Shown: in pieces, positions 1 to 64,000 of the stretch
Layout of the letters: each line of letters begins with the position of its first letter
Position numbering within the stretch: position 1 is the first letter of the stretch
Source: Chromobacterium paludis
Lineage (GTDB): Bacteria; Pseudomonadota; Gammaproteobacteria; Burkholderiales; Chromobacteriaceae
Assembly: GCF_008275125.1 (NCBI RefSeq)
Contig: NZ_CP043473.1
Location: forward strand, 1 to 64,000
DNA length: 64,000 nucleotides
Direction of reading: 5' to 3'
Program-made: the position numbers and the translations under genes
Notes under the pieces: generated by a model
Databases searched by the model: none
Told to the model about the DNA's origin: nothing
Seen by the model: only the letters and a program-made list of their open reading frames with translations

Positions 1-198
1 AGGTTTCGCCGTGGTTCCCTCTGCTGTGTGTGATTTATCCTGTTTTTGAAACATTGTATTCAATTTACCGTAAAAAATTTCTCAGGGGAATGTCGCCGGG
101 TATGCCGGATGGTTTGCACCTGCATATGCTTGTGTACAAACGTCTAGTACGTTGGATGGGGGTTCTAAGGATGCTGCTCACCTCACCCAGCGCAATAG

Positions 199-387
199 CC
201 TGACGTCTCCCTACTTGTGGCGCTGTCCTCGTTCTCGGTGGTGCCCGCCATGCTGTTCTGGAACAATACACCGGTGCTGATCGGCTTTGTGCTTGTATTC
301 ATGTTCAGTTACGTTCGCCTTTATCGGATGATCATCCGCTTCCGTACCCCTCGCTGGCTAATGCTGCGCAAGACCCCCAACGCCTGA
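199..387 (+). pseudogene. C-terminal part of an unrecognised membrane protein
   Basis: An open frame runs from about 199 to the TGA at 385-387 and would encode a tail with two hydrophobic stretches (around SVVPAMLFW and VLIGFVLVFMF) followed by a basic end (RTPRWLMLRKTPNA). A stop at 196-198 closes the frame upstream. Because the genes just downstream carry single-base deletions, the real gene may extend further left in another frame. I do not recognise the family. Bases 1-198 show no coding frame I would trust. The call rests only on hydrophobicity and the position before the groES promoter. Confidence 0.3.
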
Positions 388-424
388 TCCTTTTTGAGCC
401 TGCTGAAAATTGCCTCGGCAGGCT

Positions 425-451
425 CTTGAAATCCCTCCCTCTCGTCCCTAT
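425..451 (+). promoter_or_regulatory. Putative sigma-32 heat-shock promoter of groESL1
   Basis: CTTGAAA at 425-431 matches the sigma-32 -35 element. CCCTAT at 446-451 resembles the -10 element (CCCCAT core), with a 14-base spacer. It lies directly before the CIRCE operator, giving the dual RpoH/HrcA control known for groE in many betaproteobacteria. The assignment is by motif only. Confidence 0.65.
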
Positions 452-453
452 CA

Positions 454-480
454 TTAGCACTCGCAACAGTCGAGTGCTAA
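454..480 (+). promoter_or_regulatory. CIRCE operator (HrcA binding site)
   Basis: A perfect CIRCE inverted repeat is present: TTAGCACTC at 454-462, nine bases, then GAGTGCTAA at 472-480. HrcA represses groE through this element in many bacteria. It sits 68 bases before the groES start, between the sigma-32 promoter and the gene, as expected for a negative operator. Confidence 0.95.
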
Positions 481-548
481 GCCCTCGGCTGACGACTAAA
501 TAGATCCTGATGTTCAACTCCCAACAGCCAAAGCAATAGGAGAGATCC

Positions 549-836
549 ATGGCAATTCGTCCTCTGCACGACCGTGTTGTTATCAAGCGCCTCGAGGCTG
601 AAGAAAAGACCGCTTCCGGCATCGTTCTGCCGGGTGCCGCGGCTGAGAAGCCGGACATGGGCGAGGTTCTGGCCGTCGGTAACGGCAAGATCCTGGAAAA
701 CGGCGAGCGCCGCCCGCTGGAGCTGAAGGTCGGCGACAAGGTGATCTTCGGCAAGTATTCCGGCCAAACCGTGAAGGTGGACGGCGACGAAGTCCTCGTG
801 ATGCGCGAGGAAGACGTAATGGGCATCGTTGAGTAA
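549..836 (+). CDS. groES: Co-chaperonin GroES, copy 1
   Basis: This 95-residue protein has the normal GroES length. It begins [14 protein letters not shown] and contains the mobile-loop region ([18 protein letters not shown]) that docks on GroEL and caps the folding chamber in the cytoplasm. An AGGAGA Shine-Dalgarno lies just before ATG 549. It is the first gene of the CIRCE-controlled groESL1 operon, 47 bases ahead of groEL1. Unlike groEL1 and the rfb genes nearby, this frame is intact. A second copy lies at 38856-39173. Confidence 0.97.
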
Positions 837-853
837 TCCGACCCTTACTTTGA

Positions 854-2522
<1,669 letters not shown>

Positions 2523-2569
2523 TTAGCCTTTATAAGCCGGCGGCGTAGCCGCTGCCGGCTGCATACGAA

Positions 2570-2607
2570 AGCGGCCTGGATAGCGATGCTGTCCAGGCCG
2601 TTTTGTT
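2570..2607 (+). terminator. Rho-independent terminator after groEL1
   Basis: A stem of about 14 bp (GCGGCCTGGATAGC against GCTGTCCAGGCCG, loop GAT) is followed by TTTTGTTT. It lies 48 bases after the groEL1 stop and may also serve rfbC, which converges from the other side. Confidence 0.75.
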
Positions 2608-2619
2608 TATTAAACGATG

Positions 2620-3158
2620 TTAGGCGCCAAGCGTCGTAAACAGCGGCGCTGCCTGATCTTTGGGTGATAGTGCCGGCGGGTGCTTTAGCGGCCAGTCTAT
2701 TGCCAGATCCGGGTCATTCCAGGCGATGGCGCGCTCAAGATCTTTGAACCAGTAGTCGGTGGTTTTGTACAGAAATTCCGCGTCGTCGCTCAGTGTCAGG
2801 AAGCCATGGGCGAAACCAGGGGGAATCCACATTTGTCGTTTGTTGTCTGCGGACAATTCCACGCCAACCCACCGGCGAAGGTGGGCGATTGCTGTCGGAT
2901 ATCGACGGCTACGTCAAAACCGCGCCGGCGATGACTCGGACGAGTTTGCCTTGGGCATGTGGATCGAGCTGGTAGTGCAGTCCGCGTAGTACGCCCTTAG
3001 CTGAGCGACTATGGTTGTCTTGTACAAATTCGACCGAATAGCCTATGGTCTCTTCGAATTTCTTTTGGTTGAAACTCTCGAAGAAAAATCCGCCTCATCG
3101 CAAAAACAGCGGGTTCGATTATCTTGACGTCAGAAATTTCTGTATCGATGACATTCAT
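2620..3158 (-). pseudogene. rfbC: dTDP-4-dehydrorhamnose 3,5-epimerase, frameshifted
   Basis: RmlC epimerises dTDP-4-keto-6-deoxyglucose, the third step of dTDP-L-rhamnose synthesis for LPS or other glycans. The C-terminal 80 residues are clear (IPPGFAHGFLTLSDDAEFLYKTTDYW is the family signature region), and ATG 3158 begins MNVIDTEISDVKIIEP, typical of RfbC. The two parts lie in different frames, and the span of 539 bases is slightly shorter than a normal rfbC and not a multiple of three. It is the last gene of rfbBDAC. Single-base deletions as in groEL1 probably explain the break. Confidence 0.8.
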
Positions 3159-3214
3159 GGAAAGCTGTCCTGCCGCGCTGGCGCTGGCGCTGGGCCTTCG
3201 CCGGCACTATTGGG

Positions 3215-4095
3215 TTAGTAAGTATTGTGTTGCAGCATGGCGAGTAGATAACGGCCATAGCCAGTCTTCTGCAAGGGTGCGCCAGTTTTTGGACTTGTGC
3301 GCCGTCAATCAGCCGCTGCGGAAGGCGATTTCCTCCGGGCACGCCACTTTCAGGCCTTGGCGGCTTTCAATGGTGGCGATGAACTGGCTGGCTTCCAGCA
3401 TCGATTCATGGGTGCCGGTATCGAGCCAGGCATAGCCGCGGCCCATGGTCTGCACATCCAGCGAGCCTTGTTGCAGATAAACGTTGTTGACGTCGGTGAT
3501 TTCCAGCTCTCCGCGTGCGAAGGGCGGATGGTTCTGGCGATGTCGACCACTTTCTCGTCGTAGAAGTACAGGCCGTCACCGCGTAATGTGATTTGGGTTG
3601 CTTGGGTTTTTCCTCGATCGATAGCGCTTTGCCATGGGCATCAACGCTACCACGCCATAGCGTTCCGGGTCGTTGACGCGGTAGGCGAATACGCTGGCGC
3701 CGCTAGCTTTGGCGTTGGCCTCTTGCAATAGGCTGGAGAAGTCGTCGCCGTAGAGATATTGTCGCCCAGAACCAATGCGGAGGGCGCGCCGTCGAGGAAG
3801 CGCTCGCCGATCAGAAAGGCTTGCGCCAGACCGTCTGGACTCGGCTGCACCGCGTATTGCAGGTTGATGCCCCATTGGCTGCCGTCGCCAAGCAGCTGTT
3901 CGAAGCGCGGCGTGTCTTGCGGCGTGGAGATGATCAGCATGTCCCGGATGCCAGCCAGCATCAGCGTGCTTAGCGGATAGTAATCATCGGCTTGTCGTAG
4001 ATCGGCAGCAGCTGCTTGCTGACAGCGATGGTCGCTGGATACAGGCGAGTGCCGGAGCCGCCGGCTAGAATAATGCCTTTGCGAGCCTTGCTCAT
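3215..4095 (-). pseudogene. rfbA: Glucose-1-phosphate thymidylyltransferase, frameshifted
   Basis: RmlA makes dTDP-glucose, the first step of dTDP-rhamnose synthesis. ATG 4095 begins [20 protein letters not shown], the nucleotidyltransferase signature loop. Further fragments ([14 protein letters not shown], the [12 protein letters not shown] region, SALVLGDN and the C-terminal KTGYGRYLLAMLQ) occur in shifted frames down to the TAA at 3215-3217. The total length suits a full rfbA of about 290 residues, so the gene is structurally complete apart from several single-base indels. Its start overlaps the stop of rfbD. Confidence 0.85.
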
Positions 4096-5014
4096 GGAGA
4101 CTCCTTTACATTTTGTTGTGCTTGTCGTTGTTGCCACAAGGCGGTGAGCGTTGCATCGACGCCTTGCTGCCAGGCTGGCAGGGTGATGCCGTAGTTGCGT
4201 TGCAGCTTGCCGCAATTCAGGCGAGAGTTGGCCGGGCGTTTCGCCGGCAGCGGGTACGCTTCAGTCGGGATGCCGTGTACTGCATCCGGGCTCAGGCCAA
4301 AGGGAAGCCGAGCAGTCGAGCTTGGCCGATCAGATATTGGGCGTAGCCGTGCCAGCTGTTTCGCCGGAGGCGACCAAGTGGTAGGTGCCGAAAGGGCAGC
4401 CCTCGCTATCCGTCAGGTAGCGGCGAATGAGTTGTGCTGTCGTGTCTGCTATCAAGGCGGCGGACGTCGGCGCGCCGATTTGGTCGGCCACCACTTTCAG
4501 CTCCTGGCGCTCTCCCGCCAGACGCAGCATGGTTTTGAGGAAGTTGCCGCCGTGCGCGCCAAATACCCAGCTGGTGCGCAGGATCAAGTGGCGAGGAGCC
4601 ACAGCGCGCACGGCCTGTTCGCCATTCCATTTGCTGAGCCATATACCGATTGCGGATCGGCGGGATCGTCCTCGCGCCATGGCGTGTCGCCTCGGCCGTT
4701 GAAGACGTAGTCTGTGGAGTAATGCACCAAGAGCGCGTCATGCTCTGAGGCCAGCGAGCCATGGCTGCGGGAGCTGTGGCATTGACGGCCTGCGCGAGCT
4801 CGGGCTCGCTCTCAGCCTTGTCGACGGCAGTGTAGGCGGCGGGATTGACGATGATGTCTGGCCGCCGCTCATTCAAAACGGCGTGAATGGCGTCCGCATC
4901 GGCAAGATCCAGGCTTTTGCGATCCAGCGCAATCAGCTCGCCCAGCGGCGCCAGCGCGCGTTGCAACTCGTGGCCGACCTGGCCGTTCTTGCCGGTGATC
5001 AGGATGCGCGTCAT
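4092..5014 (-). pseudogene. rfbD: dTDP-4-dehydrorhamnose reductase, frameshifted
   Basis: RmlD reduces dTDP-4-keto-rhamnose to dTDP-L-rhamnose with NAD(P)H. ATG 5014 gives [20 protein letters not shown], an SDR Rossmann start, followed by NPAAYTAVDKAE. The frame then changes, and HLILRTSWVFGAHGGNFLKTM with the C-terminal half appears in another phase. One break is visible near 4358, where a C appears lost in the Gly-Glu-Thr-Ser-Trp stretch. The tail can be followed to a TGA overlapping the rfbA start. The start overlaps the rfbB stop, as expected in this operon. Confidence 0.85.
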
Positions 5015-6078
5015 GCGGGTTGGCCGTAGTGTTGGTTGATCCAGTCGCGGTAATGGCCACTGGTGACGTTGTCGACCCATTGCGGATTGTCCAGATACCA
5101 CTGCACGGTCTTGCGAATGCCGGTTTCAAAAGTCTCCGCGGGTTTCCAGCCCAATTCCTTTTCCAGCTTGCGCGCGTCTATCGCATAACGCCGGTCATGG
5201 CCGGGGCGGTCCTGCACGAAGGTGATCTGCGACGCATAGCTATCGCCATCGGCGCGTGGCTTGAGCTCGTCCAGAATCGCGCAGATGGTATGAACCACGT
5301 CCAGATTGGCTTTTTCATTCCAGCCGCCGACATTATAGGTTTCGCCCAGCGTGCCGGCTTCCAGTACGCGGCGAATGGCGCTGCAGTGGTCTTTCACATA
5401 CAGCCAGTCGCGTACTTGCTGGCCATCACCATAAATGGGCAATGGCTTGCCGGCCAGCGCGTTGAGGATGACCAGCGGAATTAGCTTTTCCGGGAAGTGG
5501 TAGGGGCCGTAATTGTTGCTGCAGTTTGTGGTCAGTACGGGCAGGCCATAAGTATGGTGCCAGGCGCGCACCAGGTGGTCCGAGGCGGCTTTCGATGCCG
5601 AGTACGGGCTGTTGGGCTCGTAACGATGCGTTTCGGCGAAGGGCGCGTCTTCCGGCGACAGCGTGCCGTAGACTTCGTCGGTGGACACGTGCAGGAAGCG
5701 GAAGGTGGCTTGCTGTTCGGAGTTCAGGCCATCCCAGTAACCGCGGACGCTTTCCAGCAAGTTGAAGGTGCCGACGATATTGGTTTGGATAAAATCACCG
5801 GGACCATGGATGGAGCGGTCGACATGGCTTTCTGCCGCAAAGTTGATGACCGCGCGTGGTTGGTGTTTGGTCAGCAGGGCATCGACTAGATTGCGGTCGC
5901 CAATGCTGCCATGGACAAAGACATGGCGAGCGTCTTGCTGCAAGGATTGCAGGGTGTCCAGGTTGCCGGCATAGGTCAAGGCATCTAGGTTGACGACGGT
6001 TTCATCGTGGTTGGCCAGCCAGTCGAGAACGAAATTGCCGCCTATGAATCCGGCGCCGCCGGTCACGAGAATAGTCAT
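5011..6078 (-). CDS. rfbB: dTDP-glucose 4,6-dehydratase
   Basis: RmlB is an extended SDR enzyme that converts dTDP-glucose to dTDP-4-keto-6-deoxyglucose with tightly bound NAD. The 355-residue protein has the usual length, the N-terminal [11 protein letters not shown] nucleotide-binding loop, the STDEVYGTL catalytic Asp-Glu region and the [12 protein letters not shown] motif with the Tyr-x3-Lys pair. It is the first gene of the minus-strand rfbBDAC operon and the only one of the four with an undamaged frame. The product should feed O-antigen or another rhamnose-containing surface glycan. Confidence 0.97.
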
Positions 6079-6129
6079 ATCAGCATCCTGTTATAATCGG
6101 GTTGCATATTATTGAGTGCCGGCAGAGGG

Positions 6130-6165
6130 GCTGGCTGAGCCACGCATCATGCGTGCCCAGCCAGC
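6130..6165. repeat. Long near-perfect inverted repeat between rfbB and the Nif3 gene
   Basis: The arms GCTGGCTGAGCCACGCAT (6130-6147) and ATGCGTGCCCAGCCAGC (6149-6165) pair over about 17 bp with a single mismatched or bulged position and almost no loop. There is no T-run on either side, so it does not look like a normal terminator. It sits in the 227-base divergent gap between rfbB and the Nif3-family gene and could be an operator, a cruciform or a mobile-repeat remnant. Confidence 0.7.
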
Positions 6166-6305
6166 AGTCGCGTGCAGGTGATGGCCGCTTGAGCGTTCGA
6201 AGCTGGCATTTTATCAAGTTCTAAATGACGATGGGCGCTGTTGCAATCTGTGCGGGGGAGGATCTGCTGCAAGAGGGCATTCACTTTATCAAGCTTGGAA
6301 GAAAA

Positions 6306-7054
6306 ATGATGAGATTGAATCTGCTGTTGGAAAAATTGAATCTTTTGTTGGAGCCCTCGCGCTACAAGGACTACGCGCCCAATGGCCTGCAAGTGGAAGG
6401 CCGGGCAGAGGTCGGCAAGATTGTCACCGGGGTGACGGCTCGCAGGCGTTGATCGACGCCGCCATCGAGCGCGGCGCCGATGCCATTCTGGTGCACCACG
6501 GCTATTTCTGGAAGGGAGAGGATGCCTGTTTGAGCGGCATCAAGCGGCAGCGGATCAGCAGCTTGCTGCGGCACGATATCAGTCTTTTGGCATATCATTT
6601 GCCATTGGATGGGCATCTGGATCTGGGCAACAATGCCATGCTGGGCAAGCGCCTGGGGCTGGAGGCGCTTGGTCAGTCTGGAGAACAGGGTTTGCTCTGG
6701 CATGGCGACTGGCGTGAAACTGGAGATGCCGCCCGGCTGAACGCGCATATTTCGTCTATTCTGGGCAGAAGCGCCTTGCTGCTGGGCCGGCCTGACAAGT
6801 TGGTGCGCCGAGTGGCCTGGTGCACCGGCGGGGCGCAGGGATTCTTTGCCGACGCGATCGCGCTGGGCGTGGATGCCTTCATCACCGGCGAGGCATCGGA
6901 ACAGAATTATCATATGGCGATGGAGAGTGATGTCGCATTCATTGCCGCAGGACATCATGCCACTGAACGCTATGGCATCCAGGCTCTTGGTGAGCATTTA
7001 ATGAAGCACGAGGGCATAAAAGTGGAATTTATTGACCTGAATAATCCGGTTTGA
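6306..7054 (+). pseudogene. Nif3-like dinuclear metal centre protein, one frameshift
   Basis: This is a Nif3/YbgI (DUF34) family protein with a hexameric, di-metal-binding fold. The biochemical role of the family is still poorly defined. From ATG 6306 the frame gives [32 protein letters not shown]. After Val-Thr-Ala near 6436 a C is missing, and the rest ([22 protein letters not shown], then the metal-ligand region GEASEQNYHMA and FIAAGHHATERYG) continues in the next frame to 7054. One inserted base restores a protein of about 249 residues, the normal length. The gene precedes petA with a 114-base gap. Confidence 0.85.
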
Positions 7055-7168
7055 GAAGTTGTAGCGCCGTAATGACAATTTATTTGCATGGATGCTTCAA
7101 GTCCCTACTAGTAATCGGGTAAAATCTGGCGGTTTAGGGCTCGATTTCCACGATTGAGGATGATTGCA

Positions 7169-7753
7169 ATGAGTGAACAACAAGTCGATACTGGCCGCCG
7201 GCGCTTTCTGACGCTGGCATCCAGCGCTGTTGGAGGGGTTGCGGTAGTCGGCGCGGCCACGCCTTTTTTCCTGAGCTTTTTCCCGTCTGAACGGGCAAAG
7301 GCGGCGGGGGCGCCGGTAGAGGTCGACATCGGCAAGATCGAATTGGGGCAGAAGATCAATGTCGAGTGGCGCGGCAAGCCGGTATGGATTCTCAACCGCA
7401 CGCCGGAACAATTGAAGAACCTGCCAAAGAACGATCCCAAGCTGGTGGACCCCGCGTCCGACGTGGATCAACAACCCGCTTATTGCAAGAACGAACATCG
7501 TTCCATCAAGCCTGAATACCTGGTGGCGGTGGGCATCTGCACGCACCTGGGCTGTTCTCCGACCTTCCGCCCCGATCTGGCGCCCGCCGATCTGGGACCG
7601 GAGTGGCTGGGGGGGTTCTATTGCCCCTGCCATGGCTCCAAGTTCGATCTCGCCGCGCGCGTGTTCAAGGGCGTGCCGGCGCCGAAGAACTTGGAAATCC
7701 CCCCGCACAAGTATCTGTCCGACACCCGTCTGCTGATCGGCGACGACAAATAA
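7169..7753 (+). CDS. petA: Ubiquinol-cytochrome c reductase, Rieske iron-sulfur subunit
   Basis: This subunit carries the [2Fe-2S] cluster that takes the first electron from ubiquinol in the cytochrome bc1 complex. The 194-residue protein starts MSEQQVDTGRRRFLTLA, a Tat-type twin-arginine signal anchor, followed by a hydrophobic segment to about residue 45. The cluster-binding boxes CTHLGC and CPCHGSKFD are both present. ATG 7169 is chosen because GAGG lies 10 bases before it. An in-frame TTG and ATG upstream are weaker. It is the first gene of petABC, 14 bases before petB. Confidence 0.96.
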   Translation: MSEQQVDTGRRRFLTLASSAVGGVAVVGAATPFFLSFFPSERAKAAGAPVEVDIGKIELGQKINVEWRGKPVWILNRTPEQLKNLPKNDPKLVDPASDVDQQPAYCKNEHRSIKPEYLVAVGICTHLGCSPTFRPDLAPADLGPEWLGGFYCPCHGSKFDLAARVFKGVPAPKNLEIPPHKYLSDTRLLIGDDK

Positions 7754-7767
7754 GCTGAGGGCGAAAA

Positions 7768-9111
7768 ATGAGCAAAGCGCAAAAGTTGCTGAACTGGGTG
7801 GACGAACGGTTTCCGCTGACCGCCCTGTGGGAAAGCCAATGGGGCAAATATGTCGCCCCCAAGAATTTCAATTTCTGGTATTTCTTTGGCTCCCTGGCCA
7901 TGCTGGTGCTGGTGCTGCAAATCGTCACCGGCATCTTCCTGACCATGAACTACAAGCCGGATGCCACGCTGAACGCGGCCGGCGTGCCGGTGGCCTTCGC
8001 CTCGGTCGAGTACATCATGCGAGACGTGGCGGGCGGCTGGATCATCCGCTACATGCACTCCACCGGCGCCTCGATGTTCTTTGTCGTGGTCTATCTGCAC
8101 ATGTTCCGCGGTTTGATCTACGGCTCTTACAAACAGCCGCGTGAGCTGGTGTGGGTGTTCGGCACGCTGATCTTCCTGTGCCTGATGGCTGAGGCCTTCA
8201 TGGGCTATCTGTTGCCCTGGGGGCAGATGTCGTTCTGGGGCGCCCAGGTGATCGTCAATCTGTTCGGCTCCATCCCGGTGATCGGTCCCGACCTGTCGGT
8301 GTGGATCCGCGGCGACTATGTGGTGTCGGACGCGACGCTGAACCGCTTCTTCGCCTTGCACGTGATCGCGGTGCCGCTGGTGCTGCTGGCGCTGGTGGTG
8401 GCCCACCTGATGGCCTTGCACGAAGTCGGCTCCAATAATCCGGACGGCGTGGAGATCAAGCAGCAGCCCAAGGACCCGGCAACCGGACTCTATCTGGACG
8501 GCATCTATTCCCACCCTTACTACACCGTCAAGGACATCCTCGGCGTGGTGGTGTTCATGGTGGTGTTCTCGGCCATCGTGTTCTTCCTGCCGGAAATGGG
8601 CGGCTACTTCCTGGAGCATCCGAACTTCGATCAGGCGGATCCGCTGAAAACGCCGCCGCACATCGCGCCGGTATGGTACTTCACGCCGTTCTACGCCATT
8701 TTGCGCGCCGTGCCGTCGTTCGCCGGCACCCAGGTGTGGGGCGTGTTGGCCATGGGCGCCGCCGTGGTGCTGATCGCCTTCCTGCCGTGGCTGGATCGTT
8801 CGCCGATCAAGTCCATCCGCTACCGCGGTCCCAAGTTCAAGGTCGCGCTGATCCTGTTCATCGCATCCTTCATTGGCCTGGGCATCCTGGGCGCGCTGCC
8901 GCCGACTGGTCTGCGCACCGCGCTGTCGCAGATTTTCTCCGTGGTCTATTTCGCCTTCTTCCTGGGCATGCCGTTCTACACCAAGAACGATGTCGGCAGC
9001 GTGCCGGTGCCGGAGCGGGTGACGGACACCAATGCCAAGCGCCAGATCCAGTTCCTGGTGATGGTGGCTCTGACCGTGTTCCTGGCCGCGCTGTTCGCCA
9101 TGAACGTGTAA
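7768..9111 (+). CDS. petB: Cytochrome b subunit of the bc1 complex
   Basis: This 447-residue membrane protein holds hemes bL and bH and the two quinone sites of complex III. Visible features are the eight-helix hydrophobic pattern, the heme-ligand histidines in HSTGASMFFVVVYLHMFRG and HVIAVPLVLLALVVAHLMALH, and the Qo-site PEW-type region, here PVWYFTPFYAILRAVP. Length and layout match proteobacterial PetB with a separate petC. GAGGGCGAAAA precedes ATG 7768. It is the middle gene of petABC. Confidence 0.96.
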   Translation: MSKAQKLLNWVDERFPLTALWESQWGKYVAPKNFNFWYFFGSLAMLVLVLQIVTGIFLTMNYKPDATLNAAGVPVAFASVEYIMRDVAGGWIIRYMHSTGASMFFVVVYLHMFRGLIYGSYKQPRELVWVFGTLIFLCLMAEAFMGYLLPWGQMSFWGAQVIVNLFGSIPVIGPDLSVWIRGDYVVSDATLNRFFALHVIAVPLVLLALVVAHLMALHEVGSNNPDGVEIKQQPKDPATGLYLDGIYSHPYYTVKDILGVVVFMVVFSAIVFFLPEMGGYFLEHPNFDQADPLKTPPHIAPVWYFTPFYAILRAVPSFAGTQVWGVLAMGAAVVLIAFLPWLDRSPIKSIRYRGPKFKVALILFIASFIGLGILGALPPTGLRTALSQIFSVVYFAFFLGMPFYTKNDVGSVPVPERVTDTNAKRQIQFLVMVALTVFLAALFAMNV

Positions 9112-9128
9112 GCAAGGGGATAAGGAAA

Positions 9129-9890
9129 ATGAAAAACAAGATGCGCAAGCTGATCGCCGCGATGGCCCTGACGCTGCCGTTCTCTGTCGCGCTGGCCAAC
9201 GAGGGTGGCCCCAAGCTGGAAAAGGCCCCGATCGACATCCAGGATACGGAGAGCCTGCAGCGCGGCGCGCAAATCTTCGTCAACTACTGCTTGTCCTGCC
9301 ACTCGGCCAGCATGATGCGTTACAACCGGCTGGAAGACATTGGCCTGTCGGAGGAGCAGATCAAGGCCAATCTGCTGCCGGAGGGCGCCAAGATCGGCGA
9401 CCAAATGAACATCGCCATGGAGAAGAAGGATGCCAAGGCCTGGTTCGGCGCCACGCCGCCGGACTTGTCTCTGATCGCGCGTTCGCGCGGCGCGGACTAC
9501 CTGTATGGCTACCTGCGCGGCTTCTACCGCGATCCTTCTCGTCCGACCGGCTGGAACAACCTGGTGTTCGACAAGGTGGGCATGCCCAATATCTTCTGGG
9601 AGCTGCAAGGCGAGCAGGTGTTGAAAACCACCAAGGATGCCGAAGGCCATGAAGAGCACAAGCTTGAGTTGGTCAAGGCGGGCACCATGACCAAGCTGGA
9701 CAATGGCAAGGCCGACACGGTCGAGTTTGACCGACGCATGGCGGATCTGACCAATTTCTTGGTCTACATGGGAGAGCCGGCAGCGGTGAAGCGCCAGCAG
9801 ATCGGCTACGTGGTGCTGATGTTCCTGGGCCTCTTGCTGTTCCCGCTGGTGTATCTGCTGAAGAAGGAATACTGGCGCGACGTGCACTAA
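9129..9890 (+). CDS. petC: Cytochrome c1 of the bc1 complex
   Basis: Cytochrome c1 passes electrons from the Rieske protein to soluble cytochrome c in the periplasm. The 253-residue protein has a signal peptide ending near ALA-NEG, the heme c site CLSCHS at about residues 51-56, and a C-terminal membrane anchor (GYVVLMFLGLLLFPLVYLL) followed by a positively charged tail. The likely axial methionine is in the DKVGMPNIFW region. The start at 9129 has AAGGGGATAAGG upstream. A strong terminator follows 20 bases after the stop and ends petABC. Confidence 0.95.
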   Translation: MKNKMRKLIAAMALTLPFSVALANEGGPKLEKAPIDIQDTESLQRGAQIFVNYCLSCHSASMMRYNRLEDIGLSEEQIKANLLPEGAKIGDQMNIAMEKKDAKAWFGATPPDLSLIARSRGADYLYGYLRGFYRDPSRPTGWNNLVFDKVGMPNIFWELQGEQVLKTTKDAEGHEEHKLELVKAGTMTKLDNGKADTVEFDRRMADLTNFLVYMGEPAAVKRQQIGYVVLMFLGLLLFPLVYLLKKEYWRDVH

Positions 9891-9910
9891 GGGCGCGCAG
9901 TCAGGAGAAA

Positions 9911-9936
9911 AGCGGAGCGGAGGCTCCGCTTTTTTA
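9911..9936 (+). terminator. Rho-independent terminator of petABC
   Basis: AGCGGAGC (9911-9918) pairs with GCTCCGCT (9923-9930) around a GGAG loop, followed by TTTTTTA. Confidence 0.9.
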
Positions 9937-9987
9937 TTGTCCGCTTCTCGTAGTGGCTATAGTGGTCACGATGGCGATTGGGAGGGG

Positions 9988-10710
9988 ATGATGGGCTTTG
10001 GGCGGCGAAGTGGAGAGGCGATTCTGGCCATGTCGTTGGCGCTGTTGGTGGCGCCATCGGAAGCTCAGGTGTTGCGTTTGCTCGCGACAGAGTGGCCGCC
10101 CTACTGCGGAGAGGCTCTGCCAGGCGGAGGCCGGCTGGTTAGAAGCGTACGAACGGCTTTCCGCCAGGCAGGCTATCAAACCGAGGTCCGGGTTATGCCA
10201 TGGAAGCGAGCCTTGGCAAGTTTGGCGTCGGGCGAGGCGGATGGCCTGATCGGCGCGGAACAGTCCTCTTCCACGCCGGCGGCCATGGCTGTGAGCGTGG
10301 AGCTGATGCAGGATCGGGAATATTTGTTTAGCCGACAAACGGAGCGCGCAGCCTCCGCCGCGCGGCTGGAGGTTTTCCGGGGCAAGCGAGTCGGCGTGAT
10401 GCGAGGCTCGGTGGTGCCTGAGTTGCGGGCGGTTGGGATGTTGGTCGAAGAGGCGAACAATGACGAAGCGAATCTGCGCAAGCTTCAGCTGGGGCGCTTG
10501 GATCTTATGCTGGCCAACGCTGACGAAGTTGAGCATTTAGTGGCGAATGAGCCGGCGCTGGCGCAGCGAATCCAAAGGCTGGAGCCGCCTATTTACCGGA
10601 ATCCGCTCTATTTGCTGCTATCCCGGCGGCTAAGCAATTGGCCAAAAGTGATGTCGGATTTCAATGCGGCTTGGGAGCGCGGGGAGGCGATGCGTACGAT
10701 TGAAAAATGA
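9988..10710 (+). CDS. Periplasmic solute-binding protein, family 3 type
   Basis: This is a 240-residue secreted protein of the SBP_bac_3 type, the family that includes amino-acid-binding proteins of ABC transporters. It has an N-terminal hydrophobic signal (AILAMSLALLVAPSEA), then ATEWPPYC at the expected start of lobe 1 and FRGKRVGVMRGSVVPEL near the hinge. Many such proteins have TEWPPYN or TEWPPY here, and several stand alone as signal sensors. No permease or ATPase gene is adjacent, so a ligand cannot be named. GGAGG lies just before ATG 9988. It has its own terminator-separated position after petABC. Confidence 0.75.
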   Translation: MMGFGRRSGEAILAMSLALLVAPSEAQVLRLLATEWPPYCGEALPGGGRLVRSVRTAFRQAGYQTEVRVMPWKRALASLASGEADGLIGAEQSSSTPAAMAVSVELMQDREYLFSRQTERAASAARLEVFRGKRVGVMRGSVVPELRAVGMLVEEANNDEANLRKLQLGRLDLMLANADEVEHLVANEPALAQRIQRLEPPIYRNPLYLLLSRRLSNWPKVMSDFNAAWERGEAMRTIEK

Positions 10711-10831
10711 TGAGCGGCAATAAATCAATTTAAAAACAATGACTTATTCTATTTTTCTGGAAAATCGCAATGCGTCGGTGGTATACTTCAGCTCGTTTGA
10801 TAACTTCTAGTCTTGCAAGGATTTCACCACC

Positions 10832-11434
10832 ATGATGACCCTCTATTCCGGAATCACCTGCCCCTTCAGCCAGCGCTGCCGCATCGTGCTCTTCGAAAAG
10901 GGGATGGATTTCGAAATCATCGATGTGGACATCCATAACAAGCCGGAAGACCTGGCTGTGATGAATCCGTACAACGAAGTGCCGGTTCTGGTGGAGCGCG
11001 ACTTGATCCTGCACGAGTCCAACATCATCAACGAATACATCGACGAGCGCTTCCCGCACCCGCAGCTTATGCCAGCCGATCCGGTGATGCGCGCTCGCGC
11101 CCGCCTGTTCCTGCACCGTTTCGAGAACGAGCTGTTCATTCACGTCAAGACGCTGGAAGCCGGCGCCACCGGCAAGGAAGCCACCAAGGCGCGTGAAGCG
11201 ATCCGCGACGGCCTGACCACCATCGCGCCTATCTTCGCCAAGCAGAAGTTCATGCTGGGCGACGATTTCTCGATGATAGACGTGGCCATCGCCCCGCTGA
11301 TGTGGCGCCTGGAGCACTACAACATCGACCTGGGCAAGAGCGCCGCGCCCATCCTGAAGTACGCCGAGCGCATCTTCCAGCGCCAGTCTTTCATCGACTC
11401 GCTGACGCCGTCCGAGAAGGCGATGCGCAAGTAA
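10832..11434 (+). CDS. sspA: Stringent starvation protein A (GST fold)
   Basis: SspA binds RNA polymerase and changes transcription under starvation and acid stress. The 200-residue protein has an N-terminal thioredoxin-like half (MTLYSGITCPFSQRCRIVL) and the GST signature NEVPVLVERDLILHESNIINEYIDERFP. Length and gene order with sspB match other proteobacteria. A likely -10 (TATACT, 10782-10787) lies about 45 bases upstream. sspB follows after 9 bases, so the two are co-transcribed. Confidence 0.95.
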   Translation: MMTLYSGITCPFSQRCRIVLFEKGMDFEIIDVDIHNKPEDLAVMNPYNEVPVLVERDLILHESNIINEYIDERFPHPQLMPADPVMRARARLFLHRFENELFIHVKTLEAGATGKEATKAREAIRDGLTTIAPIFAKQKFMLGDDFSMIDVAIAPLMWRLEHYNIDLGKSAAPILKYAERIFQRQSFIDSLTPSEKAMRK

Positions 11435-11443
11435 GGAAACGCG

Positions 11444-11863
11444 ATGAGCACCAGCACCAAGCCCTACATGATCCGCGCCTTGCACCAGTGGTGCTGCGAC
11501 AATGGCCACACACCCTACGTCGTGGTCTGGGTCAATGATAAAACCGATGTGCCGCGCGAGTTCGTCAAGAACAACGAAATCGTGCTGAACATCGCTTACA
11601 GCGCGACCAAGAATCTGAAGATGGACAACGACTGGATCTCGTTCTCAGCACGCTTTGGCGGAATGTCGCGAGAGATCTGGCTGCCGGTGGGCAATGTGAT
11701 GTCCATCTTCGCGCGCGAGACGGGCGAGGGCATGGGCTTTGAGGTGGAGCCGATGGCGGATCACGCCGACTTGAAACCGGCGCCGGACGCGTCTGGCAAA
11801 AGTGATGACGAGCCGGGTCCGAACCGCCCCGGCGGCCGTCCCAGCCTGCGCATCGTCAAGTAG
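11444..11863 (+). CDS. sspB: ClpXP protease specificity-enhancing factor SspB
   Basis: SspB delivers ssrA-tagged and other substrates to the ClpXP protease. The 139-residue protein starts KPYMIRALHQWCCDNGHTPY, has the substrate-binding core (EIVLNIAYSATKNLKMDNDWISFSARFGG) and ends in a flexible proline- and aspartate-rich linker with the short LRIVK tail that docks on ClpX. It is the second gene of sspAB, and a terminator follows 15 bases later. Confidence 0.95.
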   Translation: MSTSTKPYMIRALHQWCCDNGHTPYVVVWVNDKTDVPREFVKNNEIVLNIAYSATKNLKMDNDWISFSARFGGMSREIWLPVGNVMSIFARETGEGMGFEVEPMADHADLKPAPDASGKSDDEPGPNRPGGRPSLRIVK

Positions 11864-11878
11864 GCAGACCAAACACGA

Positions 11879-11904
11879 AACCGGCCCAAGGCCGGTTTTT
11901 TTTT
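11879..11904 (+). terminator. Rho-independent terminator of sspAB
   Basis: AACCGGCC pairs with GGCCGG across a short CAA loop, followed by a run of nine T. Confidence 0.92.
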
Positions 11905-11927
11905 GCGCCCGCTGCGGCGCGTGGACG

Positions 11928-11951
11928 AAAAAAAACGGGGCCGAAGCCCCG
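11928..11951 (-). terminator. Rho-independent terminator of glnK-amtB
   Basis: Read on the minus strand, CGGGGC and GCCCCG pair around a TTCG-type loop and are followed by eight T. It lies 36 bases after the amtB stop. Confidence 0.92.
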
Positions 11952-11987
11952 CCAAGTCCCTTACACAACAATCTTGATCGGTCTGGT

Positions 11988-13298
11988 TTACTCCACGCGC
12001 TCGCCGTGCAGCACCAGGTCCAGGCCCTCGCGCTCTTCGTCTTCGGCGACGCGCAGTCCCAGTACCATGTCCACTAGTTTCAGCAGCACAAAGGTTACTA
12101 CCGCGCAGTAAGCCGCGGTCACGCCGACGCCCAGCGCCTGGGTGGCGAGACTGCCGTCGGCGCCGCCGATGTCCTTGACCGCGAACACGCCGGTCAACAG
12201 CGCGCCCAGGATGCCGCCCACGCCGTGCACGCCGAAGGCGTCCAGAGAGTCGTCATAGCCCATCATGTGTTTCAGCCCGGTGGCGCCCCAGAAGCACACC
12301 ACGCCTGCGGCCAGGCCGATGGCCAGGGCGCCCTTGACGTCGACGAAGCCGGCGGCCGGCGTGATGGCGACCAGGCCCGCCACCGCGCCGGAGGCGATGC
12401 CCAGCACCGACGGCTTCTTCTTGGCGATCCACTCGGCGAACATCCAGGCCAGCGCGGCCATCGCGGTGGCAACCTGGGTGGTGACCATCGCCATGCCGGC
12501 GCGGCCGTCGGCGGCGGCGGCGGAACCGGCGTTGAAGCCGAACCAGCCCACCCACAACATGGAGGCGCCCACCAGAGTCAGCACCAGGTTGTGCGGCGGC
12601 ATGGCGTCCTTGCCGAAACCGACGCGCTTGCCCAGCACCAGCGCCGTGACCAGGCCGGCCACGCCGGCGTTGATGTGCACCACGGTGCCGCCGGCGAAGT
12701 CCAGCACGCCCTTATCTGCCATCCAGCCGCCCGGCGCCCAGACCCAGTGCGCCACCGGGGCGTAGACCAGCAGTGACCACAAGGTCATGAAGACCAGCAT
12801 GGCGGAGAATTTCATCCGTTCGGCGAAGGCGCCGGTGATCAGCGCGGGGGTGATGATGGCGAAGGTCATCTGGAAGGTCATGAACACCGATTCCGGGATG
12901 GTGCCGGCCAGCGGGTGCACCGCCACCTTGCCAGCATCCTTCATGAATACCATGCCGTCCAACATGACGCGAGACAGGTCGCCGATATACGGATTGCCTA
13001 CGGTGAAGGCCAGGCTGTAGCCGATGACCGCCCACAGCACGGTCACTAGCGCAGTGATGGCGAAGCTTTGCATCAGCGTGGCCAGCACGTTCTTCTTGCG
13101 CACCATGCCGCCGTAGAACAGCGCCAGGCCGGGAATGGTCATGAACAGCACCAGGGCGGTGGAGGTCAGCATCCAGGCGGTGTCGCCGGAGTTGATCACC
13201 TTGACGGCAGCCACCGCCGGGCCTGCCGGCGCGTCGGCCAGGGCCGGCAGGGAGAGGGTGGCGAGCGCGGCCGCCGCTGCAGCGAGTTGTTTTTTCAT
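11988..13298 (-). CDS. amtB: Ammonium transporter AmtB
   Basis: AmtB is a trimeric inner-membrane ammonium channel gated by GlnK. The 436-residue protein has a signal peptide (MKKQLAAAAAALATLSLPALA), eleven hydrophobic segments, the family signature around DFAGGTVVHINAGVAGLV with the first pore histidine, and the second pore histidine in FGVHGVGGILGALL. It lies 26 bases downstream of glnK and is read from the same sigma-54 promoter. The usual physiology is scavenging of ammonium when nitrogen is limiting. Confidence 0.97.
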   Translation of the reverse strand: MKKQLAAAAAALATLSLPALADAPAGPAVAAVKVINSGDTAWMLTSTALVLFMTIPGLALFYGGMVRKKNVLATLMQSFAITALVTVLWAVIGYSLAFTVGNPYIGDLSRVMLDGMVFMKDAGKVAVHPLAGTIPESVFMTFQMTFAIITPALITGAFAERMKFSAMLVFMTLWSLLVYAPVAHWVWAPGGWMADKGVLDFAGGTVVHINAGVAGLVTALVLGKRVGFGKDAMPPHNLVLTLVGASMLWVGWFGFNAGSAAAADGRAGMAMVTTQVATAMAALAWMFAEWIAKKKPSVLGIASGAVAGLVAITPAAGFVDVKGALAIGLAAGVVCFWGATGLKHMMGYDDSLDAFGVHGVGGILGALLTGVFAVKDIGGADGSLATQALGVGVTAAYCAVVTFVLLKLVDMVLGLRVAEDEEREGLDLVLHGERVE

Positions 13299-13324
13299 TA
13301 TCGTTTCCCCAGTGTCTCGTGGCG

Positions 13325-13753
<429 letters not shown>

Positions 13754-13791
13754 TCATGATGCGGCGCAATAGCGGGGCCTGGTCGCATTAT

Positions 13792-13841
13792 GGCACTGTA
13801 TTTGTGCACTGCAACGGGAATGAGTGCACCGTCATGGTGCG
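13792..13841 (-). promoter_or_regulatory. Two NtrC-like enhancer sites upstream of glnK
   Basis: TGCACC-GTCAT-GGTGCG at 13825-13841 differs from the NtrC consensus TGCACC-N5-GGTGCA by one base. A second, weaker dyad, GGCACT-GTATT-TGTGCA, lies at 13792-13808. They are centred about 33 bases apart and 70-110 bases upstream of the sigma-54 promoter, the usual enhancer arrangement. Confidence 0.75.
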
Positions 13842-13975
13842 CAGGGGTGGGCGTATATCAGCTGGCTTTCGCGGCGGGGCGGTGAGGGACTCGCCGACGG
13901 GACAGGAAGGCGGGAGCAAGGCAGCGCTTTTTGCTACACTCCGCTTGAATATCAAGACACTGCGGGAGTCCGAAT

Positions 13976-14263
13976 ATGTTGAGTCAGAAACTGTTTGAAG
14001 AAATCAGCGCCAAGATCAGCGAAACCATCGCCGCCAGCCCGGCCAAGGACATCGAAAAGAACGTGCGCGCCATGATGGCCTCCACCTTCGCCAAGATGGA
14101 TCTGGTGACGCGGGAGGAATTCGACGTGCAGCAAGCGGTGTTGACACGCACGCGCGAGCAGTTGGCGGCGCTGGAGTCGCGTTTGGCCAAGCTGGAGGGC
14201 CAGGTGTTCCCGGCGGAGGCGGCTGAGAAGGTGGCGGAACAGTCGGAGCTGGGCCACTCCTGA
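13976..14263 (+). CDS. ubiK: Ubiquinone biosynthesis accessory factor UbiK
   Basis: UbiK (YqiC/BMFP family) assists the aerobic ubiquinone-synthesis complex. The 95-residue protein starts MLSQKLFEEISAKISETIAASPAKDIEKNVRAMMASTFAKMDLV, typical of the family, and has a C-terminal coiled coil (TREQLAALESRLAKLEGQV). GGGAG precedes ATG 13976. The position just ahead of comM is common in betaproteobacteria. Confidence 0.92.
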   Translation: MLSQKLFEEISAKISETIAASPAKDIEKNVRAMMASTFAKMDLVTREEFDVQQAVLTRTREQLAALESRLAKLEGQVFPAEAAEKVAEQSELGHS

Positions 14264-14389
14264 ATGGCGGAGGCGAATTAGACATCGCTCCTGGCGCACG
14301 CTCGCGGCCTGCTGCGACATCGCGCGGGGATGCCGCCAAAACCTAGTCATGCGTGTCGATATGGCCTCATTCAAACAAGGGAGTCCGGT

Positions 14390-14417
14390 TTGACATCCAC
14401 AAGCGCAGCACTACAGT
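14390..14417 (+). promoter_or_regulatory. Sigma-70 promoter upstream of comM
   Basis: TTGACA (14390-14395) and TACAGT (14412-14417) are separated by 16 bases and lie 31 bases before ATG 14449. Both hexamers are close to consensus. Confidence 0.65.
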
Positions 14418-14448
14418 CCAAAGCCGTGCGAGAAGGGACGGCCCGCTG

Positions 14449-15988
14449 ATGTCGCTCGCCATCTTGTACAGTCGCGCCTTGCAGGGCATGCAGGCGCCGG
14501 AGGTGGCGGTAGAGGTGCATCTGGCCAATGGGCTGCCTGCCTTCACCTTGGTGGGATTGCCCGAGGCCGAGGTGAAGGAAAGCCGCGAAAGGGTGCGTGC
14601 GGCCATCCTGACCTCTGGTTTTGAGTTTCCCGCGCGGCGCATTACCGTGAACCTGGCGCCGGCCGATCTGCCCAAGGATTCCGGCCGTTTCGACTTGCCC
14701 ATCGCCATCGGAATCCTATTGGCTTCGGGCCAGGTCAAGTGTGATGATATCGCTCAGTATGAGTTTGCCGGAGAACTGGCCCTGGGCGGAGCCTTGCGCC
14801 AGGTCCGGGGCGCGCTGGCGATGGCCTGTCATTGCCAGGCTGCGGGGCGCGCTGGCGATGGCCTGTCATTGCCAGGCTGCGGGGCGCGCTTTCGTCTTGC
14901 CGGCGGAGAGCGCGGCGCAGGCGGCGGCGGTGGTGGGCGCGCGCGTTTATGGCGCCGCCACGCTATTGCAGGCCTGCGCGCATTTGAACGGCTTGCAGCC
15001 CTTGCCACCGATTGCCGCGCCGGAGCCGATGGCGGAGCCGAACTATCTCGATCTGGCCGATGTCAAAGGTCAGTCCGTCGCGCGCCGCGCGCTGGAAATT
15101 GCCGCGGCGGGGGGGCATAGCTTGTTGCTGATGGGGCCGCCTGGCACGGGAAAGTCCATGTTGGCCGCGCGTCTGCCCGGTTTGCTGCCGGCTTTGTCCC
15201 GCGATGAGGCGCTGGAAAGCGCGGCGGTGCAGTCGTTGGCCACGCAGGGTTTCCGATCAGAAACCTGGGGGCTGCGCCCGTTTCGTTCTCCTCATCACAC
15301 CTCTTCCGCCGTGGCGCTGGTGGGCGGAGGCAGCGATCCGCGGCCTGGCGAAATCAGCCTTGCCCACCATGGCGTGTTGTTTCTGGACGAATTGCCTGAG
15401 TTTGACCGCAAAGTGCTGGAAGTGCTGCGCGAACCGATGGAAAGCGGCGTGATCCATATTTCGCGGGCGGCGAGGCAGGCTAGTTTCCCGGCGCGCTTCC
15501 AGTTGGTGGCGGCGATGAATCCCTGTCCTTGCGGCTATTTCGGCCATTCGTCCGGCCGCTGCCATTGCTCGCCGGAGCAGGTGGCGCGTTACCGCGGCAG
15601 AATATCGGGGCCTTTGCTGGATCGCATCGATCTGCATGTTGAAGTGCCGTCTTTGGATGCCGCGGAGTTGCAGCGAGCCGCTGCCGGCGAATCCAGCGAC
15701 TTGGTGAGAGAGAGAGTGGCTAAGGCGCGGCAACGGCAGTGGGCGCGACAGGGCGGCTTGAACGCCGGCTTGCAAGGCGTGCAGCTGGAGCGGCATTGCG
15801 AGGCCGATGCGGATGCCTTGGCTGTGTTGGCCAAGGCCTTGCAACAACTTGGCTTGTCGGCGCGCGCTTATCATCGGATACTTCGGGTTTCGCGCAGCAT
15901 TGCGGATTTGCAAGGCGCGGAACGGATAGGCCGCAATCATGTCTTGCAGGCGATCCAATTAAGGCGGCTTGCCGTGGCGGGCGCCTGA
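14449..15988 (+). pseudogene. comM: ComM/YifB (Mg-chelatase-like AAA+), frame broken by a 37-bp duplication
   Basis: ComM is a hexameric AAA+ helicase that promotes branch migration during natural transformation. The N-terminal domain starts MSLAILYSRALQGMQAPEVAVEVHLANGLPAF and reads normally to about 14843. The second half, with Walker A GPPGTGKSM, Walker B VLFLDELPEFD and the CPCGYFG zinc-like motif, continues in the +1 frame to 15988. The shift is caused exactly by an extra 37-bp tandem copy (14807-14880). Removing one copy restores a 500-residue protein, the normal length. As written the gene should be non-functional but could revert. Confidence 0.93.
14807..14880 (+). repeat. 37-bp perfect tandem duplication inside comM
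   Basis: Units 14807-14843 and 14844-14880 are identical. Each begins GGGGCGCGCT, and a third GGGGCGCGCT follows at 14881-14890. The ancestral gene therefore had this 10-base word twice, 37 bases apart, which explains the duplication by slipped pairing. Confidence 0.97.
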
Positions 15989-16055
15989 TTGGGGGTATCC
16001 ATCAACCCGGATGGCATCGCTTCCATCCGTTTGACAACAATAGCGGTAGTGGTGA

Positions 16056-16796
16056 ATGGCAAATCGAGATCTGAAAAATTCTCCTCGTCCGTCTCGCGGA
16101 CGCGGCAACTCCTCCTCTTCGCGCAGCGGCGGCGGGGGGCTGATGGCCGGCCTGATCATGGGCCTGATCATCGGCGTTGCGGTGGCGGTGGGATTAGCCA
16201 TGTATCTCAATCGGTCGCCGGAGCCGTTTCAAGTAAAGAACGCGCACAAGGCGGAAACGACCCAAGCGCCAACGCCAACTGAATTGCTGGCGCCGGGAAC
16301 CAAGATCGCCGAGGAGCCGCCTGCAGGGCCGGCTTCCGCGCCCGCGCCCGCCCCTGCGCGCGCCACGCTGGACAGTACCGACTCGGTTCCATTGCCACCG
16401 CCGGCGCCGCATGAGGCCAAGCCTAAGCCGGCTGCGCCGGCGAAAAGCGGCAAGGACGATCAGCGCTTTGATTTCTACAAGATACTGCCGGGTCAAGTGG
16501 ATGCGGTGACGTCGGATGCCAAGGGCGACAAAGGTGGGGAACCTTCGACTGGCGCTTCGGCCAAAAAGGTCTACCTGCAGCTGGGTGCCTTCCAGAACCA
16601 GGATGAAGCGGATAACTTGAAGGCCAAGCTGGCCTTGCTGGGCGTGGAGGCCAAGATCCAGTCGGTCAACGTGCCGGACAAGGGCATGGTGCACCGGGTT
16701 CGAGTCGGACCTTTGAGCCGTCCGGACGATGTGGACAGGTTGAAGGCGCAATTGAAGCAGAACGGCATCGCCGCCAGCGTGGTGAAGGCCGAGTAG
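16056..16796 (+). CDS. SPOR-domain, FtsN-like membrane protein
   Basis: This 246-residue protein has a basic, serine- and glycine-rich cytoplasmic start, one transmembrane helix (LMAGLIMGLIIGVAVAVGLAMYL, about residues 29-51), a long alanine- and proline-rich periplasmic linker, and a C-terminal SPOR domain (KKVYLQLGAFQNQDEADNLKAKL to SVVKAE, about residues 170-246). SPOR domains bind denuded septal peptidoglycan, so a role in cell division or septal wall work like FtsN is likely. It lies 28 bases before dsbA. Confidence 0.85.
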   Translation: MANRDLKNSPRPSRGRGNSSSSRSGGGGLMAGLIMGLIIGVAVAVGLAMYLNRSPEPFQVKNAHKAETTQAPTPTELLAPGTKIAEEPPAGPASAPAPAPARATLDSTDSVPLPPPAPHEAKPKPAAPAKSGKDDQRFDFYKILPGQVDAVTSDAKGDKGGEPSTGASAKKVYLQLGAFQNQDEADNLKAKLALLGVEAKIQSVNVPDKGMVHRVRVGPLSRPDDVDRLKAQLKQNGIAASVVKAE

Positions 16797-16824
16797 TCGA
16801 TCCAAGCAAACACGGGAAAACAAG

Positions 16825-17436
16825 ATGAAGAAATGGTTGTTATTGTTGCTGCTGGCGGCCAGCGGCATGGCGAACGCGGCACTGGAGCTGGGCAAGGACT
16901 ACACCATGCTGAGCACGCCGCAGCCGGTGGCAGATCCGAAAAAAGTGGAAGTGATCGAGTTCTTCTCTTATCACTGCATCCATTGCTATGACGATGATCC
17001 GGCGATGAATGCCTGGGCCAAGAAGCTGCCGGCCGACGTGAGCTTCCGCAAGGAGCAGATCGTTTGGCAAAAGTCGATGGAGGGCTTCGCCCGCATGTTC
17101 GCCACCTTCAAGGCGACCGGCACGCTGGACAAGCTGCACCGCGCGGCGTTTGACGCGCAGATCAAGCAGCGCATCAACCTGGCGGATCCGCAGCAGTTCA
17201 CTTCCTGGATCAAGCAGCAGAAGGGCGTGGACAGCGCCAAGTTGCTGCAGACCTACAACTCCTTCGGCATCAACGCCCAGGTGGCGCGCGCGACGCAGAT
17301 CACGCGCGATTACCAGATCCAGGGCACGCCGACGGTCATCATCAACGGCAAATACGTGGTGGTGACCAGCACGCCGGAGCGCATGACCCAGGTCATGAAC
17401 GAGTTGATCGCCAAGGCGCGCAGCGAGAAAAAGTAA
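16825..17436 (+). CDS. dsbA: Periplasmic thiol:disulfide oxidoreductase DsbA
   Basis: DsbA introduces disulfide bonds into secreted proteins. The 203-residue protein has a signal peptide (KKWLLLLLLAASGMANA), a thioredoxin fold and the redox motif FFSYHCIHCYDDDP. The dipeptide is Ile-His instead of the more common Pro-His, at about residues 52-55. The cis-proline loop is QIQGTPTVIINGKY. It follows the SPOR gene closely, and a terminator follows 21 bases after the stop. Confidence 0.93.
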   Translation: MKKWLLLLLLAASGMANAALELGKDYTMLSTPQPVADPKKVEVIEFFSYHCIHCYDDDPAMNAWAKKLPADVSFRKEQIVWQKSMEGFARMFATFKATGTLDKLHRAAFDAQIKQRINLADPQQFTSWIKQQKGVDSAKLLQTYNSFGINAQVARATQITRDYQIQGTPTVIINGKYVVVTSTPERMTQVMNELIAKARSEKK

Positions 17437-17457
17437 GCGCGTCGGGCGCGTTGAGGA

Positions 17458-17481
17458 AAGGGCGGCCTGGCCGCCCTTTTT
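17458..17481 (+). terminator. Rho-independent terminator of dsbA
   Basis: AAGGGCGGC pairs with GCCGCCCTT around a short CTG-type loop and runs into TTTTT. Confidence 0.9.
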
Positions 17482-17519
17482 GCATCGGGTGGCGCTGGAA
17501 ATAAATATGTAAAAAAGCC

Positions 17520-17548
17520 TTGACGCATTAGTGGGGGAGCGGTATTAT
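17520..17548 (+). promoter_or_regulatory. Promoter of the initiator tRNA gene
   Basis: TTGACG (17520-17525) and TATTAT (17543-17548) are separated by exactly 17 bases. The -10 ends 14 bases before the mature tRNA start. Confidence 0.8.
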
Positions 17549-17562
17549 TCGTTCTCTCCTGA

Positions 17563-17639
<77 letters not shown>

Positions 17640-17646
17640 AATCCAG

Positions 17647-17677
17647 AAAAGCCGAATCTTAATAGATTCGGCTTTTT
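17647..17677 (+). terminator. Rho-independent terminator of tRNA-fMet
   Basis: AAAAGCCGAATC pairs with GATTCGGCTTTTT around a TTAATA loop, eight bases after the tRNA CCA. Confidence 0.93.
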
Positions 17678-18302
17678 GCGTTCCTCCCGTCGCTTCTTTC
17701 AAACTGTGGCCGCTGCGCTGCAATATCAGTATAAATCTAATTGTAACAAAATGTAGCGCGTCAGATGGCGGCGATTCGTCAAGTACAATGTCTTAAACCA
17801 TTGTCAGGGTTATAGATTTTGCCACCCCCGCATATTGATGCTAATCAACCGAATTGCATATCCTGGCCGGAGCGTCTGTTGATCTTCGTCAAGGCCCTTG
17901 AAATATCAGGCAAAACTGTTTCTAATACGCCCGCTTGAGGCCTGCCTGCGACGAATTGCCGCAGCGGCATAGCGTGAAATACTGATGTTCGTGTTTGCCG
18001 GATGCCTGTCTTCCTGCGCCGTACGCCGGCGCTCACCCGGACAGTGGGTCTTCAGCTGTCACCTCATCGACCGGAGACGACGCTAGCGTCGGCTCCCCCG
18101 GAGCGAATCCGCCGTGGAAACGGATGCGCATCGGCGAATCGCGGAATCCGCGAGCCCTAAAACCTGTGGTTTTGCCTGACGGCCTGTCCCTCTTTGTTGG
18201 GGCGCGGCCGTCTGCTGGACATTTTTCTGGCGTTGGAGCGTGGCTCGCAACGCCCGTTGCGCATCGGCGCGTTGAAGGATTTTTAACCCGTAAAGTCGTA
18301 AG
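17678..18302. other. Intergenic region before cyoABCDE
   Basis: I see no convincing gene in these 625 bases. Short open frames on both strands lack ribosome sites and familiar content. The region probably carries the cyo promoter and its regulatory sites, but I could not assign a clear -35/-10 pair. Several short GC-rich dyads occur around 18070-18170. Confidence 0.5.
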
Positions 18303-19244
18303 ATGAGAAACCATAGACCCTCCCGCCTGTTGTGGGGGCTTTCTCCGCTCTTCGCACTGCTGCTCTCGGGATGTCAAGGCGGTATCCTTGACCCCAAGGG
18401 CCCGGTCGCAGCCGAGCAGAAGTCCCTGATCATCACGGCAACCGCGCTGATGCTGCTGGTGGTCATCCCGGTGATCGTGATGACCCTGGTTTTCGCCTGG
18501 AAATACCGCGCCAGCAACAAGGACGCCGCCTACGAGCCGAAGTGGTCGCATTCGACCAAGATCGAGCTGGTGGTCTGGCTGATCCCCTGCGTCATCATCG
18601 CCTTCCTGGCGACGCTGACCTGGCACACCACGCACAAGCTGGACCCGTACCGTCCGCTGGATTCGGACAAGAAACCGATCCAAGTGCAAGTGGTGGCGCT
18701 GAACTGGAAGTGGTTGTTCATCTATCCGGAACAGCAAATCGCCACCGTCAACGAGCTGGTGTTCCCGGCGGATACGCCGGTGAACTTCAAGATCACCTCC
18801 GATGCGGCGATGAACTCCTTCTTCATCCCGCAGCTTGGCGGCCAGATCTACGCCATGGCCGGGATGCAGACCCAGCTGCACCTGCTGGCGAGCGAGCCGG
18901 GCACCTATCACGGCTTCTCGTCCAACTACAGCGGCGCCGGTTTCTCCGGCATGAAGTTCAACGCCATCGCCACCAAGACCCCGGCCGAGTTCGACGCCTG
19001 GGTGGCCAAGGTGAAGGCCTCCGGCCAGAAGCTGGATGCGCCGAACTACTTGCAGCTGCTGAAGCCTAGCGAGAAGAATCCGGTGGCCTACTACGCGTCG
19101 ACCACGCCGTACCTGTTTGAGGCCGTGCTGCACAAGTACATGGCCGGTCGTCCGTCCCTGGCCGACAGCGATGACGCCATCAAGCTGGCCAAGATGACCA
19201 AAGAACTGTGCGCCGCCATCACGCCGCCGGTTGTCAAGGAGTAA
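18303..19244 (+). CDS. cyoA: Cytochrome bo3 ubiquinol oxidase subunit II
   Basis: CyoA is the lipoprotein-like subunit II of the quinol oxidase. The 313-residue protein has a lipobox (LLLSGC, cysteine at about residue 24), two transmembrane helices and a periplasmic cupredoxin domain ([18 protein letters not shown]). The CuA ligand motif of cytochrome c oxidases is absent. The corresponding stretch reads [11 protein letters not shown], which identifies a quinol-type enzyme. It is the first gene of cyoABCDE, 6 bases before cyoB. Confidence 0.95.
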
Positions 19245-19250
19245 AGATTG

Positions 19251-21293
19251 ATGTGGTTAGGTAAACTGACTCTGGACGCGATTCCGTACCATGAGCCCAT
19301 CATCATGGGGGCGCTTGGCGGCGCCGGCCTGATCGGGCTGATGCTGTTCGCGCTCATCACCAAGTTCGGTAAGTGGGGCTATCTCTGGAAAGAGTGGCTG
19401 ACTTCGGTCGATCACAAGAAAATCGGCGTGATGTACATCATCGTCGCCATGATCATGCTGCTGCGCGGCTTCGCCGACGCGCTGATGATGCGTACCCAAT
19501 TGGCCGTCGCCACCGGCGGCAGCCACGGCATTTTCCCGCCGGAACACTATGATCAGATCTTCACCGCCCACGGCGTGATCATGATCATCTTCATGGCGAT
19601 GCCGTTCATGACCGGCCTGATGAACATCGTGGTGCCGCTGCAAATCGGCGCGCGCGACGTGGCCTTCCCCTTCCTGAACTCGCTGAGCTTCTGGCTGCTG
19701 GTTTCGGCCGTGATCCTGGTCAACCTGTCGCTGGGTGTGGGCAACTTCGCCCGCACCGGCTGGGTGGCCTATCCGCCGCTGGCCGAACTGGGCTTCAGTC
19801 CTGACGTGGGGGTGGATTACTACATCTGGGCCCTGCAGTTGTCAGGCCTAGGGACGACGCTGACGGCCATCAACTTCCTGGTGACCGTGATCAAGATGCG
19901 CGCCCCGGGCATGAAGCTGATGGAAATGCCGATCTTCACCTGGACCTGCACCTGGGCCAACGTGCTGATCGCCACCTCCTTCCCGATCCTGACCGGCGCC
20001 CTGGCCATGCTGACGCTGGACCGCTACCTCGACTTCCACTTCTTCACCGCGGAAGCGGGCGGCAACGCCATGATGTACCTGAACCTGTTCTGGGCCTGGG
20101 GCCACCCCGAGGTGTACATTCTGGTTCTGCCGGCCTTCGGCATTTTCTCGGAAGTGGTTTCCACTTTCGCCGGCAAGCGCCTGTTCGGCCACAAGTCCAT
20201 GATCTACGCCAGCGGCGCGATCTCCATCCTGGGTTTCATGGTTTGGCTGCACCACTTCTTCACCATGGGCTCCGGCGCCAATGTGAACGCCTTCTTCGGC
20301 ATCGCGACGATGATCATCTCGATCCCGACCGGCGTGAAGCTGTTCAACTGGCTGTTCACCATCTACAAGGGCCGCCTGCGCTTTGAAACCCCTATCCTGT
20401 GGACCCTGGGTTTCATGGTGACCTTCTCCATCGGCGGCATGACCGGCGTGCTGATGGCGGTGCCGGGCGCGGACTTTGTGCTGCACAACAGCCTGTTCCT
20501 GATCGCCCACTTCCATAACACCATCATCGGCGGCGCCGTGTTCGGCTATCTGGCCGGCTTCACCTTCTGGTTCCCCAAGGTGTTCGGCTTCAAGCTGGAG
20601 CCTAAGCTTGGCAAGGCCGCGTTCTGGTTCTGGCAGATCGGCTTCATGTTCGCCTTCATGCCGCTGTACGTGCTGGGCTTCATGGGCATGACCCGTCGCC
20701 TGAACTACACCACCAATCCGGAATACGAGCCGTGGCTGTATGTGGCCCTGTTCGGCGCGCTGCTGATCGCTTGCGGCATCGGCTGCCAGTTGCTGCAGAT
20801 CGTGGTCAGCGTGATCAAGCGCAACGAACTGAAGGACGAAACCGGCGACCCGTGGAACGGCCATACCCTGGAATGGTCCACTTCCTCCCCGGCGCCGTTC
20901 TACAACTTCGCCAAGCTGCCGCAGGTGCATGACATCGACGCCTTCACCGACATGAAGGAAAAGGGCGTGGCTTACGCGGTGCCGAAGTCCTACGAGCCTA
21001 TCCACATGCCGCGGAACACTTCGGCCGGCGTTTTCATCGGCGCCTTCGCCACGGTGTTCGGCTTTGCGATGATCTGGCACATCTGGTGGCTGGCCATCGT
21101 CGGTCTGCTGGGCATCATCGGCAGCATGCTGGCCCGCGCCTACGACAACAACCTGGACTACTACGTGCAGCCGGATGAAGTGGAAGCCATCGAGCGCGCC
21201 CGCTTCGAGAAGCTGGGCATCGATGTGGACAACTACACCGAGCGCGATCAGACGAAGCCGAAGAAGGCTGCCCGTCCGACCACGACCGCGTAA
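19251..21293 (+). CDS. cyoB: Cytochrome bo3 ubiquinol oxidase subunit I
   Basis: This is the catalytic heme-copper subunit, which reduces O2 to water and pumps protons. The 680-residue protein has the CuB/Tyr site [15 protein letters not shown], the HH pair in [11 protein letters not shown] and the low-spin heme ligand near [13 protein letters not shown]. It also has the quinol-binding residues of CyoB ([12 protein letters not shown] and TAHGVIMI). ATG 19251 is preferred over the in-frame TTG three bases earlier because of AAGGAG upstream. Length and order match E. coli CyoB. Confidence 0.97.
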
Positions 21294-21308
21294 CAGGCTG
21301 GATTTGAC

Positions 21309-21920
21309 ATGACGACAATTGTAAAAGATGCGCATGGCGCGCATGAGGACCACGAGCACCACGACAGCGGCAAGCAAACTGTCCTGGGCTTCTGGTTCTA
21401 CCTGATGACCGACTGCATTCTGTTCGCGACGGCGTTCGCGGCGTATGCGGTGCTGTTCCGCAACGTGGCGGAAGGCGTGTCTGGCAAGGACATCTTCGAA
21501 CTGCCGTACGTGCTGGTGGAAACCGCGGCCCTGCTGCTGTCTTCCATCACCTACGGCTTCGCGATGATCGCCGGCCACAAGGGCAACAAGTCCGCGGTGC
21601 TGGGCTGGCTGTTCGTGACCTTCCTGTTCGGCGCGGCCTTTATCGGGCTGGAAATCAATGAATTCCATCACCTGATCGCCGAAGGGCACGGCCCGAACCA
21701 GAGCGCCTTCCTGTCGGCCTTCTTCGGCCTGGTGGGCCTGCACGGCCTGCACGTGACCGGCGGCCTGCTGTGGATGGCCGTGATGATGATGGAAGTGGCC
21801 AAGACCGGCTTGACCGGCCGCGCCATGACCCGCCTGAACTGCCTGTCGCTGTTCTGGCACTTCCTCGACATCGTGTGGATTTGCGTGTTCACCGTCGTCT
21901 ACCTGAAAGGAGCCATGTGA
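21309..21920 (+). CDS. cyoC: Cytochrome bo3 ubiquinol oxidase subunit III
   Basis: This 203-residue membrane subunit has five hydrophobic helices. It starts with a histidine- and acid-rich segment ([18 protein letters not shown]) and has the typical [23 protein letters not shown] and [19 protein letters not shown] regions. It stabilises subunits I and II. Its stop overlaps the start of cyoD by one base. Confidence 0.95.
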
Positions 21921-22240
21921 TGAGTCACGCGCATGAGCATGAGAACCACGGCAGCGTGAAGAGCTATGCAGTCGGCTTCGTGCTGTCGGTGATCCTCACC
22001 GCCATTCCGTTCTGGATGGTGATGGGCGGTGCCTTCACCAAGCAAGCCACGCTGATCGGCATCTTCGCCCTGGCCGTGGTGCAGATCGTGGTGCATCTGA
22101 AGTACTTCCTGCACCTGGACTTCAGCAAGGAAGGCAAGCTCAACAGCTTCTCCTTCCTGTTCACCGGCATGGTGATCGTGCTGCTGGTCGGCCTGTCGAT
22201 CTGGATCATCTACACCGCCGACTCGCTGATGATGCGCTAA
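21920..22240 (+). CDS. cyoD: Cytochrome bo3 ubiquinol oxidase subunit IV
   Basis: This is a 106-residue small subunit with three transmembrane helices. It starts [34 protein letters not shown], typical of CyoD, and ends in [16 protein letters not shown]. It is required for assembly of the oxidase. The ATG shares a base with the cyoC TGA, and AAAGGAG lies upstream. cyoE follows after 11 bases. Confidence 0.95.
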
Positions 22241-22251
22241 GGACGGACCCG

Positions 22252-23163
22252 TTGAAGTTCAAACGCTATCTTCAGGTCACCAAGCCGGGCATCATCTTCG
22301 GCAACCTGATCTCGGCCGCCGGCGGTTTCCTGCTGGCGGCGCAGGGTTCGATCGACTGGTGGCTGCTCGCGGCCACCGTCATCGGCTTGTCGTTGGTGGT
22401 GGCTTCCGGCTGCGCGATCAACAACTGCATAGACCAGGATATCGACGCCAAGATGGCCCGCACCCAGAAACGGGTGCTGGTCACCGGCGCGATGAGCACC
22501 AAGGCGGCGCTGGCGCACGGCATCGTGTTGGGCGCGGCCGGTTTCGCCCTGCTGTGGTTCGGCACCAATCCGCTGGCCACCGGCTGCGTGCTGTTCGGCT
22601 TCATCATCTATGTGGGCGTGTACAGCCTGTACATGAAGCGCAACTCGGTGTACGGCACCGTGGTGGGCAGCCTGTCCGGCGCGGTGCCGCCGGTGGCTGG
22701 CTACTGCGCCGTCACCGGCCGCTTCGACATGGGCGCGGCCATCCTGCTGGTGATGTTCAGCTTGTGGCAGATGCCGCATTCCTACGCCATCGCCATCTTC
22801 CGTTTCAAGGACTATGAGGCGGCCGGCATTCCGGTGCTGCCAGTGGTGAAGGGCATTTCCGCCGCCAAGCAGCAGATCGTGCTCTACATCCTGGCCTTCG
22901 CGGCGGCGACGGTGATGCTGGTGTTCGGCGGCTACGCCGGCTACGGCTACCTGGCTGTGGCCTGCGCCACCAGCCTGTGGTGGCTGAAGATGGCGTTGTC
23001 CGGCTACAAGCGCGAGGTGGATGACCGCGCCTGGGCGCGCCAGGTGTTCTTCTTCTCCATCATCACCATCACCTCGCTGAGCGTGATGATGGCGCTGGAT
23101 GGCCAGACGCCGGGCGAAAGCCATCGCCCGCTGCTGACCGCGGACGCGGGCATGTATCGCTGA
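22252..23163 (+). CDS. cyoE: Protoheme IX farnesyltransferase (heme O synthase)
   Basis: This 303-residue UbiA-type prenyltransferase makes heme O for the bo3 oxidase. The first Asp-rich motif is [18 protein letters not shown], followed by a second conserved loop and about eight transmembrane helices. The start is TTG at 22252 ([18 protein letters not shown]). I see no better ATG, and GGACGG precedes it. It is the last gene of cyoABCDE and is followed by a terminator. Confidence 0.95.
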
Positions 23164-23185
23164 GCCGGAAAGAACCGCTCACACC

Positions 23186-23217
23186 ACGGGGAGTCGCGAA
23201 AGCGGCTCCCCGTTTTT
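23186..23217 (+). terminator. Rho-independent terminator of cyoABCDE
   Basis: ACGGGGAG pairs with CTCCCCGT, loop of about 12 bases, followed by TTTT. Confidence 0.85.
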
Positions 23218-23845
23218 CATGCGCGGCTGCCGCAGCCATCCGGCCATCCGTTCCCCGCACTTGCCATACGGGATGGCGCAGGGGAGGGCTCAAGGAGCGG
23301 CGACGTCTCCAGGCTGGCGCGTGTCGCTGGAGCCGGATGTTGATTTCCCGTCCTTCCTTTCCCGATTTTTCCCCTTCTTTGAATTCGCAGGCCGGCGCAT
23401 CGCGCCCTGCCGCGGCCCTGTCGCGCAATGGCATGACCTGTCCTAATTAACGGCCTGTTCGGGCCATTCCTGCCAATATTTTGCTGCTTTTGCGCAACAG
23501 TTAAGGCGATTGCCGCCATGCTTCGCGCCGAAGCCGCGCGCTGGAGAAGCGAAGAGCAAGCGGTAGCGGGTTCGAATTGGTATTGCTTCTCATTTTAAAT
23601 CAATGCCCGGCGCGCCTTGTCGCTGCGCGAGCATGCCCAAGGAATGGCGTCTAGCACAAGCCATGCCGCATGCCAAGTTTGTTCTGTGGATTGCTAATCA
23701 GGAAAATCAATATGCGATTGACATCGGCCATGATATTCATCAAACATTCAATGAATTTATTTATGGTTTGACTGGGATTGATCGAGATATTGATCGGTTT
23801 TCATCGAATGGATGTGCGCTTGTTTTTTTATCTGAGGAGTGTGTC
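23218..23845 (+). promoter_or_regulatory. Long leader region of the dithiolopyrrolone-like cluster
   Basis: I find no recognisable gene in these 628 bases. The last 200 bases are clearly AT-richer than their surroundings. They contain two direct ATTGATCG words 12 bases apart (23777-23784 and 23789-23796), a spacing near one helical turn that suits a dimeric regulator. An open frame joined in phase to the exporter gene covers 23603-23845, but it has no family resemblance and no ribosome site, so I treat it as leader. The promoter itself I could not place with confidence. Confidence 0.4.
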
Positions 23846-25261
23846 GTGAGTTCACAAGAGGGTGGGGCGCCTAACGCCCATGCTGCGCGGCAGCGCAGAG
23901 CTTTTTCCACATTGGCCATCGTGCAGGCGACGCTGATTTTCGCCATCACCTTGGTCGCGGTGCCGCTGCCCAATATCGGCAAGGAGTTTGGCCTGGACAC
24001 GGCGGCGCTGATTCTGGTGAATGCCGCTTATGGCCTGGCCTTCAGCGGCCTGCTGTTGTTTGGCGGCCGGCTGGCCGACCGTTTCGGCGGCAAGCCGGTC
24101 TTCATCGCGGGACTGTTGGTGTTTGGCGGCGCCTCGGCCGCCGCTGCGTTGTCGCCCAGCTTCCTCGTGCTGATCGCGATGCGCTTTCTGCAGGGCGTGG
24201 GCGCGTCCATGGTCGCGCCGGCTGCGCTGTCCTTGCTGCGCGGCGCTTTTCCGGAACCGGCGGCTTTCGGCCGCGCCATGGCGAGCTGGGGCAGCGTTTC
24301 CGTGCTGGGCGCCACGGCGGGCACGGTGATCTCTGGCGTGATGATCACTTGGCTGTCCTGGCGCTGGATGTTCATGGTGCCGGTGGCGGTCAGCGTCTTC
24401 GCCTTGCTGGTGCAGGGCGCCTGGCTGCCGGCCTCGCCTGAGCGGCGCGGGAGCGAAGGGTTGGACCTGTGGGGCGCGGTCCTGGCCACGGCCGGCATTT
24501 CGCTCTCCAGCTATGGCCTGATCCTGACCGGCGAAGCCGGCTGGCTGTCTCGCGGGGTGATGTTGCCGTTGCTGGTCGGCGTGGCCTTGCTGCTGGCTTT
24601 CTTCATGGTGGAGCGGCGCGCCGCCTCGCCGCTCTTGCCCCCCGGCTTCATCGCGCCGCGCAGGCTGGCAGGCCTGATAGGCGTGATGCTGGCGGCTGCC
24701 AGCATGGGCACGGTGTCTTTCCTGTGGTCGCTATACCTGCAGCAGGTGCGAGGCTGGACGCCGCTGTCGACCGCCCTGGGCTTTTTGCCCTATCTGCTGG
24801 TGCTGATCGCCTCCAGCCGCATCGCCGCTCCGCTGACCGGACGCCTGGGGGCCACCCGCTTGCTGCAGGGCGGCCTGGCGATAGGCGCCGTGGGCCTGGC
24901 GCTGTTGGCCGGGCTGGATCGGCACTCCGCCTATCTGACGGACCTGTTGCCGGGTCTGATCGTACTGCCCATCGGCACCGCGATGATGTTCGCAAGTTCA
25001 GCCGTCATCGCCACCAGCGATGTGCCGCCGCATCAGTCCGGCCTGGCGGGGGGCGTGATGAATACCGCCATGGAGCTGGGGCCGACCTTGGGCATGGCCA
25101 TCTTCATGTCGGTAGCCGCGTTGCGGACGGATGCGGTTGAAGGCTATGCCTGGGCGCTGTGGGCCGCTGCCGTCTCCTTCGTGGTGGCGGCGCTGTTGGT
25201 GGGCAGGCTGGCGCGCATGCGAGGCGTGTCCGAAGGCCAGCTGGCGACGCAGAAACTGTAG
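23846..25261 (+). CDS. MFS drug exporter (HlmH-like, DHA2/EmrB type)
   Basis: This 471-residue major-facilitator protein has about 14 hydrophobic segments. The DHA2 hallmarks are visible: AVPLPNIGKEFG in helix 1, GGRLADRFGGKPVF between helices 2 and 3, and MRFLQGVGASMVAPAALSLL (motif C region). The start is taken as GTG 23846 because GAGGAG lies 7 bases before it. The longer in-frame extension upstream has no family content. It is the first gene of the cysteine-NRPS cluster and is followed by the NRPS after 39 bases. The likely role is export of, and self-protection against, the cluster product. Confidence 0.88.
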   Translation: MSSQEGGAPNAHAARQRRAFSTLAIVQATLIFAITLVAVPLPNIGKEFGLDTAALILVNAAYGLAFSGLLLFGGRLADRFGGKPVFIAGLLVFGGASAAAALSPSFLVLIAMRFLQGVGASMVAPAALSLLRGAFPEPAAFGRAMASWGSVSVLGATAGTVISGVMITWLSWRWMFMVPVAVSVFALLVQGAWLPASPERRGSEGLDLWGAVLATAGISLSSYGLILTGEAGWLSRGVMLPLLVGVALLLAFFMVERRAASPLLPPGFIAPRRLAGLIGVMLAAASMGTVSFLWSLYLQQVRGWTPLSTALGFLPYLLVLIASSRIAAPLTGRLGATRLLQGGLAIGAVGLALLAGLDRHSAYLTDLLPGLIVLPIGTAMMFASSAVIATSDVPPHQSGLAGGVMNTAMELGPTLGMAIFMSVAALRTDAVEGYAWALWAAAVSFVVAALLVGRLARMRGVSEGQLATQKL

Positions 25262-25300
25262 GTTTCGCAGTTCAAGACAAAGCAATCACAAGGAGAACAC

Positions 25301-28300
25301 ATGCACACCATCATCGAGGCGATCCGAGCCTGCGGTTTGACGGCCATGGCAGGGGCCGAGCGGGACGATGAGCACGAAGCCGCCAGCGCGGAACAGATCC
25401 GCTTGCTGCTGCAAGGTGGTTTGCCGCGTGAGGACGCCGCTGCGGAGCCGATGCAGCGGGACGATGAGGCCTTCGCGCTGACCGATATCCAGTATGCCTA
25501 CCTGATAGGCCGCAACCCCGGCCTGGAGCTGGGGGGCATTGCCAGCGCTTTCTATCAGGAGTGGGAGGTGGAGGCGCTGGACCTGGCGCGCCTGGAGCAC
25601 GCCTTGGCCAGCACGGTGGAGCGCCACGCCGCGTTGCGGACGGCGATCCGCGATGGCGGCGAGCAAGCCGTGGCGGTGGCGGCGCCTAGCTGTCGCATAG
25701 CCTTGACCGACACGCGCGCCTGGGATGAGGCGGCGCGCACGCGTCATCTGGATGCGGAACGGCAGCGCATGCGCCATACCATGCTGCCTTTGAACCAGGC
25801 TTCGCCGTTTGAGATCCGGGCCTCCTTGCTGGAGGGGGGCGTGACCCGGCTGCATCTGTTGTTCGATCTGATGTTTCTGGATCTGCGCAGCGTGCGCATC
25901 ATCATGCGGGACTGGTGGCGCGCCTATTCCGGCCAGCCGCAGGCGGCCTTGCCGGCCCAGGCCTCCTTCGCCGGCTATCGCGCGGCGGAAGCGGCGCGGC
26001 AGGCCGGCCCCTGGGGGGCGCGCGATCGCCAATACTGGCTGAGCCGGCTGGACGCGATGAGCGCCGCGCCGGAGCTGCCGCTGGACACCTCCCCCGAGCA
26101 TCTGACGCCGCCGCTTACGGTTCGCGCCAGCCGCGAGTTGAGCGCGGACAAGCTGGCCGCCTTGCGCGGCGTGGCTGCCAGCAGGGGGCTGACCGCGGAG
26201 AGCCTGATGTTGGGCGCCTATGTGGAAACGCTGCGCCAGTGGTCCAAGCAGCAGGCGTTCACTTTGACGCTGACGACGTTTGGCCGCCGGCCGCACTTCG
26301 ATGGCGTAGCCGATATCGCGGGCAACTTTCTGCAACCGCTGCTGCTGCCGATCACCGCCGAGGCGGGCGAAAGCTTTGCCGAGCGGCTGGCCAAGGTGCA
26401 AACCGATTTGCTCTGCCACCGCTGGCATGCCGGTTACAGCGGCATCCAGTTGTTGCGCGAACAGGCGCGCCAACAGGGCCAGCGCGTATCCGGCTCGCCG
26501 GTGGTGTTCAGCAATATGCTGGACGCCGACCTGAACGAGCTGGTGGAGGAGGGCGGCTGGCCAGGCGCGCGCATGGTGTATGAACGCAACCAGACGCCGC
26601 AGGTGTGGCTGGAAAACCAGCTGACGCGAGACGGCGACATCCTGCGCGTGAACTGGAACCATGTGGATGGCCTGTTCCCGGCAGGCATGGTCGAGGACAT
26701 GCTCGATTGCTATATGGCCTTGTTGGCGCGCTGCCTTGGCGACGAGGGGGTGTGGACCACCCGCGGCGCGGTGACGGCGCTGCCGGCGGCGGACCTGGCG
26801 GAGCGCGAGTGCGCCAACGCCACGGAAACGCCGCTGCCGCTGGCCCTGCTGCATGAGCTGGTTCTGCAACGCGCCCGCAGCCAGGCCGACGCGGTGGCGG
26901 TGCAGCAGGGCGACGCCAGCATGAGCTTTGGCGAGCTGGCACGCCGCGCCGGCGCGATCGCGCAAGCCATCCGCAGCCAGACCGAGGTGAAGCCTGGCGA
27001 GATGATAGCGGTATCGTTGCCGCAAGGTCCGGAGCTGATCGCCGCCATTTTGGGCGCGCTGATTGCCGGCGGCGCCTATGTCGCGATAGACCCGACCTTG
27101 CCCGCCGAGCGCCGTCAGAGCCTGTTGCGCCGCTGCGCCGCGCGCGCGCTGCTGAGCCGCGGCGACATCCACCCGCAAGAAACGCACGCGGCGCTGCCGC
27201 GCATTGATGTGGAACGCGTGCCGGCAGGCGAGGCATGGCCGGAAGCGGCCTCGCTTCAGTCGCTGGATGATCTGGCCTATGTGATCTTCACCTCCGGCTC
27301 CACCGGCGAGCCCAAGGGCGTGATGATCAGTCACCGCAATGCCGCCAATACCGTGCTCGACATCAATCGCCGCTTCGGCGTGAGCCGTGACGACGCGGTG
27401 TTCTCGGTGGCGCCGGCCGGCTTCGATTTGTCCGTCTACGACTACTTCGGCGTGCTGGCGGCCGGCGGCCGCGTGGTGTTCCAGGATGTCGCCGGCGCGA
27501 GCGATCCGCAGGCATGGTGCCAGACGCTGATACAGCACCGGGTGACGATCTGGAACAGCGTGCCGGCGCCGGTCAAGGCGCTGGCCGATCGCTGCGGCGA
27601 TGCGCTGGCGCAGACCGCGCTGCGGCTGGTGTTGATGAGCGGGGACTGGATTCCCATCGACCTGCCTGGCCGGATACGCGAGTGCCTGCCTGCGGTGGAG
27701 GTGGTCAGCCTCGGCGGCGCCACCGAAGGCTCGATCTGGTCCATCTGCCACCCGATCGAGCGGGTGGACCCGTCTTGGAGCAGCATCCCCTACGGCAAGC
27801 CGCTGGCCAACCAGCGCTTCCATGTGCTGAACGACTGGCTGGCCCCATGCCCGAAGTGGGTGACCGGCGAGCTCTATATCGCGGGTTGCGGCGTGGCCCA
27901 GGGGTATCTGGCCGATGCCGAGAAGACCGCGCAACGCTTCATCGTCGATCCGCGCAGCGGCGAGCGCTTATATAAGACGGGCGATCTGGGCCGTTATCTG
28001 GACGACGGCGTGATCGAAATCCTGGGCCGCGAGGACAACCAGGTGAAGATCAACGGCTACCGGGTGGAGCTGGGCGAGGTCGAGGCCTGCCTGCTGGAAC
28101 ACCCGGAGGCCAATCATGTGGTGCTGGACGCGCCGCGCCACGCCAAAACCGGGCAGCGCCACCTGGTCGCCTATGTGGCGGCGAAGACCCCGCCGCAGGG
28201 CGACGCCGGTTGGCAGAAGCTGCTGGATGGGCTGCGCGAGCTGGCGAGCAAGCAGCTGCCATCTTATATGGTGCCCAGCTACCTGGTGCCGGTGGACGAG

Positions 28301-28648
28301 ATGCCGCTGACCGCCAACGGCAAGATCAACCGCGCGGCCTTGCCGCAGCCGTGGCAGGAGCGCGACGAGGCGGAGGCCGGCGCCGAGCCGGCGGGCGAGC
28401 TGGAAAACGAGCTGCTGGCGCTGTGGCGCAAGCAACTCCGGCATGAAGACTTCGGCGTGACCGACGGCTTTTTCGATATCGGCGGCGATTCGCTGCACGC
28501 GGTGGGCTTGCTCAGCGCCTTGCGCGACCGCTACGCGCTGACGCCGGAGCGTGAGCAGGACGTGATCGAAGGCCTGTTCATGAACGCCAGCATACGCGAC
28601 TTCGCCAAGCTGCTGGATGGCCTGGCCGTTGTGGCGGAGGAGGCGTGA
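25301..28648 (+). CDS. Cysteine-activating NRPS, Cy-A-PCP (HlmE-like)
   Basis: This is a 1115-residue single-module synthetase. The heterocyclisation domain (about 55-470) opens ALTDIQYAYLIGR and holds the Cy signature DxxxxDxxS as D189, D194 and S197. The adenylation domain (about 515-1030) has FTSGSTGEPKG at 663. The pocket residues D709, L710, Y713, N752, L778, S780, L804, I812 and W813 spell the established cysteine code. The PCP (about 1035-1110) has GGDSLHA with Ser1064 for phosphopantetheine. There is no thioesterase domain. The same Cy-A-T architecture builds the Cys-Cys core in holomycin and thiolutin pathways (HlmE/HolA). Its stop overlaps the next start by one base. Confidence 0.95.
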   Translation: MHTIIEAIRACGLTAMAGAERDDEHEAASAEQIRLLLQGGLPREDAAAEPMQRDDEAFALTDIQYAYLIGRNPGLELGGIASAFYQEWEVEALDLARLEHALASTVERHAALRTAIRDGGEQAVAVAAPSCRIALTDTRAWDEAARTRHLDAERQRMRHTMLPLNQASPFEIRASLLEGGVTRLHLLFDLMFLDLRSVRIIMRDWWRAYSGQPQAALPAQASFAGYRAAEAARQAGPWGARDRQYWLSRLDAMSAAPELPLDTSPEHLTPPLTVRASRELSADKLAALRGVAASRGLTAESLMLGAYVETLRQWSKQQAFTLTLTTFGRRPHFDGVADIAGNFLQPLLLPITAEAGESFAERLAKVQTDLLCHRWHAGYSGIQLLREQARQQGQRVSGSPVVFSNMLDADLNELVEEGGWPGARMVYERNQTPQVWLENQLTRDGDILRVNWNHVDGLFPAGMVEDMLDCYMALLARCLGDEGVWTTRGAVTALPAADLAERECANATETPLPLALLHELVLQRARSQADAVAVQQGDASMSFGELARRAGAIAQAIRSQTEVKPGEMIAVSLPQGPELIAAILGALIAGGAYVAIDPTLPAERRQSLLRRCAARALLSRGDIHPQETHAALPRIDVERVPAGEAWPEAASLQSLDDLAYVIFTSGSTGEPKGVMISHRNAANTVLDINRRFGVSRDDAVFSVAPAGFDLSVYDYFGVLAAGGRVVFQDVAGASDPQAWCQTLIQHRVTIWNSVPAPVKALADRCGDALAQTALRLVLMSGDWIPIDLPGRIRECLPAVEVVSLGGATEGSIWSICHPIERVDPSWSSIPYGKPLANQRFHVLNDWLAPCPKWVTGELYIAGCGVAQGYLADAEKTAQRFIVDPRSGERLYKTGDLGRYLDDGVIEILGREDNQVKINGYRVELGEVEACLLEHPEANHVVLDAPRHAKTGQRHLVAYVAAKTPPQGDAGWQKLLDGLRELASKQLPSYMVPSYLVPVDEMPLTANGKINRAALPQPWQERDEAEAGAEPAGELENELLALWRKQLRHEDFGVTDGFFDIGGDSLHAVGLLSALRDRYALTPEREQDVIEGLFMNASIRDFAKLLDGLAVVAEEA

Positions 28649-30231
28649 TGGAGAACGCGACGATGACGAGCGGCGGCGAGTTCGACTTCATCGTGGTCGG
28701 CGGCGGGTCTGCCGGCTGCGTGATGGCGGCGCGGCTGTCGGAAAACGGCAAGCACCGCGTGCTGCTGCTGGAGGCCGGGCCGGCCTCCGATGCGGCGCGC
28801 GAAGACAGCCCGTTGCGCGACGCTTCGCGCCTGGTGCTGAGCGGCTACAACTGGGATTACGAAGCTCATGTGCGCGGCGACGGCGAGCGCGGCGGCCGGC
28901 GCAAGCCCTTTGCCTACAGCCTGGGCAAGGTGATGGGCGGATCGTCCGCCATCAATGGCGCGGTGGCGCTCCGGGCCTTCCCCAGCGACTTCGCCGCCTG
29001 GGAGAGCATGGGGTGTCCGACCTGGTCTTGGGACAAGGTACTGCCGTGGTTCCGCAAGATGGAGCATGACGTGGACCGCGCCGACGAATGGCACGGCAGC
29101 GATGGCCCGCTGCGGCTCAGACGGCCGGCCACGGGCGAGATCCATCCGCTGGACCAGGCGTTCTCCTTGTCTTGCCAGCGCCAGGGCATGCCTTATGCCG
29201 ATGACCTGAACTTGGGCGAAGACCCGGCGGTGGGGCTGGTGCCGGCCAATGTGCGCGGCCAGTCCGAGCGGATGGACGTCTATCGCTCCTATCTGCAGCC
29301 GGTCCAGGGGCGCGCCAATCTGACCGTGAAAACCGGCGCCGAGGCGGCCGCGATCGTGTTCGAGGACCGCCGCGCCTGCGGCGTGGACGCAGTGGTGGAT
29401 GGGCAGCGGCTGCGCTACGCGGCAAGGCGAGTGGTGTTGTGCGCCGGCGCGGTCGGCACGGCGGCCTTGCTGCAGCGCTCCGGGGTGGGCGATCCGGCGC
29501 AACTGAGGGAGGCCGGCATTCCGCTGCGCGCGGCCTTGCCGGCGGTGGGCCGCAACCTGACCGATCACGCCTCTTTGGTGCTGTGGGCCTTGCCCAAGCC
29601 CGGCGTATGCGTGCGGGGCCTGCCATGGCGCCAAGTGGCCGCCCGCGCCTGCAGCGGTTACGACGACAAGGTGGACGTGCAGATCGGCCTCTTGAACAAC
29701 GTGGCCAGCGAGACCGTGCCCAGCTTCCAGGAGCGGGTGGCTTACCCGATGCTGGTGGGCGGCTCGGTCATGCTGATGCGGCCCAGGGCGCTGGGCGCGG
29801 TGCAGGCGCTGAGCGCGGATCCGGCCCAGCGGCCGCGGATAGACCTGCCCTTGAGCGACGACGAGGACATCGCCAGGCTGGCCGGCGGGGTGCGGCTACT
29901 ATGGCGCGTGCTGAAGGATCCGCTGGTGTCCTGCTATCTGGACGGCGTGCAGTTCTGGTCCGAATCCATGATAGGCAACCCGGCGGTGGTGGCCAGCGCG
30001 GTGCGCAACCTGGTCAATCCCGGCTGGCATGCGGTCGGCACGGTGAGAATGGGGCCGGCATCGGATCCCGCCTGCGCGGCGGGGGAGGACGGCGCGGTGC
30101 ACGGGCTGGACGGCTTGACGGTGGCGGATGCCTCGCTGTTCCCGACCATTCCATCCATGCCCACCAATCTGACCACCATCATGTTGGCGGAGCGGCTGGC
30201 TGCGACGCTGCTGGACAAGGAGCGAGCATGA
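28648..30231 (+). CDS. GMC-family FAD oxidoreductase (HlmD-like)
   Basis: This 527-residue flavoenzyme of the glucose-methanol-choline family has an N-terminal dinucleotide fold FIVVGGGSAGCVMAARLSE, then LLLEAGP and GGSSAINGAVALR. C-terminally it has GWHAVGTVRMG with the catalytic-type histidine and SMPTNLTTIMLAERLA. ATG 28648 shares a base with the NRPS stop and has GGAGGAGG upstream, so translation is coupled. In dithiolopyrrolone clusters a GMC enzyme is one of the flavoproteins that oxidise the carrier-bound Cys-Cys intermediate. Its substrate here is inferred from the neighbours. Confidence 0.92.
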   Translation: MENATMTSGGEFDFIVVGGGSAGCVMAARLSENGKHRVLLLEAGPASDAAREDSPLRDASRLVLSGYNWDYEAHVRGDGERGGRRKPFAYSLGKVMGGSSAINGAVALRAFPSDFAAWESMGCPTWSWDKVLPWFRKMEHDVDRADEWHGSDGPLRLRRPATGEIHPLDQAFSLSCQRQGMPYADDLNLGEDPAVGLVPANVRGQSERMDVYRSYLQPVQGRANLTVKTGAEAAAIVFEDRRACGVDAVVDGQRLRYAARRVVLCAGAVGTAALLQRSGVGDPAQLREAGIPLRAALPAVGRNLTDHASLVLWALPKPGVCVRGLPWRQVAARACSGYDDKVDVQIGLLNNVASETVPSFQERVAYPMLVGGSVMLMRPRALGAVQALSADPAQRPRIDLPLSDDEDIARLAGGVRLLWRVLKDPLVSCYLDGVQFWSESMIGNPAVVASAVRNLVNPGWHAVGTVRMGPASDPACAAGEDGAVHGLDGLTVADASLFPTIPSMPTNLTTIMLAERLAATLLDKERA

Positions 30232-30962
30232 CGGCGCAGCCTCGTCGAGTGGTATACGCCTTTCCGCACGCCGGCGGCTCCGCCGCCCTGTATCGAGCCT
30301 GGCAGGCCGAGTCCTGGGATGACGGCTTGCTGGTGCCGGTGGAAATGCCCGGCCGCGGTTTGCGCATCCGCATGCCGGCCATGGAAAGCCTGCCCGAACT
30401 GACGGCCTGGCTGGCCGATCAACTGTGCGCGGACCTGCGCGAGAGGCAGGCGCAGGGCGTGGCAGAGTGGGCGACCTTCGGCCATAGCTTCGGCGGCGTG
30501 CTCAGCGTGATCGTCGCCAGCGAAATGAGCCGGCGCCATGGACTGACGCCGCGTTTCAGCGTGGTGTCGGCCTCGATCGCGCCCGCCATCCAGCCGGACG
30601 ACGAGCGGCATCTGCTCAGCGACGAGCAGATCCTGGCCGTGGCCAGGGCCGACCAAGGCACGCCGGAGGCGGTGCTGCGAGAGCCGGCGCTGGCCGGCAG
30701 GGTGGTGGCCCAGCTGCGCTGCGATTACCGCTTGCGCCGGCAATTTTTGGCGCACCGCGGGCTGAGGGTGCCGCAGCCACTTCACTTGATAGGCGCCGAG
30801 CAAGACCCGCATGTCAGCTTGACGCAGTTGCGCGCCTGGGAACATCACAGCGAGGCCAGCGCCGCGCTGCACACCATACCCGGCGATCACTTCGCCATTT
30901 ACCAGCATTGGCCGCGGGTACGCGACATTCTGTCGTTGTGTCCGCAGGAGTCAACCATATGA
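30228..30962 (+). CDS. Type II thioesterase (HlmC-like)
   Basis: This 244-residue alpha/beta-hydrolase of the GrsT/TEII family opens VVYAFPHAGGSAALYRAW, with the nucleophile in FGHSFGGVL (Ser about 87). The Asp region is HLIGAEQDPHVS and the catalytic His is in IPGDHFAIY. Such enzymes free blocked or finished chains from the PCP. It overlaps the GMC gene by four bases and the acyl-CoA dehydrogenase gene by four. As the NRPS lacks its own TE, this enzyme may release the product. Confidence 0.93.
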   Translation: MTAQPRRVVYAFPHAGGSAALYRAWQAESWDDGLLVPVEMPGRGLRIRMPAMESLPELTAWLADQLCADLRERQAQGVAEWATFGHSFGGVLSVIVASEMSRRHGLTPRFSVVSASIAPAIQPDDERHLLSDEQILAVARADQGTPEAVLREPALAGRVVAQLRCDYRLRRQFLAHRGLRVPQPLHLIGAEQDPHVSLTQLRAWEHHSEASAALHTIPGDHFAIYQHWPRVRDILSLCPQESTI

Positions 30963-32089
30963 GTACGACACAGTTGGACGAATTTCGGCGGCATTGCCGC
31001 GATTTCCTGGCGCAAGCCGCCACGCCGCGGATGGCTCAGTGGGAGGCGCAAGGACGGGTGGACCGTGACTTCTGGGAGCAGGCCGGCGCGGCTGGCCTGC
31101 TGGGCATCGGCGTTAGCCGCGAGCTGGGTGGCCGCGGCGAGAGCGACTTCCGTTACCCCATGATCCTGATCGAGGAACTGATCCGCGCGGGCATGAGCGT
31201 GCCGGGGCTGGTGTCGCACAACGATGTCATCGCCAGCTACATCCTGACCCTGGGCACGCCGGAGCAGAAGCAACGCTGGTTGCCGGCGCTGTGCTCCGGC
31301 CGCGCCATCGGCGCGATCGCGATTACCGAGCCGCACGCCGGTTCCGACGCCAACGAGCTGACGACCCGCGCCGAGCGCCAGGGCGACCGCTATGAGCTGA
31401 ATGGCAGCAAGGCCTATATCACCAACGGCCATAACGCCGATCTGGTGGTGGTGGCGGTGAAGACGGCGGATCCCCAGCGCGGCCAGGGCATCAGCCTGCT
31501 GGTGGCGGAGCGAGGCGCGGAGGGTTTCAGCCGCGGGCCGTTGCGCGCCAAGCTGGGCTGGCATGCCAGCGATACCACCGATCTGTTCTTCGAGCATTGC
31601 CTGCTGCCGGCGGACAACCTGCTGGGGCGGGAGAACCTAGGCAGCTTCTATTTCATGACGGCGATGATACGCGAGCGGCTGAGCATCTCCACCGTGGCGG
31701 TGGCCAGCATGGAAACGGCCTTGGAGCAAACCCTGGCCTATGCCAAGGCGAGAACCGTGTTCGGCCAGCCCGTGGGCAGCTTCCAGCACAACCGCTTCAC
31801 GCTGGCCAAGCTGGATACCGAGATCCGCATCGCCCGCCTGTATCTGGACGACGCCATCACGCGTTTCAATGCCGGCGCGCTCAGCCTGGTGGACGCCGCG
31901 AGGCTCAAGCTATGGGTGACCGAACTGCAGAGCAAGGTCGCGGATCGCTGCCTGCAACTGCACGGCGCTGCCGGCTACATGGGCGAGTCCGGCATTGGCA
32001 AGAACTGGGTCAACAGCCGGGTGCAGCAGATTTACGGCGGCACCAGCGAAGTGCTGCAGGAGCTGATCAGCAAATCGATGGGGCTGTGA
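30959..32089 (+). CDS. Acyl-CoA dehydrogenase-like flavoenzyme (HlmB-like)
   Basis: This 376-residue protein has the full acyl-CoA dehydrogenase layout: an N-terminal helical part, the FAD/substrate motif IGAIAITEPHAGSDANEL, GSKAYITNG, the C-terminal RTVFGQPVGSFQHNRF, and the end segment QQIYGGTSEVLQELISK. In natural-product clusters such enzymes oxidise carrier-bound amino acids, as in pyrrole formation. In the holomycin pathway one is paired with the GMC enzyme. It is coupled to the upstream thioesterase by an ATGA overlap. The direct substrate cannot be read from sequence. Confidence 0.93.
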   Translation: MSTTQLDEFRRHCRDFLAQAATPRMAQWEAQGRVDRDFWEQAGAAGLLGIGVSRELGGRGESDFRYPMILIEELIRAGMSVPGLVSHNDVIASYILTLGTPEQKQRWLPALCSGRAIGAIAITEPHAGSDANELTTRAERQGDRYELNGSKAYITNGHNADLVVVAVKTADPQRGQGISLLVAERGAEGFSRGPLRAKLGWHASDTTDLFFEHCLLPADNLLGRENLGSFYFMTAMIRERLSISTVAVASMETALEQTLAYAKARTVFGQPVGSFQHNRFTLAKLDTEIRIARLYLDDAITRFNAGALSLVDAARLKLWVTELQSKVADRCLQLHGAAGYMGESGIGKNWVNSRVQQIYGGTSEVLQELISKSMGL

Positions 32090-32119
32090 AACGTTGTCGC
32101 AGCCGAAAAGGAGGCGGGC

Positions 32120-32986
32120 ATGACGGACGCTGGTAAGCCGACGCTTTGGCATGGCCGGCCGGGCAGCCTGGCGGAGTGGAGCGTGTCGCTGCAATGGGCC
32201 GAGCTTGAGGGCTGGGACCTGGGGGCGGGCGACGCCGAATGCTTTTTCGAGGCGGATCCGCAAGGCTTCTATCTGGGGTTTGTCGACGGCGAGCCGGCGG
32301 CGGCCATCTCGGTGGTCAATCTGGATGATGGCTACACCCATATGGGCCATTACCTGACGGCGCCGGCGCGCCGGGGCCAAGGTTGGGCGCGCCGCCTGTG
32401 GGAGCAGGCCATCTTGCATGCCGGCACCCGCACCCTGGGCGGCGACGGCATGCCGGCGCAGCTGCATAACTATGCGAAATGGGGATATGAAAGCCATTAC
32501 CGCACCTTGCGCATGAGCGGCGCGCCGACGGCGCGCCTGCCTGCGGCGCCGGGCATCGAGCCGGTATCGGCTGCCAACCTGGAGGAAGCCTGCGGCTATG
32601 ACCAGCAAACCTTGGGCGTGCGGCGCCACGCCATGCTGAGGGGCTGGTTCCTGGGGGCTGGCCGGCGCGGCTGGATCCGACGCGGGGCGGACGGCGGCAT
32701 CGATGGCTTGATCGGGGCGCGGCTGTCCAGCCGAGGTTATCGGCTGGGCCCCTTTTACGCCGAGAACGAAGACGCTAGCCAGACGCTGCTGCGCCAAGCG
32801 CTGGCGTTTGTGCCAGCGGGCGCGGTCTTGACGCTGGATGTGCCGGAAAGCGCGGATGCCTTGATCCGGCAACTGCGGGCGTTGGGGCTGCGCGAGATTT
32901 TTCATACCTTCCGGATTTACCGCGGCGCGCCGCCGCGCGCTCGGGTCGAGCGGATACAGGCCATTGCCTCGCTGGAGCTGGGCTGA
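32120..32986 (+). CDS. GNAT-family acyltransferase (candidate N-acyltransferase of the cluster)
   Basis: This 288-residue protein contains a GNAT domain in its first half. The acetyl-CoA pyrophosphate loop is seen as APARRGQGWARRLWEQAI, preceded by GEPAAAISVVNLDDGYTHMGHYLT. The second half, to HTFRIYRGAPP, resembles the C-terminal extension of two-domain GNAT proteins. AAGGAGG precedes the ATG. In dithiolopyrrolone pathways the last step is N-acylation of the free holothin amine (HlmA role), so I propose that role here by position. A role in self-resistance by acetylation is the main alternative. Confidence 0.75.
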   Translation: MTDAGKPTLWHGRPGSLAEWSVSLQWAELEGWDLGAGDAECFFEADPQGFYLGFVDGEPAAAISVVNLDDGYTHMGHYLTAPARRGQGWARRLWEQAILHAGTRTLGGDGMPAQLHNYAKWGYESHYRTLRMSGAPTARLPAAPGIEPVSAANLEEACGYDQQTLGVRRHAMLRGWFLGAGRRGWIRRGADGGIDGLIGARLSSRGYRLGPFYAENEDASQTLLRQALAFVPAGAVLTLDVPESADALIRQLRALGLREIFHTFRIYRGAPPRARVERIQAIASLELG

Positions 32987-33014
32987 GCTTTTACCAATTT
33001 TCAAGGAGTGATTC

Positions 33015-33533
33015 ATGGATCAGGTTATGGATTCGCCGCTGGCATGCGCGGGCGATCTGGATGAGCAGGCCTTGTTCGATCTTCCCACCCTGTTTGAATG
33101 GATGGGCGGCCGGGAAGCCTTGCGCAATTTGACGGAAACCTTTCACCCCAAGGTATTGAAGGATCCGCTGTTGGCCGAGATGTTCCGCGAGGTGCCGGAC
33201 TTCCACGCCGAGCATCTGGCCATGTGGTTTGAGGAAGTGTTGGGCGGCGAGCCGCGCTACACCAATGAGCGCGGCGGCTTCAAGACCATGATAGGCATGC
33301 ATCGCGGCCGCTCCATCCAACCGGAGCAGCGCAAGCGCTGGGTGGAACTGCTGATGGAGACCGCCGACGAGGTGGGCTTGCCCAGCGATCCTGAGTTCCG
33401 TTCGGCCTTTGCCGCCTATGTCGAGTGGGGCTCGCGCCGCGCGCAGGCCAACTCGCAGCCCGATGCGCCGCCCTCGCGGCGCGAGACCGTGCCGCGCTGG
33501 GGCTGGGGCGAGGCCAAGCCGGGCACGCCTTGA
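33015..33533 (+). CDS. Group 2 truncated hemoglobin (HlmG-like)
   Basis: This is a 172-residue globin of the trHbO type. It opens LPTLFEWMGGREALRNLTETF and has the helix-E/F region HAEHLAMWFEEVLGG. It also has MHRGRSIQPEQRKRWVELLMETADEVGLP, with the proximal-His neighbourhood and the conserved G-helix tryptophan, and ends with the family tail PRWGWGEAKPGTP. A globin of unassigned function is a regular member of holomycin and thiolutin clusters. It may supply O2 or remove peroxide for the flavoenzymes. AAGGAG precedes the ATG. Confidence 0.85.
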   Translation: MDQVMDSPLACAGDLDEQALFDLPTLFEWMGGREALRNLTETFHPKVLKDPLLAEMFREVPDFHAEHLAMWFEEVLGGEPRYTNERGGFKTMIGMHRGRSIQPEQRKRWVELLMETADEVGLPSDPEFRSAFAAYVEWGSRRAQANSQPDAPPSRRETVPRWGWGEAKPGTP

Positions 33534-33605
33534 GCGGGCGCATTGTCGGGAAGAGCCGCGCGGCGGCTTGAGAGGCTGGACGCGCACTAACGCCATGGTA
33601 ATGAA

Positions 33606-34415
33606 ATGAAACGCGAACCCATCAAATTAAACGCAGGCATGATAGGCGACATGGAGGCCTTCTGGCGCCGCATGCGCTGTGGCATCGACGATCTGGAGCG
33701 ATGCGAGCCCATGGTCTTCAGTTGCGTGCAGGCGCTGCTGAGCGAGGCGGGCTGCTTTCCTTCCGCCCTGGCCTGCATGCTATGCGAGCAGTTGTTCCAC
33801 GGGCAGCCGGCGAGCGGACCGCTCAGACGCATGCTGCTGGATACCTTGCTCAGCCATCCGGATATCTGCCAGGCCGCCATGCGCGACTTGGCGGCATCCT
33901 GTGAGCGCGATCCCGCGTCGGACTGCGCCCTGCAAGTCTTCCTGTTCAGCAAGGGCTTTGTCGCCCTGCAGGCGCATCGGGTGGCGCACAAGCTGTGGCG
34001 CGATCGCGAGCAACGCTTCTCGGCCCAGCTGCTGCAGTTGCGCACGTCGATGGCTTGCGGCGTGGACATCCACCCGGCAGCCAGGCTGGGTTGCGGCCTT
34101 TTCCTGGACCATGCCACGGGTTTGGTGATAGGCGAGACCGCGGTGGTGGAAGACGATGTGTCGATACTGCACGACGTGACGCTGGGCGGCACAGGCAAAC
34201 AGCGCGGCGATCGCCATCCCAAGGTCAGGCGCGGGGCGACGCTGTACGCCGGCGCCAAGATACTGGGCAATATCGAGGTGGGGGCCGGCGCGGTCGTGGC
34301 GGCGGGCAGCGTGGTGCTGAAGGATGTGCCGGCCTACGCCACCGTGGCGGGCGTGCCCGCCCGCATTGTCAAGGCGGGGATCATGCCGCCGGCTTTGTCC
34401 GCGCAATTGGCCTAG
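33606..34415 (+). CDS. cysE: Serine O-acetyltransferase (CysE type)
   Basis: SAT makes O-acetylserine, the carbon skeleton for cysteine. The 269-residue protein has the helical N-terminal SATase domain and the left-handed beta-helix of hexapeptide repeats. The motif run DIHPAARLGCG, FLDHATGLVIGETAVV, LHDVTLGGTGK and HPKVRRGATLYAGAKILGNI is characteristic and includes the catalytic His and Asp. A dedicated copy inside a cysteine-consuming NRPS cluster would raise precursor supply. Whether it is insensitive to cysteine feedback cannot be told from sequence alone. Confidence 0.9.
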   Translation: MKREPIKLNAGMIGDMEAFWRRMRCGIDDLERCEPMVFSCVQALLSEAGCFPSALACMLCEQLFHGQPASGPLRRMLLDTLLSHPDICQAAMRDLAASCERDPASDCALQVFLFSKGFVALQAHRVAHKLWRDREQRFSAQLLQLRTSMACGVDIHPAARLGCGLFLDHATGLVIGETAVVEDDVSILHDVTLGGTGKQRGDRHPKVRRGATLYAGAKILGNIEVGAGAVVAAGSVVLKDVPAYATVAGVPARIVKAGIMPPALSAQLA

Positions 34416-34448
34416 CGCCTGGAACGATACGATGAAAAGGAAACACCA

Positions 34449-35021
34449 ATGCAATTGAAGCCAGCAACGGAAGGCCGGCGGCGCATTTTGCTGGGCGCTT
34501 GCGGCTCCGTGGACATTCTGACCCTGCCGCGATATCTGTCGGCGATCAAGACCGGCATAGACTGTGAGCTGACCGTGTTGATGACGAGCAGCGCCCAGGC
34601 TTTTCTGCCGGCTGCCAGCGTGGGCTTGTATGCGGATAGGGTGATAGCGGGAGAGCGGCCGGAGGACTGGCCGACCGATAAGCCCTCTCGCATCGTTGCC
34701 GACCACGACCTGCTGGTTGTGCTGCCCGCCACCGCGCATATGTTGGGGACTGCGGCGCAGGGCGCGGCGCCGAACCGGCTGGCCACGGTCATCCTGGCCT
34801 CCAATTTCCCGGTGCTGTTTTTTCCGGTGATGGGCGCGGTCATGTGGGAAAAGCCGGCCGTGCAGCGCAATGTGCGTCAGCTGCGAGAGGATGGTTACCA
34901 AGTGGTGGAGCCGGTATGGCATGAGAACTACGACGTGTCGCTGGGGCGGATGGTGGGCCATCCCTCGCTGCCCTTGCCGGAACAGGCGGTTGAGCTGATG
35001 CGCGCCAACCTGCGCCGCTGA
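34449..35021 (+). CDS. HFCD-family flavoprotein cysteine decarboxylase (HlmF-like)
   Basis: This 190-residue flavoprotein of the EpiD/Dfp (PPC decarboxylase) family has the FMN-site start RRILLGACGSVDI, the PASANT-like loop LPATAHMLG and the MNxxMW-type motif seen as VMGAVMWEKPAVQRN. These enzymes oxidatively decarboxylate cysteine to an enethiol. In holomycin biosynthesis HlmF does this on the Cys-derived intermediate. The CoaB ligase half of bifunctional Dfp is absent, which argues against coenzyme A synthesis. It is the last gene of the operon and is followed by a strong terminator. Confidence 0.9.
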   Translation: MQLKPATEGRRRILLGACGSVDILTLPRYLSAIKTGIDCELTVLMTSSAQAFLPAASVGLYADRVIAGERPEDWPTDKPSRIVADHDLLVVLPATAHMLGTAAQGAAPNRLATVILASNFPVLFFPVMGAVMWEKPAVQRNVRQLREDGYQVVEPVWHENYDVSLGRMVGHPSLPLPEQAVELMRANLRR

Positions 35022-35030
35022 GCGCAGGAC

Positions 35031-35060
35031 AAAAAAACCGGCGGACACCCGCCGGTTTTT
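35031..35060 (+). terminator. Rho-independent terminator of the NRPS cluster
   Basis: Seven A, then CCGGCGG pairing with CCGCCGG around ACAC, then five T. The symmetry means it may also stop transcription of the convergent DUF2938 gene. Confidence 0.93.
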
Positions 35061-35083
35061 CATTTGCGCCCGCCGCGCGGGGC

Positions 35084-35578
35084 TTACAGCAACCGGGCCA
35101 GCAACAGGGCGGCGAGGTAGAGGCCGACGCCGAAGGACGCGTGCGCGGACAGGCTGCGCAGACGGGCCACATTGGGCTGCGGCGTTTTGCTGGCGGCGAT
35201 GCCCGCGCCCAGGCCGGGCTGCAAAATGAAAAATGGCGCGGCCACGGTGAGCAAGCCGAATCCCAAAGCGGGCAGCAGCGTCGGCGCGATGCGCCACTCC
35301 GGCCCGCACCAGGCCAGCAGCATGGCCGCGAACACGATGCCTATGCCGTAATGCAGCGCCCAGCCTATCGGCGTTTCGCCGGCCACCGGCTCCGCCTTGG
35401 CGATATTCTCGTGGCAAAAGCGTCCGCGCAGCAGATGGCCGCTCCAGCGGCCCACCATGGCGTAGTTCAGCGAGGGAATGTTGAAAAAACGGCGCAGGAA
35501 CCAGGCCCAAAGGTCCATGACCAGCGTTGCGCCTATGCCTAGCGCCAGGGCATGAGTGAAAAAATCTGCAGTCATCAC
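35084..35578 (-). CDS. DUF2938 membrane protein
   Basis: This 164-residue protein has four to five hydrophobic helices. It opens FFTHALALGIGATLVMDLWAWFLRRFF, the DUF2938 signature, followed by WALHYGIGIVFAAMLLAW and APFFILQPGLGAGIAASKTP. The family has no known function. The gene is divergent from an ArsR-rhodanese regulator and convergent with the end of the NRPS operon. A gene beside such a regulator is often its target, so a role in sulfur or thiol handling is possible but unproven. Confidence 0.85.
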   Translation of the reverse strand: MMTADFFTHALALGIGATLVMDLWAWFLRRFFNIPSLNYAMVGRWSGHLLRGRFCHENIAKAEPVAGETPIGWALHYGIGIVFAAMLLAWCGPEWRIAPTLLPALGFGLLTVAAPFFILQPGLGAGIAASKTPQPNVARLRSLSAHASFGVGLYLAALLLARLL

Positions 35579-35713
35579 GGTTTCATCCTTAGTGGGTTAT
35601 TCAGGTGCTTGGCGCCCAATGCATCGCGTCTGATGCTCGCGGCGCGGATTTCAGATATGCTGGCCATGCAACATTCAATTTTTTTATTTAATGATGAATT
35701 GATTGGTTTGTCT

Positions 35714-36343
35714 ATGTCAATATCTGAAATGCATTTAAGGGGCGCCAGGCTGAGCGACTTGGCCGATCTGGCCAAGACTCTGGGCAACAGTCATCGCCTC
35801 CTGCTGCTGGAACACATCGCCGAGGGCGAAAAGACGGTGGAGGCGCTGTCCGACCTGGCCGGCTTGTCGGTGGCGAATGCTTCCCAGCATTTGCAGCAGC
35901 TCAAACGCAGCGGCTTTGTGCAGTCGCGGCGCGAGGGCAAGAATGTGCTGTACCGGCTGGGATCGGGGCCGATCGCCGCCTTGCTGGCCGCGCTGCGCGC
36001 CTGCGCCGAGCATAATCATTCGGAAATCCGCGCCTTGATCGCCGACAGCTTGTGGCAGCAGGACAAGCTTGAGGCGATTTCGCGCGAAGAGCTGCTGCAG
36101 CGCATGCAGGAAACCGAGGTCGTGTTGCTGGACGTGCGCTCAGAAGCCGAGTACGCCGCAGGCCACCTGCCCGGGGCCATCAATATCCCGCTGGACGCGT
36201 TGGAGCAACGCCTGGCGGAAGTGCCGCGCGACCAAGAAGTGGTGGCTTACTGCCGCGGCAATTACTGCGCTTTGTCGAGCAAGGCGGTTGCCATTCTGCG
36301 TGCGCTGGGGCGCAATGCGCGGCAATTGCAGGGCGGCATGTGA
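35714..36343 (+). CDS. ArsR-family regulator fused to a rhodanese domain
   Basis: This is a 209-residue two-domain protein. The ArsR winged helix (about 10-95) includes LAKTLGNSHRLLLLEHIAEGEKTVEALSDL and the recognition region LSVANASQHLQQLKRSGFV. The rhodanese domain (about 120-209) has VLLDVRSEAEYAAGHLPGAINIP and the active loop VAYCRGNYCALSS with two cysteines. ATG 35714 is chosen because the ArsR fold starts directly after it. The longer frame to 35552 is probably leader. Such fusions are thought to sense reactive sulfur or metal and are typically divergent from their target, here DUF2938. It overlaps the PPTase start by one base. Confidence 0.9.
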   Translation: MSISEMHLRGARLSDLADLAKTLGNSHRLLLLEHIAEGEKTVEALSDLAGLSVANASQHLQQLKRSGFVQSRREGKNVLYRLGSGPIAALLAALRACAEHNHSEIRALIADSLWQQDKLEAISREELLQRMQETEVVLLDVRSEAEYAAGHLPGAINIPLDALEQRLAEVPRDQEVVAYCRGNYCALSSKAVAILRALGRNARQLQGGM

Positions 36344-37155
36344 TGCCAGATCGCTCGTCCTGTTTGCGCGATGGGCTGGCTTTGGCCTGGGCGGGGAAAC
36401 TGGCGGATTGCTGGCTGCCGCCGCCGCATGCCCTGGCCGATGGCGCCTGCGCGGGTATTGCCCTGGCAAAGCTGGAGCAGGCTTTGTCCGGGATGGAGCT
36501 GGCCGCCTGGCTGCCGACGGAACTGGCGCGCGCGGCGCGCAAACGCCAGCTGTCTTTTCTGGGCGGGCGGCTGTGCGCCGCGCGCGCCTTGGAGGCCTTG
36601 GCCGTGGCTGATGCGGCAGTGGGGCGCGCCGTGGACGGCTTGCCGCTGTGGCCGACCGGCATGCTCGGCACCCTCACCCATCATGCCGCGGCGGCCTATG
36701 CGGCCGTTGCGCCGGCATCGGCTTATGCCGCGCTGGGCATGGATAGCGAGCGCTTGGCCAGGGACGGCGCGGCGGAAGCCATCCGCGCCGTGTGCTGCAC
36801 GGAGGCCGAACACGCGCGCTGGCTGGCTCGGCGCGAAGACACATTGGTCGAGACGCTGATCTTTTCCGCCAAGGAGGCCGGCTACAAGGCCATTCATCGC
36901 TTGGTGAAGCGATTTGTCGGTTTTGCCGAGTTCGAGGTCACCGCCTTGGACTGGGCCGCGGGCCGTCTGCAACTGTCGCCTGCCGCGGCTAGCGGTCTGC
37001 AGGGCGTGATGCGTCCGTTCGAGGTTCGTTTTCATTGCGCCGACGGCGAAGTGCATACCCTGGTGGCGGAGCGGCAGACGCTCTTCGCGGCGGAGGACGG
37101 GCGCGTATCCGGCATGGCGGCATCCCTTTGCCCGGCGCGGGACCTGGCGGGATAA
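36343..37155 (+). CDS. 4'-phosphopantetheinyl transferase (EntD/Sfp type)
   Basis: This 270-residue enzyme transfers phosphopantetheine from CoA to carrier proteins. Visible motifs are LTHHAAAAYAAVAP, ALGMDSERLA (Mg-binding Asp), and the signature IFSAKEAGYKAIHRLVKRFVGF, the K-E-x3-K-x variant of the family. ATG 36343 overlaps the regulator stop. A GTG three bases earlier is less likely. Being 1.3 kb from the NRPS it is the likely activator of PCP Ser1064, though it may serve other synthetases of the cell as well. Confidence 0.9.
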   Translation: MPDRSSCLRDGLALAWAGKLADCWLPPPHALADGACAGIALAKLEQALSGMELAAWLPTELARAARKRQLSFLGGRLCAARALEALAVADAAVGRAVDGLPLWPTGMLGTLTHHAAAAYAAVAPASAYAALGMDSERLARDGAAEAIRAVCCTEAEHARWLARREDTLVETLIFSAKEAGYKAIHRLVKRFVGFAEFEVTALDWAAGRLQLSPAAASGLQGVMRPFEVRFHCADGEVHTLVAERQTLFAAEDGRVSGMAASLCPARDLAG

Positions 37156-37180
37156 AAAATGCCCGCGGCAGGGCGCGGGC
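37154..37180 (-). terminator. Rho-independent terminator of groESL2
   Basis: On the minus strand GCCCGCG pairs with CGCGGGC around CCCTGC and is followed by ATTTTTT. It lies 31 bases after the groEL2 stop. Confidence 0.85.
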
Positions 37181-37210
37181 CAAGGAGTGAAAGAGGACCA
37201 GGTTGGCGGA

Positions 37211-39173
<1,963 letters not shown>

Positions 39174-39292
39174 ATCAATCTCCTGTGCGATTCAGATCAT
39201 GGGAAACGGTAGGTGACGCCGGCAGGCAGAGGGCGCGCTAAGCCCCGCGCTTGCCGGCTATATGCAGCCTGAGTGGCTGACGGATGACGAGG

Positions 39293-39318
39293 TAAGGGCA
39301 GGCCGAAAACTTTTCAAG
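39293..39318 (-). promoter_or_regulatory. Sigma-32-like promoter of groESL2
   Basis: The minus strand reads CTTGAAA (39318-39312), 13 bases, then CCCTTA (39298-39293), close to the sigma-32 consensus. The start of groES2 is about 120 bases further on. I searched the 170-base gap for the CIRCE words TTAGCACTC and GAGTGCTAA and found neither. Confidence 0.5.
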
Positions 39319-39342
39319 AGGTTTTTTTCAGAAAAAATGCGA

Positions 39343-39969
39343 CTAAAAAATGAGGCGCTCGACGCGGCCGAAGCGGTACACGGTCCGGGCCGCCTTGCCG
39401 CCGCGGCAGACGCGCGGCGCCAGCGGGCAAGGGGGCGGGCGCAGCCCGGCCTCGCCCAGGGTGTCGTCCTCGGCCAGCTCGCGCCAGATTCCGCCGTGCA
39501 CCGGCCGGAACTGCCAGGAAACATAACCGCGGCGGGCCGCCAGCCGCATCAGTTCCGGGCCGTCGGGCGCCTCCGCCACCACGCTTTCCTGGCCGTCGAT
39601 GGCCGGCCAGTCGCCAAAAGCCTGGCGGCAGGCCAGCGCCTCTGCCGCCGCTGCTCCCACGGTGTTACAGCCGCGCCGCTCCTCGCGCAGCAGGCTCCAG
39701 GCGCCCAGTTGCCAGGCCGCGTCCAGCACCTCTTCTTCCACCCGTGATAGCGCGCGCCATCTGCGCGTCAGCTGCAAGGCCGATGCTGGCACCTGGCGGA
39801 GCGCGGACGGCTCCGCTGGCGCTCGGCCGGGATTGGGCGCGCGGAAACCATGCCAATGCAGCATCAGCAGCAGCGGCGTATCGGGCAAGGGAACCACGCT
39901 GAGGCTGACGGCGAACAAGGGCAGCCGCATGTGGCGGACTTGGGCGGTAACGGTATCGAACAGCTCCAT
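39343..39969 (-). CDS. Hypothetical protein at the end of the stress operon
   Basis: I do not recognise this 208-residue protein. It starts MELFDTVTAQVRHMRLPLFAVSLSVVPLPDTPLL. It has no signal peptide or clear membrane helix and is rich in Arg, Ala and Trp. The longer frame reaching 40398 is ignored because GGAGGG lies 5 bases before ATG 39969. It sits 88 bases after the TIGR02450 gene, on the same strand as the photolyase/lipid operon, and may belong to it. Its end lies just beyond the groESL2 promoter region. Confidence 0.7.
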   Translation of the reverse strand: MELFDTVTAQVRHMRLPLFAVSLSVVPLPDTPLLLMLHWHGFRAPNPGRAPAEPSALRQVPASALQLTRRWRALSRVEEEVLDAAWQLGAWSLLREERRGCNTVGAAAAEALACRQAFGDWPAIDGQESVVAEAPDGPELMRLAARRGYVSWQFRPVHGGIWRELAEDDTLGEAGLRPPPCPLAPRVCRGGKAARTVYRFGRVERLIF

Positions 39970-40057
39970 GGCGACCCTCCATGACAATGGACGAGCAGGC
40001 ATGCTTAAACGATAAAAACAATGGCGGGGCGGCGCAAGCGCCAGCCTTGAGAGGCGA

Positions 40058-40285
40058 TTATTTCCAACCCTGCAGCCATTGGCCCGCGTCGCGCAGCGCC
40101 TGCCATGGCATGGTTTGCCGGCGCCGGGTGTAGACCGCCTCCAGCGTGATCGTTTCCACCGCGGCGTCCGGCGCCGGGCGGCCCAGCGCCACCACCAGAA
40201 AGTGTTTCTCCTTGTCGCGCGGCGCGGCGGCGGTCCACTTGCTGAGCAGCAATTTTTCCGGGTTGAGCCGTCTAGTTGTCGCCAC
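40058..40285 (-). CDS. TIGR02450 family small protein
   Basis: This 75-residue protein carries the conserved start NPEKLLLSKWTAAAPRDKEKHFLVV, which defines the tryptophan-rich TIGR02450 (DUF2389) family, also with LEAVYTRR and a final WQALRDAGQWLQGWK. The function is unknown. Family members often sit next to photolyase or lipocalin genes. Its start overlaps the lipocalin stop by 14 bases. Confidence 0.9.
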   Translation of the reverse strand: MATTRRLNPEKLLLSKWTAAAPRDKEKHFLVVALGRPAPDAAVETITLEAVYTRRRQTMPWQALRDAGQWLQGWK

Positions 40286-40808
40286 GGTCCTGCCTCACCC
40301 AAATCAACTTGTCGGCCGGGACGCCCAGTTTGGCCGCCACCGCCAGCAGCGCCGGCTTGGCGGCGGGCGCGGCTTGTTTGTCGCGCGACAGCAGCCACAG
40401 ATAATCCTTGTCAGGCCCCACCACCACGGCCCAGCGGTAGTCAGGGTCCAGCGCCGCCACGTGGTAGCCGCCGTAAAACGGCCCGAAGAAGGATACTCTC
40501 AGCGAGGCGACATCGGCTGGCCCGTTGAACCAGGCCTTGCCCACCGCCACGCGCCAGCTGGCGGTCGCCTCGTCAAAACCGCGGTTGACCACGCGGACGC
40601 TGCCGTCGGCGTTGCGGCTGTAGTCGGCGCTCACTGCCTGCAGGCCGCGTTCGAAGCGGTGATCGAGGCGGGCGATTTCATACCAGCGGCCCTGGTAGCG
40701 ATCCAGTTGGAAGCCCCGCGCCGGGGCGATGCCGGGCGGAGGCGCGGTGTCGCAGCCGGTCAGCGGCAGCAGGATCAGGGCGATGAGCGCGAGCGGTTTT
40801 TTCAGCAT
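40272..40808 (-). CDS. blc: Bacterial lipocalin (Blc-like lipoprotein)
   Basis: Blc-type lipocalins are outer-membrane lipoproteins that bind lysophospholipids or fatty acids and help under membrane stress. The 178-residue protein has a signal with lipobox LLPLTGC (Cys about 19), then the lipocalin signature DRYQGRWYEIARLDHRFERGL and the barrel motif YRWAVVVGPDKDYLWLLSR. It lies 7 bases after the photolyase gene, in the operon that also modifies membrane lipids, which fits its role. Confidence 0.92.
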   Translation of the reverse strand: MLKKPLALIALILLPLTGCDTAPPPGIAPARGFQLDRYQGRWYEIARLDHRFERGLQAVSADYSRNADGSVRVVNRGFDEATASWRVAVGKAWFNGPADVASLRVSFFGPFYGGYHVAALDPDYRWAVVVGPDKDYLWLLSRDKQAAPAAKPALLAVAAKLGVPADKLIWVRQDRGDN

Positions 40809-40815
40809 GGCGGTT

Positions 40816-42345
40816 TCACAGTGCGTCGAGGTTGGTTTGCAGCCAGCCGGCGCGCGCGGCGATGGCGGCGCGTTCGGCCTCAGGCAGCTTATCCTGCTGG
40901 CGGTAGACCAGGGCCAGCCGCGGATTGGCGGCCAGCCGCGCGCGATGGCGTTGGAAAAAATCCCAGTACAAGGCATTGAACGGGCAGGCGTCTGCGCCGA
41001 CGCGCTGCTTGGGACGGTAGCGGCAGCCGGCGCAGTAATCGCCCATGCGGCCGATATAGGCGGCGCTGCCGGCGTAGGGCTTGCTGCCCAGCAGCCCGCC
41101 GTCGGCGAACTGGCTCATGCCCAGCGTGTTGGGCAGCTCCACCCATTCGAAGGCGTCGATGTAGACGCCCAGATACCATTGGTGCAGCGCCTGCGGCGAC
41201 AGGCCGGCGATCAGGCCGAAATTGCCTATCACCATCAGCCGCTGGATGTGGTGGGCGTAGGCGTCGTCCAGCGATTGGCCGATGGCGTGGGCGAGGCAGC
41301 GCAGGCCGGTGTCGCCGTCCCAGAACCAGCGCGGCAGCGGCAGATGGTGAGCCAGCGCGTTGCTGTCGCGGTAGCCGGGCATTTTGGCCCAATACACGCC
41401 GCGCACGTATTCGCGCCAGCCCAGTATCTGCCGCGTGAAGCCTTCCACCGCGGCCAGCGGCGCGCGGCCCTGCCGCCAGGCGGCGACGGCGGCGTCCACT
41501 ACCTCGCGCGGGTTCAGCATTTTGACGTTAAGGGCAAAAGACAGCAGCGAATGGAACAGCCGCCGCGCGCGCGGACTCATCGCGTCCTGATAGGCGCCGA
41601 AATGCGGCAGCGCATGTTCGATGAAGGCGCGCAGCTGCGCGAGGGCCTCGGCGCGGTTGAGCGGCCAGCGCAGCGCGCCCGCCTGCGGCTGGCCGAAGCT
41701 GTCCACGCCGGCGTCGACAATGGTTTGCCACAGCTTGCTGTGGTCGTGCGCCGGACGCGGGTCCTGCGGTTCGGGCGGATCGCCGGGCCAGCGTTGGCGG
41801 TTGTCGGCGTCGAAATTCCAGCGTCCGCAGGCAGGCTCGCCGTTTTCATCCATCAAGATGCCGTGCTGGCGCCGCAGGTGGCGATACAGGGTCTCCTGCC
41901 GCCATTGCCGGCGCGCGCCGAACAAGGCGGCCGCCTCGCCGCGCGCGGTGTAGAAATGCTCGCTGTCCGCCATGAGGCAGGGGATGGACAGATTCTTGGC
42001 CCACTCCGCCAGTTGGCGGTCCAGCCGCCACTCGTCCGGCGCCTGGTATGCCACCGCCGACGCTTGGTAATGCTCGATCAGCACGTCCAGATTGCCGATC
42101 AGAGACTGGCGGTTGCTGGCATCGTCTATCGCCACGTAGCGCACGCGGTGGCCTCGCGCTTTCAATTGGGCGGCGAAGTCGCGCATCGCGGCGAAGACGG
42201 CCAGGATTTTCTGCGCGTGGTGGCGCACGTAATCGGTTTCCTGGCGGATTTCCATCATCACATGCACCACGTCTGGATTGGGCGCGGCGAACCAGCTGTG
42301 GCAGGGATTGAGCTGGTCGCCCAGGATCAGCCGCAAGGTGGTCAT
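40816..42345 (-). CDS. FeS-type (6-4) photolyase/cryptochrome-related protein
   Basis: This 509-residue protein belongs to the FeS-BCP group (PhrB, CryB) of light-driven DNA repair enzymes or photoreceptors. The N-terminal DUF-type domain starts LRLILGDQLNPCHSWF. The FAD-binding half has MLNPREVVDAAV and RQILGWREYVRGVYW. The iron-sulfur ligands are visible as GDYCAGCRY and GADACPFNALYWDFF near residues 440-460. ATG 42345 overlaps the DUF2256 stop. These genes are usually induced by light or singlet oxygen. Confidence 0.93.
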   Translation of the reverse strand: MTTLRLILGDQLNPCHSWFAAPNPDVVHVMMEIRQETDYVRHHAQKILAVFAAMRDFAAQLKARGHRVRYVAIDDASNRQSLIGNLDVLIEHYQASAVAYQAPDEWRLDRQLAEWAKNLSIPCLMADSEHFYTARGEAAALFGARRQWRQETLYRHLRRQHGILMDENGEPACGRWNFDADNRQRWPGDPPEPQDPRPAHDHSKLWQTIVDAGVDSFGQPQAGALRWPLNRAEALAQLRAFIEHALPHFGAYQDAMSPRARRLFHSLLSFALNVKMLNPREVVDAAVAAWRQGRAPLAAVEGFTRQILGWREYVRGVYWAKMPGYRDSNALAHHLPLPRWFWDGDTGLRCLAHAIGQSLDDAYAHHIQRLMVIGNFGLIAGLSPQALHQWYLGVYIDAFEWVELPNTLGMSQFADGGLLGSKPYAGSAAYIGRMGDYCAGCRYRPKQRVGADACPFNALYWDFFQRHRARLAANPRLALVYRQQDKLPEAERAAIAARAGWLQTNLDAL

Positions 42346-42503
42346 GCGGCTTTGCCTTTCCGGCGGCGGCAGCGCTCCGAGCAATACTGGACGGCGTCCC
42401 AACAGGCGCGCCACTTCCTGCGCCAGCTCATGGGCCGGCCGCAGGCGGCGCAGGGCTTGGACGGCAGCGCCGCCTTATTGCCTTTGAAGGCGTGCGTCGC
42501 CAT
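42342..42503 (-). CDS. DUF2256 small zinc-ribbon-like protein
   Basis: This 53-residue protein, MATHAFKGNKAALPSKPC onward, has two cysteine pairs (CAAC and CSERC) separated by RPMSWRRKWRACWDAVQY, the DUF2256 signature. It almost always lies next to this photolyase group. Its start overlaps the upstream SnoaL-like gene and its stop overlaps the photolyase start, so the three are translationally coupled. Confidence 0.93.
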   Translation of the reverse strand: MATHAFKGNKAALPSKPCAACGRPMSWRRKWRACWDAVQYCSERCRRRKGKAA

Positions 42504-42937
42504 CAGACCACCCGCAATTTTTTCCGCAGCCAGGCCACCGGCAGGCCCAGCACCGGTATTTTCTCGAACAGCTCCTCCGCCGCGTCCCAGTAGTCGCGGT
42601 GCAGGGTGATCTTGCCGTCGGCGTCGAACTGCAAATGGCTGCCGCCGTGGATGTTGACTTTGCGTCCGCCGTAGCCAAAGTCGAAATCCCAGGTGATAAA
42701 GGCTTGATCGCCGTCGCGCAGCGCGTGGATGACGGTGAAGCGCGGCTGTTCCACCGTCTGGAACATATGCTTGAACACCGCCTGGATCTGGGCCACGCCG
42801 CGCGCATCGTTGAACGGGTCCTTGAAGCGGGCTTCCGCGGCGTAATAGCGGCGGATCTCCGGCAGCGTGTCCGGCGTCAGCGTCTGGTACCAGTCAAGCA
42901 GGGCCTGCCAGTCGGCTGGGGATGGGATGCGTTTCAT
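42503..42937 (-). CDS. SnoaL-like / NTF2-fold protein
   Basis: This 144-residue protein opens ADWQALLDWYQTLTPDTLPEIRRYYAAEARFKDPFN and has the NTF2-fold strand pattern QAFITWDFDFGYGGRKVNIHGGSHLQF. The role is unknown. Homologues are regular members of the DUF1365/CFA/photolyase gene group. It overlaps the SDR gene upstream by four bases and DUF2256 downstream by one. Confidence 0.88.
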   Translation of the reverse strand: MKRIPSPADWQALLDWYQTLTPDTLPEIRRYYAAEARFKDPFNDARGVAQIQAVFKHMFQTVEQPRFTVIHALRDGDQAFITWDFDFGYGGRKVNIHGGSHLQFDADGKITLHRDYWDAAEELFEKIPVLGLPVAWLRKKLRVV

Positions 42938-43713
42938 GGTCGGGCCAACCTCGAGAGCAAGGGCAGGCGCAGCCTATAAGGCAGCAGCCGCAATAGTTTG
43001 AGCCATACGGTGAAGCGGAGCGGGAAGTGGATTTCGAACGCGCCGCGCGCCAGCTCGCGCCGGATGTCGCGCGCGGCCTCGCGCGGCGTGAGCAGCGCCG
43101 GCATGGCAAAGTCGTTCTTGGCGGTGAGGGGGGTGGCGACAAAGCCCGGATTGATCAGGTAAACCGCCACCCCGCGCGGCTTGAGCTCGGTGTAGAGGAT
43201 TTCCGCCAGATTGATCAGCGCCGCCTTGCCGGGGCCGTACACCGCCGCGCCGGGCAAACCGGCGTAGCCGGCCACGCTGGCGATCAGCGCCACGCCGCCG
43301 CAGCCTTGGCGCGCCAGCGCCGGCAGCACCACTTCCAGGCCGTAGTAGACGCCCAGCAGATTGGTGTCGAGCAGGCGGCGGGTTTCCTCGGCGTGCAGGT
43401 CCAGGCAGGTCTGCGGCCGGTAATCGGCCGCGCAGAACACGACCAGATCGGGCCGCGCGCCGTTTTGCTCCAGCCGCTGCCACACGCGCAGCCAGGCCGC
43501 GGGGTCGGTCACGTCCAGTGTTTCCACGCGCGCGCCGGCGCGGCCGGCGGCCAGCGCCTGCATCGGTTCGGCGCGTCGCGCCGATAGAATGACCTCGGCG
43601 CCGGCATCCAGCAGTTCGGTAGCCAGCGCGGCGCCGATGCCGCTGGACGCGCCTATCACCCAGACGCGGCGCGCATGCCAGTCGGGGATGGCGGGATTGA
43701 GGCGCAGGCTCAT
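42934..43713 (-). CDS. Short-chain dehydrogenase/reductase
   Basis: This 259-residue classical SDR has the cofactor motif VIGASSGIGAALATELL and the catalytic Ser plus Tyr-x3-Lys, seen in LIASVAGYAGLPGAAVYGPGKAALINLAE. The ending NPGFVATPLTAKNDFAMPALLTPREAARDI is typical. The substrate is unknown. In this operon a lipid or aldehyde substrate is plausible. It is coupled at both ends by ATGA-type overlaps. Confidence 0.93.
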   Translation of the reverse strand: MSLRLNPAIPDWHARRVWVIGASSGIGAALATELLDAGAEVILSARRAEPMQALAAGRAGARVETLDVTDPAAWLRVWQRLEQNGARPDLVVFCAADYRPQTCLDLHAEETRRLLDTNLLGVYYGLEVVLPALARQGCGGVALIASVAGYAGLPGAAVYGPGKAALINLAEILYTELKPRGVAVYLINPGFVATPLTAKNDFAMPALLTPREAARDIRRELARGAFEIHFPLRFTVWLKLLRLLPYRLRLPLLSRLARP

Positions 43714-44246
43714 GGCCGCGGCTCCGGCTTGCGGAAGAACAACGTGACTTCGCCCAGGCGGAAGCCGAACTTGCTCATCTGGGCGCGGTTGAGCAGGCTG
43801 CGCTCGTCCTGCAGGAACATCCAGTCGTCAAACTGGACCTGGTATTCCTTGCCATCCACCGGCAATTTCAGCGTGTAGCGCCAGCGCAGCGCGTTGCCGG
43901 CTGTCTCGCCCGCGGCCTCGCCCACCACATCGTCCGCCACGCCGCGCCAGCGGCCGCCGCCCAGCGGCTTGATCCGCCACACGCGCTGCTGGCGGCTGCC
44001 ATCGCTGTATTGGAAACGCTCGGTCAACACCAATTCGTCGCCCTGGCGCTCGCCGTCCATGTCCACGGTAAAGCGCTTCAGCAGCCGGCCTTGCCTATCC
44101 TGGAACATGCCCCAGGCTTCCGTCTTGCCCAGGAAAAAACGGCCGGGGTCCAGCGCCGGACGGTTGGCGGCGTAATCGGCTACCGACGGTCCGGCGCAGC
44201 CCGTCAGCAGCGCCAGCACGGAGGCGAGGGCGGCGCGCGGCATCAT
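43710..44246 (-). CDS. DUF3833 lipoprotein
   Basis: This 178-residue protein has a lipoprotein signal (LASVLALLTGCAG, Cys about 17) and the DUF3833 body (LDPGRFFLGKTEAWGMFQDRQGRLLKRFTVDMDG to MSKFGFRLGEVTLFFRK). The function is unknown, but the family is confined to this lipid-modification gene group. ATG 44246 overlaps the CFA-like gene stop. Confidence 0.92.
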   Translation of the reverse strand: MMPRAALASVLALLTGCAGPSVADYAANRPALDPGRFFLGKTEAWGMFQDRQGRLLKRFTVDMDGERQGDELVLTERFQYSDGSRQQRVWRIKPLGGGRWRGVADDVVGEAAGETAGNALRWRYTLKLPVDGKEYQVQFDDWMFLQDERSLLNRAQMSKFGFRLGEVTLFFRKPEPRP

Positions 44247-45448
44247 GCCTCCTTTTCCAGCAGAAACTGCGATACGCCGATGCGGCCGGCGTCGAAACCG
44301 GCTTCGCAGTAGCACAGATACAGCCGCCACAGCCGGATGAAGGCCTCGTCGAAGCCTTGGCTGCGGATAGCGCCTAGATTGGCCTCGAAAGCCATCCTCC
44401 AGCGGCGCAGCGTTTCCGCGTAATCCATGCCGAAGTCCAGCCGATCGCGGCAGCGGAGGCCGCGTTGCCGGGCCGCGCGCTGGAGGCGCTCGCGGCTGGG
44501 CAGCATGCCGCCGGGGAAGATGAAGGTTTGGATGAAGTCGGCGCTGGCGCGGTAGGCCTTGAAGCGCGTCTCCTCAATGGTGATGCTCTGCACCAGCGCC
44601 TGGCCGCCCGGCTTCAGGCAGCGGCGCAGGGTGTCGAAGTAGCCGCGCCAGTAGCGTTCGCCCACCGCCTCGAACATTTCGATCGACACGATGGCGTCGT
44701 ACTGGCCGGAGAGGTCGCGATAGTCGCGGTGCTCCAGCCTGGCCAGCGGCTCATTGGCCAGGCGGCGGCGCGCGAAGTCCAGCTGCGCGTCGGAGATGGT
44801 GATGCCGTGCACGGCCACGCCCAGCCGCGCGGCGTGTTCGGCGAAGCCGCCCCAGCCGCAGCCGATTTCCAGCACGCGCATGCCGGGACGCAGCTGCAAT
44901 TGATCGCAGATGCGTTGGTATTTGCGCGCCTGGGCATCGGCCAAGGACAAGCGGTAGTCGCCGTCGAACCAGGCGCTGGAATAGGTCCAGCTCCTGTCCA
45001 GCCACAGCTGGTAAAAATCGTTGCCGATATCGTAATGGGCGTGGATGTTGCGCCGGCTGCCGCGGCGGCTGTTGACGCGCAGCAGGTGGCGCAGCCGGTG
45101 CCAGGCGCGCGCGGCCCAGCGGCCCAGCTTGCCCAGTTGCAAGGCGTCTTCATTGCGCAGCGCCAGCCGCAACAGCGCGGTCAGGTCCGGGCTGTCCAGC
45201 CAGCCGTCGCGGTAGGCCTCGGCAAAACCGATGTCGTTGCCGGACAGGATGCGGCGGCAGGCGCGCCAGTCCAGCAGCCTCAGCTCGGCGTCGGCGTGCG
45301 GCTGGAGCGGGCCGTACCACAGCTCGTCGCCGTCCGGCGTCAGCAGGCGCAGGCTGCCGTGGCGCAATTGGCCCAACAGCGACAACAGCAGGCGGCCGGC
45401 GGGCGGGATGTCGGGGCGAGTCAGGGCTAGAGGTTGGCTTGCGCTCAT
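44243..45448 (-). CDS. Cyclopropane-fatty-acid-synthase-like methyltransferase
   Basis: This 401-residue SAM enzyme acts on unsaturated phospholipid acyl chains. It has the family start DGDELWYGPLQPHADAELRL, the conserved AHYDIGNDFYQLWLDRSWTYSSAWFDG, the SAM site VLEIGCGWGGFAEHAARLG and VSIEMFEAVGERYWRGYF. Because it sits with DUF1365 and a COG2907 oxidoreductase, it could be a UfaM-like enzyme for furan or methylated fatty acids instead of a housekeeping Cfa. The start at 45448 overlaps the DUF1365 stop. Confidence 0.92.
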   Translation of the reverse strand: MSASQPLALTRPDIPPAGRLLLSLLGQLRHGSLRLLTPDGDELWYGPLQPHADAELRLLDWRACRRILSGNDIGFAEAYRDGWLDSPDLTALLRLALRNEDALQLGKLGRWAARAWHRLRHLLRVNSRRGSRRNIHAHYDIGNDFYQLWLDRSWTYSSAWFDGDYRLSLADAQARKYQRICDQLQLRPGMRVLEIGCGWGGFAEHAARLGVAVHGITISDAQLDFARRRLANEPLARLEHRDYRDLSGQYDAIVSIEMFEAVGERYWRGYFDTLRRCLKPGGQALVQSITIEETRFKAYRASADFIQTFIFPGGMLPSRERLQRAARQRGLRCRDRLDFGMDYAETLRRWRMAFEANLGAIRSQGFDEAFIRLWRLYLCYCEAGFDAGRIGVSQFLLEKEA

Positions 45449-46227
45449 GGGGTGCACTCCTGGCCGCGGCTGAGCGGCGCGGCGGGGGGACGGGGTTTGC
45501 GGAAAAACGGCACGCGCTTGAGCCACAACCGCAGCGCCTGCCAATGAATGCGGAACATCACGCCGGCGGTGAGCAGGGGCTGGCGCAGCAGGGCGCGCGC
45601 GGCGGCGGCCGGCGTCAACGGCGACAGCCGGCCGGAGATGGCGGTGTGCAGCAGCGGTCCGGCGTCGTCGTGATAATCGATGCGCACCAGCGAGTGGTCC
45701 GCGCCATGGTGGAAACGGAAGCGGTAGTGGCCTTCCACGCGGCAGAACGGCGAAACATGCAAGCGCTTGCGGCAGGCCAGCTGGCTGGCGGCGGTGATCG
45801 GCCCGCCGTCGGCCTGGCTCAGCAAATAGCCATGCCGCTCGCCAAAAGTGTTGTTCACTTCGGCCAGCACGGCGATCAAGCGGCCGGAAGCATCGTGGCA
45901 ATGCCAGAAGCTGACCGGATTGAACACATAGCCGAATACGCGCGGGAAGGTTTGCAGCCAGACCTCGCCGTCGGCGGGGAGGCCGGCCTCGGCCAGGCGC
46001 GCGCGTATCCATGGCAGCAGCGGCGAGCCGTCGCGCGGGCCGTAGTCATGCGTGCGCAACGACAGCGGCCGCCAGCGGTCCACGCCAAACCATGGGCCGC
46101 GCAGCGTGTCCAGCTTGGCCAGATTCAGGCGCAGGCAGAATACCGGGTAGACGAAACGATTGGGCGCCGGCCGCAAGCGGCGGTGCATGACCTGGCCGGT
46201 GAGCAGATAGGCGTCGGCCATGATCAT
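45445..46227 (-). CDS. DUF1365 protein
   Basis: This 260-residue protein starts ADAYLLTGQVMHRRLRPAPNRFVYPVF and has VFGYVFNPVSFWHCHDASGRLIAVLAEVNNTFGERH and CRKRLHVSPFCRVEGHYRF, all DUF1365 hallmarks. The function is not established. The family is nearly always found between the FAD oxidoreductase and CFA-like genes, as here. Either ATG 46227 or 46221 could be used. The first overlaps the upstream stop. Confidence 0.93.
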   Translation of the reverse strand: MIMADAYLLTGQVMHRRLRPAPNRFVYPVFCLRLNLAKLDTLRGPWFGVDRWRPLSLRTHDYGPRDGSPLLPWIRARLAEAGLPADGEVWLQTFPRVFGYVFNPVSFWHCHDASGRLIAVLAEVNNTFGERHGYLLSQADGGPITAASQLACRKRLHVSPFCRVEGHYRFRFHHGADHSLVRIDYHDDAGPLLHTAISGRLSPLTPAAAARALLRQPLLTAGVMFRIHWQALRLWLKRVPFFRKPRPPAAPLSRGQECTP

Positions 46228-47501
46228 ATCCTCGCCCAGCCGGGGGCCGCGCCGAAAGCCTGCGCCACCCGCAGCGCCGACTTCAGTCCGTCTTCATGGA
46301 AGCCATAGCCGGTCCACGCGCCGGCGAACCAGCAGGCATGGCGGCCCTGCAAGCCGCGCAGGGAGTGTTGCGCGCCGATGGCGTCTTGGTCCAGCAGCGG
46401 ATGCTCGTAATGGTAGCGTCCCAGCACCTTGTCCGGGGCGGGCTGGCGGGGAGGATTCAAGGTCAGGATGACGGGCGCGCTCAGCGGCAGGGGCTGAAGG
46501 CGGTTGAGCAGATAGCTGACGCCGACCGCGCGGCGGTCATCCTGGTCATCGGCGAGGAAATTCCAGGCGGCCCAGGCGCGTTGCCGCCGCGGCAGCAAGG
46601 AGACGTCGGTGTGCAGCACCGCCTCGTTGGCCTGATAGCGCACGGCGGATAGGGCGGCGCGCTCGCGCTCGTCGGCATCGGCCAGCAGCGCCAGCGTTTG
46701 CGGCGCGTGGGTAGCGAACACCACGGCGTCGAAGGTGTCCTCGCTGCTCGCCGTCAGCACGCGGGCGCGGCCATCCACGCGGCTGACGCGCAGCACCGGG
46801 GTGGACAGGCGGATATCCTTGAGCGTCGCGGCGATTCTTTCCACGTAATGCCGCGCGCCGTCCGGCACCGTGCGCCATTGCGGCCGGCCGCTCAGCTGCA
46901 GCAGGCCGTGATTGAGGCAGAAGCGCAAAAACGTTTCCGCGGGAAAGGACAGGATGTCGCGGCAGGGGCTGGACCAGATCGCCGCGGCCATCGGCAGCAG
47001 GTAGTGGTCGCGGAAGCGGGCGCCGTAGCCATCGGCATCCAGTAGTTGGCCCAGCGTCTGCGGCGACGCGACGGCGCGCTGCAAATTGCGCGGGGCCGCG
47101 CGGTTGAAGCGGACGATGTCGGCCAGCATGCCCCAGAAGCCAGGCGACAATAGATTGCGGCGCTGGGCGAACACCGTGTCCAGATTGCTGCCGGCCCACT
47201 CCAGCCGGCCCTGGCCCAGCGACACGCTGAACGACATGTCGCTGGGGTGGCTGGGTATGCCCAGCTCCGCGAACAGCGCGATCAGATTGGGATAGGTGTG
47301 GTCGTTGTACACCAGGAAACCGGTGTCGACGGCAAAATCGTGCCCATCGACCGAGACATCGACCGTGTGGGTATGGCCGCCCAGATAATCGGCGGCTTCG
47401 AACAGGGTGATATCGTGATTGCGCGCCAGAAAGTACGCGCTGGCCAGGCCGGAGATGCCGGCGCCGATGACGGCGATGCGTTGTCGCTGCTGAGTATTCA
47501 C
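46224..47501 (-). CDS. FAD/NAD(P)-binding amine-oxidase-like protein (COG2907)
   Basis: This is a 425-residue flavoprotein with the N-terminal Rossmann loop RIAVIGAGISGLASAYFLA, EAADYLGGHTHTVDV and VDTGFLVYNDHTYPNL, typical of the COG2907 family. It is the first gene of the minus-strand operon, divergent from the TetR gene. In other proteobacteria this gene group belongs to the ChrR/sigma-E singlet-oxygen or LitR light regulons. Here a TetR-family protein replaces those regulators. The reaction is unknown but probably modifies membrane fatty acids. Confidence 0.92.
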   Translation of the reverse strand: MNTQQRQRIAVIGAGISGLASAYFLARNHDITLFEAADYLGGHTHTVDVSVDGHDFAVDTGFLVYNDHTYPNLIALFAELGIPSHPSDMSFSVSLGQGRLEWAGSNLDTVFAQRRNLLSPGFWGMLADIVRFNRAAPRNLQRAVASPQTLGQLLDADGYGARFRDHYLLPMAAAIWSSPCRDILSFPAETFLRFCLNHGLLQLSGRPQWRTVPDGARHYVERIAATLKDIRLSTPVLRVSRVDGRARVLTASSEDTFDAVVFATHAPQTLALLADADERERAALSAVRYQANEAVLHTDVSLLPRRQRAWAAWNFLADDQDDRRAVGVSYLLNRLQPLPLSAPVILTLNPPRQPAPDKVLGRYHYEHPLLDQDAIGAQHSLRGLQGRHACWFAGAWTGYGFHEDGLKSALRVAQAFGAAPGWARI

Positions 47502-47577
47502 CGATGCGTCCTATGGGCGTATGGGTTGAGCGGGTCTGACTTGGCAGCTGCTGGGCGCTGCTTTATATTCAGGATAT

Positions 47578-47585
47578 AACCGGTT
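47578..47585. promoter_or_regulatory. Candidate TetR operator in the divergent promoter region
   Basis: The perfect palindrome AACCGGTT lies centrally in the 121-base gap between the divergent oxidoreductase and TetR genes, inside the AT-rich context GATATAACCGGTTGGG. It is the only clear dyad I see there apart from the imperfect ACTAATCAGT at about 47597-47606. Confidence 0.35.
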
Positions 47586-47622
47586 GGGAAAAAATGCTAC
47601 TAATCAGTAAAGGAAGTTACTT

Positions 47623-48243
47623 GTGGGTATTTTAGGTAAGCTCAGCTTTAAGGATCAGGCGTTCAAGCTGCGCGAACAGACCGTGCTCGACGCCACCACG
47701 CGCATGCTGGCGAGCAAGGGCTTTGACCTGATGACCATGGACGACGTGGCCAGCGAAGCGGGGATTTCCAAACCCAGCCTGTACAAGCACTTCAAATCCA
47801 AAGACGAACTGGCTACCGAGGTGATGATCCGGCTGCTGGACGATGCGCAGGACTATCTGGCGCGGCAAGCGCCGGGTCTGTCACCGCTTGCCCGGCTGCG
47901 CGACCTGCTGGCCTGGGCGTTGCGCGTGCGCTTGTCCGGCGGGCTGCCGTTTTTGCCATCCACCAGTCCCCAGGTGCGCGGCATGCTGACCCGCAGTCTT
48001 CGTTATGTGAGCCGCGCGATTAAGCTGCATAAAACGCTGCAGGGCATCGTCCAGCAGGCCAAGGACGAAGGGGAGCTGCGCAGCGAAATGCCGGCAGATG
48101 TCATCCTCTACAGTTTTTACTCCCGCACCTGCGATCCGGCTGTGGACTATCTCCGGGTATATGGCAAGTACGATGACGAGGAAATCGTGCGCCAGATGCT
48201 GATTGTAAGCTTTGAGGGTTTGTCCAAGCGGCAGGGGGCTTAG
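47623..48243 (+). CDS. TetR-family transcriptional regulator
   Basis: This 206-residue regulator has an N-terminal helix-turn-helix (about 20-65: VLDATTRMLASKGFDLMTMDDVASEAGISKPSLYKHFKSKDEL). The C-terminal ligand domain ends YGKYDDEEIVRQMLIVSFEGLSK. The start is GTG at 47623, with AAGGAAG upstream. Its divergent position makes it the likely local regulator of the photolyase/lipid operon. The inducer is unknown. Confidence 0.9.
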   Translation: MGILGKLSFKDQAFKLREQTVLDATTRMLASKGFDLMTMDDVASEAGISKPSLYKHFKSKDELATEVMIRLLDDAQDYLARQAPGLSPLARLRDLLAWALRVRLSGGLPFLPSTSPQVRGMLTRSLRYVSRAIKLHKTLQGIVQQAKDEGELRSEMPADVILYSFYSRTCDPAVDYLRVYGKYDDEEIVRQMLIVSFEGLSKRQGA

Positions 48244-48423
48244 CCTGGGGCTGGCCCAGCCGGCGCGCATGTCGCTTGGCTTAGGCATGGCCGGGATGCT
48301 GGAGCGTTCCGGATTACACCGCATCCCCCGGACATCTCCACTACGTCAACGCTGCGGTAGAGCGCCCGGCTTTGACGGAATTCCGCCCTGCGTTGAATGA
48401 TTTCGTGGATACCCCGTTCTCGG

Positions 48424-48747
48424 GGCGATCCGCCGCTGAGTGATTGGCATGTGTCTGTCTGCCAAACTTGACCCTGTCGCGGTGTAAGGGGGATAATTCT
48501 TCGTTTATTCAAATGCTTAGTCAGCGCCGCCTTGTGAGCTAGAAGGCAGGCGCTACGCAAGGCGGGCGAGTGGCGCCGTAGCCCTCGGTAGCCGCGCTTT
48601 GTGTAGCGCCGGCGGGACGGAAATAGGCGGAAATCAGCCGGAATGAACGTAAACAAGACTGCACCCAATGGCGCTGAAATCCGCGCCAATCAAGGATTCC
48701 AAGGCAACAAACCCTCCCGCCGCCTGAGCGTGGCGCCGATGCTGGAT
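48424..48747 (+). repeat. 324-bp direct repeat, left copy (dusA upstream region and 5' end)
   Basis: This stretch aligns without gaps to 56672-56995 with about eight mismatches by eye. It holds the region upstream of dusA and the first 35 codons of dusA. The 180 bases before it (48244-48423) after the TetR stop carry no gene and look like degenerate GC-rich intergenic repeat (words such as GGAATTCCGCCCTGCG). The two copies flank the type VI island. Confidence 0.95.
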
Positions 48748-48765
48748 GGGCGCTACCGGTCGTAA
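48643..48765 (+). pseudogene. Truncated 5' remnant of dusA
   Basis: A 40-codon frame from ATG 48643 repeats the N-terminus of DusA (MNVNKTAPNGAEIRANQGFQ and RRLSVAPMLD), then diverges at GGRYRS and stops at TAA 48763-48765. The last bases, GGCGCTACCGG, resemble a shortened form of the codons that follow in the true gene. It marks the left edge of the inserted or duplicated segment. Confidence 0.9.
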
Positions 48766-48837
48766 AATCCAATAAATTTCAATTGCTTGGCGTTGTTGTT
48801 TTTAGCGAGGTAGCACTGTCGAATGCACCAAATGACA

Positions 48838-48864
48838 AAGCCGCCTGGGACACCAAGGCGGCTT
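48838..48864 (-). terminator. Hairpin, possible terminator of the small acidic-protein gene
   Basis: AAGCCGCCT (48838-48846) and AGGCGGCTT (48856-48864) form a 9-bp stem with a nine-base loop. On the minus strand it is followed by TGTCATTT, a weak T-run. It lies 86 bases after the stop of the 85-residue gene. Confidence 0.5.
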
Positions 48865-48949
48865 GTTCATTCCGGACTATCTTGCTTGTTGCGCAATGAA
48901 ACGCGTTGTCGCCCAATGCAGTCGTTTGCCATCGGGTACCGATGCTGCG

Positions 48950-49207
48950 TTAGTGCAATGATGATCCCGGTTTGGGGCCTATCATCGATTCGATTCCTTC
49001 CTCTTCCACTTCTTTCAGGAAAAGATCGAATGCGTCTTGGTCGGACTCAAACTCGCCATCGAAGATGGTGGAATTGTTGTACTCATCCACAATTTCGAGC
49101 GTCCAACCAGTATCAGGCAAGCGGTAAATACACACTTCCACGGTCTTGCCCTCGGAGGTGTATTTCTGTTGCAAGGGGGATTCGATCAAGTCATTTTCGT
49201 CGTACAT
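48950..49207 (-). CDS. Small acidic hypothetical protein
   Basis: This 85-residue, strongly acidic protein (MYDENDLIESPLQQKYTSEG onward) has alternating strand-like segments (VEVCIYRLPDTGWTLEIVDEYNNST) and a C-terminal helix FDLFLKEVEEEGIESMIG. I do not recognise a named family. A TAGGACC purine-poor site precedes it, so expression strength is unclear. It lies at the left end of the type VI cargo island, on the opposite strand to vgrG. An accessory or antitoxin-like role is only a guess. Confidence 0.65.
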   Translation of the reverse strand: MYDENDLIESPLQQKYTSEGKTVEVCIYRLPDTGWTLEIVDEYNNSTIFDGEFESDQDAFDLFLKEVEEEGIESMIGPKPGSSLH

Positions 49208-49502
49208 CGTAGGACCTGCTCATGGGTTAGGCATGGATTGGATGGTAGCACTGGCATGCTTCAACGGGGAGCGCTCCAGCTTCTGGACCGCTTGGGTGCC
49301 TGACTTAAAGACTATCCTGGCAGGTTGTCTGGTGCAGCGTGTTATCCGTCAAGAAATCAATTTTCACCTGTACTTTAGTGTAGGTTTGTCCGATTTGTGG
49401 CAGGGCTAGCTTGTTGACGCTTGCGTAGCATCATAAAATTCTTATCCTCTTTTAGTTCAATGACATACCCTCGCCATGAGGGTATTTTTATTTGGGACTC
49501 GG

Positions 49503-52136
49503 ATGGATTTGAACGCACTGCTGGCCAGTTTCGCCTCCGCTTTTGGCCAAGATCGACGGGTATTGACTTTGCAGCTGGGCACCGGGCAGATCGCCGCCGA
49601 GCAGCTGCTGCCGCTGAGCCTGCAGGCCGAAGAAGGTCTGTCCCAACCTTACCGCTATACGCTGACCTGCTTGTCGCCGGATACCGATATCGAACTGAAG
49701 TCGCTGCTGGGCCAGCCGGCGCGCATCGGCATCGAGGATGCGGCGGGCGGCGAGTCCATCCGTTGCGGCGTGGTGAGCGAGGCCAGGCTGGCCGGCGCCG
49801 ATGGCGGTTTCGCCAAGTACGAGCTGACCATCGAGCCGCCGTTCGCGCTGCTGCGTCACCGCCGCACTTCGAGGGTGTTCCAGGACCTGACAGTGCCGGA
49901 CATCATCCAGCAGATCCTGACTGAACATCAGCAGAGCAACCCGGCCTTCGCGCGCGTACAGACCCTGTCCATCCAGGTACAGCCGGCCCAGCCGCGCAGC
50001 TACTGCCTGCAATACCGCGAAAGCGATTACGAATTCATCGTCCGCCTGATGCACGAGGAAGGCTACGCCTGGCGCTTCCTGCATCAAGACGATGACGGCC
50101 CGCAGGTGCAGCTGGCGGTGTTTGACGACCCGCACAGCCTGCCGGCTGCCCCCTTGAGCCGCGTGCGCTTCCACCGCGCGGACGCCACCGAAGACGAAGA
50201 CGGCCTGACCGAATGGCAAGCCACGCGCCAGATCGTACCCAGCAGCGTGGCGCTGGCCAGTTACGACTACAAGCCCGTCTCCACCCAGCACAGCGAAGAC
50301 GGCAGCCGCATCGAGCAGGGCCAGGCCGGCCAGTCGCTCCAGAGCAGCCTGACCCACTACGACGCGCCGGGCCTGTATTACGCCGGCGACGAAGAACAGC
50401 TGAGCCGCTACGCCCAGCTGCGCCAGCAGGCGCACGACCTGCAAGCCAAGTCCTTCCGCGCCAGCGGCACCGTGCGCGGCCTGCAGCCGGGCGAATGGTT
50501 CCGCCTGGATGACCATCCGGCGCATGAAACCGACAGCCTGCAACACCGCGAATTCGTGGTCACCGGCCAAACCTTCCTGGCGCGCAACAACCTGCCCAAG
50601 GATCTGGCCCAGCACATCGGCGCCCCCAGCGACGTTGCGCCGTTCACCACCGCCATCCAGACCCAGCGCCGAGGCATTCCGCTGACCCCGGCCTATGCCG
50701 ACACGCCGCTAGCCAAGCCCAAATCCCGCGGCGTGCAGACCGCCACCGTGGTCGGCCCGGCCGAGCCGACAGACCAAGCCGCCGACGAGACCTACACCGA
50801 CGCCCAAGGCCGCATCAAGGTGCAATTCCACTGGCAACGGGCAGAGGAGCACTCCCAGTTTGGGGCCAATCTCGACGACAAGTCCTCGTGTTGGCTGCGC
50901 GTGGCCATGCCCAGCGCCGGGGCCGGTTTCGGCCACCAGTTCATCCCGCGCATCGGCCAGGAAGTGCTGGTCAGCTTCATCGAAGGCGACATCGACCGCC
51001 CCGTGATCACTGGTGTGCTGTACAACGGCAGCCACCGCACGCCCGGCTTCAGCGGCGCCGGCAGCCTGCCCGCCAACAAAACGCTGTCCGGCATCAAGAG
51101 CAAAGAACACCAGGGCGGCGGCTACAACGAGCTGCTGTTTGACGACACCCCGGGCGAAGTGCGCGCCAAACTCAGCTCCGAATCCGGCAAAACTCAGCTC
51201 AACCAAGGTTTCCTCACCCACCCGCGCAGCAACGGCAAAGCCCAGCCGCGCGGCGAAGGCTTCGAGCTGCGCACAGACAATCACGGCGCCATCCGCGCCG
51301 CGCATGGCCTGCTGCTGTCCACCGAAGCGCAAAACGGCGCCGGCGGCAAACAGTTGGCCAGAGAGCACGCGCAAGGCCAACTGCAGTCAGCCGTCGCATT
51401 GAGCCAGGCGCTGGCGGAAACCGCTACCGGCCAACTGGCCGACACCATGGAAACCGGGCCTGAAGAAATCAGTCCGGACAACGCCAAGGGCAGCAAGCAG
51501 CCTGATGGCCATCTGATGCATCATCTGGATGCTCTCAAGGCTTGGGAAGCCGGCAGCAATACCGACAAGGACGGCAAGACGGCCAAGGATCAACCAGGTC
51601 AGCAACCATTGATCGTGCTTTCGGGCCCGGCCGGCATCGCCAGCGTCACCGAGCAAAGCCAAACCGTCTCAGCCGGCACCAATCTCAACTTGGTCGCCCA
51701 GCGCGATGCCAACTACAGCACGGGACGACGCTGGCTGCACAATGTCGGTCAACACATCAGCCTGTTCGTGGCCGGGGTGAAAGACAAGGTGGCGATTAAG
51801 CTGATTGCCGCTAAGGGCAAGGTGCAGGTTCAGGCGCAAAGCGATGCGATGGAAATCACGGCGGACAAGGATGTGACCATCACCTCATGTAAGGATCGGA
51901 TTGAGGTCAAGGCCCAGAAGGAAATCCTGCTGACGGCCGGCGGCGCCTATTTCCGGATTGCCGATGGCAATATTGAAGTGCATGCGCCCGGCACCGTCAG
52001 CGTGAAAGGCGCCAGCCATGATCTGTCTGGCCCCGCCAGCCTGAACGCCCCGATGCCGGAGCTGAAAGTCAAAATGTGCGAGATGCGCGCCCGGGCGGCA
52101 GCCGCTGGCGGCGACGCCGTTGTCCCGGCAGCGTAA
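49503..52136 (+). CDS. vgrG: Type VI secretion spike protein VgrG
   Basis: VgrG trimers form the puncturing tip of the type VI secretion needle. The 877-residue protein has the gp27-like domain (LLPLSLQAEEGLSQPYRYTL, DLTVPDIIQQIL, SYCLQYRESDYEFIVRLMHEEG), the gp5 OB-fold (DAQGRIKVQFHW, SCWLRVAMPSAGAGFGHQFIPRIGQEVLVSFIEGD) and a C-terminal DUF2345 needle (about 700-850). There is no added enzymatic domain at the end, so it is a carrier spike. ATG 49503 is chosen over 49476 because VgrGs of this type begin MDLNALLASF. The DUF4123 and effector genes follow on the same strand. Confidence 0.95.
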   Translation: MDLNALLASFASAFGQDRRVLTLQLGTGQIAAEQLLPLSLQAEEGLSQPYRYTLTCLSPDTDIELKSLLGQPARIGIEDAAGGESIRCGVVSEARLAGADGGFAKYELTIEPPFALLRHRRTSRVFQDLTVPDIIQQILTEHQQSNPAFARVQTLSIQVQPAQPRSYCLQYRESDYEFIVRLMHEEGYAWRFLHQDDDGPQVQLAVFDDPHSLPAAPLSRVRFHRADATEDEDGLTEWQATRQIVPSSVALASYDYKPVSTQHSEDGSRIEQGQAGQSLQSSLTHYDAPGLYYAGDEEQLSRYAQLRQQAHDLQAKSFRASGTVRGLQPGEWFRLDDHPAHETDSLQHREFVVTGQTFLARNNLPKDLAQHIGAPSDVAPFTTAIQTQRRGIPLTPAYADTPLAKPKSRGVQTATVVGPAEPTDQAADETYTDAQGRIKVQFHWQRAEEHSQFGANLDDKSSCWLRVAMPSAGAGFGHQFIPRIGQEVLVSFIEGDIDRPVITGVLYNGSHRTPGFSGAGSLPANKTLSGIKSKEHQGGGYNELLFDDTPGEVRAKLSSESGKTQLNQGFLTHPRSNGKAQPRGEGFELRTDNHGAIRAAHGLLLSTEAQNGAGGKQLAREHAQGQLQSAVALSQALAETATGQLADTMETGPEEISPDNAKGSKQPDGHLMHHLDALKAWEAGSNTDKDGKTAKDQPGQQPLIVLSGPAGIASVTEQSQTVSAGTNLNLVAQRDANYSTGRRWLHNVGQHISLFVAGVKDKVAIKLIAAKGKVQVQAQSDAMEITADKDVTITSCKDRIEVKAQKEILLTAGGAYFRIADGNIEVHAPGTVSVKGASHDLSGPASLNAPMPELKVKMCEMRARAAAAGGDAVVPAA

Positions 52137-52154
52137 GGTCTAGGGGAGCGCGCG

Positions 52155-53027
52155 ATGCATCAACAAAACTGGCAACCGCTGTCTGGCGCATTTCTGACTC
52201 AAGGCCAATGGGGTCCATTCAATTTTGCGATTGCCTCTGCGGAGCAAAGGGCTGAACTACCTGATGACTGGCCGTGGACCTTGCTTACGCCCAGGGGCTT
52301 TGAAGACAACGAAGGGCTGATGCCTTCCTTGTTGAATCTATCGGCGCTCAAGCCAGATGACCGGCGCGCCCTGTTCACCCAACTGGAAAACGCCCAGCAA
52401 GACGATGAACCGGCGCCGCTCAGCGCGCTCTTGTCGGCAGCCGTTGCCCCGGCCACTATGGCTCGCCATCTATGCCAGGCCCAGGTGTTGGTGCATCAAA
52501 GGCAGAAGTCCTGGCTGAGAATTTTTGACGGCAGAGTCTGGTCGCAACTGCCGCGCGTACTCAATGCCCCGGCCATGATCGGTTTGTATGGCCCGATCAG
52601 CCTATGGGCAAGCAATCTGTACGGCCGCTGGGCCTTGATGACGCCGCCTGTGTCCAATTCAGCCCAGCCCACCGCGCCAGCCATGGATTGGGAGCGGCTG
52701 CTGAGAGTCGGCGCAGTGAATCGCGCATTCGCGCAAACAGGTTGCCTGGACTGGGAAAGCGCCATCAACCGTTCGGCGCGAGTGGATAGCCTGGTTCAAC
52801 GGGCGCAACACTTGTACCAGCTGGGCCGGCTTGAGGACCAAGTGGCCTTTGCCTGTTACGGCATTCGTTACGGCGATCAGTTTGATTCACACCCGTTGGT
52901 CCAGCGCGAGATCGCCGGCTGGATGGCGCAAAGCCTGGAAGAGCGTGAAGACAGCACGGTGGTGGATTGCCTCGCGCTGCTCACAGACGAGCAGTGGGCG
53001 GTTATCCAAGCTTCCGCTATTGAATAA
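52155..53027 (+). CDS. DUF4123 type VI adaptor/chaperone
   Basis: DUF4123 (Tap/TEC) proteins load effectors onto a specific VgrG. The 290-residue protein starts MHQQNWQPLSGAFLTQGQWG and includes the domain region PATMARHLCQAQVLVHQRQKSWLRIFDGRVWSQLPRVL and GPISLWASNLYGRWALM. GGGAGCG lies upstream. The position between vgrG and the effector gene, with gaps of 18 and 21 bases, is the standard adaptor order, and the adaptor should be specific to the effector at 53049. Confidence 0.9.
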   Translation: MHQQNWQPLSGAFLTQGQWGPFNFAIASAEQRAELPDDWPWTLLTPRGFEDNEGLMPSLLNLSALKPDDRRALFTQLENAQQDDEPAPLSALLSAAVAPATMARHLCQAQVLVHQRQKSWLRIFDGRVWSQLPRVLNAPAMIGLYGPISLWASNLYGRWALMTPPVSNSAQPTAPAMDWERLLRVGAVNRAFAQTGCLDWESAINRSARVDSLVQRAQHLYQLGRLEDQVAFACYGIRYGDQFDSHPLVQREIAGWMAQSLEEREDSTVVDCLALLTDEQWAVIQASAIE

Positions 53028-53048
53028 CGCCTACCCAAACGAGAAAAC

Positions 53049-55523
53049 ATGAGCACCAACCCCAGTTGCGAATACTGCGATAAGCGCGGCGTACCGATTT
53101 TCCCGGCCCGGTATGCGGTTGCCCTCCCCAATGCCAACGCGCCGGCGGTAGCAAACAAACCCGCGGTGGCGCTGCCCGATGCGAGCAGTCAATACACGCT
53201 GAGAACGCTCCGCAGCGGCTACCTCTATGTTTACGATGAGGCGCGCAAACGCTGGGATGACTATTTCGTCACCGAGGATGGCTATTTCTTCAAGACCAGC
53301 ACTCAAGCCAAAGGGCAGCCGCTGGTTCTACCCAAAAAACCGTTCAGTTGTCCGGATGAAGGACACCGCGCCATCGCCAGTTGCATCACCATCCCCGATG
53401 CCAAGCGCGCCACCAAGGTTTGGCTGGCGTTCTCGGACGGCCAATGGACGGAAGCCGTGCGCAAGCGTCATGAAAGCGCAGACTATCGCAAGAAACACAT
53501 GCGCTGCGTAGACGTCAAAGCATACAGCGCCAGTGTCGATGCCAAGCATTGTCTGCCTATCAAGGACGCCGGCAGCAAAATCGCGGAATATGCGCTGGAT
53601 AAAGTGGCTCTGGGCAAGGCCGTGGGCTTCTCTCCCATTCCGCTCGCCAGCAGAAAAGGCCGCGCCGAGCGGCTGATCGCGGAGGCGGAAAAACTCGCCC
53701 CTGGCAAAGGCTTCATCGTCGCGCTGAGCGATCCGGTCGGCATCGCCGCGGAGCTTTCCGCCCTGATGATTCATCACGCCAGCGCCTTCGCCAACAAGAA
53801 GGAAAACAAGCACCCGCTGATGGCCAGCATGGCTATCAGCCAGATCAAGATGGCCGTGGAGGACCAGGCGCTGGAAGCCGAGCATCAGGCGGCAGAAGAA
53901 CTATCCAATGACTACCTCTCGCAGCCCGACCTCTCCGTGCTGTTCTCGTCCAGCGCCAGAAAACGCAGAGAGGCCCAATACGATGCCCTGCGCACCGTCA
54001 CGCCAGCCGAAGCCAAGCGCGCCCAAAAGCTGGCCTGGGACAAATACCGGGCCAAGTTCAACGAACCGGCCATGCAGGCCTGGCAGGTCAAGTTTGAGGC
54101 GGAAAGCCAAAAGTTCGACCAGACCACCATCCAGCCGCTCGCCAAGGCTTATCTGGGTTGGCTAGGCGGTCAGGACATCAAGCAATCCTTCCAGTGCAAT
54201 TACGATGAAGATGATCTAGATAGCGGAGAAGCCTATACGCGGGCGGTCACCCTGGCCGTTTCCGGCGCGCAAGACAAGAAGCTTTGCCTGGACTACCTCT
54301 CGCAATTGCTATCTGGTAGCTTCGAGCCAGAAAACTTTGTGCTCAATGCGGCCGTACTCAATCAAAAATCGCTGAAAGACCAGGTCAAAAAGGCTGTCGG
54401 CGCGCAAAGTATTGATCCGCGCATCTTCCCCGCGGATGCCTATATCGGTTTCCAGGGGGGCGTGGCCGAGAAGATCGCTCACGGTGATACCAGCCTGAAT
54501 GCCTACCTGCTGACGGTCAGCGCCCCCTTGGTCAAGCTCTTCGATGGCATAGCCAACAAGGTGGCGCGGCCACTCTGGACTGCCATGGCGATGCATAGCC
54601 GAAAAGTCTTCGTGCAAGTGGAAGTCACCGGCAGCAAAAAAGCTTTCCGCACGCGCTTGATCAAGGAGCTGGTCAAGCAAGGCGGCAAACCGATGAATCC
54701 GCGCGAGATGGAACGCGCCGTCAGCGCACAGCTGCGCAATCTGCAAGCCGCCGGCGTGCCGCTGGATGGCTCTGAGAAGAAAACTTTCACTCTCTTGCTC
54801 GATCCCAAGCAAGTCAGAGGCATGCCCAACGGTCTGACTCCTTCACAGCAGGCTAAATGGCTGGCAGGCAGTATCCATACTTCAGCTCAGCTGGATAATA
54901 TCGTCATGGGCGAGTGGCGCGCGGCGCTGTCCAGCGCCAAGGGTGCGATACCGTTTGCCGGCGGACTGCTGGCCGCCATTTGGCAGTGGGCCGCTTTGGA
55001 CAAGCTGGGACAAGATGAACAAAGCGCGATGAGCCACGAGGCAAAGGAGGCTGGTTGGCGTTTGCGTGCAGGTACGACGGCTTTTTGGGGAACGGTTGTC
55101 GATATGGCCGGCCAGGGCCTGAAAAAAACTGCGGCCTGGGTGCCGAAGTTTGCCAAAGGCCTGAGTTATTTTGGCATTGGGGTTAGTGTGATAGGTAGAT
55201 TAGGTGGACTTATTGGTGGTGCCATCATGGCCTTTTGGGATGGAAAAAATGCTTATCAGGCAGCCCAGAAGGGTGATTGGAAGATGTTTGGACTTTATTT
55301 TTCTTCCGCATTTCTTGGCGGCCTCGTTACAGTTCTAGCACTTGGAGGGGCTGTTCCATTTATAGGTTGGATAGCAATCATCGCCTTGATTGGGGTTACC
55401 TTGTTAATTGAACTTTTTAAAGACAATAAAGTTCAATCCTGGCTGGAAAATGGATATTGGGGTGGGCGAATTTATAAAACACCAGAAGAAGAACGGAAGC
55501 AGTTGCAACTTGCGGTGGGATGA
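53049..55523 (+). CDS. VasX-like type VI effector (BTH_I2691 family)
   Basis: This 824-residue toxin candidate has the N-terminal VasX-type domain: CEYCDKRGVPIFPARYAVALP, then LRTLRSGYLYVYDEARKRWDDYFV. A long helical centre follows, then hydrophobic C-terminal segments at about residues 632-655 (AIPFAGGLLAAIWQWAALD), 703-728, 745-765 and 772-790. Such proteins insert into and permeabilise membranes of rival cells. The last 350 bases are much AT-richer than the rest, suggesting exchange of the toxic end together with the following immunity gene. The frame runs intact to TGA 55521-55523. Confidence 0.9.
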   Translation: MSTNPSCEYCDKRGVPIFPARYAVALPNANAPAVANKPAVALPDASSQYTLRTLRSGYLYVYDEARKRWDDYFVTEDGYFFKTSTQAKGQPLVLPKKPFSCPDEGHRAIASCITIPDAKRATKVWLAFSDGQWTEAVRKRHESADYRKKHMRCVDVKAYSASVDAKHCLPIKDAGSKIAEYALDKVALGKAVGFSPIPLASRKGRAERLIAEAEKLAPGKGFIVALSDPVGIAAELSALMIHHASAFANKKENKHPLMASMAISQIKMAVEDQALEAEHQAAEELSNDYLSQPDLSVLFSSSARKRREAQYDALRTVTPAEAKRAQKLAWDKYRAKFNEPAMQAWQVKFEAESQKFDQTTIQPLAKAYLGWLGGQDIKQSFQCNYDEDDLDSGEAYTRAVTLAVSGAQDKKLCLDYLSQLLSGSFEPENFVLNAAVLNQKSLKDQVKKAVGAQSIDPRIFPADAYIGFQGGVAEKIAHGDTSLNAYLLTVSAPLVKLFDGIANKVARPLWTAMAMHSRKVFVQVEVTGSKKAFRTRLIKELVKQGGKPMNPREMERAVSAQLRNLQAAGVPLDGSEKKTFTLLLDPKQVRGMPNGLTPSQQAKWLAGSIHTSAQLDNIVMGEWRAALSSAKGAIPFAGGLLAAIWQWAALDKLGQDEQSAMSHEAKEAGWRLRAGTTAFWGTVVDMAGQGLKKTAAWVPKFAKGLSYFGIGVSVIGRLGGLIGGAIMAFWDGKNAYQAAQKGDWKMFGLYFSSAFLGGLVTVLALGGAVPFIGWIAIIALIGVTLLIELFKDNKVQSWLENGYWGGRIYKTPEEERKQLQLAVG

Positions 55524-55527
55524 TAAA

Positions 55528-56427
55528 ATGGAATTTACTGGGCAATTTACACCCTACTCAATTAATCGACCACTTTCTGATGATGAGCGTGATCGCCAAT
55601 TAAAGCAAAGTAAGAAAATAGAAACCGAGCTTTATCATCAACTCTCAATTATAGAAATAAATTCAAATTGGTTGGAGGTGGTGGATAAGTATTTTTTTGA
55701 CAAAGGAGCCCTAACGCTGGCGGGATTGATTTTTATTCCCGCAGGGGTACTCATGACGATATTTTCCATGGCAATAGGTATAGTCAACATATATAAAGGC
55801 GATTTTGGTGCCTTTATAGCGCTTTTGGTTTCCCCACTTGGTATGGCGATCTGCTATCTGATATGGAGATGGACGAGAAAAGAGATCAACTATACTCACT
55901 ATCCCATCCGATTTAATCGCAAGACACGCATGGTTCATGTTTTTCGTCAGGATGGAACCGTATTGAGTGTAAAGTGGGATAAAGTATTTTTTACCCAGAT
56001 TCCCGTCACCTACGGAATGTGGGATATGGTTGGCCATGTTCTGGATGAGGATGGCGTAACCGTGCGCGAAACGTTTGGGTTGCCGGCATGTGCAATGGGA
56101 AGCTGGGGACGGGAGAGAGCGAAGGGGTATTGGGAGTTTATCCGCCGCTACATGGAAGAAGGCCCTGCCAGCGTCTCAGATGTGATTAGCGGCTGCCTGC
56201 CGATCAAAGACAAGAAAGAAACGCTAGCATTCAGTTTTGAGCGCATCGCAGCTTCTCTCGGCAGCTATCTCAATCCATTCATTCTTTTTTACTATATATT
56301 CTATCCCGGCCGGATGATTGCCATGCATTTCAGCAAAATCCCTCAATGGCCAGCGGAGATCGAGGCACAGTGTCCACGTCTTGACGGGCATGACCCATTT
56401 TTCAGAGACGCCAGCATGAATGCATAA
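55528..56427 (+). CDS. Candidate immunity protein (DUF6708-like membrane protein)
   Basis: This 299-residue protein has two strong central transmembrane helices (LTLAGLIFIPAGVLMTIFSMAIGIV and FIALLVSPLGMAICYLIW) and a possible third near PFILFYYIFYPG. The region after the helices (YPIRFNRKTRMVHVFRQDGTVLSVKW, AKGYWEFIRRYMEEGP) resembles DUF6708 proteins, which are common behind VasX-like effectors. The start is ATG 55528, 4 bases after the effector stop. The longer frame from 55408 would overlap the effector. The low GC content matches the effector's 3' end. Immunity by binding the pore-forming toxin is inferred from position. Confidence 0.8.
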   Translation: MEFTGQFTPYSINRPLSDDERDRQLKQSKKIETELYHQLSIIEINSNWLEVVDKYFFDKGALTLAGLIFIPAGVLMTIFSMAIGIVNIYKGDFGAFIALLVSPLGMAICYLIWRWTRKEINYTHYPIRFNRKTRMVHVFRQDGTVLSVKWDKVFFTQIPVTYGMWDMVGHVLDEDGVTVRETFGLPACAMGSWGRERAKGYWEFIRRYMEEGPASVSDVISGCLPIKDKKETLAFSFERIAASLGSYLNPFILFYYIFYPGRMIAMHFSKIPQWPAEIEAQCPRLDGHDPFFRDASMNA

Positions 56428-56671
56428 GGAGGTCTGGATAAGTCGCCGCCTCGCTAGATTTAAGTTCTGCAAGAGTCTGGGCTGTGCAATTTTACTGCGA
56501 AGGACGTGTGCGTAGGTTTTAGGACGAGCCCGTGAAGACCGTAGGTTAATGGGCTGGACTCTGTAGGCCGATATCCTCGCTGCGTTGACATCGCCAGGGC
56601 TCTCTCGGCTTTCCCTGTATATTTCGGCCTACAGCGGATGATCTCGCGTAGGGCGGATGCCCCGCAGGCGA
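56428..56671. other. Gene-free right end of the type VI island
   Basis: I see no gene in these 244 bases. At 56649-56684 a GGCGGAT ... ATCCGCC inverted repeat bridges the edge of the right dusA repeat. It resembles a dispersed intergenic hairpin element. A comparable GC-rich hairpin-like stretch lies at the left edge of the left copy. Confidence 0.5.
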
Positions 56672-56995
56672 GGCGATCCGCCGCTGAGTGATTGGCATGT
56701 ATCTGTCTGCCAAACTTGACCCTCGCGCAGTGTAAGGGGGATAATTCTTCGTTTATTCAAATGCTTAGTCAGCGCCGCCTTGTGAGCTAGAAGGCAGGCG
56801 CTACGCAAGGCGTGCGAGTGGCGCCGTAGCCCTCGGTAGCCGCGCTTTGTGTAGCACCGGCGGGACGGAAATAGGCGGAAATCAGCCGGAATGAACGTAA
56901 ACAAGACTGCACCCAATGGCGCTGAAATCCGCGCCAATCAAGGATTTCAAGGCAACAATCCCTCCCGCCGCCTGAGCGTGGCGCCGATGCTGGAT
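56672..56995 (+). repeat. 324-bp direct repeat, right copy (dusA upstream region and 5' end)
   Basis: This is the counterpart of 48424-48747, with about eight mismatches and no gaps. It includes the presumed dusA promoter region and codons 1-35. Here the sequence continues into the complete dusA gene, so this copy is the functional one. Confidence 0.95.
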
Positions 56996-57934
56996 TGGAC
57001 GGACCGCCACTACCGCTACTTCGCCCGCCAGATTACCCGCCACACCTGGCTGTATACCGAGATGGTGACCACCGGCGCCTTGCTGAACGGCGACGTCGCC
57101 CGCCATTTGCGCTTCGACGAGGCCGAACATCCGGTCGCGCTGCAACTGGGCGGCAGCGAGCCGTCTGAGTTGGCCGCTTGCGCCAAGCTGGCGCAAGAGT
57201 GGGGCTATGACGAAGTGAACCTAAACGTCGGCTGCCCGTCGGAAAGAGTGCAGAAGGGCGCTTTCGGCGCCTGCCTGATGGCAGAGCCGCAGTTGGTGTC
57301 GGACTGCGTCAAGGCGATGCGCGACGCGGTGGACATCGACGTGACGGTCAAGCATCGAATCGGCATCGACCAGATCGAGCACTACGACTACCTGCGCGAG
57401 TTTGTCGACACGGTGGCCGAGGCCGGCTGCCAGACCTTCATCGTCCATGCCCGCAACGCCATCCTGAAGGGCCTGAGCCCCAAGGAAAACCGCGAAATTC
57501 CGCCGCTGAAGTACGACTATGTCTACCGGCTCAAGCGCGAGCGGCCGGACCTGGAGATCCTGATCAATGGCGGGGTCAAAACCAATGCGGAGATCGCCGA
57601 GCATTTGCAGCATGTGGACGGCGTGATGGTGGGGCGCGAGGCTTATCACAATCCTTGGCTGATGGCCGAGTGGGACGCTCGCTTCTATGGCGATGAAACC
57701 GCGGGGCCGGAACGCGCGGCGGTGGTGGAGGCGATGATGCCTTATGTGACGGCGCGTTTATCCGACGGCAGCAATGTGCGCCATATCGCCCGCCACATCC
57801 TGGGCCTGTTCCAGGGCCTGCCCGGCGCGCGCAACTGGCGGCGCATGCTGTCCGACGCCAAGCTCTTGGATGGCGCCGATGCCGGCTTGTTGCGCCTGGC
57901 CTATGAGGCGACGCTGCAAAGCCGCCGCGGTTGA
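56891..57934 (+). CDS. dusA: tRNA-dihydrouridine synthase A
   Basis: DusA is an FMN enzyme that reduces U20/U20a in tRNA D-loops. The 347-residue protein has RLSVAPMLDWTDRHYRYFARQ, LQLGGSEPSELAACAKLA, the active-site stretch EVNLNVGCPSERVQKGAFGACLM with the catalytic cysteine, VKHRIGID and the FMN phosphate site LINGGVKTN. The 5' end lies in the duplicated 324-bp repeat. dusA 5' ends are known integration sites for genomic islands, which is relevant to the type VI segment just upstream. A terminator follows. Confidence 0.96.
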   Translation: MNVNKTAPNGAEIRANQGFQGNNPSRRLSVAPMLDWTDRHYRYFARQITRHTWLYTEMVTTGALLNGDVARHLRFDEAEHPVALQLGGSEPSELAACAKLAQEWGYDEVNLNVGCPSERVQKGAFGACLMAEPQLVSDCVKAMRDAVDIDVTVKHRIGIDQIEHYDYLREFVDTVAEAGCQTFIVHARNAILKGLSPKENREIPPLKYDYVYRLKRERPDLEILINGGVKTNAEIAEHLQHVDGVMVGREAYHNPWLMAEWDARFYGDETAGPERAAVVEAMMPYVTARLSDGSNVRHIARHILGLFQGLPGARNWRRMLSDAKLLDGADAGLLRLAYEATLQSRRG

Positions 57935-57972
57935 CGCTACATTCCGGCTGCTTGAGGCGGCCGCCCTGAGCT

Positions 57973-57993
57973 AGGCGGCCTCGGCCGCCTTTT
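57973..57993 (+). terminator. Rho-independent terminator of dusA
   Basis: AGGCGGCC pairs with GGCCGCCT around TC and runs into TTT, 39 bases after the dusA stop. Confidence 0.85.
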
Positions 57994-58039
57994 GTCATGG
58001 TTGTCATGCCCGGCATGACTGTCTGGAGGTGAATCCCAA

Positions 58040-59113
58040 TTGAAAACGTTGCAAAAGCTGATGCTTGCCCTGTCGCTGTCTTCCGGCCTGGCCTGGGCCG
58101 GTCCCAATGACGTGCTGCACATCTACAACTGGAGCGGTTCCTTATCGGACAACATCGTCAGGCAGTTCGAGAAACGCTGCGGCTGCAAGGTGGTGCAGGA
58201 CTACTATGGGGACAACGAGGAAATGCTGGCCAAGCTGGCCGCCGGGGCCAAGGGCTACGACATGGTGTTTCCGTCCAGTTTCGTGGTGCAGGCGATGACC
58301 AAGCAAAAGTTGTTGCAACCATTGGACCACCGCCGGATTCCCAATCTGAAGAATGTGGCGCCGGCCTATTTGTCGCAAAGCTATGATCCGGGGAACCGCT
58401 ACACCATCCCCACCGTGCTGTCGCTGACCTCGGTGGGCTACAACGTGGAGAAACTGCAGCAGCTGGGCATCGATCCGACCAGTTGGTCGGTGATTTTCGA
58501 TCCGAATGTGCTGCGGAAGATCAAGGGCAAGGTGACGGTGCTGGATAGCTCGCGCGAGGTATTCGCCGCCGCGCTGTTCTACTTGGGCAAGGACCCGAAT
58601 AAGGCGACCGACGCCGACATGCGCGCCGCGCGCGATGTCATCAAGCGCGCCAAGCCGTATTGGGCGGCCTTCTCCAATGCCAGCTATCTGAAGCAGCTGG
58701 CGGTCGGCAATATCTGGGCGGCGCTGGGCTACTCCACCGAATTCTTCCAGGCCAGCGAGGACGCGCGCCTGACCAAGCGGCCCTTCCATATCGGCAACGC
58801 GCCACAGCGCGAAGGCAATGAGGTCGGCGTCGACACCATGGCGATCACCGCCAGCGCCAAGCGGCCGGACCTAGCGCACCAGTTCATCAATTTCATGCTG
58901 GACGGCAAAAACGCCGCCCAACTGACCAACCTCAACGGCGCGACCAACCCGGTATCCACCGCCAGCGCCTATTTCCGCGCCGACTTGAAAGTCAACCCGG
59001 TGATCCATCCTACGGCCGAGCAAGCCAAGACATGGACGGTCTTGCGCGAACTGACGCCGAAAGAGCGCCGCGCGCTGGCGCGGATGTGGACGGAAGTGAA
59101 GGTCAGCCGCTAA
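58040..59113 (+). CDS. Polyamine-type periplasmic binding protein (PotD/PotF family)
   Basis: This 357-residue secreted protein has a signal peptide (KTLQKLMLALSLSSGLAWA) and the PotF-like opening DVLHIYNWSGSLSDNIVRQFEKRCGCKVVQDYYGDNEEMLAKL. Further family features are YTIPTVLSLTSVGYN and AITASAKRPDLAHQFINFMLDG. The ligand is probably putrescine or spermidine. The start is TTG 58040, with GGAGGT nine bases before it. No permease or ATPase gene is adjacent, so it is an orphan or works with a transporter elsewhere. Confidence 0.9.
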   Translation: MKTLQKLMLALSLSSGLAWAGPNDVLHIYNWSGSLSDNIVRQFEKRCGCKVVQDYYGDNEEMLAKLAAGAKGYDMVFPSSFVVQAMTKQKLLQPLDHRRIPNLKNVAPAYLSQSYDPGNRYTIPTVLSLTSVGYNVEKLQQLGIDPTSWSVIFDPNVLRKIKGKVTVLDSSREVFAAALFYLGKDPNKATDADMRAARDVIKRAKPYWAAFSNASYLKQLAVGNIWAALGYSTEFFQASEDARLTKRPFHIGNAPQREGNEVGVDTMAITASAKRPDLAHQFINFMLDGKNAAQLTNLNGATNPVSTASAYFRADLKVNPVIHPTAEQAKTWTVLRELTPKERRALARMWTEVKVSR

Positions 59114-59180
59114 GCTGGCGGCCTGGCCGGACGCCATCGACCCGGTTCGGCCGCACCCACAAGATAGAAAGAGCGAAAAG

Positions 59181-59774
59181 ATGTTCGACCAACTGGTTCT
59201 CGCCAGCAATAACCCCGGCAAGCTGAAGGAGTTCGGCGCGCTGTTCGCCGAGCTGGGCGTCACCGTGCGCCCGCAGCGTGATTTCGACGTGCCGGAATGC
59301 CCGGAGCCGCACCACACCTTCCTGGAAAACGCGCTGGAGAAGGCGCGCCACGCCAGCCGGCTGACCGGCCTGCCGGCGCTGGCAGACGATTCCGGCATCT
59401 GCGTGGAAGCGCTAGGCGGCGCGCCGGGCGTGTACTCTGCCCGCTTCGCCGGCGAACCCAAGTCCGACGCGCGCAACAACGCGCTGCTGGTGGAAAAGCT
59501 GCAGGGCGAGGCCAACCGCCGCGCCTGGTATTACTGCGTGCTGGTGCTGGTGCGCCATGCCGACGACCCGCAACCGCTGGTGGCCGACGGCATCTGGCTG
59601 GGCGAAGTGCGCGACGAGGCGGCCGGCGAGGGCGGTTTCGGCTATGACCCGCATTTCCACCTGCCCAGCTATGGCGTGTCGGTGGCCGAACTGGACGCAG
59701 CCGAGAAGAACCGCGTCAGCCACCGCGGCCAGGCGCTGGCCGCGCTGATGGCCAAGCTCAAGGCGCTGGCATGA
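59181..59774 (+). CDS. rdgB: XTP/dITP diphosphatase (HAM1/RdgB)
   Basis: This enzyme removes deaminated purine triphosphates from the nucleotide pool. The 197-residue protein has LVLASNNPGKLKEFGALF, the metal-site TFLENALEKARHASRLTGLPALADDSGICVEALGGAPGVYSARFAG and the GGFGYDPHF signature. It overlaps hemW by four bases (ATGA), the common betaproteobacterial order rdgB-hemW. Confidence 0.97.
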   Translation: MFDQLVLASNNPGKLKEFGALFAELGVTVRPQRDFDVPECPEPHHTFLENALEKARHASRLTGLPALADDSGICVEALGGAPGVYSARFAGEPKSDARNNALLVEKLQGEANRRAWYYCVLVLVRHADDPQPLVADGIWLGEVRDEAAGEGGFGYDPHFHLPSYGVSVAELDAAEKNRVSHRGQALAALMAKLKALA

Positions 59775-60961
59775 GCGTGGTCGATCTGTCGGCGCTGACG
59801 GGCGGCCTGCGCGAGCTGCCGCCTCTGTCTTTGTACGTGCATTTCCCGTGGTGCATCCGCAAGTGCCCGTATTGCGACTTTAACTCGCACGAGCCGAAAA
59901 ACGGCTTTGACGAGATGGCCTATGTCGACGCGCTGCTGCGCGATCTGGAATTCAGCCTGCCCGAGGTATGGGGCCGGCCGCTGACCAGCATCTTCATGGG
60001 CGGCGGCACGCCCAGCCTGTTCAGCCCGCAGGCGATGGACGCGCTGCTGGCCGGCGTGCGCGCGCGCATGAAGCTGCATCCGGACGCCGAGATCACGATG
60101 GAGGCCAATCCCGGCACTTTCGAGATCGAGCGCTTCCGCGGCTACCGCGAGGCCGGCATCAATCGGCTGTCCATCGGCATCCAGAGTTTCGATCCCAAGC
60201 ACTTGAAGGCGCTGGGCCGCATCCACGATGGCGACGAGGCCAAGCGCGCGGTCGAGATCGCGCTGACCCACTTCGACAACGTCAATCTGGACCTGATGTA
60301 CGCGCTGCCGGGCCAGACCCTGGACGAGGCGCTGTCCGACCTGAACACTGCGCTGTCCTACGGCATCACGCATTTGTCGGCCTATCACCTGACGATTGAG
60401 CCGAATACGCTGTTTGCCGTGCAAACGCCGCAAAACCTGCCGGACGACGAGGTGTCGGCCGACATGCAGGAGGCGATAGAATCCCGCTTGGACGCCGCCG
60501 GTTTCGATCATTACGAAACCTCGGCCTTCGCCAAACCGGGCCGGCACAGCCGGCACAACCTCAATTACTGGCAGTTTGGCGACTATATCGGCATCGGCGC
60601 CGGCGCGCATGGCAAGATCAGCAGCCACGCCGGCATTGTGCGCCAGATGCGGCACAAGCAGCCGGCGGCCTATCTGAAGGCGGTGGCGGACGGCAATCCG
60701 CTGCAAAGCAGCCAGAAAGTCGCCCGCGCCGACTTGCCGTTCGAATTCATGATGAATCTGCTGCGCCTGACCGGCGGCTTCGAGAGCCGCCTGTTCCAGG
60801 AACGCACCGGGCTGCCGCTGGTGCTGATCCGCCGCCAGCTGGACGACGCCCAGGCGCAAGGCCTGCTGGAGGGCGATGGCGCCATGCTGCGCCCGACGCT
60901 GAAAGGCCAGCGCTTTCTCAACGATTTGCTCACCCTGTTCCTCAAAGAAGGAGATGAATAA
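59771..60961 (+). CDS. hemW: Heme chaperone HemW (radical SAM)
   Basis: HemW is a radical-SAM, coproporphyrinogen-oxidase-like protein that inserts heme into respiratory enzymes. The 396-residue protein has [21 protein letters not shown] with the CxxxCxxC cluster motif, [19 protein letters not shown] and [22 protein letters not shown]. It lacks features of true HemN. Overlaps with rdgB and ridA suggest a three-gene operon. Its product could serve the bc1 and bo3 complexes encoded nearby. Confidence 0.95.
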
Positions 60962-61341
60962 TGGCTAAGGAAATTATCCACACCGACAAGGCTCCGGCCG
61001 CCATCGGCGCCTACTCGCAAGCCGTCAAGGCAGGCAACACCGTCTACCTGTCCGGCCAGATCCCGCTGGACCCGGCCACCATGGCCGTGGTGGAAGGCGG
61101 TTTCGCCGCCGAAACCCACCAGGTGTTCAAGAACATGAAGGCCGTGTGCGAGGCCGCCGGCGGCAGCCTGGACCAGATCGTCAAGCTCAACGCCTACCTG
61201 ACCGACCTGTCCAACTTCGCCACCTTCAACGAAATCATGGGCCAGTACTTCAGCCAGCCGTTCCCGGCCCGCGCCGCCGTCGGCGTGGCCAGCCTGCCCA
61301 AGGGCGTGCTGGTGGAAGCCGAAGCGGTGATGGTGCTGTAA
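60961..61341 (+). CDS. ridA: Reactive intermediate deaminase RidA
   Basis: RidA hydrolyses reactive enamines and imines such as 2-aminoacrylate. The 126-residue protein starts [37 protein letters not shown] and has the active arginine in [27 protein letters not shown]. The ATG shares a base with the hemW TAA. Protection from cysteine- or serine-derived enamines would also suit a cell with a cysteine-consuming pathway, although this gene is a general housekeeping one. Confidence 0.96.
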
Positions 61342-61362
61342 GCCTGGCGTTTCTCGGCAAGC

Positions 61363-61389
61363 AAAACCCGCGCTATGCGCGGGTTTTTT
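61363..61389 (+). terminator. Rho-independent terminator of rdgB-hemW-ridA
   Basis: AAAACCCGCGC pairs with GCGCGGGTTTTTT around a TAT loop, 21 bases after the ridA stop. Confidence 0.95.
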
Positions 61390-61497
61390 CTTGAAGCGCT
61401 CTCCTCCCGCTCAGGGTGGCCAGCCTGTCTTGCTGCCAGTAGCCCAGTGTTTAAGCGCAGAGCAAGCTAGATGACTTCCCTCTTTCTGGAGCCAGCC

Positions 61498-61965
61498 ATG
61501 CGTAGCCTGTACTTCTTGTGTTTAGCCTTGGCGTGGCAGGCCTGCGCGGCCCAGGTGGTCAAATGCCGCGACGAGGCCGGTCGCATCGCTTATGGCCAGC
61601 AGCCTTGTCCCGCCGGGCATGAGCGCCTGGAGCTGTCTTCGCAGCCGTTCAGCGTGGTGGAGCAGGGCGAGCAGGGCAAGGCGGCGACGCAGCGCTACCG
61701 GCGCGACTTGCAAGACTGGGCGGGCCAGCAGGAAAAGGCCAGACAGAAAGCGGCCGTGGCGGAGGAGAGGGCCAGACGCGAGCAGCGCAAGAAATGGCTG
61801 GCCGAGCGCGAGCGTTGCCAGCGGCTGGCCGAAAAAAAGCGGGTTTTGCACGACAACGCGCGCCAGGCGGCCTCCAAGAAAGAGGCGGACCGCGCGCAGA
61901 TGCGGCTTGCCAAGGTGGAGGATCAGATGCAGGATCGGGCATGCCATTTATATAAGGATGATTAA
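61498..61965 (+). CDS. DUF4124-type periplasmic protein with charged helix
   Basis: This 155-residue protein has a signal peptide (RSLYFLCLALAWQACAA), a DUF4124-like small domain (QVVKCRDEAGRIAYGQQPCPAG with a cysteine pair) and a long Arg/Lys/Glu-rich coiled helix to the end. ATG 61498 has GGAG 8 bases upstream. The frame extends to 61471, but that start is poorer. The function is unknown. Its stop overlaps the PhzF gene start. Confidence 0.8.
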   Translation: MRSLYFLCLALAWQACAAQVVKCRDEAGRIAYGQQPCPAGHERLELSSQPFSVVEQGEQGKAATQRYRRDLQDWAGQQEKARQKAAVAEERARREQRKKWLAERERCQRLAEKKRVLHDNARQAASKKEADRAQMRLAKVEDQMQDRACHLYKDD

Positions 61966-62801
61966 TGTCCGCCTATGCCTTTAAGATCGTCAATGTGTTC
62001 GCCGAGCAGCGCTTCGGCGGCAATCCGCTGGCGGTGTTCACCGACGCCGCCGGCCTGACGGATGACGACATGCAGCTGATCGCCCGCCAGTTCAATCTGT
62101 CGGAAACCGTTTTCCTGTTTCCCGGCGATGCCGAGTGCGCCGCCAGCCTGCGCATTTTCACGCCCGGCTATGAGCTGCCGTTCGCCGGCCATCCCACGCT
62201 AGGCGCGGCATCCGTGTTGCATGGCATGGGCGAGCTGGGCGACGCGTACGCGCTGCGCACGCGCTCCGGCCGGATTCCCATCACGCATGAGGCCGGCTTG
62301 TTCCGGCTGCGCGCCTTGCCGGCGACGGCGCGGCGCGGTTGTTCCAGCGAAGAGGCGGCGGCCATGCTGGGTTTGGAAACGGCGGACGTGCTGCATGCGC
62401 CGCAATGGGTCAATGCCGGCAGCGAGCAGCTGTTGATCGGTTTGGCCAGCCGCGAAGCCGTGTTGCGCGCGCGGCCTGACCACGCCTTGTTCTGTCGCCA
62501 TGCCACGCTGCGTCCCGGGCGCAGCATCGCTTATCTCTGGCATCAGCAGGATGGCGTCGCCACCGTGCGGCTGTTTTTCGAGCAATTGGGCGCCATCATC
62601 GAAGACCCGGGCACCGGCAGCGCCTGCGCCAATCTGGGCGGCTGGTGCGTCTTGAACGGCCTAGGGCCGCTGTCTTGGCGTGTGGAGCAGGGCGGGGCGC
62701 TAAACCGGCCGAATGTGCTGTACCTGGATGTCGATGCCCAAGGGGCGGTCGGAGTGGGCGGCCGCGTGATGGCGATGGGGGAGGGGGTATTTCAGAACTG
62801 A
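61965..62801 (+). CDS. PhzF-family isomerase
   Basis: This 278-residue protein of the PhzF/diaminopimelate-epimerase fold has FKIVNVFAEQRFGGNPLAVFTDAAGL, the catalytic-type glutamate in QFNLSETVFLFPG, and GYELPFAGHPTLGAASVL. In the second half EDPGTGSACANLGGW is typical. No phenazine genes surround it, so it is one of the many PhzF homologues of unknown substrate. ATG 61965 overlaps the upstream TAA. Confidence 0.92.
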   Translation: MSAYAFKIVNVFAEQRFGGNPLAVFTDAAGLTDDDMQLIARQFNLSETVFLFPGDAECAASLRIFTPGYELPFAGHPTLGAASVLHGMGELGDAYALRTRSGRIPITHEAGLFRLRALPATARRGCSSEEAAAMLGLETADVLHAPQWVNAGSEQLLIGLASREAVLRARPDHALFCRHATLRPGRSIAYLWHQQDGVATVRLFFEQLGAIIEDPGTGSACANLGGWCVLNGLGPLSWRVEQGGALNRPNVLYLDVDAQGAVGVGGRVMAMGEGVFQN

Positions 62802-62888
62802 AGCCGGCTTGACGCTGGGCACGGCAATTGGCATCCTAGAGCCGCTACTCCAAACTGCTGTTTATAACAAACGAACGAGGGAAACATC

Positions 62889-63326
62889 ATGATTCGAATC
62901 GCCAAAATCGCCGGTCTGGCGGCTGCTTTAGGCATGGCAAGCCAACTGGCGCTGGCAGGCGGCGCGGCCGGTGTGTGGAAGACCATCGACGACGAGACCC
63001 ACCAGGCCAAGGCGCTGGTGCAGATCAACGAAGGCGCCAACGGCGAGCTGAGCGGCAAGGTGGTCAAGCTGTTCATGCACCCGGACGCGGTATGCGACAA
63101 GTGCGACGGCGCCAACAAGGACAAGCCGGTCAACGGCATGCAAATCCTGTGGGGCCTGAAGAAGGAAGGCGAAGGCTGGAACAGCGGCCACATCCTGGAT
63201 CCGAAGTCCGGCAAGGTTTACAGCGCGAAGATGAAGCTGGTGGACAACGGCAACAAGCTGGAAGTGCGCGGCTTCCTCGGCTTCTCCCTGCTGGGCCGCA
63301 CCCAGGTATGGGAACGCCAGCAGTAA
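62889..63326 (+). CDS. DUF2147 secreted protein
   Basis: This 145-residue protein has a signal peptide (ending QLALAGGAA) and the DUF2147 body: GVWKTIDDETHQAKALVQI, a cysteine pair in AVCDKCDGANKDKPVNGMQILWGL, GHILDPKSGKVYSAKMKLV and a final GFLGFSLLGRTQVWER. Structures of the family show a small beta-barrel. The role is unknown but may involve the cell envelope. ACGAGGG precedes the ATG. Confidence 0.92.
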   Translation: MIRIAKIAGLAAALGMASQLALAGGAAGVWKTIDDETHQAKALVQINEGANGELSGKVVKLFMHPDAVCDKCDGANKDKPVNGMQILWGLKKEGEGWNSGHILDPKSGKVYSAKMKLVDNGNKLEVRGFLGFSLLGRTQVWERQQ

Positions 63327-63410
63327 TTTAGCGGACACATGTCCTAAGGACGAGGCGGAAGCCGGCGCGAGCCGCTTCCGCCTTTCGCATTGTTGGGTAC
63401 AATCGGCTTC

Positions 63411-64000
63411 ATGAATTCCCCGACCGATCTCGCCAACCAGCCGCCGACTGTGCCGGCCGCGCTGGCCAAGAAGCTGGAGAAGCTGGGCATCCGCCGCCGC
63501 TTCGACCTGGTGCTGCACCTGCCGCTGCGCTACGAGGATGAAACCCATCTCTATCCCATCGCCGACGCGCCGTATGGCCAGCCGGTGCTGGTGGAGGGCA
63601 CGGTCACCGCGCATGAGGTCAGTTACAAGCCGCGCAAGCAGCTCCGCGTTCAGATCGAGGACGGCAGCGGCAGCTTACTGCTGCGTTTCATCCACTTTTA
63701 TCCCAGCCAGCTCAAGCAGTTTGCCGAGGGCAGCCGCATCCGCGCCTTGGGCGAAATCCGTCGCGGCTTCGCCGGCGACGAGATGGTGCATCCCAAGACG
63801 CGCGAGGTGCGCGAGGGCGCGCCGCTGGCGGAGAGCCTGACCCCGGTCTACCCGACGGTGAATGGCTTGGCCCAGCTGGTGCTGCGCAAGCTGGTCCACA
63901 CCGAGTTGAAATCGCAAAAGCTGGATGAGTTGATGCCAGGCGAGCTGGTGTCGCCCCTTGGTCTGCAACCGTTCGCTGAGGCCATCCGCCTGCTGCACCA
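63411..64000 (+). CDS. recG: ATP-dependent DNA helicase RecG, 5' part
   Basis: RecG unwinds branched DNA at stalled forks. Only the first 196 codons are inside the window, and the frame is open to its end. The visible part is the wedge/OB domain: LGIRRRFDLVLHLPLRYEDETHLYPI, VEGTVTAHEVSYKPRKQLRVQIEDGSGSLLLRFIHFYPSQLKQF, HPKTREV and LTPVYPTVNGLAQ. Helicase motifs lie beyond. A TACAAT -10-like element (63398-63403) precedes ATG 63411. Confidence 0.95.
   Translation, partial: MNSPTDLANQPPTVPAALAKKLEKLGIRRRFDLVLHLPLRYEDETHLYPIADAPYGQPVLVEGTVTAHEVSYKPRKQLRVQIEDGSGSLLLRFIHFYPSQLKQFAEGSRIRALGEIRRGFAGDEMVHPKTREVREGAPLAESLTPVYPTVNGLAQLVLRKLVHTELKSQKLDELMPGELVSPLGLQPFAEAIRLLH

Follow-up and report, generated by a model that had tools for sequence, protein, structure and literature searches.

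A probable complete dithiolopyrrolone cluster gained by a Chromobacterium species, with a linked candidate regulon

What is made by the genes that follow cyoE in Chromobacterium paludis, and how might the producer sense and survive it? The stretch of DNA analysed here (the window) comprises the first 64,000 nucleotides of the single contig of this species, NZ_CP043473.1 (4.28 Mb). The last 33.8 kb of this contig (from ~4246000) repeats positions 1–31339 of the window with gaps but free of mismatches, save for an additional segment of ~2.4 kb; we read this as the untrimmed ends of a circular assembly and reject a duplication as the origin of the second copy of the start of the acyl-CoA dehydrogenase-like (ACAD) gene. 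Nine co-directional genes at 23846–35021 had been read in a first-pass annotation as a complete cluster of the holomycin/thiolutin type. All nine lie on the plus strand and are open and intact over their full length, and the functions that had been named agree with the Pfam families of the products: MFS_1; Condensation, AMP-binding and PP-binding; GMC_oxred; Thioesterase; Acyl-CoA_dh; GNAT domains; Bac_globin; SATase_N and Hexapep; and Flavoprotein. The start codons at 28645, 30228 and 30959 each overlap the stop of the preceding gene, which bears out the linkage described for the NRPS, GMC, thioesterase (TE) and ACAD genes. We consider it highly likely (probability of about 0.9), from sequence comparison, that a Chromobacterium species has gained a complete dithiolopyrrolone (pyrrothine) cluster, for which we propose a pathway and a linked regulon. 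The boundary at 35021 had been drawn too early, as the next two genes (DUF2938 and ArsR-rhodanese, 35084–36343) belong to the unit by linkage. The features of the locus are as follows.

23186–23213, plus strand: terminator-like hairpin 3' of cyoE, left of the variable part (12-pair stem, then TTTT); in a terminator scan of the window overall, such sites are no more numerous than in shuffles
23745–23766, plus strand: candidate ArsR-rhodanese operator 5' of the MFS-hol operon (3 mismatches to CATTCAAT-N6-ATTGAATG)
23846–25261, plus strand: MFS exporter, HlmH role (Pfam MFS_1; 48% identity to the Y. ruckeri MFS, a 292-residue fragment); the GTG start at 23846 is plausible, with GAGGAG just 5' of it
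25301–28648, plus strand: Cy-A-PCP NRPS, HolA/HlmE role (code DLYNLSLIW, Cys612; 51% identity to the pTML1 NRPS)
28645–30231, plus strand: GMC flavin oxidoreductase, HolB/HlmD role (56% to pTML1)
30228–30962, plus strand: stand-alone thioesterase, HolC/HlmC role (motif GHSFG; 43% to pTML1)
30959–32089, plus strand: acyl-CoA dehydrogenase-like flavoenzyme, HolD/HlmB role (62% to pTML1; tree)
32120–32986, plus strand: GNAT N-acyltransferase, HolE/HlmA role (46% to pTML1; long branch with C. alticapitis)
33015–33533, plus strand: truncated globin, HolF/HlmG (71% to pTML1)
33606–34415, plus strand: extra serine O-acetyltransferase (CysE), presumed cysteine supply (Pfam SATase_N and Hexapep)
34449–35021, plus strand: PPC-decarboxylase-like flavoprotein, HolG/HlmF role (70% to pTML1)
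35038–35055, no strand assigned: hairpin flanked by an A-run and a T-run, candidate bidirectional terminator for the convergent genes on either side (counted by hand; absent from the list of the automated terminator scan)
35084–35578, minus strand: DUF2938 protein, candidate self-protection gene (PF11158, E 1e-60; linkage; predicted all-helical)
35672–35693, plus strand: candidate ArsR-rhodanese operator in the divergent promoter (1 mismatch to the consensus)
35714–36343, plus strand: ArsR-rhodanese regulator (CRGxYC, C180 and C185)
36340–37155, plus strand: phosphopantetheinyl transferase (PPTase), which may prime the PCP (PF17837/PF01648; homologue at the clusterless site in two relatives)

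When the NRPS is compared with a plasmid collection, pTML1 of Pseudoalteromonas sp. SANK 73390, which carries the hol genes of thiomarinol, comes first among the 2598 records matched (49.9% identity over 97% of the query). The hol block contains the same seven genes in the order NRPS, GMC, TE, ACAD, GNAT, globin and flavoprotein, which is also the order in the window once the MFS and CysE genes are set aside, and the seven proteins are 43–71% identical. The GMC, ACAD, TE and HlmF-like flavoprotein (56, 62, 43 and 70% identical to pTML1, respectively) are all kin of dithiolopyrrolone enzymes, the kinship of the GMC and the flavoprotein resting on identity comparison; by sequence, the nearest solved structure to the flavoprotein is MrsD. 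The hom cluster of Yersinia ruckeri, whose seven corresponding proteins are likewise 43–71% identical, additionally shares an MFS gene and the DUF2938/ArsR-rhodanese pair with palindromes, but its MFS gene is divergent from the NRPS gene and no CysE gene is present in the stretch examined. Identities to the six genes in common on a Streptomyces finlayi plasmid range from 41 to 57%. The S. clavuligerus hlm cluster, set alongside by description (the table in PMC3826145) and not by sequence, corresponds as HlmA–H function for function, and is listed there as also having HlmI, a free C domain and a second TE. In the literature searched, mostly at title level and largely outside subscription journals, we found no dithiolopyrrolone cluster reported from Chromobacterium.

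A flavoprotein profile run against GTDB species genomes yielded 73 loci, the closest of them in Chromobacterium alticapitis (91%). A dithiolopyrrolone-type NRPS is present in the fetched stretch of 43 loci (22 Gram-negative and 21 actinobacterial) and absent from that of the other 30. All 22 Gram-negative NRPS loci have the GMC, globin and flavoprotein genes, with TE and ACAD in 21 and GNAT in 20. The serine acetyltransferase, by contrast, does not belong to the known set that the first-pass annotation had seen function for function in all nine genes: among the 43 loci it occurs only in the stretch from C. alticapitis (1/22 Gram-negative and 0/21 actinobacterial), and it is lacking from the pTML1 hol block as well as from the stretches examined of the Xenorhabdus (xenorhabdin) clusters. 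A second CysE-like gene (47% identity) is located at 3744091 of the genome.

The NRPS itself points to the same class of product. Its substrate code, DLYNLSLIW, is one that we take to be a cysteine code; exactly the same code is found in three of six out-group NRPSs, and thus it speaks for cysteine and not for dithiolopyrrolones. More diagnostic is Cys612, which is present in 45 of 46 dithiolopyrrolone-type NRPSs (the window, pTML1, S. finlayi and the 43 GTDB loci), replaced by serine in one, and found in none of the six others. The A-domain passages of a thiolutin study (PMC10134970) describe this extra cysteine, ~15 residues after motif A2, as special to dithiolopyrrolone A domains and as essential for loading the second cysteine in thiolutin synthesis. 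In a tree of 52 rows, computed by a quick method and with long out-group branches, the 46 dithiolopyrrolone rows split from the six others at 100, and the window and C. alticapitis lie within a Gram-negative clade of 24 rows (SH-aLRT 100), where the Xenorhabdus NRPSs are nearest to the window after C. alticapitis. This clade includes the NRPSs of Y. ruckeri and pTML1, whose clusters are tied by gene disruptions to holomycin and thiomarinol, respectively, in the account of the two systems given in PMC3826145. The ACAD tree (50 rows) groups the window with C. alticapitis and G035, a genome of another genus, at 100, and places it at 100 in a set of 24 rows, the number of Gram-negative rows; with nine of 46 inner branches starred and extremely long out-group rows (branches up to 10), this tree says little about the out-group. 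Of the phylogenies proposed earlier as a check, those of the NRPS and ACAD, together with the comparison with the Hol proteins, support the dithiolopyrrolone reading.

Directly beyond the flavoprotein gene, the DUF2938 gene and the divergent ArsR-rhodanese gene recur with such clusters. Of 31 genomes or records searched, 28 have DUF2938; all 27 from Gram-negative bacteria are among these, and the three without it are actinobacterial. It is present in all 21 genomes that carry the 22 Gram-negative NRPS loci, compared with 15 of 300 genomes of the order (window genome included, three by weak matches only), rates that take genomes as counted, uncorrected for kinship. In 17 of the 22 loci (L011, L014, L016–L020 and L023–L032), DUF2938 is found within ~10 kb of the NRPS, and in 15 of these, with the exceptions of L014 and L017, ArsR-rhodanese lies beside it. 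For L012, L021, L022 and L033 the gene is elsewhere in the genome, on another contig, and for L015 it is at the opposite end of the 99.8-kb contig that carries the NRPS; were this a circular plasmid, the two would lie close together. Among known systems, pTML1 has a DUF2938 homologue (51%) ~6 kb upstream of the hol block, and the Xenorhabdus clusters examined share both the pair and its palindromes. Full-length ArsR-rhodanese is encoded in 17 of the 21 genomes with Gram-negative NRPS loci; none was found in the genomes of the Vibrio, Alkalimonas and two Pseudoalteromonas producers, on pTML1, or in three genomes of the tropodithietic-acid type that were searched.

The pair is also retained without an NRPS of the dithiolopyrrolone kind in Iodobacter (L013), X. 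anantnagensis (L082) and a Photobacterium GJ3 replicon, where the best NRPS matches are 32, 35 and 40%, respectively (for GJ3, with a partial stretch of 46% and one replicon searched). In six loci from Pseudovibrio, Tritonibacter and Epibacterium, DUF2938 stands beside a related flavoprotein with no NRPS in the stretch. The gene content of the annotated Tritonibacter mobilis plasmid with DUF2938 fits a tropodithietic acid cluster. DUF2938 cannot be equated there with TdaR1, since it adjoins the flavoprotein, away from the trio that fits tdaR1–R3 (hypothetical/M23/gamma-glutamylcyclotransferase). The descriptions of TdaF and of tdaR1–R3 used for this assignment are those given in the relevant passages of PMC7497051.

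Shared control is suggested by a palindromic pattern, CATTCAAT-N6-ATTGAATG, which was derived from intergenic sequences and has 16 scored positions. With up to three mismatches, the window contains three sites compared with 0.13 expected, and none of 100 shuffles reaches three: one at 35672 between DUF2938 and ArsR-rhodanese, one at 23745 before the MFS-hol operon, and one at 52216, which we regard as an unrelated chance match. The site at 23745 is weak on its own (3/16 mismatches; 5 of 300 shuffles are as good). A site with at most four mismatches (at most three in 19) is centred 18–32 nt before the estimated ArsR-rhodanese start in all 20 loci with the pair, 12 of which are from Xenorhabdus or Photorhabdus and so are not independent. 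No shuffle out of 300 is as good in 17 of these loci, one is in two loci, and 16 are in L139; the pattern was fixed before 12 of the loci (L131–L142, already fetched) were read. Before the MFS gene, a site with at most three mismatches is found in nine of the ten loci tested. The tenth is G035, in which the MFS promoter has eight mismatches, the estimated start is doubtful and a four-mismatch site occurs at L100:3294. Both rhodanese cysteines of the CRGxYC motif are present in all 20 regulators, and no cysteine of the ArsR domain is conserved across them. The regulator may thus be a repressor responsive to reactive sulfur or to the antibiotic, and the pair together with the MFS gene would form an antibiotic-responsive regulon for protection and export.

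It could instead be that DUF2938 and ArsR-rhodanese are ordinary genes of sulfur or redox stress that stand at this site by chance and are unrelated to the antibiotic. With 3858 proteins, DUF2938 is a broad family, widespread outside such clusters and there several times beside a MerR-like regulator, and only one paper in the literature searched mentions it; in Saccharothrix algeriensis the pair and the cluster are ~450 kb apart, and four Gram-negative producers as well as pTML1 have no such regulator. Given this breadth, and the fact that ArsR-rhodanese occurs within ~1.5 kb in none of 14 background DUF2938 loci, the role of DUF2938 may be one in general redox stress. The same 0/14 nevertheless argues against a chance placement, as do the linkage to the NRPS in 17 of 22 loci spread over several families, the six loci with a related flavoprotein, and the palindrome common to nine of ten MFS promoters. 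On balance, we judge a chance association to be unlikely, yet a serious contender.

As regards self-protection, the actinobacterial loci differ from the Gram-negative ones. A reductase of the S. finlayi type, which we take to be HlmI-like (HlmI itself being outside the comparison), is present in the fetched stretch of 18 of 21 actinobacterial and none of 22 Gram-negative loci, whereas the actinobacterial loci have DUF2938 in 0/21 and a match to ArsR-rhodanese in 2/21. No HlmI-like gene is found within the unit, and the best match to the S. finlayi reductase in the genome reaches 27% (39.7 bits); for Y. ruckeri and thiomarinol, the cluster comparison in PMC3826145 reports the HlmI dithiol oxidase as absent. 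The DUF2938 model is all-helical (pLDDT 91.6), with hydrophobic helices that suggest a membrane location. Asp22, Arg44, Trp45, Glu68, Trp73, His76 and His146 are invariant in 42 sequences, and a profile search against solved structures returned no relatives up to an E-value of 1. Linkage, retention and shared control suggest that DUF2938 may protect the producer. We tentatively propose, at somewhat less than even odds, that DUF2938 is an unrecognised family for self-protection against dithiol antibiotics, common to Gram-negative dithiolopyrrolone and tropodithietic-acid clusters, and accompanied in most of the former by ArsR-rhodanese as an antibiotic sensor that switches the export operon via the palindrome.

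In the pathway that we envisage, the PPTase would prime the NRPS, whose A domain would load cysteine twice, the second being held by Cys612. The Cy domain, together with the ACAD and GMC flavoenzymes, would join, cyclise and oxidise the Cys-Cys unit, which the TE would release for decarboxylation to holothin by the HlmF-like flavoprotein. The GNAT would then add an acyl group and the MFS protein would export the product, with the extra CysE feeding the supply of cysteine. ArsR-rhodanese would repress its own divergent promoter, shared with DUF2938, as well as the MFS-hol operon; the reactive dithiol/disulfide product would lift this repression by acting on the CRGxYC cysteines, upon which DUF2938 would confer protection.

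The product would accordingly be an N-acyl holothin. The dithiolopyrrolone part of the earlier designation stands, but its thiolutin part is probably too wide, as Pfam recognises no methyltransferase domain in any product of the unit. The GNAT, one of the least conserved proteins in the set, is only 78% identical even to that of C. alticapitis, such that comparison does not fix the acyl group, and the GNAT tree, in which the Xenorhabdus proteins form a separate clade, gave no prediction of it. The two Chromobacterium GNATs share a long branch (1.06), and the best identity among references outside Chromobacterium is to pTML1 (46%). These features would suit a core that is coupled to a different acid or modified in some other way, as in thiomarinol, instead of a simple N-acyl holothin; however, the genes examined at 23603–38827 include no recognisable PKS or acyl ligase, which makes such a product improbable. 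For pTML1, by comparison, the description of the plasmid in PMC3826145 has the hol genes linked to a pseudomonic acid PKS.

The N-acyl holothin cluster that we favour occupies a variable site. A flavoprotein above 90% identity is found in three of 61 genomes of the family, namely the window genome, C. alticapitis and G035 (94%). The core proteins of G035 are 88–95% identical to those of the window, but its MFS is only 57–59% identical, its GNAT aligns over the C-terminal third and its CysE is a partial match (45%). The window genome and C. alticapitis carry the full set 3' of cyoE. At the same position, C. sinusclupearum (G049), whose genome has no flavoprotein above 90%, carries DUF2938, ArsR-rhodanese and the PPTase homologue without the hol genes; relative G043 has the PPTase homologue directly 3' of cyoE without cluster or pair, and in relative G047 the 4.3 kb examined downstream of cyoE contains none of these genes. 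The PPTase matches in G043 and C. sinusclupearum contain one in-frame stop each. The variable part thus begins after cyoE and extends to the ArsR-rhodanese gene, and the pair can occur independently of the biosynthetic genes. A silent or decaying cluster in the window strain, which the partial GNAT and CysE matches of G035 and the state of the P. asymbiotica cluster (TE and ACAD without a match, GMC shortened) might bring to mind, is the least probable reading, since all nine window genes are open over their full length.

Chromobacterium would therefore be one more lineage carrying a full dithiolopyrrolone cluster, and sister genomes show its site either clusterless or with the pair alone. Of broader interest is the conserved, uncharacterised DUF2938/ArsR-rhodanese pair, which is a concrete candidate for how most Gram-negative producers sense and survive their own product, as DUF2938 perhaps is for producers of tropodithietic acid. 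If our proposal is correct, DUF2938 would fill the place of the HlmI-type dithiol oxidases of actinobacteria, and in the window the sensor would switch the export and biosynthesis operon together.

To the right of the cluster, beyond the gene for the phosphopantetheinyl transferase (PPTase), lies an ORF that matches Cpn60, and a further annotated gene is found elsewhere in the window:

37211-38827, minus strand, ORF with Cpn60 match (Pfam PF00118)
61965-62801, PhzC/PhzF-like protein (Pfam PF02567)

The DNA of the Cpn60 ORF shares 81% identity with sequence around window positions 940-2440, as compared via the copy of that sequence at the contig end. In C. alticapitis, the gene that follows the PPTase differs from this Cpn60 ORF.

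The first 31,339 nucleotides of the window (1-31339) recur at the end of the contig, at about 4246000-4279774, with gaps but 0 mismatches, one insert aside, and this repeat probably represents the untrimmed ends of a circular assembly. The insert, about 2.4 kb long, occurs in the terminal copy but not in the window copy; at the insertion site (window 19740-19747), 8 bases overlap. It is perhaps a mobile element carried by part of the culture.

On a separate contig of Xenorhabdus khoisanae (L146), MFS, DUF2938 and ArsR-rhodanese genes are grouped, with no NRPS within the 18 kb examined. In Iodobacter sp. BJB302 (L013, 900-9041), genes resembling those of Tn7-type transposition, as judged by eye, directly precede a flavoprotein/DUF2938/ArsR-rhodanese/MFS group. 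At the loci L108, L110, L112, L115, L121 and L123, a stand-alone DUF2938 gene adjoins a regulator that is either MerR-like by eye or annotated as HTH/MerR.

In Photorhabdus asymbiotica (L030), GMC is shortened, DUF2938 is fragmented, and searches for TE and ACAD returned 0 matches; from its gene content, the cluster at this locus looks decayed.
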